This document shows, piece by piece, positions 1 to 64,000 of a stretch of DNA of 64,000 bases. Numbering within the stretch: position 1 is the first letter of the stretch; each line of letters starts with the position of its first letter. The DNA comes from Pseudo-nitzschia pungens (taxonomy: Eukaryota > Bacillariophyta > Bacillariophyceae > Bacillariales > Bacillariaceae): the NCBI GenBank assembly GCA_037355855.1, contig CM074759.1, positions 2,666,001 to 2,730,000 on the forward strand, written 5' to 3'. Both the position numbers and the translations under genes were made by a program. A model generated the notes under the pieces. That model was not told the DNA's origin. It was given only the letters and a program-made list of their open reading frames with translations, and searched no databases.

Positions 1-660
1 GCTGCTTGTTTGAAAACAGGGGCTTTAGTAGAAACACCCAGAAACAGAGGGAGGTATGGCCTGAAAACAGTGTCGAACTTGAAGTTCAACTTGGGGGTGC
101 TTAATAGCAGGGACACTTAGGGAGCAGGGAACTCGCGGTCACTTAGGGAACAGGGAGGCTATAATCTTGAAAACAGGGGGAACACTTAGGGACCAGGGAA
201 GCTGTTGTCTTGAAACACTTAAGGACCAGGGAAACTGTATTCTGGAAAAACAGGAGCTGATGGTAGCTGTAGTCTTGGCAATACACGGGCACTAAGTAGG
301 AGGTACTTAGGGATCAGTCGGGCCTAACTTGGAAACAGATCGCAGCCGTACTGTAGGAGGTGGAGCCTTAAGTGATAACACTTAAGGAAGAAGGGACTGG
401 GTGGGGAATCAGGGTAGCTGTTAAGTGAAAAACACTTAGGGAGCAGTGGGCAATTGGCTTGAAAATGGGAAGGGAACTAGGAGATATGCTCGCGCAAACC
501 TGCAGTGACTTATGGATCAGCAAGTAGGAACCTTCTAGAACTTGAAAAGACTTAGGGATCTCAGCAAGGAACTTTGAAGAATGTAGAACATTAAGTAATA
601 GTATACTTAAGCAACCTGGAGGGGGGATCGTGGAAAGACAGGGCTCGGAGACAAATCGCA
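1..660. repeat. Degenerate tandem repeat region with CTTAGGG-type units
   Basis: Imperfect units of roughly 45-60 bp recur. They contain variants of CACTTAGGGANCAGGGA followed by a CTTGAAAACA-like segment. No convincing coding region is visible on either strand. The units are too diverged to define an exact period by eye, so the boundaries are approximate. Confidence 0.6.
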
Positions 661-1042
661 AAATCAGCAGTAGAAATTAGTACTGGAATTGCTGTAGAAA
701 ATTATGTGTCGTGTTTGCCTGTTGCTGCTTTTTGCTGTTCGATCGACTGACCGGAAACAAGCAATCAAAGGAAGCAAGGAGCAACCAAACTGAGAGCAGA
801 ATTGAATTGGGGAGGTCTCTGTTGATAGGTATAGGGCGTGGTGTTGTTGTTGGAGCTTTAGAAGGGAGGGAGATATCAAAGGGGAATTGTGTGTAGAAAT
901 CTACGTGTTTTGGGTACTGGAACATCGGAACATCGGAACGTCGGACAAAATCGCGCGTTGCAAAATTGTAACCCCACAGCAGTTTAAAAGCGCTTGCTCA
1001 TTGCCGGATCTAAACATGTAAAGGAAAGGGGAAAGATTGTAT
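661..1042. repeat. Dispersed repeat fragment, also present inverted near 47.8 kb
   Basis: Positions about 860-980 match, on the opposite strand, about 47,765-47,887. Shared landmarks include GTGTAGAAATCTA and GTACTGGAACATCGGAA, followed by a GTCGGACAAAAT block. It looks like part of a dispersed element whose ends I could not define. The rest of the stretch shows no supported gene. Confidence 0.5.
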
Positions 1043-1352
1043 TGTAACATGCTAGCGTATGCTAGTAGTGTTACGAATTAATAATTAACCAAATCCCACA
1101 TGGGAATCGCGTTATATATAAGACATTCATGTATGGATGTTCTATATGTACAGGCAGGCATGCAGGAAGAGCGATTATACGATTAAGGTTACATACGAGA
1201 TATATGTAATATACAAGGATGTATATCATATATGGAGGTCGCGATGACATCATCGCTCATTATTTCCTCTCTTTGATTTTAATCCCATCTCGTAAAGTAT
1301 GAAATAACGCACAATTTAATACTACTCCGAATTTCTACCGTAGAGTGTTACA
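1043..1352 (+). repeat. 5' LTR of gypsy A1 (310 bp)
   Basis: Begins TGTAACATGCTAGCG and ends GAGTGTTACA (TG...CA). It aligns with the inverted LTR of gypsy A3 through a shared block, AATAATTAACCAAATCCCA. The internal region starts at 1353. No partner LTR for this copy is present. Confidence 0.75.
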
Positions 1353-1365
1353 CAGTAATTACTGT
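1352..1365 (+). promoter_or_regulatory. 14-bp palindrome at the LTR/internal junction (A1)
   Basis: ACAGTAATTACTGT is a perfect palindrome that starts on the last base of the 5' LTR. The same sequence occupies the same place in A2 and A3. It sits where a primer-binding site is expected, yet does not start with the TGG expected of a complement to a tRNA 3' end. Confidence 0.6.
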
Positions 1366-1696
1366 CCACCCTGTAGGAACAGTAGTAGAATTCAGTACTG
1401 AAATCTCAATAATCCAAACTCCCAACAGCCTCAACAAAAGGGACACCTTTGTCTCCAGCAAAGCAAATTAACTCAACATGTCTGGACTATACAGAGATCC
1501 ACCCATTGCTTACAAGAGCTCCTTTGATCGAACCAAGCCAAAACTCTTCACCCTGTACAACGTCGATGAGGAGAAGACCGACAGCATATAAGTCCCCCTG
1601 TTCACAGAAACAGGAGGACTGGAAGAACTCCTCTTTGTGGAGGAGTCCTTTAGAAATGCTGCCAACATCCTTCAGATCCCAATCGACAGATACCTG

Positions 1697-3214
1697 GACC
1701 TTCCGGAACTGTAAATATTTTCGCGCAGTAAATATTTTTGCGCGAATACTCGTCCCCCTTTTGGAACACAATTTTAGGGGGATAAACTTGCACTTTTTTT
1801 CCGCACTTTTTTTGAGACCAAAAAGTGCAAGTTTTCACGGGACTAAAAAACACGTTCTTTTTAAACTCGCATTAAATGCGAGTTTGGTTCAACGGACCAA
1901 AAAAGTGCGAGTTTTCTTTGCAAAATTTTTTTTTTCGACAAGGGAGTCGATTTGCTAAGAGAGGCGCAACGCAACGACGGAGTCGATTTGCTAACAGAGG
2001 TGCAGAGGCGCAACGACGAGGGAGTCAATTTGTTAAAATAGACGCCCAGCGCGTCGCAACAGATTTCCTAATAGAGGCGCAACGATGAGGGAGTCGAAGC
2101 AGCAACACGTCGATAATACAGGGGGGTACAGGGGGGGACAGCAAGCAGCAAGCAGCAGCAATGCGTCGATAATACAGAGGGGGGGGGACAGCAAGCAGCA
2201 AGCAGCAACGCGTCGATAATACAGGGGGGGACAGCAAGCAGCAAGCAACAGCAACGCGTTGATAATACAGGGGGGGACAGCAAGCAGCAAGCAGCAAGCA
2301 GCAGCAACGCATCGATAATATAAGGGGGGGACAGCAAGCAGCAAGCAGCAACGCGTCGATAATACAGGGGGGGACAGCAAGCAGCAAGCAGCAGCAACGC
2401 GTCGATAATACAGGGGGGGACAGCAAGCAGCAAGCAGCAAGCAGCAGCAACGCATCGATAATATAAGGGGGGGACAGCAAGCAGCAAGCAGCAACGCGTC
2501 GATAATACAGGGGGGGGACAGCAAGCAGCAAGCAGCAACAACGCGTCAATAGTACAGGGGGGGACAGCAAGCAGCAAGCAGCAAGCAGCAGCAACACGTC
2601 GATAATACAGGGGGGGGACAGCAAGCACCAAGCAGCAACGCGTTGATAATACAGGGGGGGGACAGCAAGCACCAAGCAGCAGCAACGCGTCGATAATACA
2701 GGGGGGGACAGCAAGCACCAAGCAGCAGCAAAGCGTTGATAATATAAGGGGGGGACAGCAAGCATAATTTTAATTTTAAGCACCTCTCTTAGCAAATCAA
2801 CTCCCGCATCGTTGCGCCTCTGTTAGCAAATCGACTCCGTCGTTGCGCCTCTATTAACAACGTTGGACGTTGCGCCTAAATCGAGTTTTTGGTTGAAAAT
2901 TTTGTTGAAAACACTCATTTTCCCAAAGAAAACTCGCATTTTTTATAGAAAACTCACATTTTTCTGCTGAAAACTTGCATTTTTCTGCTAATTTCTGCTG
3001 AAAACTCGCATTTATTGCTGTATATACGTGTTTTTTTTCTAGAGCAAAAATGCGAGTTTTTTAGTCCCATGAAAATCCGCACTTTTTTCGATCCCAAAAA
3101 ATGCGAGTTTCTTTGGGGGAGATAATAAATTTAAGGGGATACCCTCAAAATGACTAACTGGAATAAAAAATCGCGCGGTCCCAGCATCGAAAACTATCTT
3201 TGTTCCGGAAGGTC
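1697..3214. mobile_element. 1,518-bp TIR/fold-back DNA element inserted in A1 gag
   Basis: The ends are perfect 13-bp inverted repeats, GACCTTCCGGAAC, flanked by CTG at 1694-1696 and 3215-3217. Inside, imperfect inverted arms of about 350-450 bp follow: for example TTTGCTAAGAGAGG on the left and CCTCTCTTAGCAAA on the right, plus many AAACTCGCATTT-like motifs. The centre (about 2090-2765) is a minisatellite. No transposase is encoded, so it is non-autonomous. A 3-bp TSD with TIRs fits several cut-and-paste superfamilies, and I cannot assign one. Confidence 0.85.
2090..2765. repeat. Minisatellite, about 14 units of 42-58 bp
   Basis: Units of the type CGTCGATAATACAGGGGGGG + ACAGCAAGCAGCAAGCAGCA vary through the number of AAGCAGC blocks and the length of the G run. 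The same unit, inverted, forms the array at 20,222-20,426. The long Leu/Cys/Pro-rich reading frames on the minus strand are by-products of the array. Confidence 0.9.
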
Positions 3215-3733
3215 CTGACGCACTTCAGTCGCTGCCTTACCACAGACGCTCAGAGCAAATGGAATGACATGATCAGGGATCCTCTGGAGCCGACAGAGTT
3301 CCAATACGAGCAGCAGGAGATTGGAGGCTACGAGCAAGCATTCATAGACTTCACCAAACTCTATTGCAATGCCAGGGATGCCAGAGATATCATGCATACA
3401 TACCTTCAGAGCTCTGAGTGTCGGAAGACACCGGCAGTCACCTGCAAAGAGCATGCTGACCGGATCCTCATCCTCATGAAGTATACTCAGAAACTAGAGG
3501 GAAGCAGTGCTCCCCTCTCAAGAGTGGAGAAACTGACTATTCTGCTCCACTCCTTCCCATCTACATGGATCAAGAACTATGGGATCATCCACAGTGGCAT
3601 TCAAGACAACACCACAGTTCAATTCATTGTGGATCACATGAGCTGCCACGAGAGACAAGCCAACAAGAAGAGCAATAAAAACAACAAGCAGCACAATAAG
3701 CATTCGGACAACAACAACAACTCTTGCAAGCAA

Positions 3734-4050
3734 TGTGACGGGCTGACGTAGGTACGCTCTAAATGATTATTGAATCCCGCATGTGCTCCAATACACAAGA
3801 ATATATATATAATATTCAGGTATATATACTGAATATTCAACAAATATCAAGATAAACAAAGATTCCCGTGACTCGACGATTATTGATATTATGCCCGACG
3901 AATAATGTATCATTATTCGATCGTTCATCTATACTCAAGAAATCATTCCCATCTCGTAAAGTATTCAACCATTCACAATTTATTAATCATACATCTTTAA
4001 AATACTCCTATCCCGTATTATTCCATCTAATTCTACCTTAGACCGTAACA
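3734..4050 (+). repeat. 5' LTR of gypsy A2 (317 bp)
   Basis: Starts TGTGACGGGCTGACG and ends GACCGTAACA. Apparently identical to 6343-6659. AT-rich core with a short inverted motif, AATATTCAGG...CTGAATATT. Confidence 0.95.
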
Positions 4051-4063
4051 CAGTAATTACTGT
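4050..4063 (+). promoter_or_regulatory. 14-bp palindrome at the LTR/internal junction (A2)
   Basis: ACAGTAATTACTGT overlaps the terminal A of the 5' LTR, as in A1 and A3. It occupies the primer-binding-site position. Confidence 0.65.
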
Positions 4064-4267
4064 TTATCTTTTAAAGTAGAAGACAGACAGGAACTCAGTA
4101 CTGAATCATCCAAAACAACCTTTATCCTAAACAACAGGGATACATCGATACCCTTACAAGCAAAAAGAAACAACGCCGATCGCTATCTACGAATCGATCG
4201 AACAAAACGATTGACATCTACGAAATAATCGAACCCCGAATTGATCGAACGCTCCGAACCAAGAAAC

Positions 4268-5314
4268 ATGGCAGGACTATACAGAGATCCTCCAATCCCT
4301 TACAAGAGAGCCTTTGACGCCTCCAATCCCAAGCTTGTTACATTAACAGTTTACAATGAAGACCAAGAAGACAGCGTCAAAGTCCCGCTATTCACGAACG
4401 TTGATCTAGAAGAACTCCTGCATACAGAAGAAGCCTTTCGAAACGCAGCAGAAGATCTTGACCTATCAGCAAATAAATACATCAAATACTTCGGCCGGTG
4501 TCTCTCTGTAAACGCTCAAACCAAGTGGAGGTCCTTGACACGACAAGGATATCCACAAACGCTCAATGGATACAAACAAGCCTTTTCAGTCTTTATCAAA
4601 GAATATTGCAGTGCCCAAGACGGGAAAGACATCATGCATACTTATCTCAGAAGCGCCTGCAATAAACCCAACGACGTCTCCTGCAAAGAGCATGCAGACC
4701 GAATGGAACAGCTCTTCAAATACACTGCAAAAGTACAAGGCTTTGCAGCTGATCTAAACCAATTACAACAGATGACTATCCTGCTCCACAGCTTCCCAAA
4801 TGAATGGATTGAAGACTATTGCCGGATTCACAGAGGAATCCGACCACAAACCACTGTCCAGTTCATAATCGATCATATGAGCTCTCTGGACAGACTCAAC
4901 AAACATTCTCCCAATGACAATCCACCCGATTCCGATATCAACAGCATCAGCAATTCGGACGATGAAAGCAACAACAACAGCTCCCATTCGGACAGTGACA
5001 GCGACACTGAAGCTGAATCTGAAGACGAAGAAGAAGCAAGCAATACCACCAAGCGCAGGTACAACAACCCTTGCAAAATTCCAGGACACAACCATGATTG
5101 GTCTGAATGCCCACACAATAAATATTCCAAACGAAATAAGAGCAATAGCAGCAACAACAGTCCTGCTTCGGCTCCTACCAACGAACCTGGAAGCACTGCT
5201 TCCACCAACGAATCCTTCCAGGCCCATATCCGGCAAGCAATAGAATCCTATTGCATGGAGCATGGAGGCCGCGTCGAAAGACACTTCGATGGCAGTCTTA
5301 CATGGCAACCATAG
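4268..5314 (+). CDS. Intact Gag of gypsy A2 (348 aa)
   Basis: Structural Gag protein that would assemble virus-like particles and package element RNA. The start is the ATG at 4268 (MAGLYRDPP), matching the other family A copies; nine upstream codons are open but not conserved. Landmarks: FGRCL about residue 76, CKEHADR about 139, HSFPNEWI about 174, IIDHMSSLDRL about 200. The C-x4-H-x-H-x4-C motif is at residues 269-281 (CKIPGHNHDWSEC). Unlike A1 and A3, the linker before this motif is strongly acidic (SDSDSDTEAESEDEEE) rather than Asn/Lys-rich. The frame is uninterrupted and ends TAG. With no pol behind it, this is the only protein the element can make. Confidence 0.9.
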   Translation: MAGLYRDPPIPYKRAFDASNPKLVTLTVYNEDQEDSVKVPLFTNVDLEELLHTEEAFRNAAEDLDLSANKYIKYFGRCLSVNAQTKWRSLTRQGYPQTLNGYKQAFSVFIKEYCSAQDGKDIMHTYLRSACNKPNDVSCKEHADRMEQLFKYTAKVQGFAADLNQLQQMTILLHSFPNEWIEDYCRIHRGIRPQTTVQFIIDHMSSLDRLNKHSPNDNPPDSDINSISNSDDESNNNSSHSDSDSDTEAESEDEEEASNTTKRRYNNPCKIPGHNHDWSECPHNKYSKRNKSNSSNNSPASAPTNEPGSTASTNESFQAHIRQAIESYCMEHGGRVERHFDGSLTWQP

Positions 5315-6342
5315 CCATAATCATATAAGGATCACGAATCCTGCACCGTGCCTTCAGCTCCACTGGACCTGAATGCCAGTACAGCACTGCTGACTGGGAA
5401 GACGCATGGAGGAGAACTCCCAAAGAAGGGAAGGAACCTACAGAGATGAGCCCTGTTGCAAATAAAACAAACTCAATCAAAGCGCTCAAGACCGATCCAC
5501 AAGTGACGGCAACAATCAACCGAATAAATAAAGATTCAATTATGGCAAACAAAATCGAAAAGCAATAAAAGATCTGGACGCAGATCGGTTCGGACGCGAG
5601 CTACTAATTGCAAAGGGTACAGACGCTCAAGCCATGAATCGCTCAATCGAATCGATTCATATATCGATATCGATAAAGGGTACAGCCGCAAAACAAAACA
5701 AATGGTACAGCAGCAACAACAAGGCCACCCTTGTTCCAGACAAACAAATAGTCTACAGGGAGCTCCAAAACATATTAGAGCAATCCCACGAAAACCATAT
5801 TCAAAACCCACAGAGGTGCTCTGGAGTTCCAAAATTCGCAACTCTAAAAGTCTGCTGCAAACACACCCAAATAAAGACCGGCAAAGTATACGGCAAATCG
5901 CAACTAAATTTACCATCCATTCACCTGCTAACAATGCGTCGCCTCTCTGCCTCACAACATACAATCGCAGACATGGCAATCGGCGACACAGCAAGCAACA
6001 CATCCAACGGTTTTCACCTGGCTTTTCACCTACCTTAACTCCTATCACAGGAGGTGTTTTTATGCCTACGGAGCACTCGTTTTCCATTCAAATTTCGAAC
6101 TCAGCTCCACTACCCCGAGAGGTACATCACAGTTGGGGGAGGAAAAGAATTTTCTTCGACTCTTTTTCTATTTTTACCATGTCTTCATGACCCCTCTCAA
6201 GAACAAGAAACAAATCTTCTGTTTCTCCAATATCACAAAGAGCCTTCTTCAATCCCGGTTCAATCCAATCATCGAATTTATATCAACTCCGAACCTATTC
6301 TATCGAACCACATGCAAACTTCACCTAATCATTGGGGAACTA
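5315..6342 (+). other. Pol remnant and 3' leader of gypsy A2
   Basis: The first about 200 bp align with the start of family A pol (a CCTTCAGCTCCACTGGACCT region equivalent to PPAPxxLDAS in A3), with several stops. The rest is not recognisably coding. A purine-rich stretch, TTGGGGAACTA, just before 6343 is a candidate polypurine tract. Confidence 0.6.
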
Positions 6343-6659
6343 TGTGACGGGCTGACGTAGGTACGCTCTAAATGATTATTGAATCCCGCATGTGCTCCAA
6401 TACACAAGAATATATATATAATATTCAGGTATATATACTGAATATTCAACAAATATCAAGATAAACAAAGATTCCCGTGACTCGACGATTATTGATATTA
6501 TGCCCGACGAATAATGTATCATTATTCGATCGTTCATCTATACTCAAGAAATCATTCCCATCTCGTAAAGTATTCAACCATTCACAATTTATTAATCATA
6601 CATCTTTAAAATACTCCTATCCCGTATTATTCCATCTAATTCTACCTTAGACCGTAACA
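6343..6659 (+). repeat. 3' LTR of gypsy A2 (317 bp)
   Basis: Same sequence as 3734-4050 by eye. The A1 gag resumes after the second AGCAA copy (6660-6664). Confidence 0.95.
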
Positions 6660-6967
6660 AGCAAAACTCCAACCACAGCAAGGGGAACAACAACAAGTCA
6701 AACCCTTGCAGGATTCCCGGGCACAACCACGATTGGTCCGAGTGTCCCAACAATAAATTCTCCAAGAACTACAAGGGACACAACAAGGGATCCAGCAACA
6801 CTAATACAGAGTCTTTCCACACTCAAGCCCACTTAATATCCGGGAGCAATGAAGCCTTCCAGGCCCACATGAACGCCGCCCTTGAAGCAGCAAAAGAACA
6901 GTACCACTCCGAACACGGCGGGCGTACTGAACGGAGCATTGATGGGGAACTTGTTTGGCTCCCCTGA

Positions 6968-8692
6968 CTCTCCAAAGGCTCCAAGCTTTTTCAAAAGAAG
7001 CCCCCAGCTTCCACAAAACCAGCAATCACCTTGCCTCCAGCTCCCCGGGAACTGGATGCCAGCACAGCCCTGCTGTCTGGGACAACGCATGGAGGAGATC
7101 TCCCGGGAACAAAGGGGAAGGAACCTACAGGATGGAGTCCTGTTGAGCGCTCAGCAACAAAGTCTGCTACAGCAGCAACAACAAAAACAGTTCGGTTCTC
7201 AGCAAAGAGCAACCTGAACATGGATACGAATCGAATACAATCGAATCGATCCAAGGGTACAGACGCATTATTGATCAACACGATCGATCAAAATAAGACA
7301 GCAGCAACAAATAGACCACTCGTGTCCCTGGCAAGAAATTGGTCCACAGGTACAGCAAAAAATCTCTATTGCAACACCTTAAAACCCAGAAACTACACCA
7401 AAGGAGGTGCGCTGGAGCAAAATTATTTTAAAGCTGCTGTCGACTGCTGGAAATACAGCAGAACAGGCATCCCCGACTAAGAGCAACGTGGCTCCTATTC
7501 TTTTAACTACAGTACAGTACAGTACATACAAGGCATAAAGCAAGACCACTACTTGCACTACTTGACAGTGGATCCTCCCGAACGCTAATTAACAAGCGAG
7601 CCCTACCATACGGCACCATACCGATCCAAAGCAAACACCAAGTCCTAACTACGACAGCCAATGGAAGCTTCGACACTACAGAGTATGTTATCATGAAAAA
7701 CCTCAAGCTACAAGAGTTTGGCAGCTACACCATCGACAGACAGGAGGCAAGACTCTTCCATTCCACCAACTGCAAATATGATCTGATACTAGGAAGAGAC
7801 TTTCTCCACCTAGCGAAGATCAACCTCCTATTCAATAAGGCAGCAGTTCAGTGGATGGACCGGACCATTCCTATGAAGGATACCCCCTTGTACCATGCAA
7901 CAAACCAAACCATGCTCATGGAAGAACTGGAAGATGCTGAACTCTTTGCTGAGGACCTCTCCTTTGCCAATCCATACAAGTCCAAGGTCATCCTCAACAG
8001 GGCCTACCAAGAGACAGATCCATCTACAGTCGCACAGCAACAGTCCCACATGTCCAAAACAGAGCAGCAGCAGTTCCAAGCAATACTAAATAAGTATCCA
8101 AACGTCTTCAATGGAGAACTTGGAAAGTATCCACACAAGAAGATCTCTCTAAGACTGAAGCCCGGATCCAGGCCCATACACAAGAAGCCATACCCAGTTG
8201 CATACAAGCGCGAGGACCTATTCAAAAGGGAGCTCCAGAATCTTTGTAATGATGGAGTACTCAAGCGCTGCACTGGACCAGCTGAATGGGCCTTTCCAAC
8301 CTTCATCATACCAAAGAAAGACAATAGAGTTAGATGGGTATCAGACTTCAGAGAACTCAACGAACTCCTTGAAAGAAGACCATATCCGATACCACGAATA
8401 CAGGATATCATGAACAAGAGAGGCAAGTACACTCACTTCACCAAGATTGACTTGTCCATGCAATACTACTGCTTTGAACTGGATGATGCGAGCAAGAAAC
8501 TCTGTACCATAGTCACTCCATATGGATGCTACGAGTACCAAAGACTACCAATGGGAGTTAAAGTTTCTCCAGATGTTGCTCAACAGCTCATGGAAGACAT
8601 CCTACAAGACACAGACTGCACTGTTTATATTGATGATATAGGAATATGGACCAATGGATCTTTTTACCTCCATATGAAGACCATTGACAAGA
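6968..8692 (+). pseudogene. pol (protease and RT part) of gypsy A1
   Basis: Follows gag in the same frame after the TGA at 6965-6967. N-terminal linker (PPAPRELDAS near 7031), then aspartic protease LLDSGSS near 7560-7580, then RT with VRWVSDFRELN near 8330 and the catalytic YIDDIG at 8626-8643. Compared with intact A3, an extra T near 7430 and a short duplicated CAGTA run near 7508-7530 shift the frame. The rest is open from about 7545. At about 8692 homology to A3 (MKTIDK) stops and the frame runs straight into piggyBac sequence. RT thumb, RNase H and integrase are absent. Confidence 0.85.
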
Positions 8693-10130
8693 GTTCAAGC
8701 AATCCCCAGCGCCGTCACAAACACTTCAAGGCGTTTCTTTCTTGCCAAGATCCTCGTAAGGAAGTTCCTTCTTGTACGGTATTCCCAAATTGGAAGATAC
8801 GACCTTTAATCCAGTGGATTAATTGGCGTTTGCCCCAGGCATGGATGCTGGCTCGTCAAATTGCAGTGGATGAAATGACCATGCGGTTCAAAGGTGTCTA
8901 CCAAGACAAGCGACGGATCACGTACAAGAAGGAAGGTGACGGATTTCAAGCTGATGCCCTCTGCGATGACGGATACTGCTACCAAGTCTACATGAGGAAT
9001 GATCCCACACCTAAGAAGTACTTGACAAACTGGAAGCTCTCTCCGCTGCATGCCTGTACCATGGCCCTATTTGATTCCTTGAAAGACGAGCACCACCATG
9101 TGGGAATGGACAATCTGTACAACTCAGTACTATTCTGCAAGGCGGCATTTCTGCATTCAAAGCGAGTACTTTGTCATGGAGTTGCCCGCAAGGCAAATCG
9201 TGGCATCCCTGATTGCGTCTTTCAACAAGAGCTCAAGAATATCCGCAAAGAGCGAGCTGCCCGCGGTACTGTCAAGGCTGCTGTCCTCGAAGGGGATCCC
9301 GCCTGTTCCTTTCTTATTGCATCTAGTGTCTATGACACCAAGCCAGTACACTACTTGAGTATGGTGACTTCTAAGATTGAATGGCTGGAGAAGCAGAAGA
9401 TCGTCTACAATGTGGATACAGATTCAAAAGAAAAGCTGAAATTCCTCCATCTTAACCAGTTAGATACATACAACAACGGTATGGGCGACATCAATATTGC
9501 TGATCAGCTCCAAGGTGTCTACAGATTGGACAGCTGGGTACGGAACAGGAAGTGGTGGTGGTCTGTAATGTTCTGGGGATAGGAGTACTCCTTACAAATG
9601 CCTACAAGCTGTACTTGAAGGTCTGTAAAGAAGAAGGAGTGAAGCCCAGATTTGGATCCCAATATGACTTCAGGAGAGCAATTGGGGAGTACTGGGTAGA
9701 CCCTGAGACTGTTTCATGTGAAGCTGAAGCCAGGATGTTTCATGTTTCATCCTGTGGTGGGGATGGTGAACCTGTGTCTCCTTTGACTGAACCTTCAACA
9801 AGCAATTCCTGCTTGTTTGACACTAAGAGGAATTCAGCTAGGGTAAATGACAAGACCCTTTCAGACTCTGGTGCTTTGAGTTCTAGGCTGGACAAGAATT
9901 GGGATCACTTCCCTTCTAAAGCAGTAAAGAACACCAAATGTGCTTTGCATGGATGGCTCAGGCTAAGGAAAGAGGGGGGCCTAATGAGATGCATTACATG
10001 CAACCTCCATCTTTGCATTCAGTGCTATGACACGTTTCATCGGTCTGCTGATATCCTGGCTCTAAAGAAAAGGATGAAGTGCAACTTGGAAGAACAAGCA
10101 GCAAGTAGGAAGAAGCTGAAGATGAAGTAG
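8693..10130 (+). pseudogene. PiggyBac-type (DDE_Tnp_1_7) transposase, 5'-truncated and frameshifted
   Basis: PiggyBac transposases cut and paste DNA at TTAA sites. Visible hallmarks: first catalytic Asp in VDEMTMRFKG (near 8870), second in GMDNLYNS (near 9110), third in NIADQLQGVYRLD (near 9500). The family motif RNRKWWWSVMFWG follows, and then a C-terminal cysteine-rich domain, CITCNLHLCIQCYDTFH (near 9990-10,040). The N-terminus is missing: the sequence begins in frame with gypsy RT. A one-base deletion around 9572-9576 (a GGGGA run) shifts the frame, and the C-terminus continues to TAG at 10,128-10,130. I found no TTAA-flanked terminal repeats. A degenerate relic, not an active enzyme. Confidence 0.85.
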
Positions 10131-10653
10131 ACCAAACGCTTGCTGGGGAGCGTCTTGCTGCTGTTGTTGTTGCTGATGGTGGTGGTCGATTCGGTTGTTT
10201 GATTTGGTTCATTCGATTCGGTTCATTTGATTTGGTTCATTCGATTTGGTTCATTCGATTCGGTTCATTCGATTCGGTCGTTCGCACGACTCCTGTTTGG
10301 CCTGTGCCGCGATGACAGCAAGTATCAATACAAATTCATCACCCCTTGTTGTTTGCAGGGCCTTTGAAAGTGTTCTTGTGTCTTTATTTGGAGTATTCAG
10401 GGCTCAGGCGGCCGAATGGTGGAGGACGGATGGTGCGAAAATCACGGCGAATCACGGGCCCAATGTACAAAAATCAGCCGAAATCCACTAAAATTTATCA
10501 AAATTCCCCAAGTAAATAATTAAAAACCCATATCTATGTTATTGACTACAAGTATTGGTGGTTATTTGTTACTTTATTGCAGATAGAGGTGCTTTCATTG
10601 TCTCTAGAAGACAGAACTTGGTTGACGATTTGGTCACCGGGTGAATGAAAAAA
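10131..10653. repeat. Non-coding tail with a 15-bp tandem repeat
   Basis: About 10,190-10,285 is a short array of TTCATTCGATTYGGT units (15 bp, six or so copies). Beyond that I see no gene. The stretch may include 3' flank of the piggyBac relic. Confidence 0.6.
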
Positions 10654-10960
10654 TGTGTTTTTTTTTACGGCGACTCCCGTATAATTTCAATCCGATTAAG
10701 GGATAAGAATTGAGAGATAAAACATATAAAAATTTCAGCTCGTGAGCATGCTTTGGCGTATAGTACCAAATTTGGCATGCTCTACCATAAATGTTGTCGC
10801 ATTGTTGGTTCCCACGATTAGGCATATATCCTTTTCTGGGACTTGACTTAATTATGTAGAACACATATAATATGTATCCATGTCTGACGGTTTATATCGA
10901 TTCACATGTGGGATTCGATTAATTATTCAGTCATGACCTTAGCTACACTACCATGTCACA
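10654..10960 (-). repeat. Degraded solo LTR of gypsy family A
   Basis: Aligns along its length with the A3 LTR in the same orientation as 57,741-58,035. Shared blocks include TTTGGCATGCTC, CCATAAATGTTG and CCCACGATTAGGCATATATC, and the end is CATGTCACA. Many substitutions and no clear target duplication indicate an old solo LTR. The left boundary is approximate because of a T run. Confidence 0.75.
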
Positions 10961-11200
10961 GGCATTTTCGCTGCTGCTGCTGCAACCCACCGGCGTTTCT
11001 GCTGCTTCTGCAATCAACCAGCGTTTCTGCTGCTTCTGCTGCACTCAAGCAGCGTTTTCGCTGCTGCTGCAATCAACGCTTTTTGACATCCAGCGGCGTG
11101 CCTACTGCGGCTGCTGCAATCAACCGGTGTCTCTGCGGCTGCTGCTGCTGTTCCCATTTTCTTCCTATTTCTATTCCTCCCAAGTCCCTATTTTGTGGGA
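10961..11200. repeat. GCTGCT-rich imperfect repeat
   Basis: Irregular units of the form GCGTTTCTGCTGCTTCTGCAATCAACC, enriched in CTG/CTT triplets. Reading frames here are low-complexity products of the repeat. Confidence 0.6.
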
Positions 11201-11364
11201 TTTGTTTTGCCTCTTTCCCTGATTGATGTTCAAGGTTTGTTTGAAAAATGTCGTTCTACCACTTGGGGTCCTGACTCTTTGATGGAGGCGACGTTAAAGT
11301 CTGATTACAGACTGAGTAATTTAGTACCACCTTTGGTGGTTAAAGTTATTTAAATATGTATATT

Positions 11365-11738
11365 GAGTGATTCCCAAAACTATATGATATGTGTCCTAAA
11401 TCATATTAAGAGACCCAACACATAAACAAAAATTGGTTGCACTAGTAGTCAAAAAAAATAAAATACGACCGCCGATCCAGAGAATTTTCTCTGGACAGAG
11501 ATTTAGGATCGGTAATATATCCTAAATGGAATCACAGGCTAGAAGGAATCAATAAAGGCACGCATGACAACTTAGCAGAATTTTTTTGTTTTTCATAACA
11601 GGATTCCAAATGCCAAAATGTGTCTTGTCACCACCTGTCTGTTGTCCAAAATAAAAACATGTGCGTTGGGTGCGCCAAAAAAAAATTGAAGGCATATAAT
11701 CTAGGATATGATATTACACATAGTTTCAGGAATCACTC
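11365..11738. mobile_element. 374-bp MITE-like element
   Basis: Ends GAGTGATTCC...GGAATCACTC (perfect 10-bp TIR, with weaker similarity extending to about 45 bp), flanked by ATT at 11,362-11,364 and 11,739-11,741. AT-rich and non-coding. It contains an internal hairpin, TCCAGAGAA-TTTTC-TCTGGA, near 11,477. A 3-bp TSD is compatible with PIF/Harbinger-type MITEs, but ATT is not the usual TWA, so the superfamily is open. Confidence 0.65.
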
Positions 11739-12000
11739 ATTATTATTATTATTATTATTTGTAGGATTGTAATGCTAGCATGTTACAGGTCCAGTACTTC
11801 AAATTCAACGTACTGACCATACCTTTTGCTGACACCTGTAGCACCAGTACTGTAGCGTACACGCTGTACACTGTAGTACTGTACTTGATCGATGCGCTTG
11901 CTAACCTTGCTCGCTTGTTAACTGCAGGGGCCGCGTATCTGGTTATAGTACATATCGTACACAATGACCATACCCCGACGGTAGTCCATAATATCGAGGT
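11739..12000 (-). repeat. (ATT)n run and diverged copia-LTR scrap
   Basis: An (ATT)n microsatellite at 11,739-11,760 is followed by sequence resembling the copia LTRs further right (TATCTGGTTATAGTACATATCGTACACAATGACC matched loosely to TATCCGGTCATGGTACATATTATACACCAATGACC). The last five bases, GAGGT (11,996-12,000), are the left target duplication of gypsy B1. Confidence 0.55.
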
Positions 12001-12191
12001 TGCCATACCCCGGGTCTACTAGTGATTAGAATAGTAGTGATATGCAAATTGTGAGCTCTATCATTTAGTCTATCTGCTATTGGATTCAGCAGTCTCGAAA
12101 TCGGCGATTCCAGAGACTCGCTAATCGTAATCCAATCCTTATCCTTAATCCAATCACGAACGGGTTCGTGACTGTATTCCGGTGCACGGCA
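12001..12191 (-). repeat. 3' LTR of gypsy B1 (191 bp)
   Basis: In element orientation starts TGCCGTGCACCGGAATAC and ends GGGTATGGCA. The adjacent internal bases TGGAGGAGCA form a candidate polypurine tract. Confidence 0.95.
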
Positions 12192-12209
12192 TGCTCCTCC
12201 ATGGTACTG

Positions 12210-13037
12210 TTACGATTCAATGCTATTCCTGCAATAATAGGGGTGCACTCTCCTAATGTTAACCCGGTCGGTTACAAAGGGAGCAGTTTCAATAGTTACA
12301 GTTCCATTATCATGGGCCTTGAGCACCTTGTAAGGTCCTTGCCGTGGGAAGGATAGTTTTGGAATGATGCCCTTCCTTTCCAGGGTGACATAGTCTCCTT
12401 CTCTATAGACATGGGGGATCCTCTTCTGGTTCTCCCTGATGTTGCTCTTGTGGATGCTTTTCTGCTTCCTTGCTTGGATTGCTTCCCAATCCACTGGGAA
12501 GTTCACCGGCATGAACATGTCTCTGCCAAACACCAACTGTGCCGGGGAGTACCCCAGGGTGGTATGGATGGCACTTCTGATGGCATATGCTGCCTTGGTG
12601 GTGAATTCCTCGAAAGGGTCCTTCTCGTGGAGGTCCCTGTTTTCCAGGTTGAAGGATAACAAACAGTCCTTTAGTACCTGGTGGATCCTTTCCAGCACTG
12701 AGTTGGATTGTGGATTCCATGCCCCACTGGGCTTTCTTTTCATCCCCATGTTCTCACAGAGCTCTTGGAACTCTGCTTTGAACTCACTCCCACCATCAAA
12801 GCCAATTTCCTTTGGGCGCGGATATCTTGCCAGCCATGTACTGTCCAACAATCGTTGAGTTTCAGCTGCAGTTGGGGAGTCCTTCAGGTGAGCCAGTTCA
12901 AACCATCCGGTCACTGGATCCACCATGGTGAGGACATGGATATGGTAGTCTTTGCCATTTTTGTTGTGGACAGATGCGGGTCCCCAGAGGTCCACATTGA
13001 CCCTCTGCCATTTGGTGACCTCAGCTGCCTTCTCCGG
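12210..13037 (-). CDS. Integrase catalytic and C-terminal part of gypsy B1 pol (fragment)
   Basis: Second half of the B1 integrase, which inserts element cDNA into the genome. DD35E-type residues are visible: Asp in VDLWGPA (near 12,990), Asp in GFDGGSEF (near 12,800), Glu in SVLERIHQV (near 12,695). An SH3-like C-terminal region follows (EGDYVTLERKG, QGPYKVLKAHDNGTVTIE), ending NSIES then TAA or similar at 12,210. Its upstream half, with the HHCC zinc-binding domain, lies 8.1 kb away at 21,172 and beyond. The two halves join in frame when the nested element is removed, as shown by the uninterrupted B2 copy at 63,442-64,000. As it stands the integrase cannot be translated whole. Confidence 0.93.
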   Translation of the reverse strand, partial: PEKAAEVTKWQRVNVDLWGPASVHNKNGKDYHIHVLTMVDPVTGWFELAHLKDSPTAAETQRLLDSTWLARYPRPKEIGFDGGSEFKAEFQELCENMGMKRKPSGAWNPQSNSVLERIHQVLKDCLLSFNLENRDLHEKDPFEEFTTKAAYAIRSAIHTTLGYSPAQLVFGRDMFMPVNFPVDWEAIQARKQKSIHKSNIRENQKRIPHVYREGDYVTLERKGIIPKLSFPRQGPYKVLKAHDNGTVTIETAPFVTDRVNIRRVHPYYCRNSIES

Positions 13038-13182
13038 TACGTCTGATAAATGTCACGCAACCCCGTAGCGACCCCCCGTGGCAACCTCCTTTGTGTGCAA
13101 ATTTAACACGACATATGTTTGCATCACCTTGCGTTGCACAACCTATACGTTCAAGGTTATTGCGCGGTTTGGGTCGCGCCAG

Positions 13183-13625
13183 GGGGTTGTGAAACGCAGA
13201 CTTCGTGGTTGCGAAACGCAGACTATGTGGTTGTGAAACGCAGACTCCGTGGTTGTGAAACGCAGACTATGTTGTTGTGAAACGCAGACTCCGTGGTTGT
13301 GAAACGCAGACTACGTGGTTGTGAAACGCAGACTCCGTGGATGTGAAACGCAGACTACGTGGTTGTGAAACGCAGACTACGTGGTTGTGAAAATCAGACT
13401 CCGTGGTTGTGAAACACAGACTCTGTGGTTGTGAAAATCAGACTCCGTGGTTGTGAAACGCAGACTCCGTGGTTGCGAAACGCAGACTCCGTGGTTGTGA
13501 AACGCAACCTCTTACTATTCTGAAATACTTCCTATGTGGTTGCGAAAATCAACGTCCTACTATTCTGAAACAATTCCTATGTGGTTGCGAAAATCAGTCT
13601 ATGGGGTTGCGAAAATCAATGTCAC
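13183..13625. repeat. 22-bp tandem array
   Basis: About 19-20 units of GTGGTTGTGAAACGCAGACT plus two variable bases. The later units degenerate (GAAAATCA variants, longer inserts). Confidence 0.92.
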
Positions 13626-13639
13626 ACTATTCTGAAACA

Positions 13640-14715
13640 ATTCATAGTTCCCGTCGTATCGTATTACAGTTACGTTCAGAAGTTTTTCCCTACCAGGAGC
13701 AAGCAGGCAATCAAATGCATGGTTCGATTGTATTTCAGTTGCCGTTGCATCGTATTTTCGTATTGCAGTTACCGTTGCATCTAGTAATTTCAGTTGCGTC
13801 CAGTGTATTCTTCCCTACCAGGAGCAAGCAGCAGGCAATTAAATGCATGGTTAGAAGTGAACTCCATGATCGATACCCCCAAGAATCTTGATGCAGTTCA
13901 CTCACCGTCGGATTGTATTTCAGTTGCCGTTGCATCGTATTCCAGTTCCCGTCACATCGTATTTCAGCAGTTGCGTTCAGTGTATTCATCCCTACCAGGA
14001 GCAAGCAGCAGGCAATTAAATGCATGGTTAGAAGTGAACTCCATGATCGATACCCCCGTCCAATCTTGATGCAGTTCACTCACTGTCGGATTGTATTTCA
14101 GTTCCCATTGTATAGACTGTCGTATCGTCCGTCGTATCGTCCGTCGTATCGTATTTCAGTTCCCGTCATATTGTATTTCAGTTGCGTTCTGTGTATTCTT
14201 CCCTAAGAGGAGCAAGCAGGTAATTAAATGCATGGTTAGAAGTGAACTCCATGATCGATACCCCCGTCCAATCTTGATGCAGTTCACTCACTGTCCGATT
14301 GTATTTCAGTTCCCATTGTATAGACTGTCGTATCGTCCGTCGTATCGTCCGTCGTATCGTATTTCAGTTCCCGTCATATCGTATTTCAGTTGCGTTCTGT
14401 GTATTCTTCCCTACGAGGAGCAAGCAGGTAATTAAATGCATGGTTAGAAGTGAACTCCATGATCGATACCCCCGTCCAATCTTGATGCAGTTCACTCACT
14501 GTCGGATTGTATTTCAGTTCCCATTGTATCGTCCGTCGTATCGTCCGTCGTATCGTATTTCAGTTCCCTTCATATCGTATTTCAGTTGCGTTCTGTGTAT
14601 TCTTCCCTATGAGGAGCAAGCAGGCAATTAAATGCATGGTTAGAAGTGAACTCCATGATCGATACCCCCGTCCAATCTTGATGCAGTTGACTCACCGTCG
14701 GGTTGTATTTCAGTA
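13640..14715. repeat. 178-208-bp tandem array
   Basis: Five or so units containing CGTATTTCAGTTCCCGTC, CTACCAGGAGCAAGCAG, AATTAAATGCATGGTTAG and TCCATGATCGATACCCCC. Spacing is exactly 208 bp between two pairs of units (14,091/14,299/14,507) and shorter earlier. Within units, CGTCCGTCGTAT repeats two or three times. The roughly 100-aa reading frames are repeat products. Confidence 0.92.
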
Positions 14716-15009
14716 ATTTTGTGAAGTTTGGCACACACATTTTATGTGCAGTTTTTGCTTGCTTTTTTACTCATATGCGGTGTTTGCAGTCCGCGCCATA
14801 ATTTTTGACTAATTACACAAGGTTCATTTCTGCCAAGAATATTACGTAAGGTTAATTACTGCCAAGAATACTCCAAAACCTGGTGCACCGACGAAGAAAA
14901 AGGACAAAGGACAGACACTGGTCAAAAAGCAGCGGAAAAAGGACAGACATCCGTTCGCAAATCAGCAAAAAGACACTAAAAAATACACTAAAAGTAACTA
15001 CTAAACTAT
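14716..15009. other. Single-copy spacer between arrays
   Basis: No gene or clear repeat seen. A purine-rich stretch rich in AAGGACAGACA-like motifs lies at about 14,895-14,970. Confidence 0.5.
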
Positions 15010-15012
15010 AAA

Positions 15013-16232
15013 ATGAGTTATGTAAATCAATACATGGAATATTTCCACCATTCCAGGGTCAATAGTCCTCACCCTATGTATGCTTGGGACTATGAAAAAA
15101 GTCTGAGTGAGAAACACCCAATACTTTGGATGTCACATCTATTTGATGCATATTTCCTCCAGTACTGGCATATTTCACTAGAAAATAGACAATATGACCT
15201 ATCTAAATTCAGAAATGGAATATTTCCACCATTCCAGGGTCAATAGTCCTCACCCTATGTATGCTTGGGACTACGAAAAAAGTCTGAGTGAGAAACACCC
15301 AATACTTTGGATGTCACATCTATTTAATGCACATTTCCTCCAGTACCAGCATATTTCACTAGAAAATATACAATATGACCTATGTAAATTCAGAAATGGA
15401 ATATTTCCACCATTCCAGCGCCAATAGTCCTCCCTCTATGTATGCTTGGGACTACGAAAAAAGTCTGAGTGAGCAAGACCCAATACTTTGGATGTCACAT
15501 CTATTTAATGCACATTTCCTCCAGTACTGGCATATTTCACTAGAAAATATACAAAATGACCTATGTAAATTCAGAAATGGAATATTTCCACCATTCCAGC
15601 GCCAATAGTCCTCACCCTATGTATGCTTGGGACTACGAAAAAAGTCTGAGTGAGCAAGACCCAATACTTTGGATGTCACATCTATTTAATGCACATTTCC
15701 TCCAGTACTGGCATATTTCACTAGAAAATATACAAAATGACCTATGTAAATTCAGAAATGGAATATTTCCACCATTCCAGCGCCAATAGTCCTCCCTCTA
15801 TGTATGCTTGGGACTACGAAAAAAGTCTGAGTGAGCAAGACCCAATACTTTGGATGTCACATCTATTTAATGCACATTTCCTCCAGTACTGGCATATTTC
15901 ACTAGAAAATATACAAAATGACCTATGTAAATTCAGAAATGGAATATTTCCACCATTCCAGCGCCAATAGTCCTCCCTCTATGTATGCTTGGGACTACGA
16001 AAAAAGTCTGAGTGAGCAAGACCCAATACTTTGGATGTCACATCTATTTGATGCACATTTCCTCCAGTACTGGCATATTTCACTAGAAAATATACAAAAT
16101 GACCTATCTAAATTCAGAAATGGATTATTTCCACCATTCCAGTGCCAATAGTCCTCACCCTATGTATGGTCAGGACTCTGAAAAAAGTCTGAGTCAGAAA
16201 CACCCAATACTTTGGATGTCACATCTATTTGA
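15013..16232. repeat. 181-bp satellite array
   Basis: Nearly seven head-to-tail units with a strict 181-bp period (landmarks at 15,013, 15,194, 15,375, 15,556, 15,737, 15,918). Units contain GGAATATTTCCACCATTCCAG, cut here to its first 20 bases in comparison, and ATGCTTGGGACTACGAAAAA. Inner units differ at only a few positions, so the array is well homogenised. The period is not a multiple of three. The 77-aa frames that span each unit are not proteins. Confidence 0.95.
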
Positions 16233-16244
16233 TGTACTTTGGGA

Positions 16245-16965
16245 TGGTACTGGATGGTACTAGGGCCCTCCAATAGGATAGATATGTATCATAGTTACAT
16301 ACCTTAGCTCTTAAGAGATGAATACCATGTTAGAATATCTACAAGATTCTAACTGAACAGGATGCTAAGCAGGATGCTGGGCCCTTGTAGTAGAATTTGT
16401 ACCAGATCTACATACCCTATCACTTATCAGAGCCATATCATAAATATTCAGTGTGCTACTAACTTAAAAAGCAAACTGTGCTAGGGGGGGCTGAACAGGA
16501 TGCTAAGCAGGATGCTGGGCCCTTGTAGTAGAATTTGTACCAGATTTACATACCCTCCTATCACTTATCAGATCAATATTGGGAGATCTACAGGGGGTGC
16601 TAACTGAATAACCCAACTCTACTGTGCTAAGGGGGACACTTAATAGGATGCTGAGCATGAGGATGCTGGGCCTTCTATGTAGAACTTGTACCAGATCTAT
16701 ATACCCTAGCTCTTATCAGAGCAATATTGGGAGATCTACAGGGGGTTGCTAACTAATTAACCAAACTCTACTGTGCTAAGGGGGACACTTAACAGGATGC
16801 TAAGCAGGATGCTGGGCCCTTGTAGTAAAATTTGTACCAGATCTACATACCCTATCTCTTATCACATCAATATTGGAAGATCTACAGGGGGTGCTAAACT
16901 GATTAACAAAACTCAACTGTGCTAGGGGGGACACTAAACAGGATGCTAAGCAGGATCGTAAGGGA
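16245..16965. repeat. About 150-bp degenerate tandem array
   Basis: Four or so copies sharing GGATGCTAAGCAGGATGCTG, TTTGTACCAGATCTACATA and GGGAGATCTACAGGGGGT, with indels. Confidence 0.85.
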
Positions 16966-17935
16966 ATTGAATACCACACCGGCTTGGAATCGATCGTAGG
17001 GGGAATGAATACTACACCGGCTTGAAATCAATCCTAAGGGGAATGAATACTACACCGGCTTGGAATCAATCGTAGGGGGAATGAATACCACACAGGCTTG
17101 GAATGAATCGTATACCACACCGGCTTGGTCTTGATCGTAGGGGGAATAAATACCACACCAGCATGATCGTAGGGGGAATAAACGCTTCGAGTTACAAAGG
17201 AGATATACAACGCTGCAGCCTACGCTAAATTATCGTCTAATATTAATAGAGGATCAGCTCTTAGTATCATTTTGGTGCGTGATATGTAGGTGCTCACAAA
17301 ATAGGCTTGGAATCGATCATACGATCGTGGGGGTTGGAAGGAACAAACGACAGGCTTGGAATCACACACCGAGCCGAATACGATCCGGCTTGGAATCGAT
17401 CGTAGGGGGGATGACTACCACACCGGCTTGGAATCGATCGTAGGGGGGATGACTACCACACCGGCTTGGAATCGATCGTAGGGGGAATGAATTACAACAC
17501 AGACTTGGAATCGATCGTAGGGGGGGGGGTGAATCGTAGTAGGGTTGCTGAATCGATCGGGGTTTGGAAAAATCGTAGGGTTGCTGAATCGATCGGGGTT
17601 TGGGATGAATCGTAGTAGGGTTGCTGAATCGATCGGGGTTCGTAGTAGGGTTGCTAAATCGATCGGGGTTTGGGATGTTTGGGATGAATCGTAGTAGGGT
17701 TGCTGAATCGATCGGGGTTTGGAAAAATCGTAGTAGGGTTGCTGAATCGATCGGGGTTTGGAAAAATCGTAGTAGGGTTGCTGAATCGATCGGGGTTTGG
17801 GTTGCTGAATCGATCGGGGTTTGGGATGAATCGTAGTAGGGTTCTTGCTGAATCGATCGGGGTTTGGGGTGAATCGTAGGGTTGCTGAATCGATCGGGGT
17901 TTGGGATGAATCGTAGTAGGGTTGCTGAAGAACAC
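16955..17935. repeat. Two related 38-bp tandem arrays
   Basis: The first type (16,955-17,185 and 17,385-17,530) repeats CACACCGGCTTGGAATCGAT + CGTAGGGGGAATGAATAC. The second (17,530-17,935) repeats AATCGTAGTAGGGTTGCTGA + ATCGATCGGGGTTTGG. Both share GAATCGATCG. A unique insert lies at about 17,185-17,380. Confidence 0.85.
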
Positions 17936-18735
17936 TGACGTTCTCTTCTTAATCCTTCGACGCGAAAACAAAGAACTTGAGCGTGTTGAAGTGTTTACCA
18001 ATCGGTATTCCTTCTTTTTCCACTTCAAGGAGGTTATTCGGACTAAAATACAATGAGCAAAAGAGCCTACCGTAGGGTGGGTTCTCTGCGTTCTCGAACG
18101 GAGTGCAATAAAGCAACTCTACTCAAAATAAGTCGGATTGTGAATCGAAACAGCAGTGATTTGTGTTATTCAATCGATCCGATGAATCGTAGGAGAAGGC
18201 GGCTTGGATCCGATGAATCGTAGGGGAAAGGCACGGGGTTGAATCGATCCGATGAATCGTAGGGTTCAATCGATCCGATCGTAGGGGAATTGACTACCAC
18301 ACTGACTTGGAATCGATCGTAGGGGGAATGTACACTGGCTTGGAATCGATCGAAAGAGGGATGATTGTCATACGATCGTGAGGTCGTTGAAATGAACAAA
18401 GGCTTCGATTGAAATAAACGGAATCAACTAATCACTTACCGGCTAGGAATGGATATTAGGGAGAAGGGCGGGAAACGAAGAACACTGACGTTCTATTCTT
18501 AATCCTTCGACACGAAAACACTTGAGAGTGTTGAAGTGTTTACCAATCGGTATTCCTTCGTTTACCACTTCAAGGAGGTTATTCGGACTAAAATACAATG
18601 AGCAAAAGAGCCTACCGTAGGGCGGGTTCTAGTATTCGTTCTCGTGACGGAGTGCAATAAAGCAACTCTACTCAAAATAAGTCGGATTGGGAATCGAAAC
18701 AGCAGTGATTTGTGTTATTCCTGAAGAAAATGGTG
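17930..18735. repeat. Direct duplication of about 240 bp around a GAATCGAT-rich spacer
   Basis: 17,930-18,165 and 18,478-18,722 are near-identical (GAAGAACACTGACGTTCT ... CAGCAGTGATTTGTGTTATTC). The intervening segment has GATCCGATGAATCGTAGG repeats. No coding potential. Confidence 0.85.
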
Positions 18736-18769
18736 AGTGGAGCACAAAAAAAAGGGATTACGGGAAGGA

Positions 18770-19110
18770 GCAAAATACAGTGATTTAATACAGTGATTTG
18801 CAAGAGCAAAATACAGTGATTTAATACAGTGATTTGCAAAACCGGTGGGTGTCGTCGGCTCGTTTGACACCCATATTGTCATAATGACGTAAAAGATACC
18901 AAAAAATAATAATAATGAGCCGATTAGAGGTACTGTACACTTAACCCTAACAGTGGTTCGACAACGAATTTACAGTGATTTAATACAGTGATTTGCAAGA
19001 GCAAAATACAGTGATTTAATACAGTGATTTGCAAAACCGGTGGGTGTCGTCGGCTCGTTTGACACCAATATTGTCATAATGACGTAAAAGATACCAAATA
19101 ATAATAATAA
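18770..19110. repeat. Direct duplication with ACAGTGATTTAATACAGTGA motifs
   Basis: 18,777-18,905 and 18,970-19,095 share ATACAGTGATTTGCAAAACC and GGTGTCGTCGGCTCGTTTGA. Short ATACAGTGATTT repeats occur inside each. Confidence 0.85.
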
Positions 19111-19259
19111 ATCAAATAATATTGTCATAATGAATACGTAGTACCGAAGTACTATATTGTCATAATGACGTAACGCTACAACCCTTAACCCTAATGGTGC
19201 TAGTTAGATCGCTTGCGCTTGCGATAACTCTAACGCGCTTTCGCTAACGCTAGCTCGTA

Positions 19260-20990
19260 TTAGAGTTAGCTCGTCGCTTAATAACTGTTTGGGTCAGGTA
19301 GTATCCAAGACAACGGCATAGTATCTTAGCATGGTAGCATGGTAGGTTAAAATAACCATTATTTCGTAGCATTAGCAACCCTAACCTTGTAGCACTCAGC
19401 TACACTGTATTAGTATGGATGTTATATGAAGATATCCAGGTTGCTGTGATCTGTGCTAAGGCTCCTATGTAGGAGAGTGTACTGGGGCTACAGGCAGCAG
19501 CACCCAGTAGCTCAACACTAGGAGCTGAGCTGTGTGCTAATTGGTAGCATACAGGCTTAGCAACAGGCTTAGCAACAGGCTTAGCAACAGGCTTAGCAAC
19601 AGGCTTAGCAACAGGCTTAGCAGCAGACCTATCCTGTTTAGTATGGATGCTAGCAGAGTTTACTAGGGTCGCCGCGTACGATTTGTACCAATCGTACGTA
19701 CCCCGAGTAAAGCACCTGTTATGGTGTAGATAAATACTACAGGGTTAGGGTTGCTAATGCTACGAGATACTGGTGATGCTAACCTACCATAATATCATGC
19801 TAAGATACTATGCTACCGCCGGGGTCGGGTCACTGGCGTACAATATGTACTATGACCGGACACCTGACCCAAACAGTTACCCAACGCGCTAGCACACCTT
19901 TGAATTTAATTAATAAGCGGAGCTACGCTACGCTACTCCGTACGCTACCCGTATAATACAGTACTGGAGCTACAGAGCTCTATTATCTACGAGTTATCGG
20001 AACGCTGTCACGATACGATACAGAGCTGAGCTGCGCTCATCCCCTGTATCGCTGTAGCGCTGTATCCCCTGTAGCGCACCCTGTAGCGCACCCTGTAGCG
20101 CTGTATCCAGCGCTACGATACTCCGATACGCTACTCCGTATAATACAGTACCGGAGCTACAGAGCTCCGTTATTCTACGAGTTATCGAAACGCTACGATA
20201 CAGCGCTACGCTACAGCGCTATCGACACGTTGCTGCTTGCTGCTTGCAGTCCCCCCCCTGTATTATCGACGCGTTGCTGCTGCTTGCTGCTTGCAGTCCC
20301 CCCCCTGTATTATCGACGCGTTGCTGCTGCTTGCTGCTTGCAGTCCCCCCCCTGTATTATCGACGCGTTGCTGCTGCTTGCTGCTTGCTGTCCCCCCTCC
20401 CCTGTATTATCGATGCGTTGCTGCTACAGCGCTACAGGGGATACAGCGCTACAGGGGATACAGCGCTACAGGAGGAGGGAATACAGCGCTACAGCGCTGC
20501 AGGGGATACAGCGCTGCAGGGGATACAGCGCTGCAGCGCTAGAGGGGATGAGCGCAGGTGTATCGTGACAGCGCTTCGCTAACTCGTAAAATAACAGAGC
20601 TCTGTAGCTCCAGTACTGTATTCTACGGGTAGCGTAGTGTGTGCGGAGTAGCGTAGCGTAGCTCGATACAGCGCTACAGCGCTACAGGGGATACAGCGCT
20701 ACAGGGGATCAGCGCAGCTCAGCTCTGTATCGTATTGTTCCGATAACTCGTAGATAATAGAGCTCTGTAGCTCCAGTACTGTATTATACGGGTAGCGTAC
20801 GGAGTAGCGAAGTAGCGTAGCTCCGCTTATTAATTGAATACAGAGGTGTGCTAGCGCGTTGGGTAACTGTCTGGGTCAGGTATCCGGTGATAGTACATAT
20901 TATACACCAATGACCCGACCCCGGCGGTAGCATAGTATCTTAGCATGGTATCATGGTAGTAGGTTAAAATATCCAGTATTTCGTAGCATT
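19260..20990. repeat. Copia-LTR-derived palindromic block
   Basis: 19,430-20,050 is a diverged copia LTR in + orientation: ATGAAGATATCCAGG start, CAGGCTTAGCAA repeats at 19,552-19,622, CGTACGATT/AATCGTACG hairpin at about 19,676, GGGTTAGGGTTG at about 19,743. Pieces of the same LTR lie inverted on both sides (19,280-19,430 and 20,690-20,990), giving nested palindromes. GCGCTACAGGGGATACA units fill the space between. Confidence 0.8.
20222..20426. repeat. Minisatellite shared with the element at 1.7-3.2 kb
   Basis: About 4-5 units of 47-48 bp, TATTATCGACGCGTTGCTGC + TGCTTGCTGCTTGCAGT + C run. This is the reverse complement of the 2090-2765 array. Confidence 0.9.
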
Positions 20991-21171
20991 ATTACAGGAA
21001 TACAGCGCTACAGCGCGCGTTTTTGTCGCGAGGTGGGGGGGGTTGCGAAAAACTTGGAAGAAACCTCGCGAAAATCAAGGTTAAGGTTGCGCGTGGCATA
21101 ATTTAGGCTTGATTTTCTGGAAAATAGGTCGCGTTGGGTCGCGTTGGGTCGCGTGACAGTTATTAGACGTA

Positions 21172-23605
21172 GTAGTCCATACTTTTTCCGGCCACTCTTC
21201 TTAAACATCTGGCATGTGTGGCAGTGTTTACAGAGGTCCTGGACGTCCTTCCGTAGGCCCTTCCAGGTGAAGACTGAGCGGATGCTCTGTTCCATTCTCT
21301 TTTCCCCCGGGTGCACCAACATTGTGTGGTACCACTCCATCACTCTTTGTTTGAGCTTGTCGGGAATCAGGATTTTGCCTTCTTTGTGGATGAGACTGAA
21401 ACCTTCCACATTTTTGGTGGTTAGGCCTTTGTCTTTTTCCAGATCATTCATGATTTTTGTGTTCTTCTGCTGGTAGAACTGAATCATGTCCGGGGCAAGT
21501 GGGAATGCACTATTGCCCTGGAATTCTTCCGGTGCTTCTCCAAGTGGGAATAGGAGTTGCCGGAGGTGCGCTTCCTCATCCGCGTAGGTGAGGGGCTTAT
21601 TTGGTGGTAGCCATTCCACTGTGTCCGCTGGATCATCTGTAATGTCCAGGCGAGACAGCGCGTCTGCTGCATCATTTTCTTTGCCAGCAACATGCTTGAC
21701 TATTGGGTGGAACTCCTCCATAAGGAGTCTCCACCGGACCATTCTTTGGGTCGGCATCTGCTGGTACAGTAGGTTCAGGTGATCCGTGTGAATGGTTACA
21801 TCCTGGCCTCGCAGGATTCCTTCAAATGCTTTTAAGCCTTCTACTATGCCCAGGAGTTCCTTTTCTCCCACGGTGTAGTTGAGTTGCGCTGAGTTCAGCT
21901 TCCGGGTGTAGAATCCAAGTGGTTTTCCATCTTGGCATACAGTTGCTCCCAGTTGCCGGTCACTGGCATCTGAGTAGAGATGAAATGGTTTCGTAAAATC
22001 CGGGAATGCGAGTTTCGCTTCATCTGCGAGCATCCTCTTCGCCTCCATGAAAGCTTTCTGCTCTGCTGGTCCCCAGTACCAGTTCGTTTTGCCCTTCTTG
22101 CCCGCAAGCTTGTTGAGGGGGGCCAGGATGTGGGAGCGGCGCTTCCACATGTCCCTGTAAAAATTGACCATCCCAAGGAACATCTTGAGTTGCTTGGTGT
22201 TCTTGGGGGGTTCCAGGCGCTTCATCGCCTCCAGCTTCTTTGGCTGGGGTTGAATGCCCTCTGTTGTTAACAGAAATCCCAGGTATTCCACTTCTTTTTG
22301 CATGAAGAAGGATTTTCTGAGGTTGGCCCGAAAGCCAGCGTCATCGAGTCGATGTAGGACTGTATCGATTTTGTCGAGGTGATCCTGCTCAGATTCCCCC
22401 TCTCGTTGGATGATTAAGATGTCGTCGATGTAGACGAGGACATAGTCCAGGTCGCCGAGTAGGTTCATCATGACGGACTGGAAGATATCCGGTGCGCATG
22501 CAATCCCCATAGCCAATCGCTTGTAGGCATACTTCCCCCATGGCAGGATGGTGGAGCAAATCTTCTGGCTCTCCTTGCAGATGGGAATGGTGTAGTACCC
22601 TTGGGATAAGTCCAGTGCCGTAGCAGACTTAAATTTCTGTAGTCTTTGGATGGTTTCCCCAATGCGTGGTAGGGGGAACGGCTTTCGTTGAATGGCTGCA
22701 TTCATCTTCCGAAAGTCCGTAAGGACTCGTATGTCCCCTGTCTTTTTGGGTTGACAGAACGTCGGTGATGCCCATGGTGAGTCATCATCATGTGGAAGTT
22801 TCTCCAGGACTCCAATGTCACAGAGCCTGTTGATTTCCTTCCGGAGTGCTTGTTCAAAGGCATGGGGTACTGAATAGTACCTCTGCCTGACCGGTTTAAC
22901 CCCTGGTTGGAGTTCAATAGATACCGGTTCAATATTCTTGAGCAGTCCCAGACCTCCTCCAAAGAGTGTGGGGAACTTCTTCAATGTTTTCTTCAGGGCC
23001 TCCTTAGACGCGTCTGTGATCTCCAGGTCGTTGACCATGGAGTCTATATCTACTTTGGAGTAGTCGGCGTCCAGGATCTTGGCTTGCCTTTCTTCCTCCT
23101 GTTGGAGGATTGGACTCTGTGTGTTGGCAAAGAATACTGCCTCACATTTGTCCGGGTCAGAGAGTTCCCCCATCCCCTTCATGGGGATGGAGTCACCTTG
23201 CCATGAGATTGTTCGGGAGCTGTATTTGATATCCAGTCCCAATTGTGCCATTAGGTCAGATCCTATGATCACGTCATAGGGTACCTCCTCGTGGTGATGA
23301 TACTCATCCACTTGGAAGGTTCACTTGATGGTCTTTGAGTTTGAAAACTCTATCAACTTCAGTCCCACTGAAGCCGCGGACTTTGTTCGAAATTTGCCCC
23401 CATAGGTATTATAGGTGACAGATCGTTGGTCCCGGTTCGTAAGTTGACTGCGGTCGACAAAGTGTCTTAGAATTATGGACTTGGAGCAACCTGAGTCCAG
23501 TAGACCCCGGAGCGTCCTCCCCCTTCCTTTATGGTCCAATACCTCCACACAGACGTCCGCAAATCGATTGATTATGCGTGGTCCGGTGTGGATGGTATTG
23601 ACCAT
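21172..23605 (-). pseudogene. Gypsy B1 pol: protease, RT, RNase H, integrase N-terminus
   Basis: In the same frame as gag, directly after its TGA. Aspartic protease LLDSGCSKSIIL (near 23,490). An in-frame TGA at 23,321-23,323 (TIK*TFQV) interrupts the frame. RT follows with VLTDFRKMN, LDLSQGYYT and the catalytic YIDDIL at 22,415-22,432. Then RNase H (LYSDASDRQLGA, TVGEKELLGI, TIHTDHLNL), and the integrase zinc-binding domain (H...H near WYHTMLVHPGEKRMEQ, then CKHCHTCQMF). The frame meets the nested element at 21,171. Apart from the TGA and the insertion the sequence looks functional, so damage is recent. Confidence 0.92.
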
Positions 23606-25003
23606 TCAGTTGTGGGTTCCTTTCTTCTTGAAGGTTTTTCTGTATTTTCTCCGGTACTCCTTGAGGTCCCTGTCGGAGATATCAATCTCGTCGTCAGAGA
23701 CTTCATGATCAGCTTGGGCCGTGGCCAGTACATAGGAGTACTCGTGGTTGGAGAGGTTCCTTCCCCAGTGGGGTTTGGAGTGTTGCTCGTTGTCCGAGTC
23801 TTCTTTTGCCACAAAATGCTCCTTGAGCAGATTGATGGTTTCCCGGTCAAATTTTCCCTTTTTGGGTGGTCCGCCGGTTAGTTTCCAGCATTTGCCGGCG
23901 TGGGTCTTGCCACAAGTTTTGCATAGTTGCTTCTCCATTGGGCGCTTCTTTTTGTTGGGAGACTTGCTGTTTCCTCCCCCAGAAGTGGCCTTGGAGTTCT
24001 TCTTGGTTCCACCATTTTGTTTTTCCAGTTCGGTGATCCGTTTGCGAAGTTCTTCTTCGTTTCGGATGGTGGTTTCCAAGTTTTCGAGTTTGTCGATCGT
24101 GGTGTTGAAGGAATGGGCAAAGACATCCCATCCAATGTGTTCCAGTTTGTCCCTCTGGGTGTGGGTCATGCTGGTGTCCAGGATTTCCTTCATCTCGTCG
24201 GGAGTGAAGCTGGAAGGTGCCATTCCTGTGGCGGCGCCACTTTCCCAGAGACATTCTGGTAGGTAGCTTTGTAGTTCGGCCATTCCGTTGGCCCAGGCGC
24301 GGATGCCATGTTTCATGTCGACCCGCATCCCCCGCATAAAGCGGCGGAGGAGGATGTAGGAGCGTTTCCCGTTCATGTCGTTGCCGAATACTTTCAGCTT
24401 GAGGGCATACATGCATTCCTCGATGACATCCTTCTTGTACTCCTCTGATTGGTAGTACTTTGTGAGGGCATCGGGTACCTTCTTTTTGGGGATTGGAGCG
24501 CCGAGGTCCTCGGGTTCCGTTTCCTCATCCGATTTGGCCGTGGCATTCGGTTTGGTTTTGTCGGTTGTCTGGGTGGGGTTCCCTGCGACCGGCTCCTTGG
24601 GCGTGCCAGCGGGAGCTTCTGTAGTTAGGTCGGTTATTGCGACTTTTTGGATCCTTGTTTGGACCAGTTTGTTGTTGTGTGTCTTGTGACCTGGTTCGGC
24701 ATAGTAGGACCGGCCCAGGGTCATTTGGACAATGGAGAGTGCCTCGTTGGAGATAATTCGTTGGAGGACGTCCAGTTTCTGGTCTCCTTGGAGTTTGTCA
24801 TTGCCAGCAATTTTCTGGTCAAAGTCTCTTTTCCAGATGATGAAGAGTTCTGGTCTTTCAGTGCCGGTGAGTACCTTCAGATAGTCACTGAAGGCTACCC
24901 CTCCTTTTTCTGAGTCGATACTCATTTTCACGGTGGTGGCATCTTCCGGCCAGTCCTCTCGTGTAAAGTTAAAGGGTTTCTGTTTAGTTGCTTTAGACGC
25001 CAT
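23606..25003 (-). CDS. Gag of gypsy B1 (465 aa)
   Basis: Structural Gag protein. Starts at ATG 25,003 (MASKATKQKPFNF). Residues about 300-335 form a charged heptad-like stretch, a probable coiled coil. A basic linker leads to one zinc knuckle at residues 361-372 (CKTCGKTHAGKC, C-x2-C-x3-H-x3-C, one residue shorter in two spacings than the retroviral C-x2-C-x4-H-x4-C). The acidic C-terminus ends KKKGTHN. The stop is TGA at 23,606-23,608, followed in the same frame by ATG and the protease, so pol is reached either by stop readthrough or by re-initiation. It shows no evident similarity to the family A gag. Confidence 0.9.
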   Translation of the reverse strand: MASKATKQKPFNFTREDWPEDATTVKMSIDSEKGGVAFSDYLKVLTGTERPELFIIWKRDFDQKIAGNDKLQGDQKLDVLQRIISNEALSIVQMTLGRSYYAEPGHKTHNNKLVQTRIQKVAITDLTTEAPAGTPKEPVAGNPTQTTDKTKPNATAKSDEETEPEDLGAPIPKKKVPDALTKYYQSEEYKKDVIEECMYALKLKVFGNDMNGKRSYILLRRFMRGMRVDMKHGIRAWANGMAELQSYLPECLWESGAATGMAPSSFTPDEMKEILDTSMTHTQRDKLEHIGWDVFAHSFNTTIDKLENLETTIRNEEELRKRITELEKQNGGTKKNSKATSGGGNSKSPNKKKRPMEKQLCKTCGKTHAGKCWKLTGGPPKKGKFDRETINLLKEHFVAKEDSDNEQHSKPHWGRNLSNHEYSYVLATAQADHEVSDDEIDISDRDLKEYRRKYRKTFKKKGTHN

Positions 25004-25745
25004 GGTTAATCAGTTTCTTTTTATTTACTTTAGTTTAGTTACAGTATTTCTGTAAGTTGTTATTTGGGGTGGAAATGAGCAAGAGTGACTGTTCCAGATT
25101 TTGCAGTTTTTGCTACTAAATTTGATTTCCACGCGATAACTCGTGTTGTAACTGATTTTGCTCTCAACCATCGTGATGGTGGGAGTTGTTTCTCTCTTTA
25201 GTTCCCGGGAATCCTGTGGTTCTCCGGAGTTGTTTCTGTTTTTATTTCGTGGGACTCGATTCCCGTGGTTCTCCGGCGTTGCTTCCCTATTAAGCAATCA
25301 CCGGGCCGGTCCCACTTCCTGTCTCCCGTGGGATTTAGTGGTGTTTAGGTATTTATTTTATACCTGTCCGGATATTTATATGTTCTGGTTTTGGTCGGCA
25401 TACCCTTTTTGGTCTGTCCGTCCACTCAGTGTTGGTCCAATTAGTCCATTCACTGGATTATGTGTCTCTTTTTCGACACTCATTATTTTCGATTATTTCT
25501 TTGTTGTCGACCATGGTCCTGTTTAGGTCCTTAGGTGTCTCTGTTGCTTCAGTTGCTCCCTGTAATGGAGCCAACTGTTGCTGGGGTTGGTATTCCTTAG
25601 TGCTGCAGACACCGGATGTCCTTCTCCCTGTTCTTTGCTTCTCTGCGCCTCCATTTTTGTCAGTTTCCGACGTCGATCCCTCTTCGGTCGATCGATCGGT
25701 TGTTTCTGCTCATGGTCTTCAGCGCTCAGCTTGATTTTAAAATCA
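25004..25745 (-). other. Leader of gypsy B1
   Basis: 742 bp between the 5' LTR and gag. No conserved reading frame seen. A possible packaging/translation leader, and an unusually long one for a 5.8-kb element. Confidence 0.6.
25732..25745 (-). promoter_or_regulatory. 14-bp palindrome abutting the 5' LTR of gypsy B1
   Basis: TGATTTTAAAATCA, a perfect palindrome, is the first 14 bases of the internal region. No TGG-type tRNA complement is present there. Confidence 0.65.
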
Positions 25746-25936
25746 TGCCATACCCCGGGTCTACTAGTGATTAGAATAGTAGTGATATGCAAATTGTGAG
25801 CTCTATCATTTAGTCTATCTGCTATTGGATTCAGCAGTCTCGAAATCGGCGATTCCAGAGACTCGCTAATCGTAATCCAATCATTATCCTTAATCCAATC
25901 ACGAACGGGTTCGTGACTGTATTCCGGTGCACGGCA
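25746..25936 (-). repeat. 5' LTR of gypsy B1 (191 bp)
   Basis: Differs from 12,001-12,191 at one position (CATTATCC versus CCTTATCC). The right flank GAGGT at 25,937-25,941 matches the left target duplication. Confidence 0.95.
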
Positions 25937-25941
25937 GAGGT

Positions 25942-26370
25942 GAAATATCTTCATAGTTAAGGTAAGGTTATTGTTTGAACGCTCATGACCTTGCCATTTC
26001 AGTCCTAGGGTATAAAACAGTGTCGAAGCATTGGTGGTAAAGTTATTAGACTTAGAGAAAACAGTGGACCTTTTGCTGTTGCTCTGGCTCATAGCCTGTC
26101 ATAAAAAATTGGGTGACTTTGGCCACTAAACCCTTACTCAAACTTTTGTATCATAACATTCTTAGTACGGTAATTACATAGTACGAAGACTAAGTTACTA
26201 CGTAGTAAACTTCTACTTCTGTAAAATAAAGTTGCGTTCTTGTTTTCAAAATTATTAGTATCCATCCATGATTCATCATGTCGCATCTCTCGCAAGTCTA
26301 CACATACGGTAAGGTTACGGTACAGCAGACCAAAGTTTCCGGTGCTCTGTTGACCAGATAACACCGCACG
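25942..26370. other. Host intergenic region upstream of the TRIC-like gene
   Basis: Non-repetitive within the window. A minus-strand reading frame (from about 26,092) has no recognisable domain and runs into the gypsy LTR, so I do not call it. The region presumably holds the TRIC-like promoter. No specific element is identifiable. Confidence 0.5.
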
Positions 26371-27498
26371 ATGACGAATAAAACTGAGATGTACGAGGAC
26401 CTTCTTTCAGCGGAGAAGACGGAAAACCATTTCCATGGCGTACCAATAGTCGAAAGCATCTGGGGTGCTTCAAACTGGCAGCTCGGAAGCCTTTGCATCC
26501 TTGCATTGGCCATCGTGTTTCAACCTGGTTCGCTATGCAAGACGAAAGTCCGATCGTTTGCATTCTGGGCTGCAGTTGCTGCAGTTGCCATGTCCACACC
26601 GGAGACGACGTTGATTCCCATCTTGTCTACGATTATTCGCACACGATCGACTTATCCTTACATTATCGTGATTCCACATTCATTTATCGCGGCAGCGACA
26701 TACCGATCCAAGCACGGTGAAAATGTGCATTACTTGCATTCTCTATTCCTCCCCTTTTTCTTGTATGGTTTTGGCGGATCTATCGTTTCCGATCTGTTGA
26801 TGGGGCTTCCCGTTACTGCTCTCTCCCATTCGAGAATCATACCTTGCTACGTTATCGGTTGGTCGTTGGTATGGTTTACTCCATTCGACGTTTTGTTTCG
26901 GAAGTACATCAACACTTCATCATCGTTCCATTACTTTCTTAGCGCTTGCGAAGCTATTGATTCGGTGACAACCCCGATGGGACGCATTTCACGTAATGCT
27001 CGGGAGTCGGTGAACAAGGCATCGGCACCCATCGTGGCAGGACTGTTGGCCGGTTTTGGTGGGGCTGGCGTCCGTCATGCTGTCGGAGAGTCTAGTTCCA
27101 TCAAGACTCTGGAGGCTGGATTTTGGAAAACGCTTTCGTATTCGGTGTTGTGGTGGTGGTTAGCTGTATGGCGGTGCCAAGACGCAGCTGGCAGCGATAC
27201 GGGTGATCAAGAGCGATTACTTGTCAGGGAACATAACAACTGTGATTCCTACAGCGGAAGTGATACATTACGAGTAGTCATTGTGGGTGGCCATACGATT
27301 TGGACACTGATTGTGGGAGCGGGTTTAGTTAGTACGCATCCTTTGGTTTGGTTCTGCAAAGATTTTTTGGTCGGCAGGATAGGGTCAGGTGTTGCCCGCT
27401 TGTTTCGCATGGTCCCAGCTGCTCGACTTGAACCTAGGCAACACATCGTGGGAGGCAGTGATGGAACGAATACCTTGGCAACAAAAAAGAACGATTAG
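26371..27498 (+). CDS. TRIC-like (TMEM38-type) cation channel, 375 aa
   Basis: Trimeric intracellular cation channels are homotrimeric K+ channels of the ER/SR that balance charge during Ca2+ movement. The predicted protein is polytopic, with hydrophobic segments at about residues 38-55, 63-85, 93-110, 123-145, 158-176, 222-236, 256-271 and 305-330. Family hallmarks: a Gly-Gly kink in one core helix (FGGSIVSDLLMG), W...PFDV in the next (SLVWFTPFDVLFR), and a second glycine-rich kink in the pseudo-repeat (GLLAGFGGAGVRH). It is longer than animal TRICs (about 290-300 aa) because of an N-terminal extension and a hydrophilic loop at about 275-300. No intron. It converges on RPN13, with 281 bp between the stops. 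The animal KEGGR-type lipid-binding motif is not evident. Assigned from motif pattern, not alignment. Confidence 0.72.
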   Translation: MTNKTEMYEDLLSAEKTENHFHGVPIVESIWGASNWQLGSLCILALAIVFQPGSLCKTKVRSFAFWAAVAAVAMSTPETTLIPILSTIIRTRSTYPYIIVIPHSFIAAATYRSKHGENVHYLHSLFLPFFLYGFGGSIVSDLLMGLPVTALSHSRIIPCYVIGWSLVWFTPFDVLFRKYINTSSSFHYFLSACEAIDSVTTPMGRISRNARESVNKASAPIVAGLLAGFGGAGVRHAVGESSSIKTLEAGFWKTLSYSVLWWWLAVWRCQDAAGSDTGDQERLLVREHNNCDSYSGSDTLRVVIVGGHTIWTLIVGAGLVSTHPLVWFCKDFLVGRIGSGVARLFRMVPAARLEPRQHIVGGSDGTNTLATKKND

Positions 27499-27779
27499 TG
27501 AATAGTTTGAGTCCATGTCTAGGAACTCGAAAACATTTAACATGCTAAAAACCACCACGAACCACGACATTCGTGATCGATAACCATCAGTCTTCGGGTG
27601 TCACTTCACTAGTTTCTGGAGAACCCCAACCATGTTTCACCCCGGCTACATTATGTTCCTGATATGGATGATCCCTAAGAGTGAGAGAAGGTCTAGTAGC
27701 GTGTTGTTAACAAACTTCCAGTCAATATAATACTGCCTACAAGGGTCGCCGAGAAAGAGTACCTTGCAAACTCCAATCT

Positions 27780-29063
27780 CTAATCCTCTTTCATTTCGGC
27801 ATCTCCATCTTCGCTTTTTTTTGTTCCTTCTTCCGCCTTTTCTTTCTCAACACTCGCCAGAACACAATCGAGAAATGCCTGGATGGGAGATTTACCTTCA
27901 GACAGAGCCTTTTCCCCATCAGCTGGATCCAACTGGAAATTGACCAATACCGAATGGTATCCGTCTACGCTCCCATTGTCATCGGGCAACAACGCTGCAG
28001 TCAATGAGCGCAGCGTCTGGAAAACATCAGAAGTTGACAACGTACCGGTGTAGACAAGCAAAGTTAAAGCGATGCGGTATTGAATACGCAACAAATATCA
28101 TGTCGACGTCGTTCGAAATCAAATAATGAATGTTGATACACGCAGTTTACAATATTTCTAATTTCGACGTACCTGTTGAACTTGTGGGCTGCGGAGACAA
28201 GATTCGAGAAACTCCGGCGAACGCTGCTCTTCGGGGAGTTCACGCATCAAACGATTCCGAACGTCTTCGTTGGCCAAAAGGAGGCTTATCGCACCAGGGG
28301 TAACAACTTCGTGCAATCCAGGGGGGTTTGTGTTTGCTTGCTGCGTTTGGACCCCGCCCATGGCACTTTGCAAGTCAGCTAGAGTGAGAGTACCGCCACC
28401 AGCAGCTGGAGTACCTCCTGAGGGAGTAGCTGTGACAGCTGCGCCCCCAGTGCTTTGATCACCCCCCTGTGGCATCCCAAGATTTTCCAAAATATTGCTG
28501 AGGGCATCTACCTGTCGCGTAGTCGTTGAAACGCTTGACGGAGAGCGCACTGAAACGGGATCGTTCGCACTGGTAGTGACGTTCGTAGCGCTTTCTGAAC
28601 CAGCAGGGGAAGGTTTGGTTGGCTCTCTCAATATCTTATTGACCTTGCCTATCAGTTCTGGGTCTTCTTCTTTGTCTTGCAGCCATATCATTCTCCATTC
28701 GCTATCCAGTTTCCAGTAATAAACACGGTCGTTGCAGTCGGCATCTTGAGACTTAGGGACGTCGGCTCGTTCGAGGCTTACAGGGTCAGTTATTCGGATT
28801 GTATCCATTACTTTTTTCTCACGACGATCATACCACTCCCAGAGAAGTTGCGAATCGTCGTTGTACTTGAGGTTAACTTGGCATCGACGAGTGTCTGGAG
28901 TGGCCAGAAAGTTACCGTTCTCTTGAAGGACGAGCTCCATTTTTCCAGCTTTGAAGCTCAACAGAGCTTTGTCTTCCTCGCCATCATTGTTGCTATTGCG
29001 AGCATTGCTCGATGAGGATGCGTTGGGGTTCCCTCCGAGTGCGTCGAAAAGATCAGAGTACAT
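27780..29063 (-). CDS. RPN13: Proteasomal ubiquitin receptor RPN13/ADRM1, two exons, 375 aa
   Basis: Subunit of the 26S proteasome 19S cap that binds ubiquitin chains and recruits the deubiquitinase UCH37. Exon 1 is 29,063-28,173 (297 codons) and exon 2 is 28,016-27,780. The intron 28,172-28,017 (156 nt) starts GTACGT and ends TTTTCCAG, phase 0. The N-terminal Pru domain (residues about 30-140: LLSFKAGKMEL, WEWYDRREKK, RVYYWKLDSEWRMIWLQD, GKVNKIL) binds Rpn2 and ubiquitin in known homologues. A low-complexity linker follows, then the C-terminal DEUBAD domain spanning the splice (LHEVVTPGAISLLL, SPQVQQ|TLRSLTAALL, NFQLDP), which binds UCH37. It ends in an acidic tail, as in animals. Length is close to human ADRM1 (407 aa). 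No defects; a host gene. Confidence 0.95.
28017..28172 (-). other. RPN13 intron (156 nt)
   Basis: Donor CAG|GTACGT, acceptor GTTTTCCAG|ACG. Splicing joins SPQVQQ to TLRSLTAALL, restoring the DEUBAD helix pattern. Unspliced reading hits a stop four codons after the donor. Confidence 0.92.
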
Positions 29064-29593
29064 TTTTGCCTGCTTATAGCGTCAACGGTAGTAGTAGTTG
29101 ACTTCAACAATAGCAAAGTTTGGCAGTCGGATATCTCTTTGGCTTCACCAGTTTCCTTCCAGATTCATTTTAAGTACCGGTAAGGACACAACAAAAGCAC
29201 AGTGCTGCTGTTCTGGTTTGTTTGTTTTGAAAAAAAAACTTCAGCCGCAAGGGACATCATTCGGCTATCTTCGAACAGCATCTACGGTTTGTGGTTTGCA
29301 ACTAATGAAGTCTTCTGTCAATCAAACGAATAATCGTGAATGGACAGATAATTCCTCACGGGAATGACATCATTGAAATGAAGTAAAACTAGCGTAAGAT
29401 TACGGTAACCTTACGGTGCTTGTATGAGTAAGATCTTACTACCACCAGTATCATTATACAGAGTGTGAAGGTGAAGAACAGAATAGCCCCACCACAAAGT
29501 TTCCAATGGATCATTACTCTAGTCATAATGTAAGAAATCTCTTTTGCTATCAAATAATTATATGTATGTGTAATGTGTAAGTACATGCAAGAT
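29064..29593. other. RPN13 upstream region
   Basis: About 530 bp of non-repetitive sequence between the RPN13 start and copia element A. A TTACGGTAACCTTACGGT inverted motif near 29,399 is notable; similar TACGGTAAGGTTACGGT lies upstream of the TRIC-like gene near 26,306. AAGAT at 29,589-29,593 is the left target duplication of copia A. Confidence 0.5.
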
Positions 29594-30488
29594 TGTGTTG
29601 ATATCCGCTCGTCAGCGGTCTTCGGGAACTTAATCGACTTGTAGATAAATTCGACTCGTACTGGTCTGTAAATAAGGAAAAGCCTTAACAATAATAATAC
29701 ATAAAGTCCTGGCAAATCGTGAGTCTACAGTGGACTGTTCAAGGTCTATTGCATACACTCAAGCAATACAAAGCACTTCCCTAGAGGTACATCGGAATCG
29801 ATCAAAAGGAGGGCATGATAGGTGTGTTTATTTTAGAGCATAAAAGAAAGAGTGAATAAAGGGATGGAGCTGAGCCAAAGCGCTCAGCTCTGTATCGTGA
29901 CATCGATTCGCTAACTCGCTAACTCGTATAATAACAGAAGTCCTGTAGCTCTGGTACTGTATCCTACGGGTAGCGTACCGTATCGGAGTATCGTAGGTAT
30001 CTCCAATTAATTAGACCGAATCGTGTGCTCGCGCTAGCTCGCTTATGCTAACGCGTTGGGTAACTGTTTGGGCCGGGTATCCGGTCATGGTACATATTAT
30101 ACACCAATGACCCGACCCCGGCGGTAGCACAGTATCTTAGCATGATATTATGGTAGGTTAGCACCATCAGTATCTCGTAGCCTTAGTAACCCTAACCCTG
30201 TAGCATTTAGATACACCATAAAAAGGTGCTTTACTCGGGGTACGTACGATTGGTACAAATCGTACGCGGCGACCCTAGTAAACTTTGCTAGCATCCACAC
30301 TAAGCAGGATATAGGTCTGTTGCTAAGCCTGTTGCTAAGCCTGTTGCTAACCATTTAGCACACAGCTCTAGCACTCAGCCCAGCACCTGTTAGTCAGTTA
30401 CTGGAGGCTGCTGCCTGTAGCCCCAGTATACTCTCCTACACAGGAGCCTTAGCATAGTAGATCATAGCACCACCTTGAATATCTTCAT
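29594..30488 (-). repeat. 3' LTR of copia A (895 bp)
   Basis: On the + strand runs TGTGTTGATATCCGC ... AATATCTTCAT. It contains the CGTACGATT/AATCGTACG hairpin (about 30,243), AACCCTAACCCTGTAGC (about 30,188) and three TTGCTAAGCCTG-type 12-bp repeats (about 30,318-30,352). Confidence 0.95.
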
Positions 30489-31282
30489 AGTCCCCGTGAT
30501 TCATGCCAGTAGTCCTGTAATGAGCAACTGAGCAACTATACCAGTCCCCGGAAACAGATACTCCCAGGGGAACACCAATACTCTTGCTTGTTGTACCAGG
30601 ACACTTGGATGGATCATAACAAAATTCAGGGTTGTATCCATATCACTTGTCAGAGATCAAACTGCGTCAAATATTGCAGTTCCCTATCAGAGGCCCGGCC
30701 GATTTATGGTAGAAAAAAAAAAAAGGGGGTTGGACCAAAGGACATTTTGCCCTTGGTCCGATTCCTTAACACATATAAGGACAGGTCAATCGGCCTATTG
30801 TCATTCAAGTTTATAGTCCCCGGAACCGGTGTACCGGAGACTCCCAAATATAACATAGTCATAAGATTGAATCGAAGTCGGAATCGAAATCGAAGTTCGC
30901 TGATCCGTTGCGTCCAAAAAATGCGTCCGGAAAGATTCGGTTGCGTCCCGAAACAGTTGCATTCGGAACAAGGTTGCGTTCAAACTGTTCGTAATCGAAT
31001 TCGAAATCGCTACGATCGAAGAACTCGTAATCGAAATCAAAATCGACTGCGTTCGATAATTGTAATCGGATCTGCTGCGTCCGAGCTGCTTGTCAGGGAC
31101 CAAAGGTACCTGGAATAATGCAGCTGAGCAGTAATTCCTACCACATGCAGCGCTCGCAGTGGCTCTTCAACATTGGACCATTAAAGTCCCCGGGACCATT
31201 GTCCCCGGGACGTCGAAATAACAGATTGCGTCCACACTGCTTGCCAGAGATCAAAGTACCTCAATTAGTGCAGCTGGAGCAA
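30489..31282 (-). other. 3' untranslated part of copia A
   Basis: Shared with copia B (46,078-46,669) and copia C (48,797-49,443). Landmarks are an A-run followed by GGGGGTTGGACC, and GACCAAAGGTACC. Repeated CCCCGGRAC motifs are scattered here. No coding potential. Confidence 0.7.
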
Positions 31283-31678
31283 TTACCATATGCATCGAGC
31301 GCAGTGGGCTTTCAAAGCTGGACCATTCAACAGTTTGATGAATAAGTCAGCAACATTGGTCTCGCCAAGCTCCTTTGCAATTCGGATTGTGCCAGCAGCA
31401 ATAGACTCTCTTGTCTTGTGGTATGCAACGCTGTTGTGCTTCTTGTTGCAAGGGCTCTCGGGCCTGGTAGTGTTCTCAACAACAGACTCGTTGTCACATA
31501 ATACATTGGTAGATCCTTGTATAGGCACACCCATCATCCGGAGCTCCCAGTTCATCTGGACCATACCGGTCCCCGAACTGGTTGCTGTTGGACCATACTG
31601 GTCCCCGAACTTGGTCGTTGTTAATTCTTGGACATGGTTCGTGAATAAGCTGTCCCCGGAACAGTATAAAACTGCCAC
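31283..31678 (-). pseudogene. RNase H C-terminus of copia A pol (fragment)
   Basis: Matches the last about 100 codons of copia C pol: GSTNVLCDNESVVENTTRPE, NKKHNSVAYHKTRESIAAGT, ADLFIKLLNGPALKAHC, ending CIW and stop (C ends CMW). The RT and upstream RNase H that should precede it are absent; unrelated sequence shared with copia B lies there instead. Not functional alone. Confidence 0.85.
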
Positions 31679-32705
31679 TGTTCCACTCGGTCTCCTATTA
31701 TAAATCGTTTCTTCATTTCAGTTGTTCATTCTGGGAGCTGCCCCTGCAACTCGTTCATTCGTTCGGTCGTGAGCAAGCTCTCCAACACGGAACTATTCCA
31801 ATAGTCTGCATGGGATCGCTTGTCACTTCTTAGCATCAATCCAAATCATGCGGCAATTCGAATCATGCTGCTTGCCCTGTCATACTGTCTTTCGAACAGC
31901 AGACCCTGTCGGCTTCTGTAATACTGTCGTCGGAACAGAAGCTCCTGATTCGTAGATCGTGTATTCGAACCATGCTGCTCCTGTAACGGGATTACGGTTT
32001 CATTCGTTTGGTTGTTGTCCCCGGAACAGCAGTTCTGTTTTCATCTTGTTAAGTAATCGTCGCATCCAACACCATGCTACGGGGCAATACATTTGGATTC
32101 TTTACCATATATTCCTTGCCTTAGCAGTTTCGATGCGTCTCTGGGCTGAATAGTCCGATCCTTTCGCTGGACTGAATTGAATAGTCTTCGATAGATACAC
32201 TCAATTGATACACTCAATCGATCATAGCAATTAGCGTCACTCGTGGCAATCAGCGTCATCCACAGAGTAGTTGAAATACATTCAATTGGTCATAGCAATT
32301 AGTGTCGTTCGAAGTACCTCAGGCACTGCTAGTTCTGCACGAGGCAGACACCATACGGTATCTAGCTTAGCTGCCTGTCTTGTTGTGTCAACTCCAATGC
32401 TGTTTGCAATCGTTTGTTCCATGCAACACCGTTGCGCTTTTAACAGGGCGGTGTCGTCGTGTCGTAACACTTCAGCTTCCGCATGAGCGTTCCTGCTTTG
32501 TAACATCTGCTGCTCTTCTACAAGCGCTCCAGCCTGCTGGCGTTCAACCTGTAACAGGGACAGCATGTCCCCGTATCAGTATCATTCCACATATACAGGC
32601 TTGACTCTTGCAAGGCTCGTACTTGGATAAATGCTTTGCTGTAGCGTCGGCGCTCCACCTCTAACAGTGACCACACATCCCTGTAGCCGGAGCGATCAGA
32701 TGCTG
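31679..32705 (-). other. Non-pol segment replacing RT in copia A
   Basis: Occupies the place of the RT domain but aligns with copia B 44,235-45,720 (inverted) and not with copia C. Recurrent CCCCGGAACAG and CTGTTACAGG blocks and ATCGATTGA-type repeats. No recognised coding region. Confidence 0.65.
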
Positions 32706-34483
32706 CTACTCGTCGTGATTCACGCAACTCTGTTGCGCTTCTTTGTATTGGACGCATTCATGTCGGTCGCATCCCGCAATGGTCCTTCCAACTGGCGAGC
32801 AATCGCCATCCCCTCGTGGTGGGCGTGGGGACTTTACGACCATACTTGTCGGTGATCGTGGCATTTTGCTTCCTGACGTCGGATCCATTCTTTTCATGAT
32901 CGATAATCTCGTCCAATAGGGAAAAAACACGCGTCCGTCGTCGTCGATCGCGCTGTACATGCTCTCCGCAACAATCTTGGCGGTGTACTGCTTGACGGAG
33001 CCATCTGGAGACCGCAGGTCATACATTCTGGTGTCAAGGATAGGGTTATCATTCCTCTTGCCAATCGGATTGCCATTAAGGTCAGCAGGGCGGCTCTTCA
33101 CAACACACCACAGTCGTTCGTCGCCCTTCTGGAATCATCACATTGTTACCAATCTACTCATCATAGTCATCCCCATCAGGTATGGAATTGTCAATATTTG
33201 GAATGGAAGCTTCTGGCTCAGCGAGCTCCCATCTTTCTTGGTGTCCTTCAAATAACTTTGCAGGGGGATCAGGGTAGGTAGCTTGGAACTTTGCGTCGTT
33301 ATCCTCAACCTTGTCCCCGATCTTGGATTCCACTGCTTGGTCAAATGAGTCCATTGCTCTCTTGACATCGTGAGCTCTCTATTCTGCTTCCTCAGTGATG
33401 ACTCTAACAGTGTTACTAGTGCTTACTGGTAGCGCAGATTCAGCAATGATCCAGTGGCGATCACAGCGTCCGAGCTTCCCTGTGCTGTCAGAGGGATCAG
33501 TCCAATAGGCAAAATCATACCACTCGTGTGCTTTACTTTGCCTGATAGCTGCAACAAGCTCACCACAGAATGCCCATAGTCGCTTGGGGGATCTCTTTCT
33601 GGCAGTCTTCTTCCGAATGCTTCTTCCGAATGCTTCTGCTGAGATGCCCTATGCTGAGCTCTGCTCTGTTCTGGAAAGGACAGTGCGGCTGGTTGAACGT
33701 CTGGTGGATATTGTTCTTTCTCGTGGTTAAAGATCTTCAGACCATCAGCCACTTGCCTGCCGTCAACCTCTTATTCCTAAAAAATCTGTGTCCGGAGTCT
33801 TCTAACCAAAAGGATGCTGGGGGTTCCTGAATCCTTTCTGCGTGGTTACTCTGAGAGTTGCTCTTGCCTTCTCCGCTGATATGTCCCACATCTTCGAGAG
33901 TCATTCTGAATCAATCTTGCAGTATCCCTGCAACGGGGATCCAGTTCAAAGCGCTCGCGTCCATCAGTGTAGGCGCGCTCGTACAGAGGGGTATGCAGGG
34001 CGTTGATTGTAAGACTTGGTACTGAATCCACGTCTACCTCGTCTACTTCGTCCCCGCAAGTCTTCAAGGAATCGCCCGAAAAAGGGAGAAGATCAGCCGC
34101 GCATCCAAACGGTAGTTGGATGCGATCGCACATGGGGTCAGATCACGGCGGGTACAGAGTTGCTGGAGGCTCCGCAGCTTGTACTTCTCGTAGGAAGCAT
34201 GCGGCGGTAGAATCGGCTCGTTGCTCCGAAGAGGCTTGTCGTACAAATGGGGACTGAAATTGGACCGTGTTTCGACGGGCTCCAGCTTACGCTTGTTGGA
34301 CTTCTTGGACTGCTTCGTGGTCGTCTCAACGGGCGAGATGGGCGTCGCCATGGGCGTCGCCGCGCGAAGGACATACAGCGTGGGTTTCAACGGATGAGAT
34401 CCGTCGATGGCTTGTTCGGCTTGTTCGAACTTTTGCTCGTCGGGTCCCAAGGGACATCTCGTGTAGCAACGACATAATCGCAT
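32706..34483 (-). pseudogene. Integrase-region remnants of copia A
   Basis: Broken pieces in copia C order: 34,483-34,064 (SNFSPHLYDKPLRSNE, YEKYKLRSLQQLCTRRDLTP), 33,752-33,423 (integrase C-part, with frameshifts and internal deletion), 33,368-33,138 (DSFDQAVESKIGDKVEDN) and 33,101-32,706 (NPIGKRNDNP, SVKQYTAKIVAESMYSAIDD). The catalytic core with YTDTWMAK and SDGAREQ is not found. At 32,806-32,808 the codon equivalent to the copia C stop is CGA. Confidence 0.8.
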
Positions 34484-34937
34484 GTGGCCATCTCATGCTT
34501 GGTCGTACTGTCGGGGAATATGGCGTGTCAGGGCAGGGGTCTCAATCGGTATAGGTCCGATTCCTGCTGTAGGCACGTTGCCTGTCAGGGTATTAACCTT
34601 GGTCTGTTGTTGCTGCTGTTACTGTACGGCAGGAACAAACTTGGTCAAGTCGGGTGAATAGGAATGTGATTGGTCAATTGCTGATTCTGCTTGCTGGAAT
34701 TTCCTGGTAGCAATTACGTGGTCACAGGTCTCCATCTCGTGCTTCGTGGGGCGCCTGGAGGGTACGTAGAAAACAACACCATTAAGCAACAGCTTAATAC
34801 CCAGTGTTCGGGAGTTCCTTCACATTCATCTCCATCCGATGACTTGGAATCATACTGTCTTGGCATCTCGTCCACACGATTGTGACTACAATCCCTAAGG
34901 CTGTGCTGTAGCCTGTCCCCGAAATATATATAAAGTC

Positions 34938-35213
34938 TCATGGAAATAAATCAACCAAAACCTGCCCAATGTGTAAGCAGTGACGCGTGTCGGATGAACA
35001 TCCACACCGGAGGTAACTTGTGGATGTAACTTGGTCTTCCAATAGAATCATGTTGCAACCAGCAGCCGTCGTGTCTGCATGACTATCCAACTCGCAGTTG
35101 CTCTTTTTCAGCCTTGCTGATCTTGCTGCTGGTACATCCATTCGATACACCAATGCTGAGACGGATCGACCGCGATACACGCCTGACAGAGTACGTCGTA
35201 GCAGGTCTATCAA
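34938..35213 (-). pseudogene. Copia protease fragment of copia A
   Basis: NCELDSHADTTAAGCNMILL is the CoDi-type aspartic protease signature, followed by a diverged and frame-broken continuation. 34,600-34,940 resembles a diverged protease-downstream segment also duplicated in copia B at 41,831-42,110. Confidence 0.75.
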
Positions 35214-35917
35214 CGAGCGTCGTTACTGCCGCTCATAACATGCTGCCCTTGCTCATATCTTGTATCAGTCATCCTCATATCTACCATTTGTATCCTCTAT
35301 TCTTGTAAGTCACGAGCGCTATAAGCGTCACATTGTGCCTTACGTTAGGTCGCCTTTAGTTCAACGTCCTGTTTAACGCCAAAGCGTTGCGGGTCCAAGT
35401 CACGCTTGTCCCAACGCTACGCATCCGGGCTGCGCTTGTTCCCTTGCTCCCGCCAGTCCTTTTTGCTGCTGTAGGCTTCTCTCCTGTCAGGGCATCGATG
35501 TTGTTCTCTTGTTGCTGCTACTGCTCTTTCGCCGCAAAGACATACATAAACATCGTTCCCGCTGTTCTTCAGGTATGGAGACTCGATCTGCTTCGAATCG
35601 TGTCTAGCGTCCAACGTCTTGCCAAATCACGTCCGTTGTTATCGATTTGGCTATCGATCCGTTGCTCTGAGTCCGTCGCTATGGATTTGGCTATTGAGCA
35701 ATTCTTCAGGGAATTCCTTCGGGTTTCTGGTTTGGGCGTCCGCTCGTAAGGCAGTCTCCTTTCTCGTAGATCAGTCGTCGGGCACTACCGATGACACCTT
35801 CTTCTTCTGTTACGAGCAAAGGTGGACTTCTTGTTGAGGATACTGGTGGTTTCAGGGCTTCTTTTTGCAAATATCTGCAAACATACATGCCTTTCGGCCG
35901 TCAAACGTCATAGACAC
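35214..35917 (-). other. Segment shared by copia A and B but not C
   Basis: Aligns inverted with copia B about 40,790-41,560: GAGGATACTGGTGGTTTCAG, TGCCCGACGACTGATC-like and CATCGATGTTGTTCTCTTGT-like blocks, and ATCGATTTGGCTATCGATCC repeats. No recognised protein. Confidence 0.6.
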
Positions 35918-36913
35918 TCAGATTCGCTGTCTATAAGACATACAGGTCCGCTGATGCTGCTGCCGCTGCTGATGCCGCCGCTCGTGCCCCTGCTCCTGCT
36001 CAATCTCAGATCCAAAGGTTGAGGTCTCGACAGTGGTCTGGCGTTTGCTGAACCACAGGATAGGGGCCCTGTTCGCTTCAGGAGCATCTGCCGGCAACAC
36101 CTCCTTGGCGTCTGGGTAGAATTCACTCCAGTCGCGATCAGGGAATCTATTCTCATCCACTTCGGGCCGGGTCTCATCAAGCACTAACTTGGATCGTGCA
36201 TGCGCCTTGAGATAAGCGAACATGTGCAATACTTGATTCAAATGCCCTGTTCTTGCTTGCGCTAGGTATCTAGACATGAGAGATACAGGCATGACCAAAT
36301 CCAGTCTTCCAAGTTCACACAACCATCTCAAGACGCCAATCAGTCCTTGGTAGTAATTCTGCTTGCTTGGATCCAGTTCGGCGGTTACATCAACTTCAGG
36401 TCGATAATCGGATGTCAATGGGGTTGAGACCCTGTTCGGAAGATACTTGTAACCATATTGCTCGGTGCCAAGCTCCTTTTCCACCGCGTCGATGGCTTTC
36501 TTGGCATATTTCTTAGAAGACATCGCCCATTTGGGGATTGGGTCAGCAGCAATCCGGGCTGCAATCTCGTTGCGCACTGTTCTCAATTCCTCAGTAACAG
36601 CAATCAGGACCATCTCAGATCGAGGTTGGATGTCGAGGTTCGGTTCGTGTTGGACTCTGGAGACTCCAAACGTAGCAGGCGCTCCAACAGGAGGGACTCC
36701 AGGCGCTCCGGCGGGGGCGGCGCCAGCGACTCCAGGAACAGCTCCAGGCGGGGGATCGCCGGCTCCGGCTCCGGGTGCAGCTCCAAGTGGGGGAGCGTTG
36801 CCTCCAGGGACATCGCCTCCAGGGACGGCGCCTCCACCAGTTCCAGGGGCATCTCCAGCAGCGCCGGCTCCGGCGGCGGCTGCAGCGGCTTGGCTTCTAT
36901 TTTGCTTGGCCAT
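35918..36913 (-). pseudogene. Chimeric gag N-terminus fused to RT-RNase H connector (copia A)
   Basis: An open frame of 331 codons from the gag ATG at 36,913. It begins MAKQNRSQAAAAAAG, continues through Ala/Gly/Pro-rich gag sequence to LRTVRNEIAARIAA, then jumps directly to DPIPKWAMSSKKYAKKAIDA. In copia C that second part lies near 50,400 in pol, about 5 kb downstream of the gag start. It continues through the RNase H approach (VLRWLCELGRLDLVMPVSLM, APILWFSKRQTTVETSTFGS) and ends in an unrelated His/Gln/Arg-rich tail. Looks like a template-switch or deletion product. It lacks the RT YVDD and the complete RNase H, so no enzymatic role is expected. Confidence 0.85.
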
Positions 36914-37765
36914 GGTTGTCTTGCTTTGATTACCTAATTTGCTTCAGTTTCTAAACCAAATTCTTTTGTGGTGGGGGCTGTTTCCATCCAAGTTGTCGAT
37001 CGAAAGGTCTGTATCGATGACGACCAAAAGAAAAGGTGTCAAGAAAGGTATCACGTCAGCGTTTTCGTGTCAACTGTTTCGTGCCGACGTCTAAAAAGGC
37101 ATTCACATCGATTGTTCCGATTCGATGGTTGGTTACGACCAAAAGAGAAGAATTCTATCGGTCTTTCTGCTCTGGACCAATCGATTTGATTCTGAGATAT
37201 GACAGATCTCAGGGTTCTTGGCTTGTCTGATTCCAAATTCCCTTGGCTAAAATCAAAATCGGTGGTATAGCAGGTTCGAGGTTTCGGATGGGACTGACGT
37301 CATGTCCTTGGTCTGCTCGACACTGTCTTCACTGGAAAGTACGTGGTGGTCTGTCTCCACGAAAATTCTTTTCCTTTTCCAGCGTTGTCCCATCCCCGGC
37401 AAACGTCCCCTTGAATCCTGTAAAATAACAGGGAATCATGGACGCTGCTTTCTCCACGTCCATCATGCTCCTTCCCCACCGGACTGAGCCTCCATGGAGC
37501 CACCATGACGCTCAGCTACTGGATTTGAATACCAATAGGTCCGCAGAGGTGGATGTGCGGACTCCAGTCGTATTGCGCGTTTGCTGGGGAAGGGCTCCCC
37601 ATTAACATCAGGGATCTCGCGATGTCAGCTGCTGGTCCAGTTTCAGCTGAGGTTTTACATCCAAGTGTAGGCATGGATGCCAGTGGTGATCAGCCAGCTG
37701 GGTTTCTTCACACGCTCTAGCCGGCGTCCCGGTTCGTAGTGGGTCGAGCGGTGGGTCTGATAAAC
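36914..37765 (-). other. Leader of copia A
   Basis: About 850 bp between the 5' LTR and gag, matching copia B 39,496-40,380 inverted. The internal region begins GTTTATCAGACCCACCGC; the TATCAGA core resembles the start of an initiator-Met tRNA primer site only weakly. Confidence 0.65.
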
Positions 37766-38599
37766 TGTGTTGATATCCGCTCGTCAGCGGTCTTCGGGAA
37801 CTTAATCGACTTGTAGATAAATTCGACTCGTACTGGTCTGTAAATAAGGAAAAGCCTTAACAATAATAATACATAAAGTCCTGGCAAATCGTGAGTCTAC
37901 AGTGGACTGTTCAAGGTCTATTGCATACACTCAAGCAATACAAAGCACTTCCCTAGAGGTACATCGGAATCGATCAAAAGGAGGGCATGATAGGTGTGTT
38001 TATTTTAGAGCATAAAAGAAAGAGTGAATAAAGGGATGGAGCTGAGCCAAAGCGCTCAGCTCTGTATCGTGACATCGATTCGCTAACTCGCTAACTCGTA
38101 TAATAACAGAAGTCCTGTAGCTCTGGTACTGTATCCTACGGGTAGCGTACCGTATCGGAGTATCGTAGGTATCTCCAATTAATTAGACCGAATCGTGTGC
38201 TCGCGCTAGCTCGCTTATGCTAACGCGTTGGGTAACTGTTTGGGCCGGGTATCCGGTCATGGTACATATTATACACCAATGACCCGACCCCGGCGGTAGC
38301 ACAGTATCTTAGCATGATATTATGGTAGGTTAGCACCATCAGTATCTCGTAGCCTTAGTAACCCTAACCCTGTAGCATTTAGCTACACCATAAAAAGGTG
38401 CTTTACTCGGGGTACGTACGATTGGTACAAATCGTATGCGGCGACCCTAGTAAACTTTGCTAGCATCCACACTAAGCAGGATATAGGTCTGTTGCTAAGC
38501 CTGTTGCTAAGCCTGTTGCTAACCATTTAGCACACAGCTCTAGCACTCAGCCCAGCACCTGTTAGTCAGTTACTGGAGGCTGCTGCCTGTAGCCCCAGT
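37766..38599 (-). repeat. 5' LTR of copia A, first part
   Basis: 834 bp, interrupted after CCAGT (38,595-38,599) by copia B. The missing 61 bp are at 47,571-47,631. Confidence 0.95.
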
Positions 38600-39495
38600 A
38601 TGAAGATATTCAAGGTGGGTGCTATGATCTGTGCTAAGGCTCCTGTGTAGAAGGGCTACTGGGGCTACAGGCAGCAGCCTCCAGTAACTGACTAACAAGT
38701 GCTGGGCTGAATGCTAGAGCTGTGTGCTAATTGCTAGCATACAGGCTTAGCAACAGGCTTAGCAACAGGCTTAGCAACAGGCTTAGCAACAGGCTTAGCA
38801 GCAGACCTATATCCTACTATCCTGTTTAGTATGGATGCTAGCAGAGTTTACTAGGGTCGCCGCGTACGATTTGTACCAATCGTACGTACCCCGAGTAAAG
38901 CACCTTTTTATGGTGTAGCTAAATGCTACAGGGTTAGGGTTGCTAATGCTACGAGATACTGAAGATACTATGCTACCGCCGGGGTCGGGTCATTGGTGTA
39001 TAATATATACCATGACCGGATACCCGGCCCAAACAGTTAACAAACGTGCTAGCATAAGTGAGCTAGCACACGATTCGATCTAATTAATCGGAGATACCTA
39101 CGATACTCCGATACAGTACGCTACTCGTAGGATACAGTACCAGAGCTACAGGAGCTCTGTTATTATACGAGTTAGCGAGTTAGCGAATCGATGTCACGAT
39201 ACAGAGCTGAGCGATTTGGCTCAGCTCCCTCCCTTTATTCACTCTTTATGTTTCACCCTAAATTAAATGCCTATCATGCCCTCCCCTTACGATCGATTCC
39301 GATGTACCTCTAGGGAAGTGCCTTGTATTGCCTAAGTGTATGCAATAGACCTTGAATGGTCCACTGTAGACTCACGATTTGCTAGGACTTTATGTATTGT
39401 TATTGTTAAGGCTTTCCCCTATTTTTGGGCCAGTATGAAACAGTTTATATCTACGAGTCGTCCCCGAAGATCGCTGACGAGCGAATATCAACGCA
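38600..39495 (+). repeat. 5' LTR of copia B (896 bp)
   Basis: Starts ATGAAGATATTCAAGG and ends GAATATCAACGCA. Contains five or so CAGGCTTAGCAA repeats (about 38,742-38,802), the CGTACGATT/AATCGTACG hairpin (about 38,868) and GGGTTAGGGTTG (about 38,931). Confidence 0.95.
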
Positions 39496-40380
39496 GTTTA
39501 TCAGACCCACCGCTCGACCCACACTACGAACCGGGACGCCGGCTAGAGCGCGTGATGAAACCCAGCTGGCTGATCACCACTGGCATCCATGCCTACACTT
39601 GGATGTAAAACCTCAGCTGTAACTGGACCAGCAGCTGACATCGCGAGATCCCTGATGTTAATGGGGAGCCCTTCCCTAGACCCGCGAACCGACCGGAGTC
39701 CGCACATCCACCTCTGCGGATCTATTGATATTCATATTCAGTAGCTGAGCGTCATGGTGGCTCCATGGAGGCTCAGTCCGGTGGGGAAGGAGCAGATGGA
39801 CGTGGAGAAAGCAGCGTCCATGATTCCCTGTTATTTTACAGGATTCAAGGGGACGTTTGCCGGGGATGGGACAACGCTGGAAAAAGAAAAAGGACAGACC
39901 ACCAGAGTACTTTCCAGTGAAGACAGTGTCCAGCAGACCAAGGACATGACGTCAGTCCCATCCGAAACCTCGAACCTGCTATACCACCGATTTTGATTTT
40001 AGCCAAGGGAATTTGGAATCAGACAAGCCAAGAACCCTGAGATCTGTCATATCTCAGAATCAAATCGATTGGTCCAGAGCAGAGCAGAAAGACCAGATAG
40101 AATTCTTCTTTTGGTCATAACCAACCATCCAACCATCGAATCGGAACCATCGATGTGGATAGACGTCAATACGAAACTGTTGACACCAAAACGCTGACGC
40201 AATACGTGATACCTTTCTTGACAACCCACTGTCGACACGGAACAATCGACACTGTCAACACAGAATCGACACGATACCTTTTCTTCTTTCGATCGACAAT
40301 CCTTTCTCCGATCGAGGTGGAGACAGTCCCCACCACAAAAGAATTTGGTTTAGAAACTGAAGCAAGTTAGTTAATCAGAG
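39496..40380 (+). other. Leader of copia B
   Basis: Inverted counterpart of 36,914-37,765. Starts GTTTATCAGACCCACCGC. No conserved reading frame. Confidence 0.65.
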
Positions 40381-42384
40381 CAAGACAACCAGAAGCCAAG
40401 CCGCTGCAGCCGCCCCTGAAGCCGGCGCTTCTCCACCTGGAATCATCACTGAAGCGATTCTGAGGATGAAGAGGAGCAAGCGACCCCTGCGGTACAGGGA
40501 CAGAAGCGGAAGCTTAGACCATGGGGCTTACCAAGCAACGCCGAAGCCAACGCATTAGATGGCAGGACCTAGGATGCACGCGGAGGATGATTTTACTATC
40601 CAACCACGCAACCAGACCGACACTGCCATGACTATGGTTGTCAGGCAACTCCAAGTTCTACAGGAACGAGTGGGCAAGAACTTTGGTTCTTTGAAGAACA
40701 AGGAGGCTCTTATTGCTACGATTGGATATGGTATCCGGTAGCATCAGAATTGAAGATTGCGACGTTTGCAATTAGATGGATCCGGAAGGATTGAAGGCTG
40801 CAAGGCCTGTATGTCTACTCGACATCGAATCCGAGCATTTATGACGTTTGACGGCCGGAAGGCCTGTATGTTTGCAAGTATTGTATTTGCAAAAAGTATC
40901 CCTGAAACCACCAGTATCCTCAACAAGAAGCCCATCTTTGCTCGTGACAGAAGAAAAGGTGTCATCGGTAGTGCCCGACGACTGGTCTACGAGAAAGAAG
41001 ACTGCCTTACGAGCGCAAACCATGTGCTGTAAGGGATCGATAACAACGGACTGATTCCCACGGATCGATAGCAAAGAATCCATAGCAACGAATCGATCCG
41101 TAACGGATCGATAGCAATGGATCGATAGCCAAATCCATAGCAACGAATCGATAGCAACGGATCGATAGTCAAATCCATAGCAACGAATCGATAGCAACGA
41201 ATTGATAGCAGCAGACGCTGGACGCGATTTGGCAAGACGCTAGACACGATTCGAAGCAGACCGAGTCCCTATCCCTGAAGAACAGCGGGGACGATGTTTA
41301 TGTCCTTGCAGCGAAAGAGCAGTAGCAGCAACAAGAGAAAAACATCGATGCCCTGACAGGAGAGAAGGCTACAGCAGTCTAGAAGGGAACAAGCGCAGCA
41401 TGGACCCGCAGCGCATTGTTAGTAGACAGGGCGCGTTGAACTGAAGACGACCTAACGTAAGACGCAATGTGACGCTTACCGCGCTCGTGACTTACAAGGA
41501 TAGAGGATACAGAATGGTAGTTACAAGATATGACCAAAGGCATGTGCGCCTAGTACACAGCGGACCTGTGTAAAACACGAGCAGCATGCTATGTGCGACA
41601 GCGACGACGCTCGTTGATAGACCTGACAGCAACGACGCTCGTTGATAGACCTGCTGCGACGGGCTCTGTTACGAGTGTAGCGCCGTCGATCTGCCTCAGC
41701 ATTGATGTATTAAATCGATGTACCAGCAGCAAGATCAGCAAGGCCGAAAGAGAGCAACTGTGAGCTCGATAGCCATGCCGATATTGCAACATGATTTTAT
41801 TGGAAGACCGCAGACCAAGTTACCTCCCACGTGGATTCTTATACAGATCCAGTTACGAAGGCTTGGTTAACCTATTTCCATGAGACACTATATTTTGGGG
41901 ACAGGCTACAGCACAGCCTGATGTGTCCCAACCAGGTTAGGGACTGTGGTCACAATCGAGTGGATAAGACACCACCAAGGCAATTTGATACTTCCTCTCC
42001 AGGCGCCCCACGACGGAGGAAATGCAGACGTGTGACCATGTGATTGCTACAAGGGATGCCCCCTGGCATCAAGCAAGCCCGAAATTTCAGCAAGCTGAAT
42101 CAGCAATTGTGGACGTGTACCCATGCGGTTGCTACAAGGGGACGCACCCTGGAATCCATCACACCCCCATTCACCTGATTCGACCAAGTTTGTTTCTTCG
42201 ACCAAGTTTGTTTCTGCCGTACAGCAACAGCAGCAACAACAGACCAAGGTTCATACCCCGACAGGCAATGTGTCTACAGCAGGAATCGGACCGGCACCAA
42301 TTGAGACCCCTGCCGCGAATCGAACAGTTGTACCAAATGGACCTGCTGACACGCGCGCGCCCCCTCACCCAGTCCTGAAGGGCA
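40381..42384 (+). pseudogene. Gag remnant, shared segment and diverged protease duplicate (copia B)
   Basis: 40,381-40,760 corresponds in position to gag (AAGCCGCTGCAGCCGCC start), with no long frame. 40,761-41,760 aligns with copia A 35,214-35,917 and contains ATCGATAGCAACGGATCGAT-type repeats. 41,831-42,110 encodes KAWLTYFHETLYFGDRLQHS and RDCGHNRVDKTPPRQ, a diverged version of the protease-downstream sequence that follows at 42,392. The two versions suggest a mixture of two copia lineages. Many frame breaks. Confidence 0.7.
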
Positions 42385-44234
42385 GTGCGAGTTGGACAGT
42401 CACGCTGATACGACTGCCGCCGATTCCAATATGATCTTGATTGAAGATCAAGTCGTCAGTCACGTCGATGTTCATCCTTTTTCGCCTGAGCTCAAGCCTA
42501 TCAAGAATATTCCTATTGGAACTTGTGTTACGGCCTACACAGCGCCCGACGGGAAAGTTTGGTTGGTTTATTTCCACGAAGCACTGTATTTTGGCGACAA
42601 GTTGTCCCACAGCTTGATTTGTCCGAATCAGATACGGGACTGTCATCCCAATTGTGTCGATGAGACGCCACGACAGTACGACCACAAGTCCAGTCACTCC
42701 ATCCATATTGGCAATTCCGATCCTGAAGATCCCCATGCGGGACACCCCCTTGACATCAAGCCTATGCTTGATGGGGTCGTGTCCTACTTCCCTTCCCGCA
42801 TGAGATGGCCACATGCAATCATGTCGTTGCAACTCGAGACGTCCCTTGGGACCCGACGAGCAAGAAGTTCGAGCAAGCCGAAAAAGTCATCGACGGCTTT
42901 CATCCATTGAATCCTACGGTGTCTGCCCTTCACGCGGAAACGTCCAAGAAGCAGTCCAAGAGGTCCAAGACGAACAAGCGCAAGTTGGAGCCCGTCGAAA
43001 CACGGTCCAACTTCAGTCCCCATCTGTACGACAAGCCTCTTCGGACCGACGAGCTGATCCTACCACAGCATGATTCCTATGAGAAGTACAAGCTGCGGAG
43101 CCTCCAGCACCTATGTACCCGCCGTGATCTGACCCCATGTGCGATGCGTTTGGATGCACGGCTTTCTTCTCTCTAATCGGGCGATTCCTTGAAGACTTGC
43201 GGGGACGAAGACGAGGATGCAGTACCAAGTCTTACAATCAATGCCCCGCATACTCCGTTATACGAGCGCGCCTACACCGATGGACGCGAGCGATCAGTCG
43301 GACCAGTCGATCCCGAGCTGGAATAAGGTTGTCAGCAAAAGCCATATCCACCAGCCACGATGTCCCTTCCAGAATCGCGCGGAGCTCAGCATCGGCCATA
43401 TCAGCAGAAGCATCCGCAAGAAGACGGCCCGGAAGAGATCCCCCAAGCGCCTGTGGGCTTTCTGCGGAGAGCTCATTGCTGCCATTCGACAGCGCACAGC
43501 TTCCAGTGATCCCACGATGATGGGTCGAATGCCGTTCGAGATTGTACATGGGTACATGCCAGACATATCTCTGTACCAAGCCCATGAATGGTATGATTTC
43601 GTCTATTGGGTTGATCTCTCTGATGGGACCGAAAAGCTGGGACGGTGGCTTGGCCCGTGCGGTGATCGATTCGGAGGCGGAGGCGGAGACTGCCACTGGA
43701 TCCTGAACGAGACGGCCATGCCGGTAAGCACTAACACAGTCCGTGCTGTTACGTTCACACGATGTCAAGCGCTATATGGACTCACTTGACCAAGCAGTGG
43801 AATCCAAGATCGGGGACAAGGTTGAGGATAACGACGCAAAGTTCCAAGCTACCTACCCTGATCTCCCTGCGGAGTTATTTGAAGGACACGAAGAAAGATG
43901 GGAGCTCGCCGAGCCGGAAGCTTCCATTCCAGATATTGACGATCCCATACCTGATGGGGATGACTATGATGAGTATAATGGTAACAATGTGATGATCCAG
44001 AAGGGCGACGAACGACTATGGTGTGTTGTGAAGAATCGTTCTGCTGATCTTAATGGCAATCCGATTGGCAAGATGAATGATAACCCTATCCGTGATACCA
44101 GATTGTATGACTTGCAGTTCCCAGATGGCTCCGTCAAGCAGTACACCGCCAATATTGTTGCTGAGAGCATGTACAGCGCAATCGACGACGACGGACGCGA
44201 GACCATTGCGGGGTGCAACAGAACCGAATGCTGA
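42385..44234 (+). pseudogene. Protease-integrase region of copia B
   Basis: Pieces in copia C order: 42,392-42,830 (DSHADTTAADSNMIL, VSHVDVHPFSPELKPIKNIP, LIYFHEALYFGD-like), 42,805-43,176 (DVPWDPTSKKFEQAE, SNFSPHLYDKPLR), 43,217-43,789 (PFQNRAELSIGHISRSIRKK, RLWAFCGEL, HEWYDFVYWVDLSDGTEKLG) and 43,743-44,234 (DQAVESKIGDKVEDN, SVKQYTANIVAESMYSAIDD). An internal deletion before 43,317 removes the first two integrase catalytic residues. Frameshifts separate the pieces. Confidence 0.85.
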
Positions 44235-45720
44235 CAGTGCTCTGCTTACAGTGCCATGCAGTAGTCTCTGTTACAGGTGAAACGCCCGTACGTTGGAATG
44301 GCGAAGGAAGAGCAGCAGCGCCGCAAAGCAGGAACTCTCATGCCAAAGCTGCAGTGTTACGACATGACGTCCTATTACGAGCGCAACAGCGTTGAATGGA
44401 ATGAAAGATTATACCAGCAACGGCATCACGAGCACAACAGTGTTGCATGGAACAGATGATTGCAAACAGCATTGAAGTTGACACGAGACAGACAGCCAGG
44501 CGAGCGCATGGTAAATGCTCGTACGGAATGTACGCCCTAGCAGTGCCTCAGGTACTTCGGATGATGCTGATTGCTCTGACAATCGAATGTATTTCAGTTA
44601 CTCTATCTACTACAAGCGACGCTGATTGCTATGACCGATTGTATGTACTACAGTCACTTTGAATGACGCTAATTGATACGGCCAATTGGATGTATCGATT
44701 GAATGTATCGATTGAACGTATCGATTAAACGTATCGATCGAATGTATCTATCGAAGACTATTCAATTCAGTCCAACGCAGAGGCCAGTATTGAAACTGTG
44801 GCATTGAATTTGTTATGTTCGATACTATGAATACAGAACTGCCGTTCCGGGGACAACCATTGAATGAAACGGTTGTCCTGTTACAGGAGCAGCGTGGTTT
44901 TGAATATATCGATTGAGCGGCGTGATTCTATACTCACAACCTACGAATGAAACGGTGATCCTGTTACAGGAGCAGCGTTGTTTTGTTGAATCGATATGAT
45001 CTACGAATCAGGAGCTCTGCTGTTTGAAAGCCAGTATTACAGGACGAGCGGCACGATTCGGGATTGACGCCGACAAGTTAAACCATTAACAACGGCAAGA
45101 GACGAGCCATTCCAGGAGCAAATCCAGGAACGATTCGAACGATAACGGTTTTAGCGTCCCGGGGACAGCTTGCCCATTATTGAACGACGCTACATGATCT
45201 ACGAACCTATACGATCTACGAATCAGGAGCTGATGTTCCGACGACAGTATTACAGAAGCCGACAGGGGCTACTACTCGAAAGACAGTATGACAGGACAAG
45301 CAGCATGATTCGAATTGCCGCATGATTTGGATTGATGTCAAGAAGTGACAAGCGACCCCATGCAGACTATTGGAATAGTTCCGTGTTGGAGAGCTTGCTC
45401 ATGATCGAACGAACGGACAACGAAATGAGTTCCAGGAAGCAGCGCGCTTCGGATCTGGAATTATGTCCAGGCAGAACACGAGATGTATGAACAAGCGGAT
45501 GCACAAGAACAGCTGAATCAACATCTCAGCTGAGTCATGTTAACCACGACGGATGAGCCGTCAACAACCAGTTCAAGACCGGTGTGGTTCAAGTCAACCA
45601 GACAGCAACGATTTTGCAGACCGGTGTGGTTCAAGTCAACCAGACAGCAACGATTTTGCAGACCGGTGTGGTTCAACTGAAACAAACAGAGTGGGTACAA
45701 GGTGATCTATTGTATGGTCC
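44235..45720 (+). other. Non-pol segment replacing RT in copia B
   Basis: Counterpart of copia A 31,679-32,705. ATCGATTGAATGTATCGATT-type repeats at about 44,690-44,755, and an ACCGGTGTGGTTCAAGTCAA direct repeat (about 45,578-45,680, three copies of a 43-bp unit). No RT motif. Confidence 0.65.
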
Positions 45721-46077
45721 ATGCGAGTACCAAGTCCCTTTGATCTAGTTGTTGAACCGGAGGTCTTTATTCCGGGGACACGGAGCATGAGTTGCTTGTT
45801 ATTATTCTTCTTTGGATTTGGATTGGTATCTTGTACCATTGAAGGTCCTACCAATGTGCACTGTGACAACGAGTCTGTTGTTAAGAACACCACCAGGCCG
45901 GAGAGTCCATGCAACAAGAAACATAACAGCGTTGCTTACCACAAGGCGCGCGAGTCTATTGCTGCTGGGACAATTCGGGTTGCGAAGGAGCCTGGCGAGA
46001 CCAATATTGCTGACTTATTCACCAAGCTGCTGAATGGTCCCATGTTGAAGAGCCACTGTGAGCGCTGCATGTGGTAG
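45721..46077 (+). pseudogene. RNase H C-terminus of copia B pol (fragment)
   Basis: GPTNVHCDNESVVKNTTRPE ... ADLFTKLLNGPMLKSHCERC and terminal MW before TAG, nearly identical to copia C. It lacks the N-terminal RNase H half. Confidence 0.88.
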
Positions 46078-46669
46078 GGGCTGTTAGCTGCATTATTTGG
46101 GTACCTTTGGTCCCTGACAAGCAGATCGGACGCTATCGATTTCGATTACGATTTTTGATCGCAGCGGTTTCGATCTCGATTTCGATTATGGATTGTTTCG
46201 GACGCAACCTTGTTTCGGACGCAACTTTCTTTTGAACGCAACGAATCTGTTCGGAAGCAGCAGACTTCGATTTCGACTTTGATTCCGATTCAATCTTGTG
46301 ATATATATTATATGTTATATGTTGGAAGTCTCCCAGTACAACGGTTCCGGGGACTATAAACTTGAAAGACAATAGGCCGATTGATATGTCCTTATATGTG
46401 TTAAGGAATCGGACCAAGGGCAAAATGTCCTTCGGTCCAACCCCCTCTTTTTTTTTACCATAAATCGGCCGGGCCTCTGATAGGGAACTGCAATATTTGA
46501 TGCAGTTTGATCTCTGACAAGTTATATGGAAGCATCCCTGAATCTGTTATGATCCATCCAAGTGTCCTGGTACAACAAGCAGGAGTATTGATGTTCCCCT
46601 GGGAGTATCTGTTTCCGGGGACCAGTATAGTTGCTCAGTACAGGGCCACTGGCATGAATCACGGGGACT
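46078..46669 (+). other. 3' untranslated part of copia B
   Basis: Shares blocks with A and C, including a TTTTTTTTTACCATAAATCG-type run. No coding potential. Confidence 0.65.
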
Positions 46670-47565
46670 ATGAAGATATTCAAGGTGGGTGCTATGATCT
46701 GTGCTAAGGCTCCTGTGTAGAAGGGCTACTGGGGCTACAGGCAGCAGCCTCCAGTAACTGACTAACAAGTGCTGGGCTGAATGCTAGAGCTGTGTGCTAA
46801 TTGCTAGCATACAGGCTTAGCAACAGGCTTAGCAACAGGCTTAGCAACAGGCTTAGCAACAGGCTTAGCAGCAGACCTATATCCTACTATCCTGTTTAGT
46901 ATGGATGCTAGCAGAGTTTACTAGGGTCGCCGCGTACGATTTGTACCAATCGTACGTACCCCGAGTAAAGCACCTTTTTATGGTGTAGCTAAATGCTACA
47001 GGGTTAGGGTTGCTAATGCTACGAGATACTGAAGATACTATGCTACCGCCGGGGTCGGGTCATTGGTGTATAATATATACCATGACCGGATACCCGGCCC
47101 AAACAGTTAACAAACGTGCTAGCATAAGTGAGCTAGCACACGATTCGATCTAATTAATCGGAGATACCTACGATACTCCGATACAGTACGCTACTCGTAG
47201 GATACAGTACCAGAGCTACAGGAGCTCTGTTATTATACGAGTTAGCGAGTTAGCGAATCGATGTCACGATACAGAGCTGAGCGATTTGGCTCAGCTCCCT
47301 CCCTTTATTCACTCTTTATGTTTCACCCTAAATTAAATGCCTATCATGCCCTCCCCTTACGATCGATTCCGATGTACCTCTAGGGAAGTGCCTTGTATTG
47401 CCTAAGTGTATGCAATAGACCTTGAATGGTCCACTGTAGACTCACGATTTGCTAGGACTTTATGTATTGTTATTGTTAAGGCTTTCCCCTATTTTTGGGC
47501 CAGTATGAAACAGTTTATATCTACGAGTCGTCCCCGAAGATCGCTGACGAGCGAATATCAACGCA
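46670..47565 (+). repeat. 3' LTR of copia B (896 bp)
   Basis: Same as 38,600-39,495 by eye. Followed by the second CCAGT. Confidence 0.95.
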
Positions 47566-47570
47566 CCAGT

Positions 47571-47631
47571 ATACTCTCCTACACAGGAGCCTTAGCATAG
47601 TAGATCATAGCACCACCTTGAATATCTTCAT
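47571..47631 (-). repeat. 5' LTR of copia A, remaining 61 bp
   Basis: Continues the LTR broken at 38,599 (ATACTCTCCTACACAGGAGC ... AATATCTTCAT). Its outer flank AAGAT matches 29,589-29,593. Confidence 0.95.
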
Positions 47632-47636
47632 AAGAT

Positions 47637-47887
47637 TTAATGAATGATTTTTAAGAGCCTTCAGGATCGCAACATTAGAATGTTACACTGGGAAGACAGC
47701 TTGCTTGGTCTTGTAACACTCCACTACTGAGAGTAGACATTTGGAGTGGATATTAATATTGTAAGAGTAATACTTTACAATTTGCGCAACGTGCATTTTG
47801 TCCGACATTCCGATGTTCCAGTACTAAAAATACATAGATTTCTACACAACTTTACCATGCAATATCTCGCTCCCTTCTACACCCCCA
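47637..47887. repeat. Dispersed repeat fragment between copia A and C
   Basis: The right half is the inverted relative of about 860-980. No gene seen. Confidence 0.5.
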
Positions 47888-48796
47888 TGCGTTGATATTC
47901 GCTCGTCAGCGATCTTCGGGTAACTTAATCGTAGATATAAACTGCTTCATACTGGTCTGAAATAGGGGAAAGCCTTAACAATAATAATACATAAAGTCCT
48001 GGCAAATCGTGAGTCTACAGTGGACTGTTCAAGGTCTATTGCATACAATTAGTCAATACAAGGCACTTCCCTAGAGGTACATCGGAATCGGTCGTAAGGG
48101 AGGGCATGATAGGTGTTTATTTTAGAGTGAAATATAAAGAGTGAATAAAAGGGAGCTGAGCCAAAGCGCTCAGCTCTGTATCGTATCGTGACAGCGCTCC
48201 GATAACTCGTATAATAACAGAGCTCCGTAGCTCCGGTACTGTATTCTACGAGTAGCGAATCGGAGTAGCGTAGCACAGTTCCGATTAATTAGATCGAATC
48301 GTGCGCTAGCTCGCTTATGCTAGCGCGTTGGGTAACTGTTTGGGCCGGGTATCCGGTCATGGTATATATTATACACCAATGACCCGACCCCGGCGGTAGC
48401 ATAGTATCTTAGCATGGTAGCATGGTAGGTTAGCATCTCCGGTACTACGTATTTTGTAGCATTAGCAACCCTAACCCTGTAGCATTTAGCTACACCATAA
48501 CAGGTGCTTTACTCGGGGTACGTACGATTGGTACAAATCGTACGCGGCGACCCTAGTAATTCTGCTAGCATCCATACTAGACAGGATAGGTCTGCTGCTA
48601 AGCCTGTTGCTAAGCCTGTTGCTAAGCCTGTTGCTAAGCCTGTTGCTAAGCCTGTTGCTAACCATTTAGCACACAGCTCTAGCACTCAGCCCAGCACCTG
48701 TTAGTCAGTTACTGGAGGCTGCTGCCTGTAGCCCCAGTACACTCTCCTACACAGGAGCCTTAGCACAGATCATAGCACCACCTTGAATATCTTCAT
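47888..48796 (-). repeat. 3' LTR of copia C (909 bp)
   Basis: TGCGTTGATATTCGCTCG ... AATATCTTCAT on the + strand. Contains six TTGCTAAGCCTG-type repeats (about 48,593-48,663) and the CGTACGATT hairpin (about 48,523). Confidence 0.93.
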
Positions 48797-49443
48797 AGTC
48801 CCCGTGATTCATGCCAGTAGTCCTGTAATGAGCAACTGAGCAACTATACCAGTCCCCGGAAACAGATACTCCCAGGGAAACACCAATACTCTTGCTTGTT
48901 GTACCAGGACACTTGGATGGATCATAACAGAATTCAGGGATGCTTCCATATAACTTGTCAGAGATCAAACTGCACCAAATATTGCAGTTCTTCTATCAGA
49001 GGCCCGGCAGATTTATTGTAAAAAAAAGGGGGTTGGTCTGAAGGACGTTTTGCCCTTGGTCCGATTCCTTAACACATATAAGGACATATCAATCGGCCTA
49101 TTGTAGTTTCAGATTTTATAGTCCCCGGAACCGGTGTGCCGGGAGACTTCCAATACATACTAACATATAATCGAATGAATCGGAATCAAAGTTGCGTCTG
49201 ATATCGAAATCGAAATCGTAATCTGCTGCGTACAAACGGTTCGAGATCTGCTGCATTCGAACAATTCGTAATCTGCCGTCGACTGCGTTCGAAAATCGGA
49301 ATCGGAATCGAAACGATCGGGAAACTCGTAATTGAAATCGGAATCGACTTCTTCGAAAAGAGGTGATCGGATCAAAACCGAAATCTGCTGCGTCCGGGCT
49401 GCTTGTCAGGGACCAAAGGTATCCCAAATATTGCAGCTAACAG
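48797..49443 (-). other. 3' untranslated part of copia C
   Basis: Homologous to A 30,489-31,282, with many GAATCGAAATCG-type short repeats at 49,170-49,385. No gene. Confidence 0.65.
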
Positions 49444-51375
49444 CTACCACATGCAACGCTCGCAGTGGCTCTTCAACATAGGACCATTCAGCAGCTTGGT
49501 GAATAAATCTGCAATATTGGTCTCGCCAGGCTCTTTCGCAATTCGAATTGTCCCAGCAGCAATAGACTCGCGCGCTTTGTGGTAGGCAACACTGTTGTGC
49601 TTCTTGTTGCATGGACTCTCCGGCCTGGTGGTATTCTTAACAACAGACTCGTTGTCACAGTACACATTGGTAGGACCTTCAATAGGAACGCCCATCATCC
49701 TGAGCTTGTATCTAAGACCCTCAATCAGTTCAATGGCAATCTGCAATGCCACTATCTCAGAACCAAAGGTTGAGGTCTCCACAGTGGTCTGGCGTTTGCT
49801 GAACCACAGGATGGGGGCCCTGTTTAGGAATATAATAATTCCTGTATGAGATCTCCGCGTCGCCTTGCATCCAGCATGGTCTGCATCGACAAAGCAACTC
49901 ATAATTACAGCCTTTCCAAGCGCTTCAGGGGCATCTGGTGGCAACACTTCCTTGGCATCAGGATAGAACTCACTCCAGTCGCAGTTGGGGAATCTGGACT
50001 CATCCACTTCAGGCCGGGTCTCGTCAAACACCAATTTGGATCGGGCATGCGCCTTGAGATAGGCAAACATGTGCAATACTTGGTTCAAATACCCCGTTCG
50101 CGCTTGCGCTAGATATCTAGACATAAGAGATACAGGCATGACCAAATCCAGTCTCCCAAGTTCACACAACCATCTCAAGACGCCAATCAATCCTTGGTAG
50201 TAGTTCTGCTTGCTTGGATCCAGTTCGGCGGTTACATCAACTTCAGGTCGATAATCTGATGTCAACGGGGTTGACACCTTGTTTGGAAGATACTTGTAAC
50301 CGTATTGCTCGGTGCCAAGCTCCTTCTCTACTGCGTCAATGGCTTTCTTGGCGTATTTCTCGGAGGACATCACCCACTTGGGGATTGGGTCGTCTTCAAC
50401 CACATGCGAATGGATATCAGCGCCCAGATACAAGGTTGGAACTTCTATAGTCCCATCCTTCAGCGTGAAGCGCTGCTCGATACTTTCCAACTGCCGTCGT
50501 GGGTCTTCACTGCAACAGATGATATCGTCAACGTATGCAATCAAGTAGGCCCAGTACCTAGAACCATCCTTTTGCGTCTCCACTCGCATATGAACATCAG
50601 GATCAGCTTTACAGGGTTGATATCCTAGCGTTTGTAGGTGCTTGGTCAAATAGGATCGGAACGACGCGCCTGCAACAGGAAGTCCATACAGTGCTCGAAC
50701 TATCTTACATACCTGACCTACCAAATGCTGGGGGAAACCATCTTCAGCCCGTGCGACTAAATAGTATTTCTTCTTGATCGGCGCTGTAAGATATGCGTTC
50801 TGAATGTCCGCAGACAGCACATCTAAATTGTTCAACGCTGCCAACAGGAAGAAGATACGGACTGAATCTCTGCTTGGAACACTGCTGAAGGTATGTTCCT
50901 TGGCTGTGGCTTGTACCTTGTGGCCATCGGCGACAAGCCGTGCTTTCCGCGTCAGGGACCCCAATTTCACGTCAAAGATCATGTGCGTCGTGATCTTGCT
51001 GAATCCTTCGGCCTTGAGACCTTCGACGGTGTAGCTGGGGTCAAACTCGAACGCCATCTCGTTGTTTCTCATCTCCTTCGCAATCGCCTTCTCCCAATAG
51101 TCCGTTCCAGTCTTTCGGTCGATGGCGAGAGCTTCGGGGATAGAGTGGGGTAACTCAACTCCAAACTTGTGTGTCCTATCCCAGTACTTGTTTCGCTTGG
51201 TGGCCTTGAGGATTCGTCTCTTCCTTTGTAGTACATGGTGAATCCACCATCGGAATGCTGGCTGATCTGAGATCTTGGCGGATATGGCATACTCGGCAGT
51301 CTGCACAGGAAAGGACTCTTTCAGATCGCTCAACTTACACCAGGATTCGGTTCCGTCCTTCCAGCTGACGAGCAA
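49444..51375 (-). CDS. Copia C reverse transcriptase-RNase H (643 codons open)
   Basis: Ty1/copia RT copies element RNA into DNA, and RNase H removes the template. RT landmarks: KITTHMIFDVKLG, RKARLVADGHKV, RDSVRIFFLLAALNNLDVLS, ADIQNAYLTAP (first catalytic Asp), YAYVDDI-type active site AYVDDIICCSED near 50,520. RNase H: CFVDADHAGCKATRRSHTG, LWFSKRQTTVETSTFGSEI, YCDNESVVKN, ADLFTKLLNGP, ending CMW. It is in the same frame as protease-integrase, separated only by TGA at 51,376-51,378. Copia A has CGA there, so the stop is most likely a C-to-T mutation rather than a natural gene boundary. Confidence 0.93.
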   Translation of the reverse strand: MLVSWKDGTESWCKLSDLKESFPVQTAEYAISAKISDQPAFRWWIHHVLQRKRRILKATKRNKYWDRTHKFGVELPHSIPEALAIDRKTGTDYWEKAIAKEMRNNEMAFEFDPSYTVEGLKAEGFSKITTHMIFDVKLGSLTRKARLVADGHKVQATAKEHTFSSVPSRDSVRIFFLLAALNNLDVLSADIQNAYLTAPIKKKYYLVARAEDGFPQHLVGQVCKIVRALYGLPVAGASFRSYLTKHLQTLGYQPCKADPDVHMRVETQKDGSRYWAYLIAYVDDIICCSEDPRRQLESIEQRFTLKDGTIEVPTLYLGADIHSHVVEDDPIPKWVMSSEKYAKKAIDAVEKELGTEQYGYKYLPNKVSTPLTSDYRPEVDVTAELDPSKQNYYQGLIGVLRWLCELGRLDLVMPVSLMSRYLAQARTGYLNQVLHMFAYLKAHARSKLVFDETRPEVDESRFPNCDWSEFYPDAKEVLPPDAPEALGKAVIMSCFVDADHAGCKATRRSHTGIIIFLNRAPILWFSKRQTTVETSTFGSEIVALQIAIELIEGLRYKLRMMGVPIEGPTNVYCDNESVVKNTTRPESPCNKKHNSVAYHKARESIAAGTIRIAKEPGETNIADLFTKLLNGPMLKSHCERCMW

Positions 51376-53970
51376 TCACCATCCCTTTGTGGTAGGCCTG
51401 GGAACTTTGCGACCGTACTTGTTGATGATCGTCGCGTCTTGCTTCCTGACGGCGGATCCGTCCCTCTCGTGATCGATGATCTCGTCCAACAGAGAAAACA
51501 TGCGTCCGTCGTCGTCGATCTCGCTGTACATACTCTCAGCAACAATATTGGCGGTGTACTGCTTGACAGAACCATCTGGGAACTGCAGATCATACATTCT
51601 GGTATCAAGGATAGGGTTATTGTTCCTCTTGCCGATCGGATTCCCATTAAGATCAGCGGTACGACTCTTCACAACACACCGTAGTCGTTCGTCGCCCTTC
51701 TGGATCATTACATTGTTACCAATATACTCATCATAGTCATCCCCATCAGGTATGAGGTCGTCAATATCTGGAATGGAAGCTTCGGGCTCGGCGAGCTCCC
51801 ACCTTTCTTGGTGTCCTTCAAATAACTCCGCAGGGGGATCAGGGTAGGTAGCTTGGAACTTTGCGTCGTTATCCTCAACTTTGTCCCCGATCTTGGATTC
51901 CACTGCTTGGTCAAATGAGTCCATATAGCGCTTGACGTCATGGGAACGCCATTCTTCTTCAGTAACTGCACGGACTGTGTTAGTGCTTACCGGCATGGCC
52001 GCCTCGTTCAGGATCCAGTGGCAGTCCCCGCCTCCGAATCGGTCACCGCACGGGCCAAGCCACCGTCCCAGCTTCTCGGTCCCATCAGAGAGATCAACCC
52101 AATAGACGAAATCATACCATTCATGGGCTTGGTACAGAGATATATCAGGCATGTACCCATGTACAATTTCGAACGGCGTTCGACCCATCACCGTAGGATC
52201 ACTGGAAGCCGTGCGCTGTCGGATGGCAGCAACAAGCTCCCCACAGAAAGCCCACAGGCGCTTGGGGGATCGCTTGCGGGCCGTCTTCTTGCGTATACTT
52301 CTGCTGATATGGCCGATGCTGAGCTCCGCGCGATTCTGGAAGGGGCATCTTGGTTGAATAAAGGTCTGGTGGATATGGTTTTTGCTGACAACCTTATTCC
52401 ATGGAGTCTTGTAGGTCCCAGGAGCGCCTTGCTCTCGAGCTCCATCGGATATCAAATGCTCGGGGATGCCAACATCGTGGATGAAAATCTTCAGTCCCTC
52501 ATACGCTTGCTTCTTGCCCTGTATAGGTATGACCTCATCGTAGCCCTTACCATTACTGAAAACTTGGGCGGCTGAATCTTGTCGCATGATGCTCGGGACC
52601 TTTGCCATCCAGGTGTCGGTATACCATTTGCCAGCCGCAATGCGCTTGTTTCTGAAGCTCTGCGTTGGCAATCGGCGGACAAGGGGATGCATTGGGTTGC
52701 GGAACCCTTTCTGGGTCGTGACGCGAAGGGTGTCTGCAGCCTTTCTCGGGGATACATCCCAAATCTTGGACAGACGGTCGGAGTCAATCTTGCAGTATCG
52801 TTCGGTGTCAATCGTCGGACCCCACTTGGCTCGTCTGGCAATAGTAGTGTCGAGCTCGGGATCGACTGGTTCGACTGCATCGTCCCATCGAACATGCTTG
52901 TAAACGGCTGACAGGCAGACGGGAGAATCAGACTCCCTACAACGGGTATCCAATTCAAAGCGCTTGCGTCCATCGGTGTAGGCGCGCTCGTACAAAGGGG
53001 TATGCAGGGCGTTGATTGTAAGACTTGGTACTGAATCCTCATCTACATCATCGTCCCCGCAAGTCTTCAAGGAATTGCCCGAAAAGAGAGAAGATAGCCG
53101 GGCATCCAGACGTGAGTCGGATGCGATCGCACATGGGGTCAGATCACGGCGGATACAGAGTTGCTGAAGGCTCCGCAGCTTGTACTTCTCATAGCAATCA
53201 TGCTGTGGTAGGATCAGCTCGTTGCTCCAAAGAGGCTTGTCGTACAGATGGGGACTGAAGTTGGACCGTGTTTCGAGGGGCTCCAACCTGCGCTTGTTGG
53301 ACTTCTTGGACTGCTTTGTGGTCGTCTCGGCAGGCGCGATGGGCGTCGCCATGGGCGGCGCCGCGCGAAGGACAGACACCGTAGGATTCAACGGATGAGA
53401 TCCGTCGATAGCTTCTTCGGCTTGCTCGAACTTCTTGCTCTTCGGGTCCCAAGGGAAGTCTCGGGTTGCAACGACATGGTCGCATGTAGCCATTTCATGC
53501 TTGGTTGGCTTGCTGGAAGGGAAATAGGACACGACCCCATCAAGCAGGAGCTTGATGTCAAGGGTGTGGCCTGCATGGGGATCTTCAGGATCGGTATTGT
53601 CAATATGGATGGAGTGACTGGACTGTTCGTCATATTGACGGGGCGCCTCATTGACACGATTGGGATGGCAGTCCCGTATCTGATTCGGACAAATCAAGCT
53701 GTGGGACAACTTGTCGCCAAAATACAGTGCTTCGTGGAAATAAATCAACCAAACTTTCCCGTCGGACGCTGTGTAAGCGGTAACACAAGTCCCAATAGGA
53801 ATGTTCTTGATAGGCTCGAGCTCAGGCGAAAAAGGATGGACATCAACGTGACTGACGACTTGGTCTTCAAGCAATATCATATTGGAACCAGCGGCAGTCG
53901 TATCAGCGTGGCTGTCCAACTCGCATTGCCCCTCAGGACTAGGTGGGGGGCGCGCGCGTGGCAGATCCAT
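51376..53970 (-). CDS. Copia C protease-integrase (864 aa open)
   Basis: Aspartic protease signature CELDSHADTTAAGSNMILLE (near 53,925), then a conserved region (FHEALYFGDKLSHSLICPNQ). The integrase core has YTDTWMAKVPSI and AQVFSNGKGYDEVIPIQGKK with IPEHLISDGAREQ (second Asp), and PFQNRAELSIGHISRSIRKK with RLWAFCGELVAAI (Glu region). The C-terminal part HEWYDFVYWVDLSDGTEKLG leads to the chromatin-facing tail and DAVESK-type acidic linker. The frame is open upstream of 53,970 to the gag TGA (54,022-54,024), so no separate start is needed if that stop is read through. It ends at the TGA 51,376-51,378. Confidence 0.92.
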   Translation of the reverse strand: MDLPRARPPPSPEGQCELDSHADTTAAGSNMILLEDQVVSHVDVHPFSPELEPIKNIPIGTCVTAYTASDGKVWLIYFHEALYFGDKLSHSLICPNQIRDCHPNRVNEAPRQYDEQSSHSIHIDNTDPEDPHAGHTLDIKLLLDGVVSYFPSSKPTKHEMATCDHVVATRDFPWDPKSKKFEQAEEAIDGSHPLNPTVSVLRAAPPMATPIAPAETTTKQSKKSNKRRLEPLETRSNFSPHLYDKPLWSNELILPQHDCYEKYKLRSLQQLCIRRDLTPCAIASDSRLDARLSSLFSGNSLKTCGDDDVDEDSVPSLTINALHTPLYERAYTDGRKRFELDTRCRESDSPVCLSAVYKHVRWDDAVEPVDPELDTTIARRAKWGPTIDTERYCKIDSDRLSKIWDVSPRKAADTLRVTTQKGFRNPMHPLVRRLPTQSFRNKRIAAGKWYTDTWMAKVPSIMRQDSAAQVFSNGKGYDEVIPIQGKKQAYEGLKIFIHDVGIPEHLISDGAREQGAPGTYKTPWNKVVSKNHIHQTFIQPRCPFQNRAELSIGHISRSIRKKTARKRSPKRLWAFCGELVAAIRQRTASSDPTVMGRTPFEIVHGYMPDISLYQAHEWYDFVYWVDLSDGTEKLGRWLGPCGDRFGGGDCHWILNEAAMPVSTNTVRAVTEEEWRSHDVKRYMDSFDQAVESKIGDKVEDNDAKFQATYPDPPAELFEGHQERWELAEPEASIPDIDDLIPDGDDYDEYIGNNVMIQKGDERLRCVVKSRTADLNGNPIGKRNNNPILDTRMYDLQFPDGSVKQYTANIVAESMYSEIDDDGRMFSLLDEIIDHERDGSAVRKQDATIINKYGRKVPRPTTKGW

Positions 53971-54021
53971 CTGGTACAGCAGCCGGCCGACCCTACTCAG
54001 TTTCGGGCACCGGCCGTCGGT

Positions 54022-55897
54022 TCAGTTCTTGGGGGTCTGTCCTTGGTTCAAGCCGTTGCCCTTTTTCTTGTTCTTTCTGCGCCCCTTGGGTCCAAAGCTG
54101 TTCCCTGCACCTTGGGTCCCGTTTGCGGAGGCAGCAGGCGTGGTATGGTTCGAACTCGTGGACTGAATAGTTCGAGCCTTCTTCTTCTGGCGGAGGTCAT
54201 ACAACTGCTTGCGTTGTTCCTTGGAGAAGGTCCTGTAAACCTCGAGGGGATACTTCTTGTCTTCAATCGTACCATTGTGCGATCCGCCGTTGCTGCTTCC
54301 TTGATTGCTACCGCCACCTTGGCGTACAGAGGAGATACTTCGTGCCCTCTTCGTTGAAGCCGCACCCATCTTCCGTATACCGAGGCATTTCTTGAAGAAA
54401 GAGACGCACTCGTTGAAGTCCTTGGTGTACTTGTCGGTTTCAAGGACCTGGAGCTTGGGGTTGTCAAACCGATCATCTTGAATGCTGTGGATGAAATGAA
54501 TGGTGAAGTCTTGCTCGTCGGGCAACTTGTCGTGGTTGGCAAGCGTAGTCTGGAAGTTCAACCAAGTTCTGCAGTGCTTCTCAAAGTCGTAGGTTCGAGA
54601 GTCACCTGTATAGCGGGAGGTGTACATACCGGTACGGACCTTGTCAAGGATAGCCGCGACGTTCGTTTCAGAGAAGGCATTCTCGTAGAGGGTTAGGAAC
54701 GCGGCTCGGGCGTTCCCGGTTGGATGCTTCGCGTCCTTGTACTTTTGAGTGTAAGCCCAACCAGGCCCGTCACGAACTGCGTTACAGAGCAGCACCCAAA
54801 CGTCGTGGTTGTCAGTGACAAACTGCGGGCCTTCAAGCGTGGCGCATCGAACATTATAATCCATCCAGTTGGAAAAAATCCCGTCCTTCCCAACAGTGGC
54901 GGACCTCTCAGCTGCAGTCACCGTCTCTTGCTCCTTCAGACGAATAACATATGATAGGGGGAATCCTTGTTCATTGTACTGGAAGCGGAGGAACTGACGG
55001 AAGTTTTCTTCCCACTTACGGAAGTTATCAAGGCTGACGAGCTTCGGCGGAGTAATGGATGCTGAGACTGTCTCTTTGTCGGAGGTTTCCATTCCGTGTA
55101 GACGATCGCGAGTTCGGTCGGCTGCGAGGGGATCACTGAGCCAAGTATGGGCTGTAGGCTTAATACCAATGAGTGGTTGGTAGCAGATCCACTCCGAAAG
55201 AAGCTTAAAGGATTGTCTGAAGGAAAGTCCGATGAATACTCGTTCAGGGTGGGGACACATTGGATGACGGTCGCCATTGAAATCACGTAGGTACTTGGGG
55301 AGTTCCTTGGCAGAGAGCTGCTGAATCGCCTCGATGCTGTTGAGGCCATTCCAGAATAGTTCATCCGCCGTATCACTGTTGCTGAAACCAGAAAGGATCT
55401 TGTGGAGGTCTAACTCCCTTGAGCTGAGCTTTGCTCCGTTCCTGGGCTGTGGCATGAGCTTGGAGGATATCAGGACTAGCCCCTGCAGGAGCAGGAGCGG
55501 GAGCAGGAGCAGGAGCGGGAGCACGAGCGGCGGCTGCGGCAGCAGCAGCAGCAGCCTCAGCAGCAATCCGAGCTGCATTCTCGCTGCGCATTGCTCTCAG
55601 TTCTTGAACAGCAGCAAGTAGGATCATCTCAGATCGGGGTTGGATGTCAAGGTTGGGTTCTTGTTGGATCCTGGAGGCTCAAAATGCAGCAGGAGCAACA
55701 GGAGGGATTCCAGTCGCTCCAACAGGAGGTGCTCCAACAACTCCAGGCGGGGGAGCACCGGCCCCAGCGCCGGCTCCAGGTGGAGGAGCGCCGCCTCCAG
55801 GAACAATTCCAGGAGCTCCGGCTCCAGCGGCGACTCCCGTTGGGGGAGTGTCAGCAGCAGCGGCTGCGGCGGCTTGACTTCTAGTTTGCTTGGCCAT
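54022..55897 (-). pseudogene. Copia C gag with one nonsense codon and one frameshift
   Basis: Starts at ATG 55,897 (MAKQTRSQAAAAAAADT), as in copia A. An Ala/Pro/Gly-rich N-terminus meets TGA at 55,679-55,681, where A has GGA. The same frame then continues (EPNLDIQPRSEMILL) to about 55,376. A frameshift somewhere in 55,376-55,500 moves to the frame that stays open from 55,578 to 54,022 (ELDLHKILSGFSNSDTADEL, CHPxNRVFIGLSFRQ-like capsid region, YTSRYTGDSRTYDFEKHCRT, YPLEVYRTFSKEQRKQLYDL). The C-terminus is basic (KGRRKNKKKGNG), with no CCHC knuckle. It ends AAC TGA, with pol in the same frame. Confidence 0.88.
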
Positions 55898-56055
55898 GGT
55901 TGACTTGACTTGATCTGAGTAATTAACTTGCTCTGAGTAACTAACTTGCTCCAGTTTCTGAACCAAATTCTTTTGTGGTGGGGACTGTCTCCACCTCGAT
56001 CGAAGAAAGGATTGTCGACGGAAAGGAGAAAGGTTACGTGTCAATGTCGATCGGA

Positions 56056-57740
56056 GGTTATGGATGGCAATGAGGAAGCACAGATTGCTCACATGAAGTC
56101 CCAGTCTCAGTCTTTTGGCTCTCAACTCAAGGCTTCCAAGTGTGAGAAGCGAGCATCCCTCTACACCTTCAAGTATTCGTTCATGAAGTCTGTTGAATAC
56201 CCCATGCCTGTCATGCAACTTGATGAGGCCACCTGGACTAAGATTATTCACCCAGCTCTTGTTCCTGTGCTGAATAAAGCAGGGATGTCACGGACATTTC
56301 CTAGACATGTATTCTATGGTCCTTCCCTCTATCAAGGCTTTGGTTTCATTCATCCATACCTCCTCCAAGAGTTTAGTCATATTGCCACTCTCTTTCAGGA
56401 ATCTGTCAGGTCCTCGCAAACTGGTCGGATTCTCAGGCTAACTGCTGAGTCTCTCCGGCTTGAACTTGGCCTTCCTCTCCATCTTGGTGTCACACCCTAT
56501 CATCCTTTTGCTTCATACGTCACTCCTTGCTGGTACAAACATGTGTGGAAGTTTTTCTCTGTTCACCCTGTGAGCTTGTTTGAAGACTTCCCAGATCTTC
56601 CTCTGCTACGTTCCAATGACTGTTATCTCATGCAAGCCTTTGTCAACGCTGGTTTCAGAGGTGCTGACTTGTCCCTCTTGAATCACATGCGCATGTCCCT
56701 CAAGGCTATTTCCCTTGCTGATATTTGTACTCCAGATGGGACAAGGCTTACCCCCATGGCTTTCCATCTGACATCCTCCAATCACTTGAGGGATCACCTT
56801 GACTGGCCTAGATGTCCTCCATCTTGGCCTCCAGCAGCTCAGCGCTTATGGATCAAGGCTCTTCAGACCTGTTTTCTCCCCCCCTGTCCACCCCCTGCAG
56901 CCAGGGCATTGGCTCCTTCTTTTCACCTTGGGCATTGGCTCCTTCTTTTCACCTTGGGCATTGGCTCTCTCCCCAGACAGCTTCTCTCTGGCCTTGGTTT
57001 TATGTCTTTATCCACCAACAGAATATTCTCCAAAACTTCTACTGGCTGGATTGTGAGCACCTCCCAGGGCAGGGGCAGATACAGGGTCACTTCTGAAATC
57101 ATTTCTGACAAACCAGCATGTGCTATTGAGCTTGTCTGCCCTGTTATCTTCGGCCAAGTTGTACGCGTGGTTGGGTCCTCAGCCTTTGTTTCTGAACCTC
57201 CTGACATGGATCCTATGGAGTACAATCCATTTGATTCTCTTCCAGACTCCCCTGCAGATGCCTTTGATGCACTCTGTGAGTCTCCAAGAGTACTTCTCCA
57301 CAAATATTCCCTACCACAGGCTGGCTGTCAGACCCTTGTTGATGCTATTCAGAAGGGTACTGCCAGTGCTGTATGTGATGGTTCATTTGATCCGGACCTT
57401 CTCAGAGGCACCTCTGCTTTCATTCTCTCACCCAATACCTCCACCAAGACTGCTTCATTGTTCCTCACTGGCTGTAATTTTGTCAGTGGATCCCCTGAGG
57501 ATCAGTCATCCTACAGGAGTGAACTGGCAGGTATCATTGGGGTTCTCACCTGTTGCACTGCTCTGGTGAGTCTTTTTGATATAGCTTCTGGCTCTATCAC
57601 CATTGCTCTGGATGGTGACACAGCTCTCAAACAGGCTCAGGGATCTTGGCCTTTGGTTATTTCCCAGAAGTCTTTTGATTATGTTTATGTCATCAGAAAC
57701 ATGATTTCTGCCCTGCCAATTTCTGTGCACTTTCAGTGGG
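56056..57740 (+). pseudogene. LINE-type C-terminal fragment: post-RT region and RNase H
   Basis: An open frame truncated at both ends by neighbouring elements. The N-terminal part resembles the region after RT in stramenopile LINE-like proteins (FPRHVFYGPSLYQGFGFIHP, then LLQEFSHIATLFQESVRSS). The C-terminal part is an RNase H fold: AVCDGSFDPD (Asp), SSYRSELAGIIGVL (Glu), TIALDGDTALKQA (Asp), then FQWV, where the frame meets the A3 LTR at 57,741. A repeated FHLGHWLLLFTLGIG segment (56,910-56,965) is an internal duplication. RT itself is absent. The left junction with copia C is near 56,050. Assigned by motif recollection, so the exact clade is uncertain. Confidence 0.65.
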
Positions 57741-58035
57741 TGTTACGGTCTAGAGTAGAAATATCGGAGTGGTATGAAAATTGTGAATGTTTAGATACTT
57801 TACGGAATGTTGTTACGCGAGTTGAATATAAAAATTGAGGTCGCGAGCATAGCCACATTTTGGCATGCTCTTGCCATAAATGTTGATTCATTGTTGGCTC
57901 CCACGATTAGGCATATATCACCTTCTGGGACTCAACCGAAACGTATTCATGATTGGATATATAATAATATTCGATTCCCATATGGGATTTGGTTAATTAT
58001 TCAATCGTGACTGCTAGCTACGCTAGCCCGTCACA
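57741..58035 (-). repeat. 3' LTR of gypsy A3 (295 bp)
   Basis: On the + strand TGTTACGGTCTAGAG ... CTAGCCCGTCACA. Confidence 0.95.
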
Positions 58036-58065
58036 TAGTGCCCCATGATTGAACGAATCCCATAC

Positions 58066-61000
58066 TTAAGCTGCCCAATGGATTGCGGAGTCATCGGATT
58101 CGGAATGGTCCATTGGGAGCTCTTTATGAGGGGTTAACTTACGAATGTTAATGGTCTCGATGACCGTTGGGGTCTTCTGAATCTTGACAGTACCATTATC
58201 ATGGACTTGGGCAATAGTGAATGGTCCTGCTTTTCTTGGCTGTAGTTTATCTGGATCCGGTTCTTGCATCCATACCTTGTCGTTGAGTTTGAAGGTATGT
58301 TCCTTACGTTTGGCATTGTCTCTGAGTAGAGCTTTATTTATACCTTGCTGTCGAAGCTGCTGTAAAGCTAACAGATTGGATGTTAGTGGTAGGTCAACCA
58401 ACATGTCACGATTGAATATTAGAGACCCTGGAGAAGCTTGTAAGGCGGCATTGACAGCACATCTGGAGGCATGCATGCAAGTCGCGAGAGCATTATCCAT
58501 GAGTTGACTAGCTCTGGTGTTGGCTTGAGGGGGATTGACATGTACTAGGACCCGAAGGATGTCAGCAACTGTATGATGAACTCTTTCACATATGGCATTC
58601 GACTGTGGATTCTTCACTGTTGTTGGGACTGATTGAATTCCATACTGCTTGAGGGTAGTTTGAAATTCAGCCCCTAGGAATTCACCACCATTGTCATGGA
58701 TACATCTGATAGGTCTTGGGTATCTTGAAAGCCAGCAGTTTTTGAATTGATCTGAGACATGCTGAGAAGATTTGTCCCTGATCCGGATAATTTCGAGTAG
58801 ATTGGTGACTGGATCAATACAAGTTAGTGCCTTGAAGTTATAGTTCTTGCCTTGGGCTGTAATTTTCCATGGACCTATTAGATCCACATGTACTTCATAG
58901 AATGGGGATAAAGGTGCTTCTTTCGGTGGCAGTTTGCCATATTGAGAGTTCTGGTTCTTGTATTTGATGCAATGATCTGGGCATATGTAGGACTTGCATA
59001 AACTGGTTAGATTATCAGCGTAGAACCGGGCTGATATAGTCTGTTGTAATCTGGTGGATCCACAATGACCCAACAGGAGATGGTACCATTTGATGGTATC
59101 ATTAATAAGAGACGCTGGTATGTAGATTCGCCAGCATTCCGGGTTGGCTTGATTCGCGTAACAGAGTATCTTGTTGCCTTCTAATTCTTGGTAGAAGAAG
59201 GCTTTGGATTGAGTCTTGAACTTGATGGTTGGATCCTTTTGCTGATGAAGATAGATGTTGGTATAGTTAACCGGGCATTCCATGTCTTGATTGTTTGGTA
59301 GATTGACTAGACACTCATTATTCAGCAAACAGGAGTATAATTCCTGATCTGCGTCATTGCATAAGTGTTGGAATGGCTTTGGGAACTCTGTTAAAAACAG
59401 TTCTTCATCTTGTTCAGGGACCTCAAGTTTCAAGAAATCGATAAGAGTGCCTTTACCAAGGGCTTCTTTCTTCCCCACAGTGGGTGGATCCATCCGGGGG
59501 AGCCTGGAGAAGGCATCAGCAAGAACATTCTTCTTGCCTTCAACATAGGTGAGATTTACACCGAATTCTTCTAGGAATAGTCTCCACCGGAGGACTCGTT
59601 GGACTGAGAGCGTCCGGAAGGTAAGGTTTTTATGGTCAGTGTATACATTGATAACACCGCCAAGTAACATTTTTCGGTACTCTTTGCAGCAGAGTACAAT
59701 CGCTAAGAGTTCTTTCTCCATAGTCGTATAATTCTTTTGGGCATCAGATAGTTTCTTGGACCAGTAGGCTATTGGCTTGCCATCTTGTATTATGGCAGCA
59801 CCTAGTTGTAGGTCTGAGGCATCAGTGTACAGTTCAAAGGGCTTGTTAAGGTCAGGATAGGTGTTCAGCGCATCTGCTGCCACCATGGCTTTCATTTCTT
59901 GAAAGGCTTTGTCTTGCGCTGGTCCCCAAGTGAAAGTGGAAGGAGCTTTGCGTTGCTTGCCTTTGATGGCAGCTGCTTGAGGAGTCTTTTGCTTGGGGGT
60001 TCCAGTGATATCAAAGAGAGGAGATAGGACATGAGATCTGCGAGGCCACATATCTCTGTAGTATCCTACTGCTCCAAGGAAGGACTTGACTTGAGTTATC
60101 GTTCGAGGTCTATCCATTTGTAAGATGGCTTCGATCTTCTTTCTCCATGGCTTAACTGCTGTGGGAGTCATCCAGTAGCCTAGGAAGTCAGTTTCTTGTA
60201 CTGCCCAATCACACTTGAGTGGGTTGCACTTGAGTCCATTTTGGTTGAGCCGGTCTAGGATCTTGTCAATGGTCTTCATGTGGAGGTCAAAGGATCCGTC
60301 AGTCCATATACCAATGTCATCAATATAAACAGTGCAGTCAGTGTCTTGTAGGATATCTTCCATTAGTTGCTGGGCGACATCTGGAGAGACTTTGACACCC
60401 ATTGGTAGACGCTGGTACTCATAACATCCATAGGGAGTGACTATGGTACATAGTTTCTTGCTTGCGTCATCCAGTTCGAAGCAATAGTATTGCATGGATA
60501 AGTCGATCTTGGTGAAGTGGGTATACTTGCCACGCTTGTTCATGATATCTTGTATCCGGGGGATTGGATATGGTCGGCGCTCAAGGAGTTCATTCAGTTC
60601 TCTGAAGTCTGATACCCATCTAACTCTGTTGTCTTTCTTTGGGACAATAAAGGTAGGGAATGCCCATTCAGCTGGTCCAGTGCATCGTTTGAGTACTCCA
60701 TCATTGCATAGATTCTGGAGCTCTCTTTTGAATAGGTCTTCTCTTTTGTATGCGACTGGATAAGGCTTCTTGTGGATGGGCTTGGATCCGGGCTTCAGTT
60801 TTAGAGAGATCTTCTTGTGTGGATATTTTCCTAATTCGCCGTTGAAGACATTCGGATACTTGTTTAGTATTGCTTGGAACTGCTGCTGCTCTGCTGTGGA
60901 CATGTGGCTCTGTTGTTGCGCTACTGTCGCTGGGTCCGTTTCTTGGTAGGCCCTGTCTAGGATCACCTTGGACTTGTATGGATTGGCAAAGGAGAGGTCA

Positions 61001-61983
61001 TCAGCAAAGAGTTCGGCGTCTTCGAGTTCTTCCATGAGTGTAGTATAGTCCGACTCGTGGTATAGAGAGGTATCTTTCATTGGGATAGTACGATCCATCC
61101 ACTGGACTGCTCCTTCTTTGAATAGGAGATTAATCTGTGCTAGGTGGAGGAAATCTCTGCCTAGTATTAGATCATATCTGCAGTCGGGGGAATGGAAGAG
61201 TCGTGCTTGTTGTTTGTCGATGGTGTAGTTGCCGAACTCTTGTAGGTTTAGGTTCTTCATGATGATGTATTCTGTGGTATCAAAGTTTCCATTTGCTGTA
61301 GTGGTTATGACTCGATGCTTGCTTCTGATTGGTAGTGTGCCAAATGGCAGCGCTCTTTTGTTGATTAGCGTTCCGGATGATCCACTATCTAGTAGTGCGA
61401 GTAGTGGTCTTGATTTTGTTGGTATGCCTTGTATGTACTGTACTTTTGTTAAAAGAATAGGAGCCACGTTGCTCTTATTTGATGCCTGTTCTACTGGATT
61501 TCCAGTAGTCGACAGCAGCTTTAAATAATTTTGCTCCAGCGCACCTCCTTTGGTGTAGTCTTTGGAGTTTTGGGTGTTGCAATAGAGATTTTTTGCTGTA
61601 CCCGTAGACCAATTTCTTGCTAGAGACGAGAGTGGTTCATTTATTGCTGCTGTCTTATTTCGATCGATCGCGTCGGTCGATGCTGATGCGTCTGTTGTAC
61701 CCTTGGATCGATTCGTTTGATTGCGATTCGGATCCATGTTCGTATTGCTCTGTTCGGAGGATCGAACTGTTTTTGTTGCTGCTGTTGCAGTCTTTGCTGA
61801 GCGCTCAACAGGAATACTCCATCCTGTAGGTTCCTTCCCCTTTTTCTCCGGGAGATCTCCTCCTTGCGTCGTCCCAGTCAGCTGTGCTGGACTGGCATCC
61901 AGGGCCTGTGGCGCCGGAGGCAAGGTGATTGCTGGTTTTGGTGGACCCTTGGGTCTCTTTTTGGAGGAGGATTGCTTGTGCAA
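58066..61983 (-). CDS. Pol of gypsy A3 (1,305 codons): protease, RT, RNase H, integrase
   Basis: Polyprotein that would replicate and integrate the element. Order: Pro/Thr-rich linker; aspartic protease LLDSGSSG (DSG at residues 199-201); RT with VRWVSDFRELN (about 454), KIDLSMQYY (about 492) and catalytic YIDD (553-556); RNase H with Asp721, Glu758, Asp782 and Asp823 (YTDASD, MEKELLAI, YTDHKN, VLADAFSR); integrase HHCC zinc domain (about 967-1004) and D-D-35-E core Asp1034 (VDLIGP), Asp1097 (HDNGGEF), Glu1133 (ICERVHH). The C-terminal part (WMQEPDPDKLQ, GPFTIAQVHDNGTVKI) is SH3-like. The frame begins at the codon after the gag TGA with no ATG nearby (first residues LHKQSSSKK), so expression needs readthrough or a similar mechanism. 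No internal stop or frameshift. Confidence 0.95.
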   Translation of the reverse strand: MHKQSSSKKRPKGPPKPAITLPPAPQALDASPAQLTGTTQGGDLPEKKGKEPTGWSIPVERSAKTATAATKTVRSSEQSNTNMDPNRNQTNRSKGTTDASASTDAIDRNKTAAINEPLSSLARNWSTGTAKNLYCNTQNSKDYTKGGALEQNYLKLLSTTGNPVEQASNKSNVAPILLTKVQYIQGIPTKSRPLLALLDSGSSGTLINKRALPFGTLPIRSKHRVITTTANGNFDTTEYIIMKNLNLQEFGNYTIDKQQARLFHSPDCRYDLILGRDFLHLAQINLLFKEGAVQWMDRTIPMKDTSLYHESDYTTLMEELEDAELFADDLSFANPYKSKVILDRAYQETDPATVAQQQSHMSTAEQQQFQAILNKYPNVFNGELGKYPHKKISLKLKPGSKPIHKKPYPVAYKREDLFKRELQNLCNDGVLKRCTGPAEWAFPTFIVPKKDNRVRWVSDFRELNELLERRPYPIPRIQDIMNKRGKYTHFTKIDLSMQYYCFELDDASKKLCTIVTPYGCYEYQRLPMGVKVSPDVAQQLMEDILQDTDCTVYIDDIGIWTDGSFDLHMKTIDKILDRLNQNGLKCNPLKCDWAVQETDFLGYWMTPTAVKPWRKKIEAILQMDRPRTITQVKSFLGAVGYYRDMWPRRSHVLSPLFDITGTPKQKTPQAAAIKGKQRKAPSTFTWGPAQDKAFQEMKAMVAADALNTYPDLNKPFELYTDASDLQLGAAIIQDGKPIAYWSKKLSDAQKNYTTMEKELLAIVLCCKEYRKMLLGGVINVYTDHKNLTFRTLSVQRVLRWRLFLEEFGVNLTYVEGKKNVLADAFSRLPRMDPPTVGKKEALGKGTLIDFLKLEVPEQDEELFLTEFPKPFQHLCNDADQELYSCLLNNECLVNLPNNQDMECPVNYTNIYLHQQKDPTIKFKTQSKAFFYQELEGNKILCYANQANPECWRIYIPASLINDTIKWYHLLLGHCGSTRLQQTISARFYADNLTSLCKSYICPDHCIKYKNQNSQYGKLPPKEAPLSPFYEVHVDLIGPWKITAQGKNYNFKALTCIDPVTNLLEIIRIRDKSSQHVSDQFKNCWLSRYPRPIRCIHDNGGEFLGAEFQTTLKQYGIQSVPTTVKNPQSNAICERVHHTVADILRVLVHVNPPQANTRASQLMDNALATCMHASRCAVNAALQASPGSLIFNRDMLVDLPLTSNLLALQQLRQQGINKALLRDNAKRKEHTFKLNDKVWMQEPDPDKLQPRKAGPFTIAQVHDNGTVKIQKTPTVIETINIRKLTPHKELPMDHSESDDSAIHWAA

Positions 61984-63027
61984 TCATGGGAGCCATACAA
62001 GCTCACCATCTATGCTCCTTTCGGTTCGGCCGCCAAAGTCCGAGTGATATGAGTCCATCGCTGCCTTCATGTGGGCTTGGAAGGACTCGTTGCTGCCTGA
62101 AAGGTCATGAGTTTGAGTGTGGAAGGTCTCAGTGTTGGAGTTGGAGCCATGGGTTTTGTTGTTGCCGGGCCCCTTGTAGTTCTTGGAGTACTTGTTCTTA
62201 GGACATTCGGACCAATCGTGGTTGTGTCCTTGGATCCGACATGGATTAGATTTCTTCTTGCTCTTTGGATTGTTTTTCTGGTTGCCAGAGCGCTTCCTGT
62301 TATTGTTGTTTGAACTATTAGAATTGTTGGAACGTCTTCCATTATTCTTGTTGTTCTTTTGTTTGCTGAGTCGGTCGAGACTGCTCATGTGGTCGACAAT
62401 AAACTGAGTAGTGGTGTTCTGAGTGACCCCTTGGTGGATGCGCACGTTGTCTTCGATCCAGGAGTTTGGATAGCTGTGTAGGAGAATGGTGACCTGCTGG
62501 AGATGGTCCAGGTTGGTTACATATCCATGTAACTTTGCTGTATATTTCATGAGAGTAATGAGTCGATCGTTGTGGTCTTTGCAAGTGGATTCTACTTTCT
62601 TCTTGCATGCCGGGCTTCGTAGGTATATGTGCATGAGATCTCTGGCATCTTCTGCATTGCAGTAGTACTTGATAAAGGCCGCAAAAGCTGAATTGAATCC
62701 TTGTCTCATAAGTGGATATAATCTTTGTCCATTCGGTCGGGTGCTACGTGCCAGTGCTCTCCATTCGGTTTGGGCTTTTACACATAGGCAGCGTCCGAAG
62801 TAGCGGATGAGCGCTGCGTCCTGTACACCTAGATCTTCTGCTGTGTTCAGGAAGGCCTCTTCGGTGTGAAGTAACTCTTCTAGCCCTCCTTTGTCTGTGA
62901 AGAGAGGAATTTTGACGCTGTCGGAATGGTCGGCATTGTCGTAGACCGAGAGCGTGATTAGTTTCGGCTTGGAGCTGTCGAAAGAGCTCTTGTAGGAGAC
63001 AGGTGGTTCTCTGTAGATGCCTGCCAT
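61984..63027 (-). CDS. Gag of gypsy A3 (347 aa)
   Basis: Starts at ATG 63,027 (MAGIYREPPVSYK). Capsid-like core with YFGRCLCVKAQTEW (about residue 76), CKDHNDR (about 149), HSYPNSWI (about 184) and FIVDHMSSLDRLS (about 209). An Asn/Lys/Arg-rich linker leads to the putative zinc motif C263-x4-H268-x-H270-x4-C275 (CRIQGHNHDWSEC) and a Gly/Asn/Thr-rich tail. Ends LVWLP then TGA at 61,984-61,986, with pol following in the same frame. About the same length as A2 gag (348 aa). Uninterrupted. Confidence 0.93.
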   Translation of the reverse strand: MAGIYREPPVSYKSSFDSSKPKLITLSVYDNADHSDSVKIPLFTDKGGLEELLHTEEAFLNTAEDLGVQDAALIRYFGRCLCVKAQTEWRALARSTRPNGQRLYPLMRQGFNSAFAAFIKYYCNAEDARDLMHIYLRSPACKKKVESTCKDHNDRLITLMKYTAKLHGYVTNLDHLQQVTILLHSYPNSWIEDNVRIHQGVTQNTTTQFIVDHMSSLDRLSKQKNNKNNGRRSNNSNSSNNNNRKRSGNQKNNPKSKKKSNPCRIQGHNHDWSECPKNKYSKNYKGPGNNKTHGSNSNTETFHTQTHDLSGSNESFQAHMKAAMDSYHSDFGGRTERSIDGELVWLP

Positions 63028-63132
63028 GTTGCTTGTTGGAGGTACAAGGTGCCTCTGTTGTTGAGGTTAAGGGGGGTTTGTTCGTTGTTTTGAATTCAGT
63101 ACTGATTTCTACTGTTTCTACTGTAAAGCACA

Positions 63133-63146
63133 AACAGTAATTACTG
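63133..63146 (-). promoter_or_regulatory. Palindrome abutting the 5' LTR of gypsy A3
   Basis: CAGTAATTACTG at 63,135-63,146 extends by one base into the LTR (63,147) and one inward (63,134) to the 14-bp ACAGTAATTACTGT seen in A1 and A2. Confidence 0.65.
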
Positions 63147-63441
63147 TGTTACGGTCTAGAGTAGAAATATCGGAGTGGTATGAAAATTGTGAATGTTTAG
63201 ATACTTTACGGAATGTTGTTACGCGAGTTGAATATAAAAATTGAGGTCGCGAGCATAGCCACATTTTGGCATGCTCTTGCCATAAATGTTGATTCATTGT
63301 TGGCTCCCATGATTAGGCATATATCACCTTCTGGGACTCAACCGAAACGTATTCATGATTGGATATATAATAATATTCGATTCCCATATGGGATTTGGTT
63401 AATTATTCAATCGTGACTGCTAGCTACGCTAGCCCGTCACA
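63147..63441 (-). repeat. 5' LTR of gypsy A3 (295 bp)
   Basis: Near-identical to 57,741-58,035. Confidence 0.95.
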
Positions 63442-64000
63442 GTGAGTCCTTCAGGTGAGCCAGTTCAAACCATCTGGTCACTGGGTCCACCATGGTGAGG
63501 AAGTGGATGTGGTAGTCTTTACCATTTTTGTCGTGGACAGTTGCAGGTCCCCAAAGGTCCACATTGACCCTCTGCCATTTGGTGACCTCAGCTGTTTTCT
63601 CTGGTAGTAGTCCATACTTCTTCCGGCCACATTTCTTAAACATCTGACACATGTGACAGTGCTTGCAGAGGTCCTGGATGTCCTCCCGTAGGCCCTTCCA
63701 GGTGAACACTGAGCATATGCTCTGTTCCATCCTCTTTTCTCCAGGGTGGACCAACAGGGTGTGGTACCACTCCATTACTCTTTTCTTGAGTTTGTCGGGA
63801 ATAAGGATCTTCCCTTCCTTGTGGATAAGACTGTAACAACCTTCCACATCTTTGGTGGTTAGTCGTTTGTCTTTTTCCAGAGCACTTGTGATCTTTATGT
63901 CCTTCTGCTGGTAGAACTGGATCATATCCGGGGCAAGTGGGAATGCACTATTGCTCTGGAATTCCTCCGGCGCTTCCTCTCCAAGTGGGAATAGTAGTTG
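63442..64000 (-). mobile_element. Gypsy B2: pol fragment of a second family B element
   Basis: An open frame from the window edge to about 63,445, homologous to B1 pol from the RNase H/integrase linker (APEEFQSNSAFPLAPDMIQF) through the HHCC domain (WYHTLLVHPGEKRMEQ, CKHCHMCQMF) into the integrase core start (RVNVDLWGPATVHDKNGKDY). It spans without interruption the site where B1 carries the 8.1-kb insertion (near 63,610). Cut at the left by the A3 LTR. The 3' remainder of integrase is missing. The rest lies beyond the window. Confidence 0.92.

Follow-up and report, generated by a model that had tools for sequence, protein, structure and literature searches.

Positions 13040-21169 of the window (the 64,000-nucleotide stretch of Pseudo-nitzschia pungens DNA analysed here) are a genuine, complete terminal-inverted-repeat element, as the initial annotation had held. 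This element very probably belongs, as a non-autonomous copy, to a family of cut-and-paste DNA transposons with a Plavaka-type transposase (family A); its interior was probably built with LTR fragments and parts of a sister family, B. Members of family A share their ends, are flanked by 2-bp duplications at independent sites and include full-length relatives with the same ends and a transposase frame; the empty site is preserved in a related host copy.

The insertion and its gypsy host

12001..25936, minus strand: host Ty3/gypsy-type element, split by the insertion (LTR pair; rve, RT, RNaseH and H2C2 on the minus strand)
13038..13039, no strand: target duplication, left copy (TA, 2 bp; flank reading; the uninterrupted C6 gypsy copy has one TA)
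13040..21169, plus strand: complete non-autonomous element of family A (end matches, facing pairs and flanks; boundaries exact)
21170..21171, no strand: target duplication, right copy (TA, 2 bp; flank reading)

The host LTRs (12001-12191 and 25746-25936) are 191 bp each with one mismatch (190/191 identical), as first reported. The insertion parts the rve frame (12210-13052, minus strand) from the frame holding RT, RNaseH and H2C2 (21008-23320, minus strand). In a related gypsy copy on contig C6, the empty site, with a single TA, lies inside a 1089-aa open frame, which bears out the claim that the insertion interrupts an integrase frame left unbroken in another copy. The further claim that the insertion is younger than its gypsy host is also supported.

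Internal architecture of the element

13040..13063, plus strand: left terminal inverted repeat (21/24 match with the right one)
13185..13506, plus strand: 22-bp subterminal array, 14.6 units (tandem-repeat scan; period-22 array near the left end in 23/23 A copies)
13791..14714, plus strand: 208-bp array (tandem-repeat scan; similar arrays at at least 40 grouped loci)
15010..16234, plus strand: 181-bp array, 6.8 units (tandem-repeat scan; present in 19/23 A copies)
16352..16956, plus strand: 146-bp array (tandem-repeat scan; three B copies have arrays of 145 or 292 bp)
16955..17112, plus strand: 38-bp array, block 1 (tandem-repeat scan)
17385..17525, plus strand: 38-bp array, block 2 (tandem-repeat scan)
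17598..17908, plus strand: 39/79-bp array (tandem-repeat scan)
17927..18171, plus strand: direct duplication, copy 1 (by eye from the sequence)
18477..18720, plus strand: direct duplication, copy 2 (by eye from the sequence)
19425..20031, plus strand: palindromic module including a 12-bp array at 19545-19626 (the module resembles other LTRs of the window at 77-86%)
20231..20536, plus strand: 47-bp array (20231-20425) and 17-bp array (20425-20536) (tandem-repeat scan)
20717..20994, minus strand: inverted partner of the palindromic module
21020..21169, plus strand: conserved right end, 150 bp (start base of many right-end matches, query 31-180)
21146..21169, minus strand: right terminal inverted repeat (21/24 match with the left one)

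Comparison of the first 24 bp of both ends reproduced the 21 matching positions claimed for the inverted repeats. The multiplicity of arrays was likewise confirmed, with periods of 22, 45, 208, 29, 181, 146, 38, 38, 39/79, 36, 12, 47 and 17 bp and a tandem share of 57% of the element (TRF score 50). The analysis also supports the reported absence of a transposase of its own. The long inverted repeats of the element are internal (19316-20991) and its outer repeat is short (21/24 bp), which sets it apart from foldback elements, where long terminal inverted repeats make up much of the element.

Family A ends and target duplications

A search for further copies with the same ends gave 28 facing pairs of family A ends, 3.4-24 kb apart, in the 67-Mb genome (28 contigs). 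A 21-base end pattern, with up to two mismatches, occurred 78 times genome-wide; the reversed control gave 0. Flanks were read for 23 of the 28 A pairs and 20 of the 43 B pairs; the 23 leave aside L011, whose left end lies beyond the fetched stretch, and L028, in which an A left end faces an inverted right end. All 43 copies (23/23 A and 20/20 B) have identical 2-bp flanks and none (0/43) identical 3-bp flanks, and the termini of these 23 A and 20 B copies read CGTCT..AGACG. The outermost two letters agree in the remaining five A pairs too, and B pair L038, outside the 20 counted, has CA at both sides. The closest copy found, L009, is 98% identical to the window element over the first 2.85 kb only and 84% identical overall.

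These data leave a misassembly of unrelated tandem loci, or a chance likeness of ends, exceedingly improbable. Tandem arrays are hard to assemble, and their assembled lengths may be wrong in places. Nonetheless, the ends recur at dozens of copies and not at this site alone, and we reject such a join on the 28 facing pairs, the 2-bp duplications at 43 different sites, the empty site in the C6 gypsy copy and the pattern control.

The TA duplication described in the initial annotation is present at both sides of the window element; TA specificity does not hold for the family, since ten different dinucleotides occur among the 43 duplications. Tc1/mariner elements are defined by a TA duplication. 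That assignment is rejected here, given that 23 of the 43 duplications are other dinucleotides.

Transposase and gene-bearing relatives

The autonomous relative sought for the 8-kb unit was found: four A copies of 14-24 kb, with the same ends, carry a transposase frame that is 98-100% identical between them (among 41 of 241 candidates scored); one A transposase frame is L032:986-4348, minus strand. The 8-kb unit is thus a non-autonomous derivative. Relatives of the A transposase are diatom proteins in which the Plavaka domain, PF18759, occurs; it is matched by 14 of 19 aligned relatives (29-54% identical to the A transposase; best E 5.6e-11). For the A transposase itself, a Pfam search up to E 0.1 gave no match, so the Plavaka link runs via these relatives at 29-54% identity. 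Transposase relatives also lie in or beside B elements. In the A transposase dN is below dS, which, on few changes, suggests selection on the frame. Around a 56%-identical transposase in L041 (one of a group of 34 at 54-56%), a search for inverted ends gave matches of 10-13 bp only, so no ends are assigned to that group.

It is very unlikely that another transposase (for example Tc1/mariner-like or CACTA) moves these elements, with the Plavaka-type gene as a passenger. TA is the commonest duplication (20/43) and the termini are unlike those described for fungal Plavaka, both of which would suit such an enzyme. Weighing against it are the non-TA majority of duplications, the Plavaka-type frame of the four full-length copies that share these ends, the relatives in or beside B elements and the suggested selection. 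Under the preferred Plavaka-type assignment, the transposase of gene-bearing copies would act in trans on the 8-kb copies, and the family-specific 22-bp subterminal repeats are its putative binding sites.

Not every long A copy bears genes: the one at C6:3409925-3426537 is long because of an inserted gypsy element, one of the same family as the host in the window. No transposase was found in the long copies C6:3688856, C1:5015461 and C1:5292977 among 41 of 241 candidates scored. Among the 19 A copies that lack both genes and a gypsy insert, 16 have a tandem content of 57-77% (score-50 TRF) and the other three (L023, L026 and L027) only 23-31%; three gene-bearing A copies measured 23-32%.

Array distribution and whole-unit differences

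The initial annotation viewed the arrays as an unrelated library and the element as a vehicle that spreads satellites. Array loci were grouped by eye among the matches listed from totals of 264 hits and 194 matches. Among these, 37 of 39 loci of the 181-bp array and 39 of 40 of the 208-bp array sit within paired A/B elements, or no more than 14 kb inward of a lone A/B end, contrary to that view. The 181-bp array is present in three gene-bearing A copies as well. An element that captured satellites also living outside, and spreads them, is therefore unlikely, even with many arrays per unit scattered across about 71 A/B pairs and with two 181-bp loci and one 208-bp locus outside recognised elements among the matches listed. 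Capture of genomic satellites is mostly rejected by the positions of the loci among the matches listed. Array order, which had been proposed for checking, is largely retained between copies but not throughout: many copies have inverted matches, and in L016 and L019, each with three matches, tau over E<6000 is as low as 0.33. Since the arrays sit almost all in or near A/B elements, among the matches listed, and largely keep their order, they appear to belong to the two families themselves.

Two sibling copies, L024 and L025, have different duplications (CT and TA) and flanks without similarity. A 1498-bp match at their left end contains one mismatch, and the whole alignment of 7161 bases contains 73. 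Their length steps of 193, 181, 290 and 12 bp equal their array units, so that whole-unit array differences separate the two; length differences in the right half are irregular. Slippage or unequal repair may underlie such changes by whole units.

Family B and the cargo gene

To obtain the B pairs, the nearest ends facing each other were matched by eye, among about 100 of 146 ends listed, and pairs of more than 20 kb are uncertain. Three B copies share the multi-array plan, including arrays of 145 or 292 bp. Eight of the 23 A copies carry a B right end about 2 bp inward of their own 150-bp right end. No left end of family B turned up next to these inner right ends; a history of nested insertion is therefore one we infer. 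The interior was probably assembled by nested insertion and by recombination with family B and LTR fragments.

A cargo gene (434 aa) is common to both families, and the gene-bearing A copy C1:4825983 holds the B version; its cargo gene is B-derived, the right half as a whole not clearly so. Matches to the gene fill 45 rows, 27 of them partial and some with stops. The 2OG-Fe(II) dioxygenase fold is a double-stranded beta helix with an HxD...H metal motif. In the cargo protein H354 is invariant, D356 is nearly invariant and HSCSNP lies close to the C-terminus. PhyH matches are weak (7 of 17 members, best E 0.058), and no relevant PDB match was found. A TET/JBP dioxygenase identity is not supported: PF12851 matched none of the 17 members. 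A genome-wide search for the TET/JBP family at E <= 1 gave 0 matches, its sole control hit being itself below the cut-off.

A wider reading is doubtful. It holds that A and B form one recombining Plavaka-type system in which 22-bp arrays would bind the transposase, about ten shared satellites would be remodelled by whole units during transposition, and a dioxygenase-like cargo, independent of fungal TET/JBP, would alter a DNA mark that silences arrays.

Comparison with known systems

The element had been put forward as an undescribed system; it is instead the non-autonomous arm of a transposon that moves by cut-and-paste and has a transposase of Plavaka type. New is a diatom lineage of this type with CGTCT..AGACG ends and with members that carry several satellites. 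By titles and abstract openings, none of the papers listed on Plavaka transposons, or on diatom DNA transposons with tandem repeats and satellites, deals with such diatom elements, subscription journals and Repbase reports aside. With it, diatoms have a Plavaka-type lineage whose termini are new and whose cargo gene is conserved. A single 28-contig assembly contains the satellite-rich element, its gene-bearing partner and sister family, the empty site and siblings that separated recently, so that the ways in which transposons acquire and remodel tandem arrays can be measured directly.

Fungal Plavaka families have 2- or 3-bp target duplications, their described lineages PlavakaA and PlavakaB end in TGT..ACA or CATCA..TGATG, and some PlavakaB families hold a dioxygenase gene (PMC12730594). 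The diatom family resembles them in its 2-bp duplications and in the PF18759 matches of its transposase relatives, and differs in its diatom host, its multi-array non-autonomous members and its termini, by which we file it in neither lineage. The diatom cargo gene parallels the TET/JBP cargo of fungal transposons without detected homology.

Non-autonomous transposons with tandem arrays are already described in two reports (PMC7492417, PMC4079207). Cg_HINE elements of the Pacific oyster also disperse satellite-like arrays and have modules common to related elements; they are non-autonomous Helentrons without target duplications, each element has a single array cluster or, in exceptional cases, two, and that report relates no autonomous partner (PMC7492417). 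The diatom element has TIRs, about ten arrays, a gene-bearing partner and 2-bp duplications, the last of which, in 43/43 copies, speak against Helitron/Helentron membership.

The Tetris foldback element of Drosophila virilis is likewise non-autonomous and modular, with internal tandem repeats about 220 bp long and ends common with another element; its repeats sit in the inverted repeats, and free satellite arrays arose from them (PMC4079207). Diatom arrays are mostly interior and, among the matches listed, hardly seen outside elements. Chenopodium CACTA elements with a captured satellite, distant kin in the same supergroup, have subterminal repeats and, in some elements, one array; this single array lies near the 3' end and is found outside CACTA in another species (PMC8978399). 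In the diatom, by comparison, many arrays are present in most gene-less copies.

Insertion of the window element into a gypsy host

The satellite-rich element in the window is bounded by CGTCTGATAAATGTCACGCAACCC on the left and the inverse of CGTCTAATAACTGTCACGCGACCC on the right (21 of 24 positions matching), with TA on either side. It interrupts the integrase region of an element on the minus strand whose domains are in Ty3/gypsy order.

Features of the window
2097-2764, 47/144-bp array, inverted, with about 88% similarity to the 47-bp array of the element, outside recognised A or B ends
7507-9582, single open frame with aspartyl protease and reverse transcriptase, and DDE_Tnp_1_7 (piggyBac-type transposase) in its C-terminal part; apparently a fused or nested arrangement
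12001-12191 and 25746-25936, LTRs of the gypsy host, 1 difference in 191 sites
13040-21169, non-autonomous family A copy
19425-20031, palindromic module in this copy, 77-86% like LTR sequences at 29594-49488
28158-29081, Rpn13 frame; identity is 97% to a protein from a marine transcriptome and 85% to one from Pseudo-nitzschia australis; the host organism probably belongs to Pseudo-nitzschia or is closely related to it
29594-38601 and 38599-47565, two LTR-type elements in head-to-tail arrangement; the terminal repeats of the first are 99.8% identical (836 bp), those of the second 100% (897 bp)
47888-49488, related stretch after these two

At the position where the window has ccggTA, the element and TAgtagtcc, a gypsy relative on contig C6 has ccggTAgtagtcc, a direct empty site for the insertion. 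This relative, whose LTRs are identical across 195 bp, is itself nested within another satellite-element copy; the two families have thus inserted into each other.

Copy number, ends and target duplications

In the 66.9-Mb assembly (28 contigs), family A gave 46 matches with its left 161 bp, some of them second matches within the same copy, and 40 with its right 180 bp; a 21-base end pattern matched 78 times versus 0 for its reversed control. Twenty-eight A copies of 3.4 to 24 kb were paired by eye. All 23 with both flanks read have identical 2-bp flanks, and the outer letters of the remaining five pairs also agree. Sister family B, with termini CGTCTRATAACTGATTTT, has 146 end matches and, among the matches listed, at least about 43 pairs, which are 2.1 to 26.8 kb long; identical 2-bp flanks were found in 20 of 20 copies read. 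Across these 43 A and B copies, flank identity is 2 bp in 43, 3 bp in 0 and 4 bp in 0, and 5-bp identity occurs in four copies at repetitive, TAGTA-like targets. The preferred bases around the target are TAC-TA-GTA. Two B pairs of equal length, 17 kb apart (C3:68224-74780 and C3:85301-91857), are possibly a segmental duplication.

Duplication dinucleotides in 43 A and B copies
TA, 20
CA, 6
TG, 4
TT, 3
AA, 3
AT, 2
CT, 2
AG, 1
GT, 1
CG, 1

Content and order of the tandem arrays

Nineteen A copies are gene-less and lack a gypsy insert. Tandem repeats make up 57-77% of 16 of them and 23-31% of the other three (L023, L026 and L027); the share is 23-32% in three gene-bearing copies and 43% in the gypsy-bearing copy. 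All 23 A copies have a period-22 array that starts close to the left end (1.9-26.6 units), and the 181-bp array is present in 19 of 23 (3.8-9.6 units). In CACTA elements, subterminal repeats are bound by the transposase. Same-strand matches in 22 A copies follow the order of the window copy with a Kendall tau of 0.67-0.99, or 0.33 to 1.00 across the first 6 kb (both without a shuffled baseline), and inverted matches number 0-3 per copy.

Three B copies have the array plan of A. Their 22-bp subterminal array, which differs in sequence from that of A, starts at base 123 (period called 87 in copy L040) and is followed by arrays of about 200 bp (279 in L040), 181 bp and 145/292 bp. Array loci were grouped by eye into at least 39 (181 bp) and at least 40 (208 bp) among the matches listed; of these listed loci, 31/39 and 35/40, respectively, lie in paired A or B elements, 6/39 and 4/40 within 14 kb inside a single A or B end, and 2/39 and 1/40 in neither.

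Remodelling and probable accretion

Copies L024 (C8; duplication CT) and L025 (C6; duplication TA), whose 398-bp flanks show no similarity, share a 1498-bp left-end match with one mismatch. Even so, length differences of 193, 181, 290 and 12 bp fall at arrays of 193, 181, 145/290 and 12 bp, with further, less regular differences in the right half; over the full alignment, 73 of 7161 bases are mismatched. The left 2.85 kb of the window element (13040-15892) is 98% identical to L009 (the C1:6851423 copy) against 84% for the whole copies; such a mosaic suggests that copies have recombined with each other.

A B right end, with TA after it, occurs in 8 of 23 A copies, about 2 bp inside the conserved right end of A (150 bp). 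These eight copies show no B left end to go with it, and the pattern of inner ends points to one ancestral B insertion at this place.

Transposase-bearing partners

Features of gene-bearing copies
C1:4825983-4841119, 15.1-kb A copy containing a 1121-aa open frame
L032:4747-5646 (+) and L032:5674-6312 (+), open frames of 300 and 213 aa in a gene-bearing A copy, on the other strand from the transposase; no Pfam match below E 0.06
L031:5421-6722 (+), cargo gene found in A and B elements; its open frame codes for 434 aa and has an HxD...H pattern

A protein search with residues 350-900 of the 1121-aa frame returned 151 proteins. Among the 120 listed, those with a named source are from Pseudo-nitzschia and Cylindrotheca; PF18759, the Plavaka transposase domain, is present in a number of the listed proteins. 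When 19 members were aligned, 14 matched PF18759 and the A transposase itself did not. From 241 genome candidates 41 were scored: four at 98-100% identity to the A transposase, in A copies; three at 52%, located within B elements or next to them; and 34 at 54-56%, for which element ends were looked for and not found. One of the four A transposase copies reads straight, and the other three give two match pieces; the stretch of about 88 bp between them, with a TAG, is possibly an intron. In three copies compared pairwise, dN is 0.003-0.005 versus a dS of 0.008-0.017.

Fungal Plavaka families (PMC12730594) have 2- or 3-bp duplications and termini different from those of A and B, and TET/JBP is carried by some of them. 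Non-autonomous elements bearing arrays are known from oyster (PMC7492417) and Drosophila (PMC4079207), and those of Chenopodium are CACTA elements with one array, subterminal repeats also being described (PMC8978399). Relative to these elements, A and B are set apart by how many arrays each unit has, by the occurrence of the arrays in both sister families and by the partner identified here.

A cargo gene shared by A and B

The 434-aa cargo protein has no significant Pfam or PDB match, and its HxD...H is a possible dioxygenase motif. Relatives at 62-63% occur in three A copies, and those at 89-100% in 15 places. By eye against the B end listing, ten of the 15 fall in paired B elements and three next to a lone B left end; of the remaining two, one is in an A copy and one is outside all of these. 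All 18 relatives are free of stops. Between A-type and B-type genes, dS is 0.79 and dN 0.25-0.26, which suggests that the protein is under selection.
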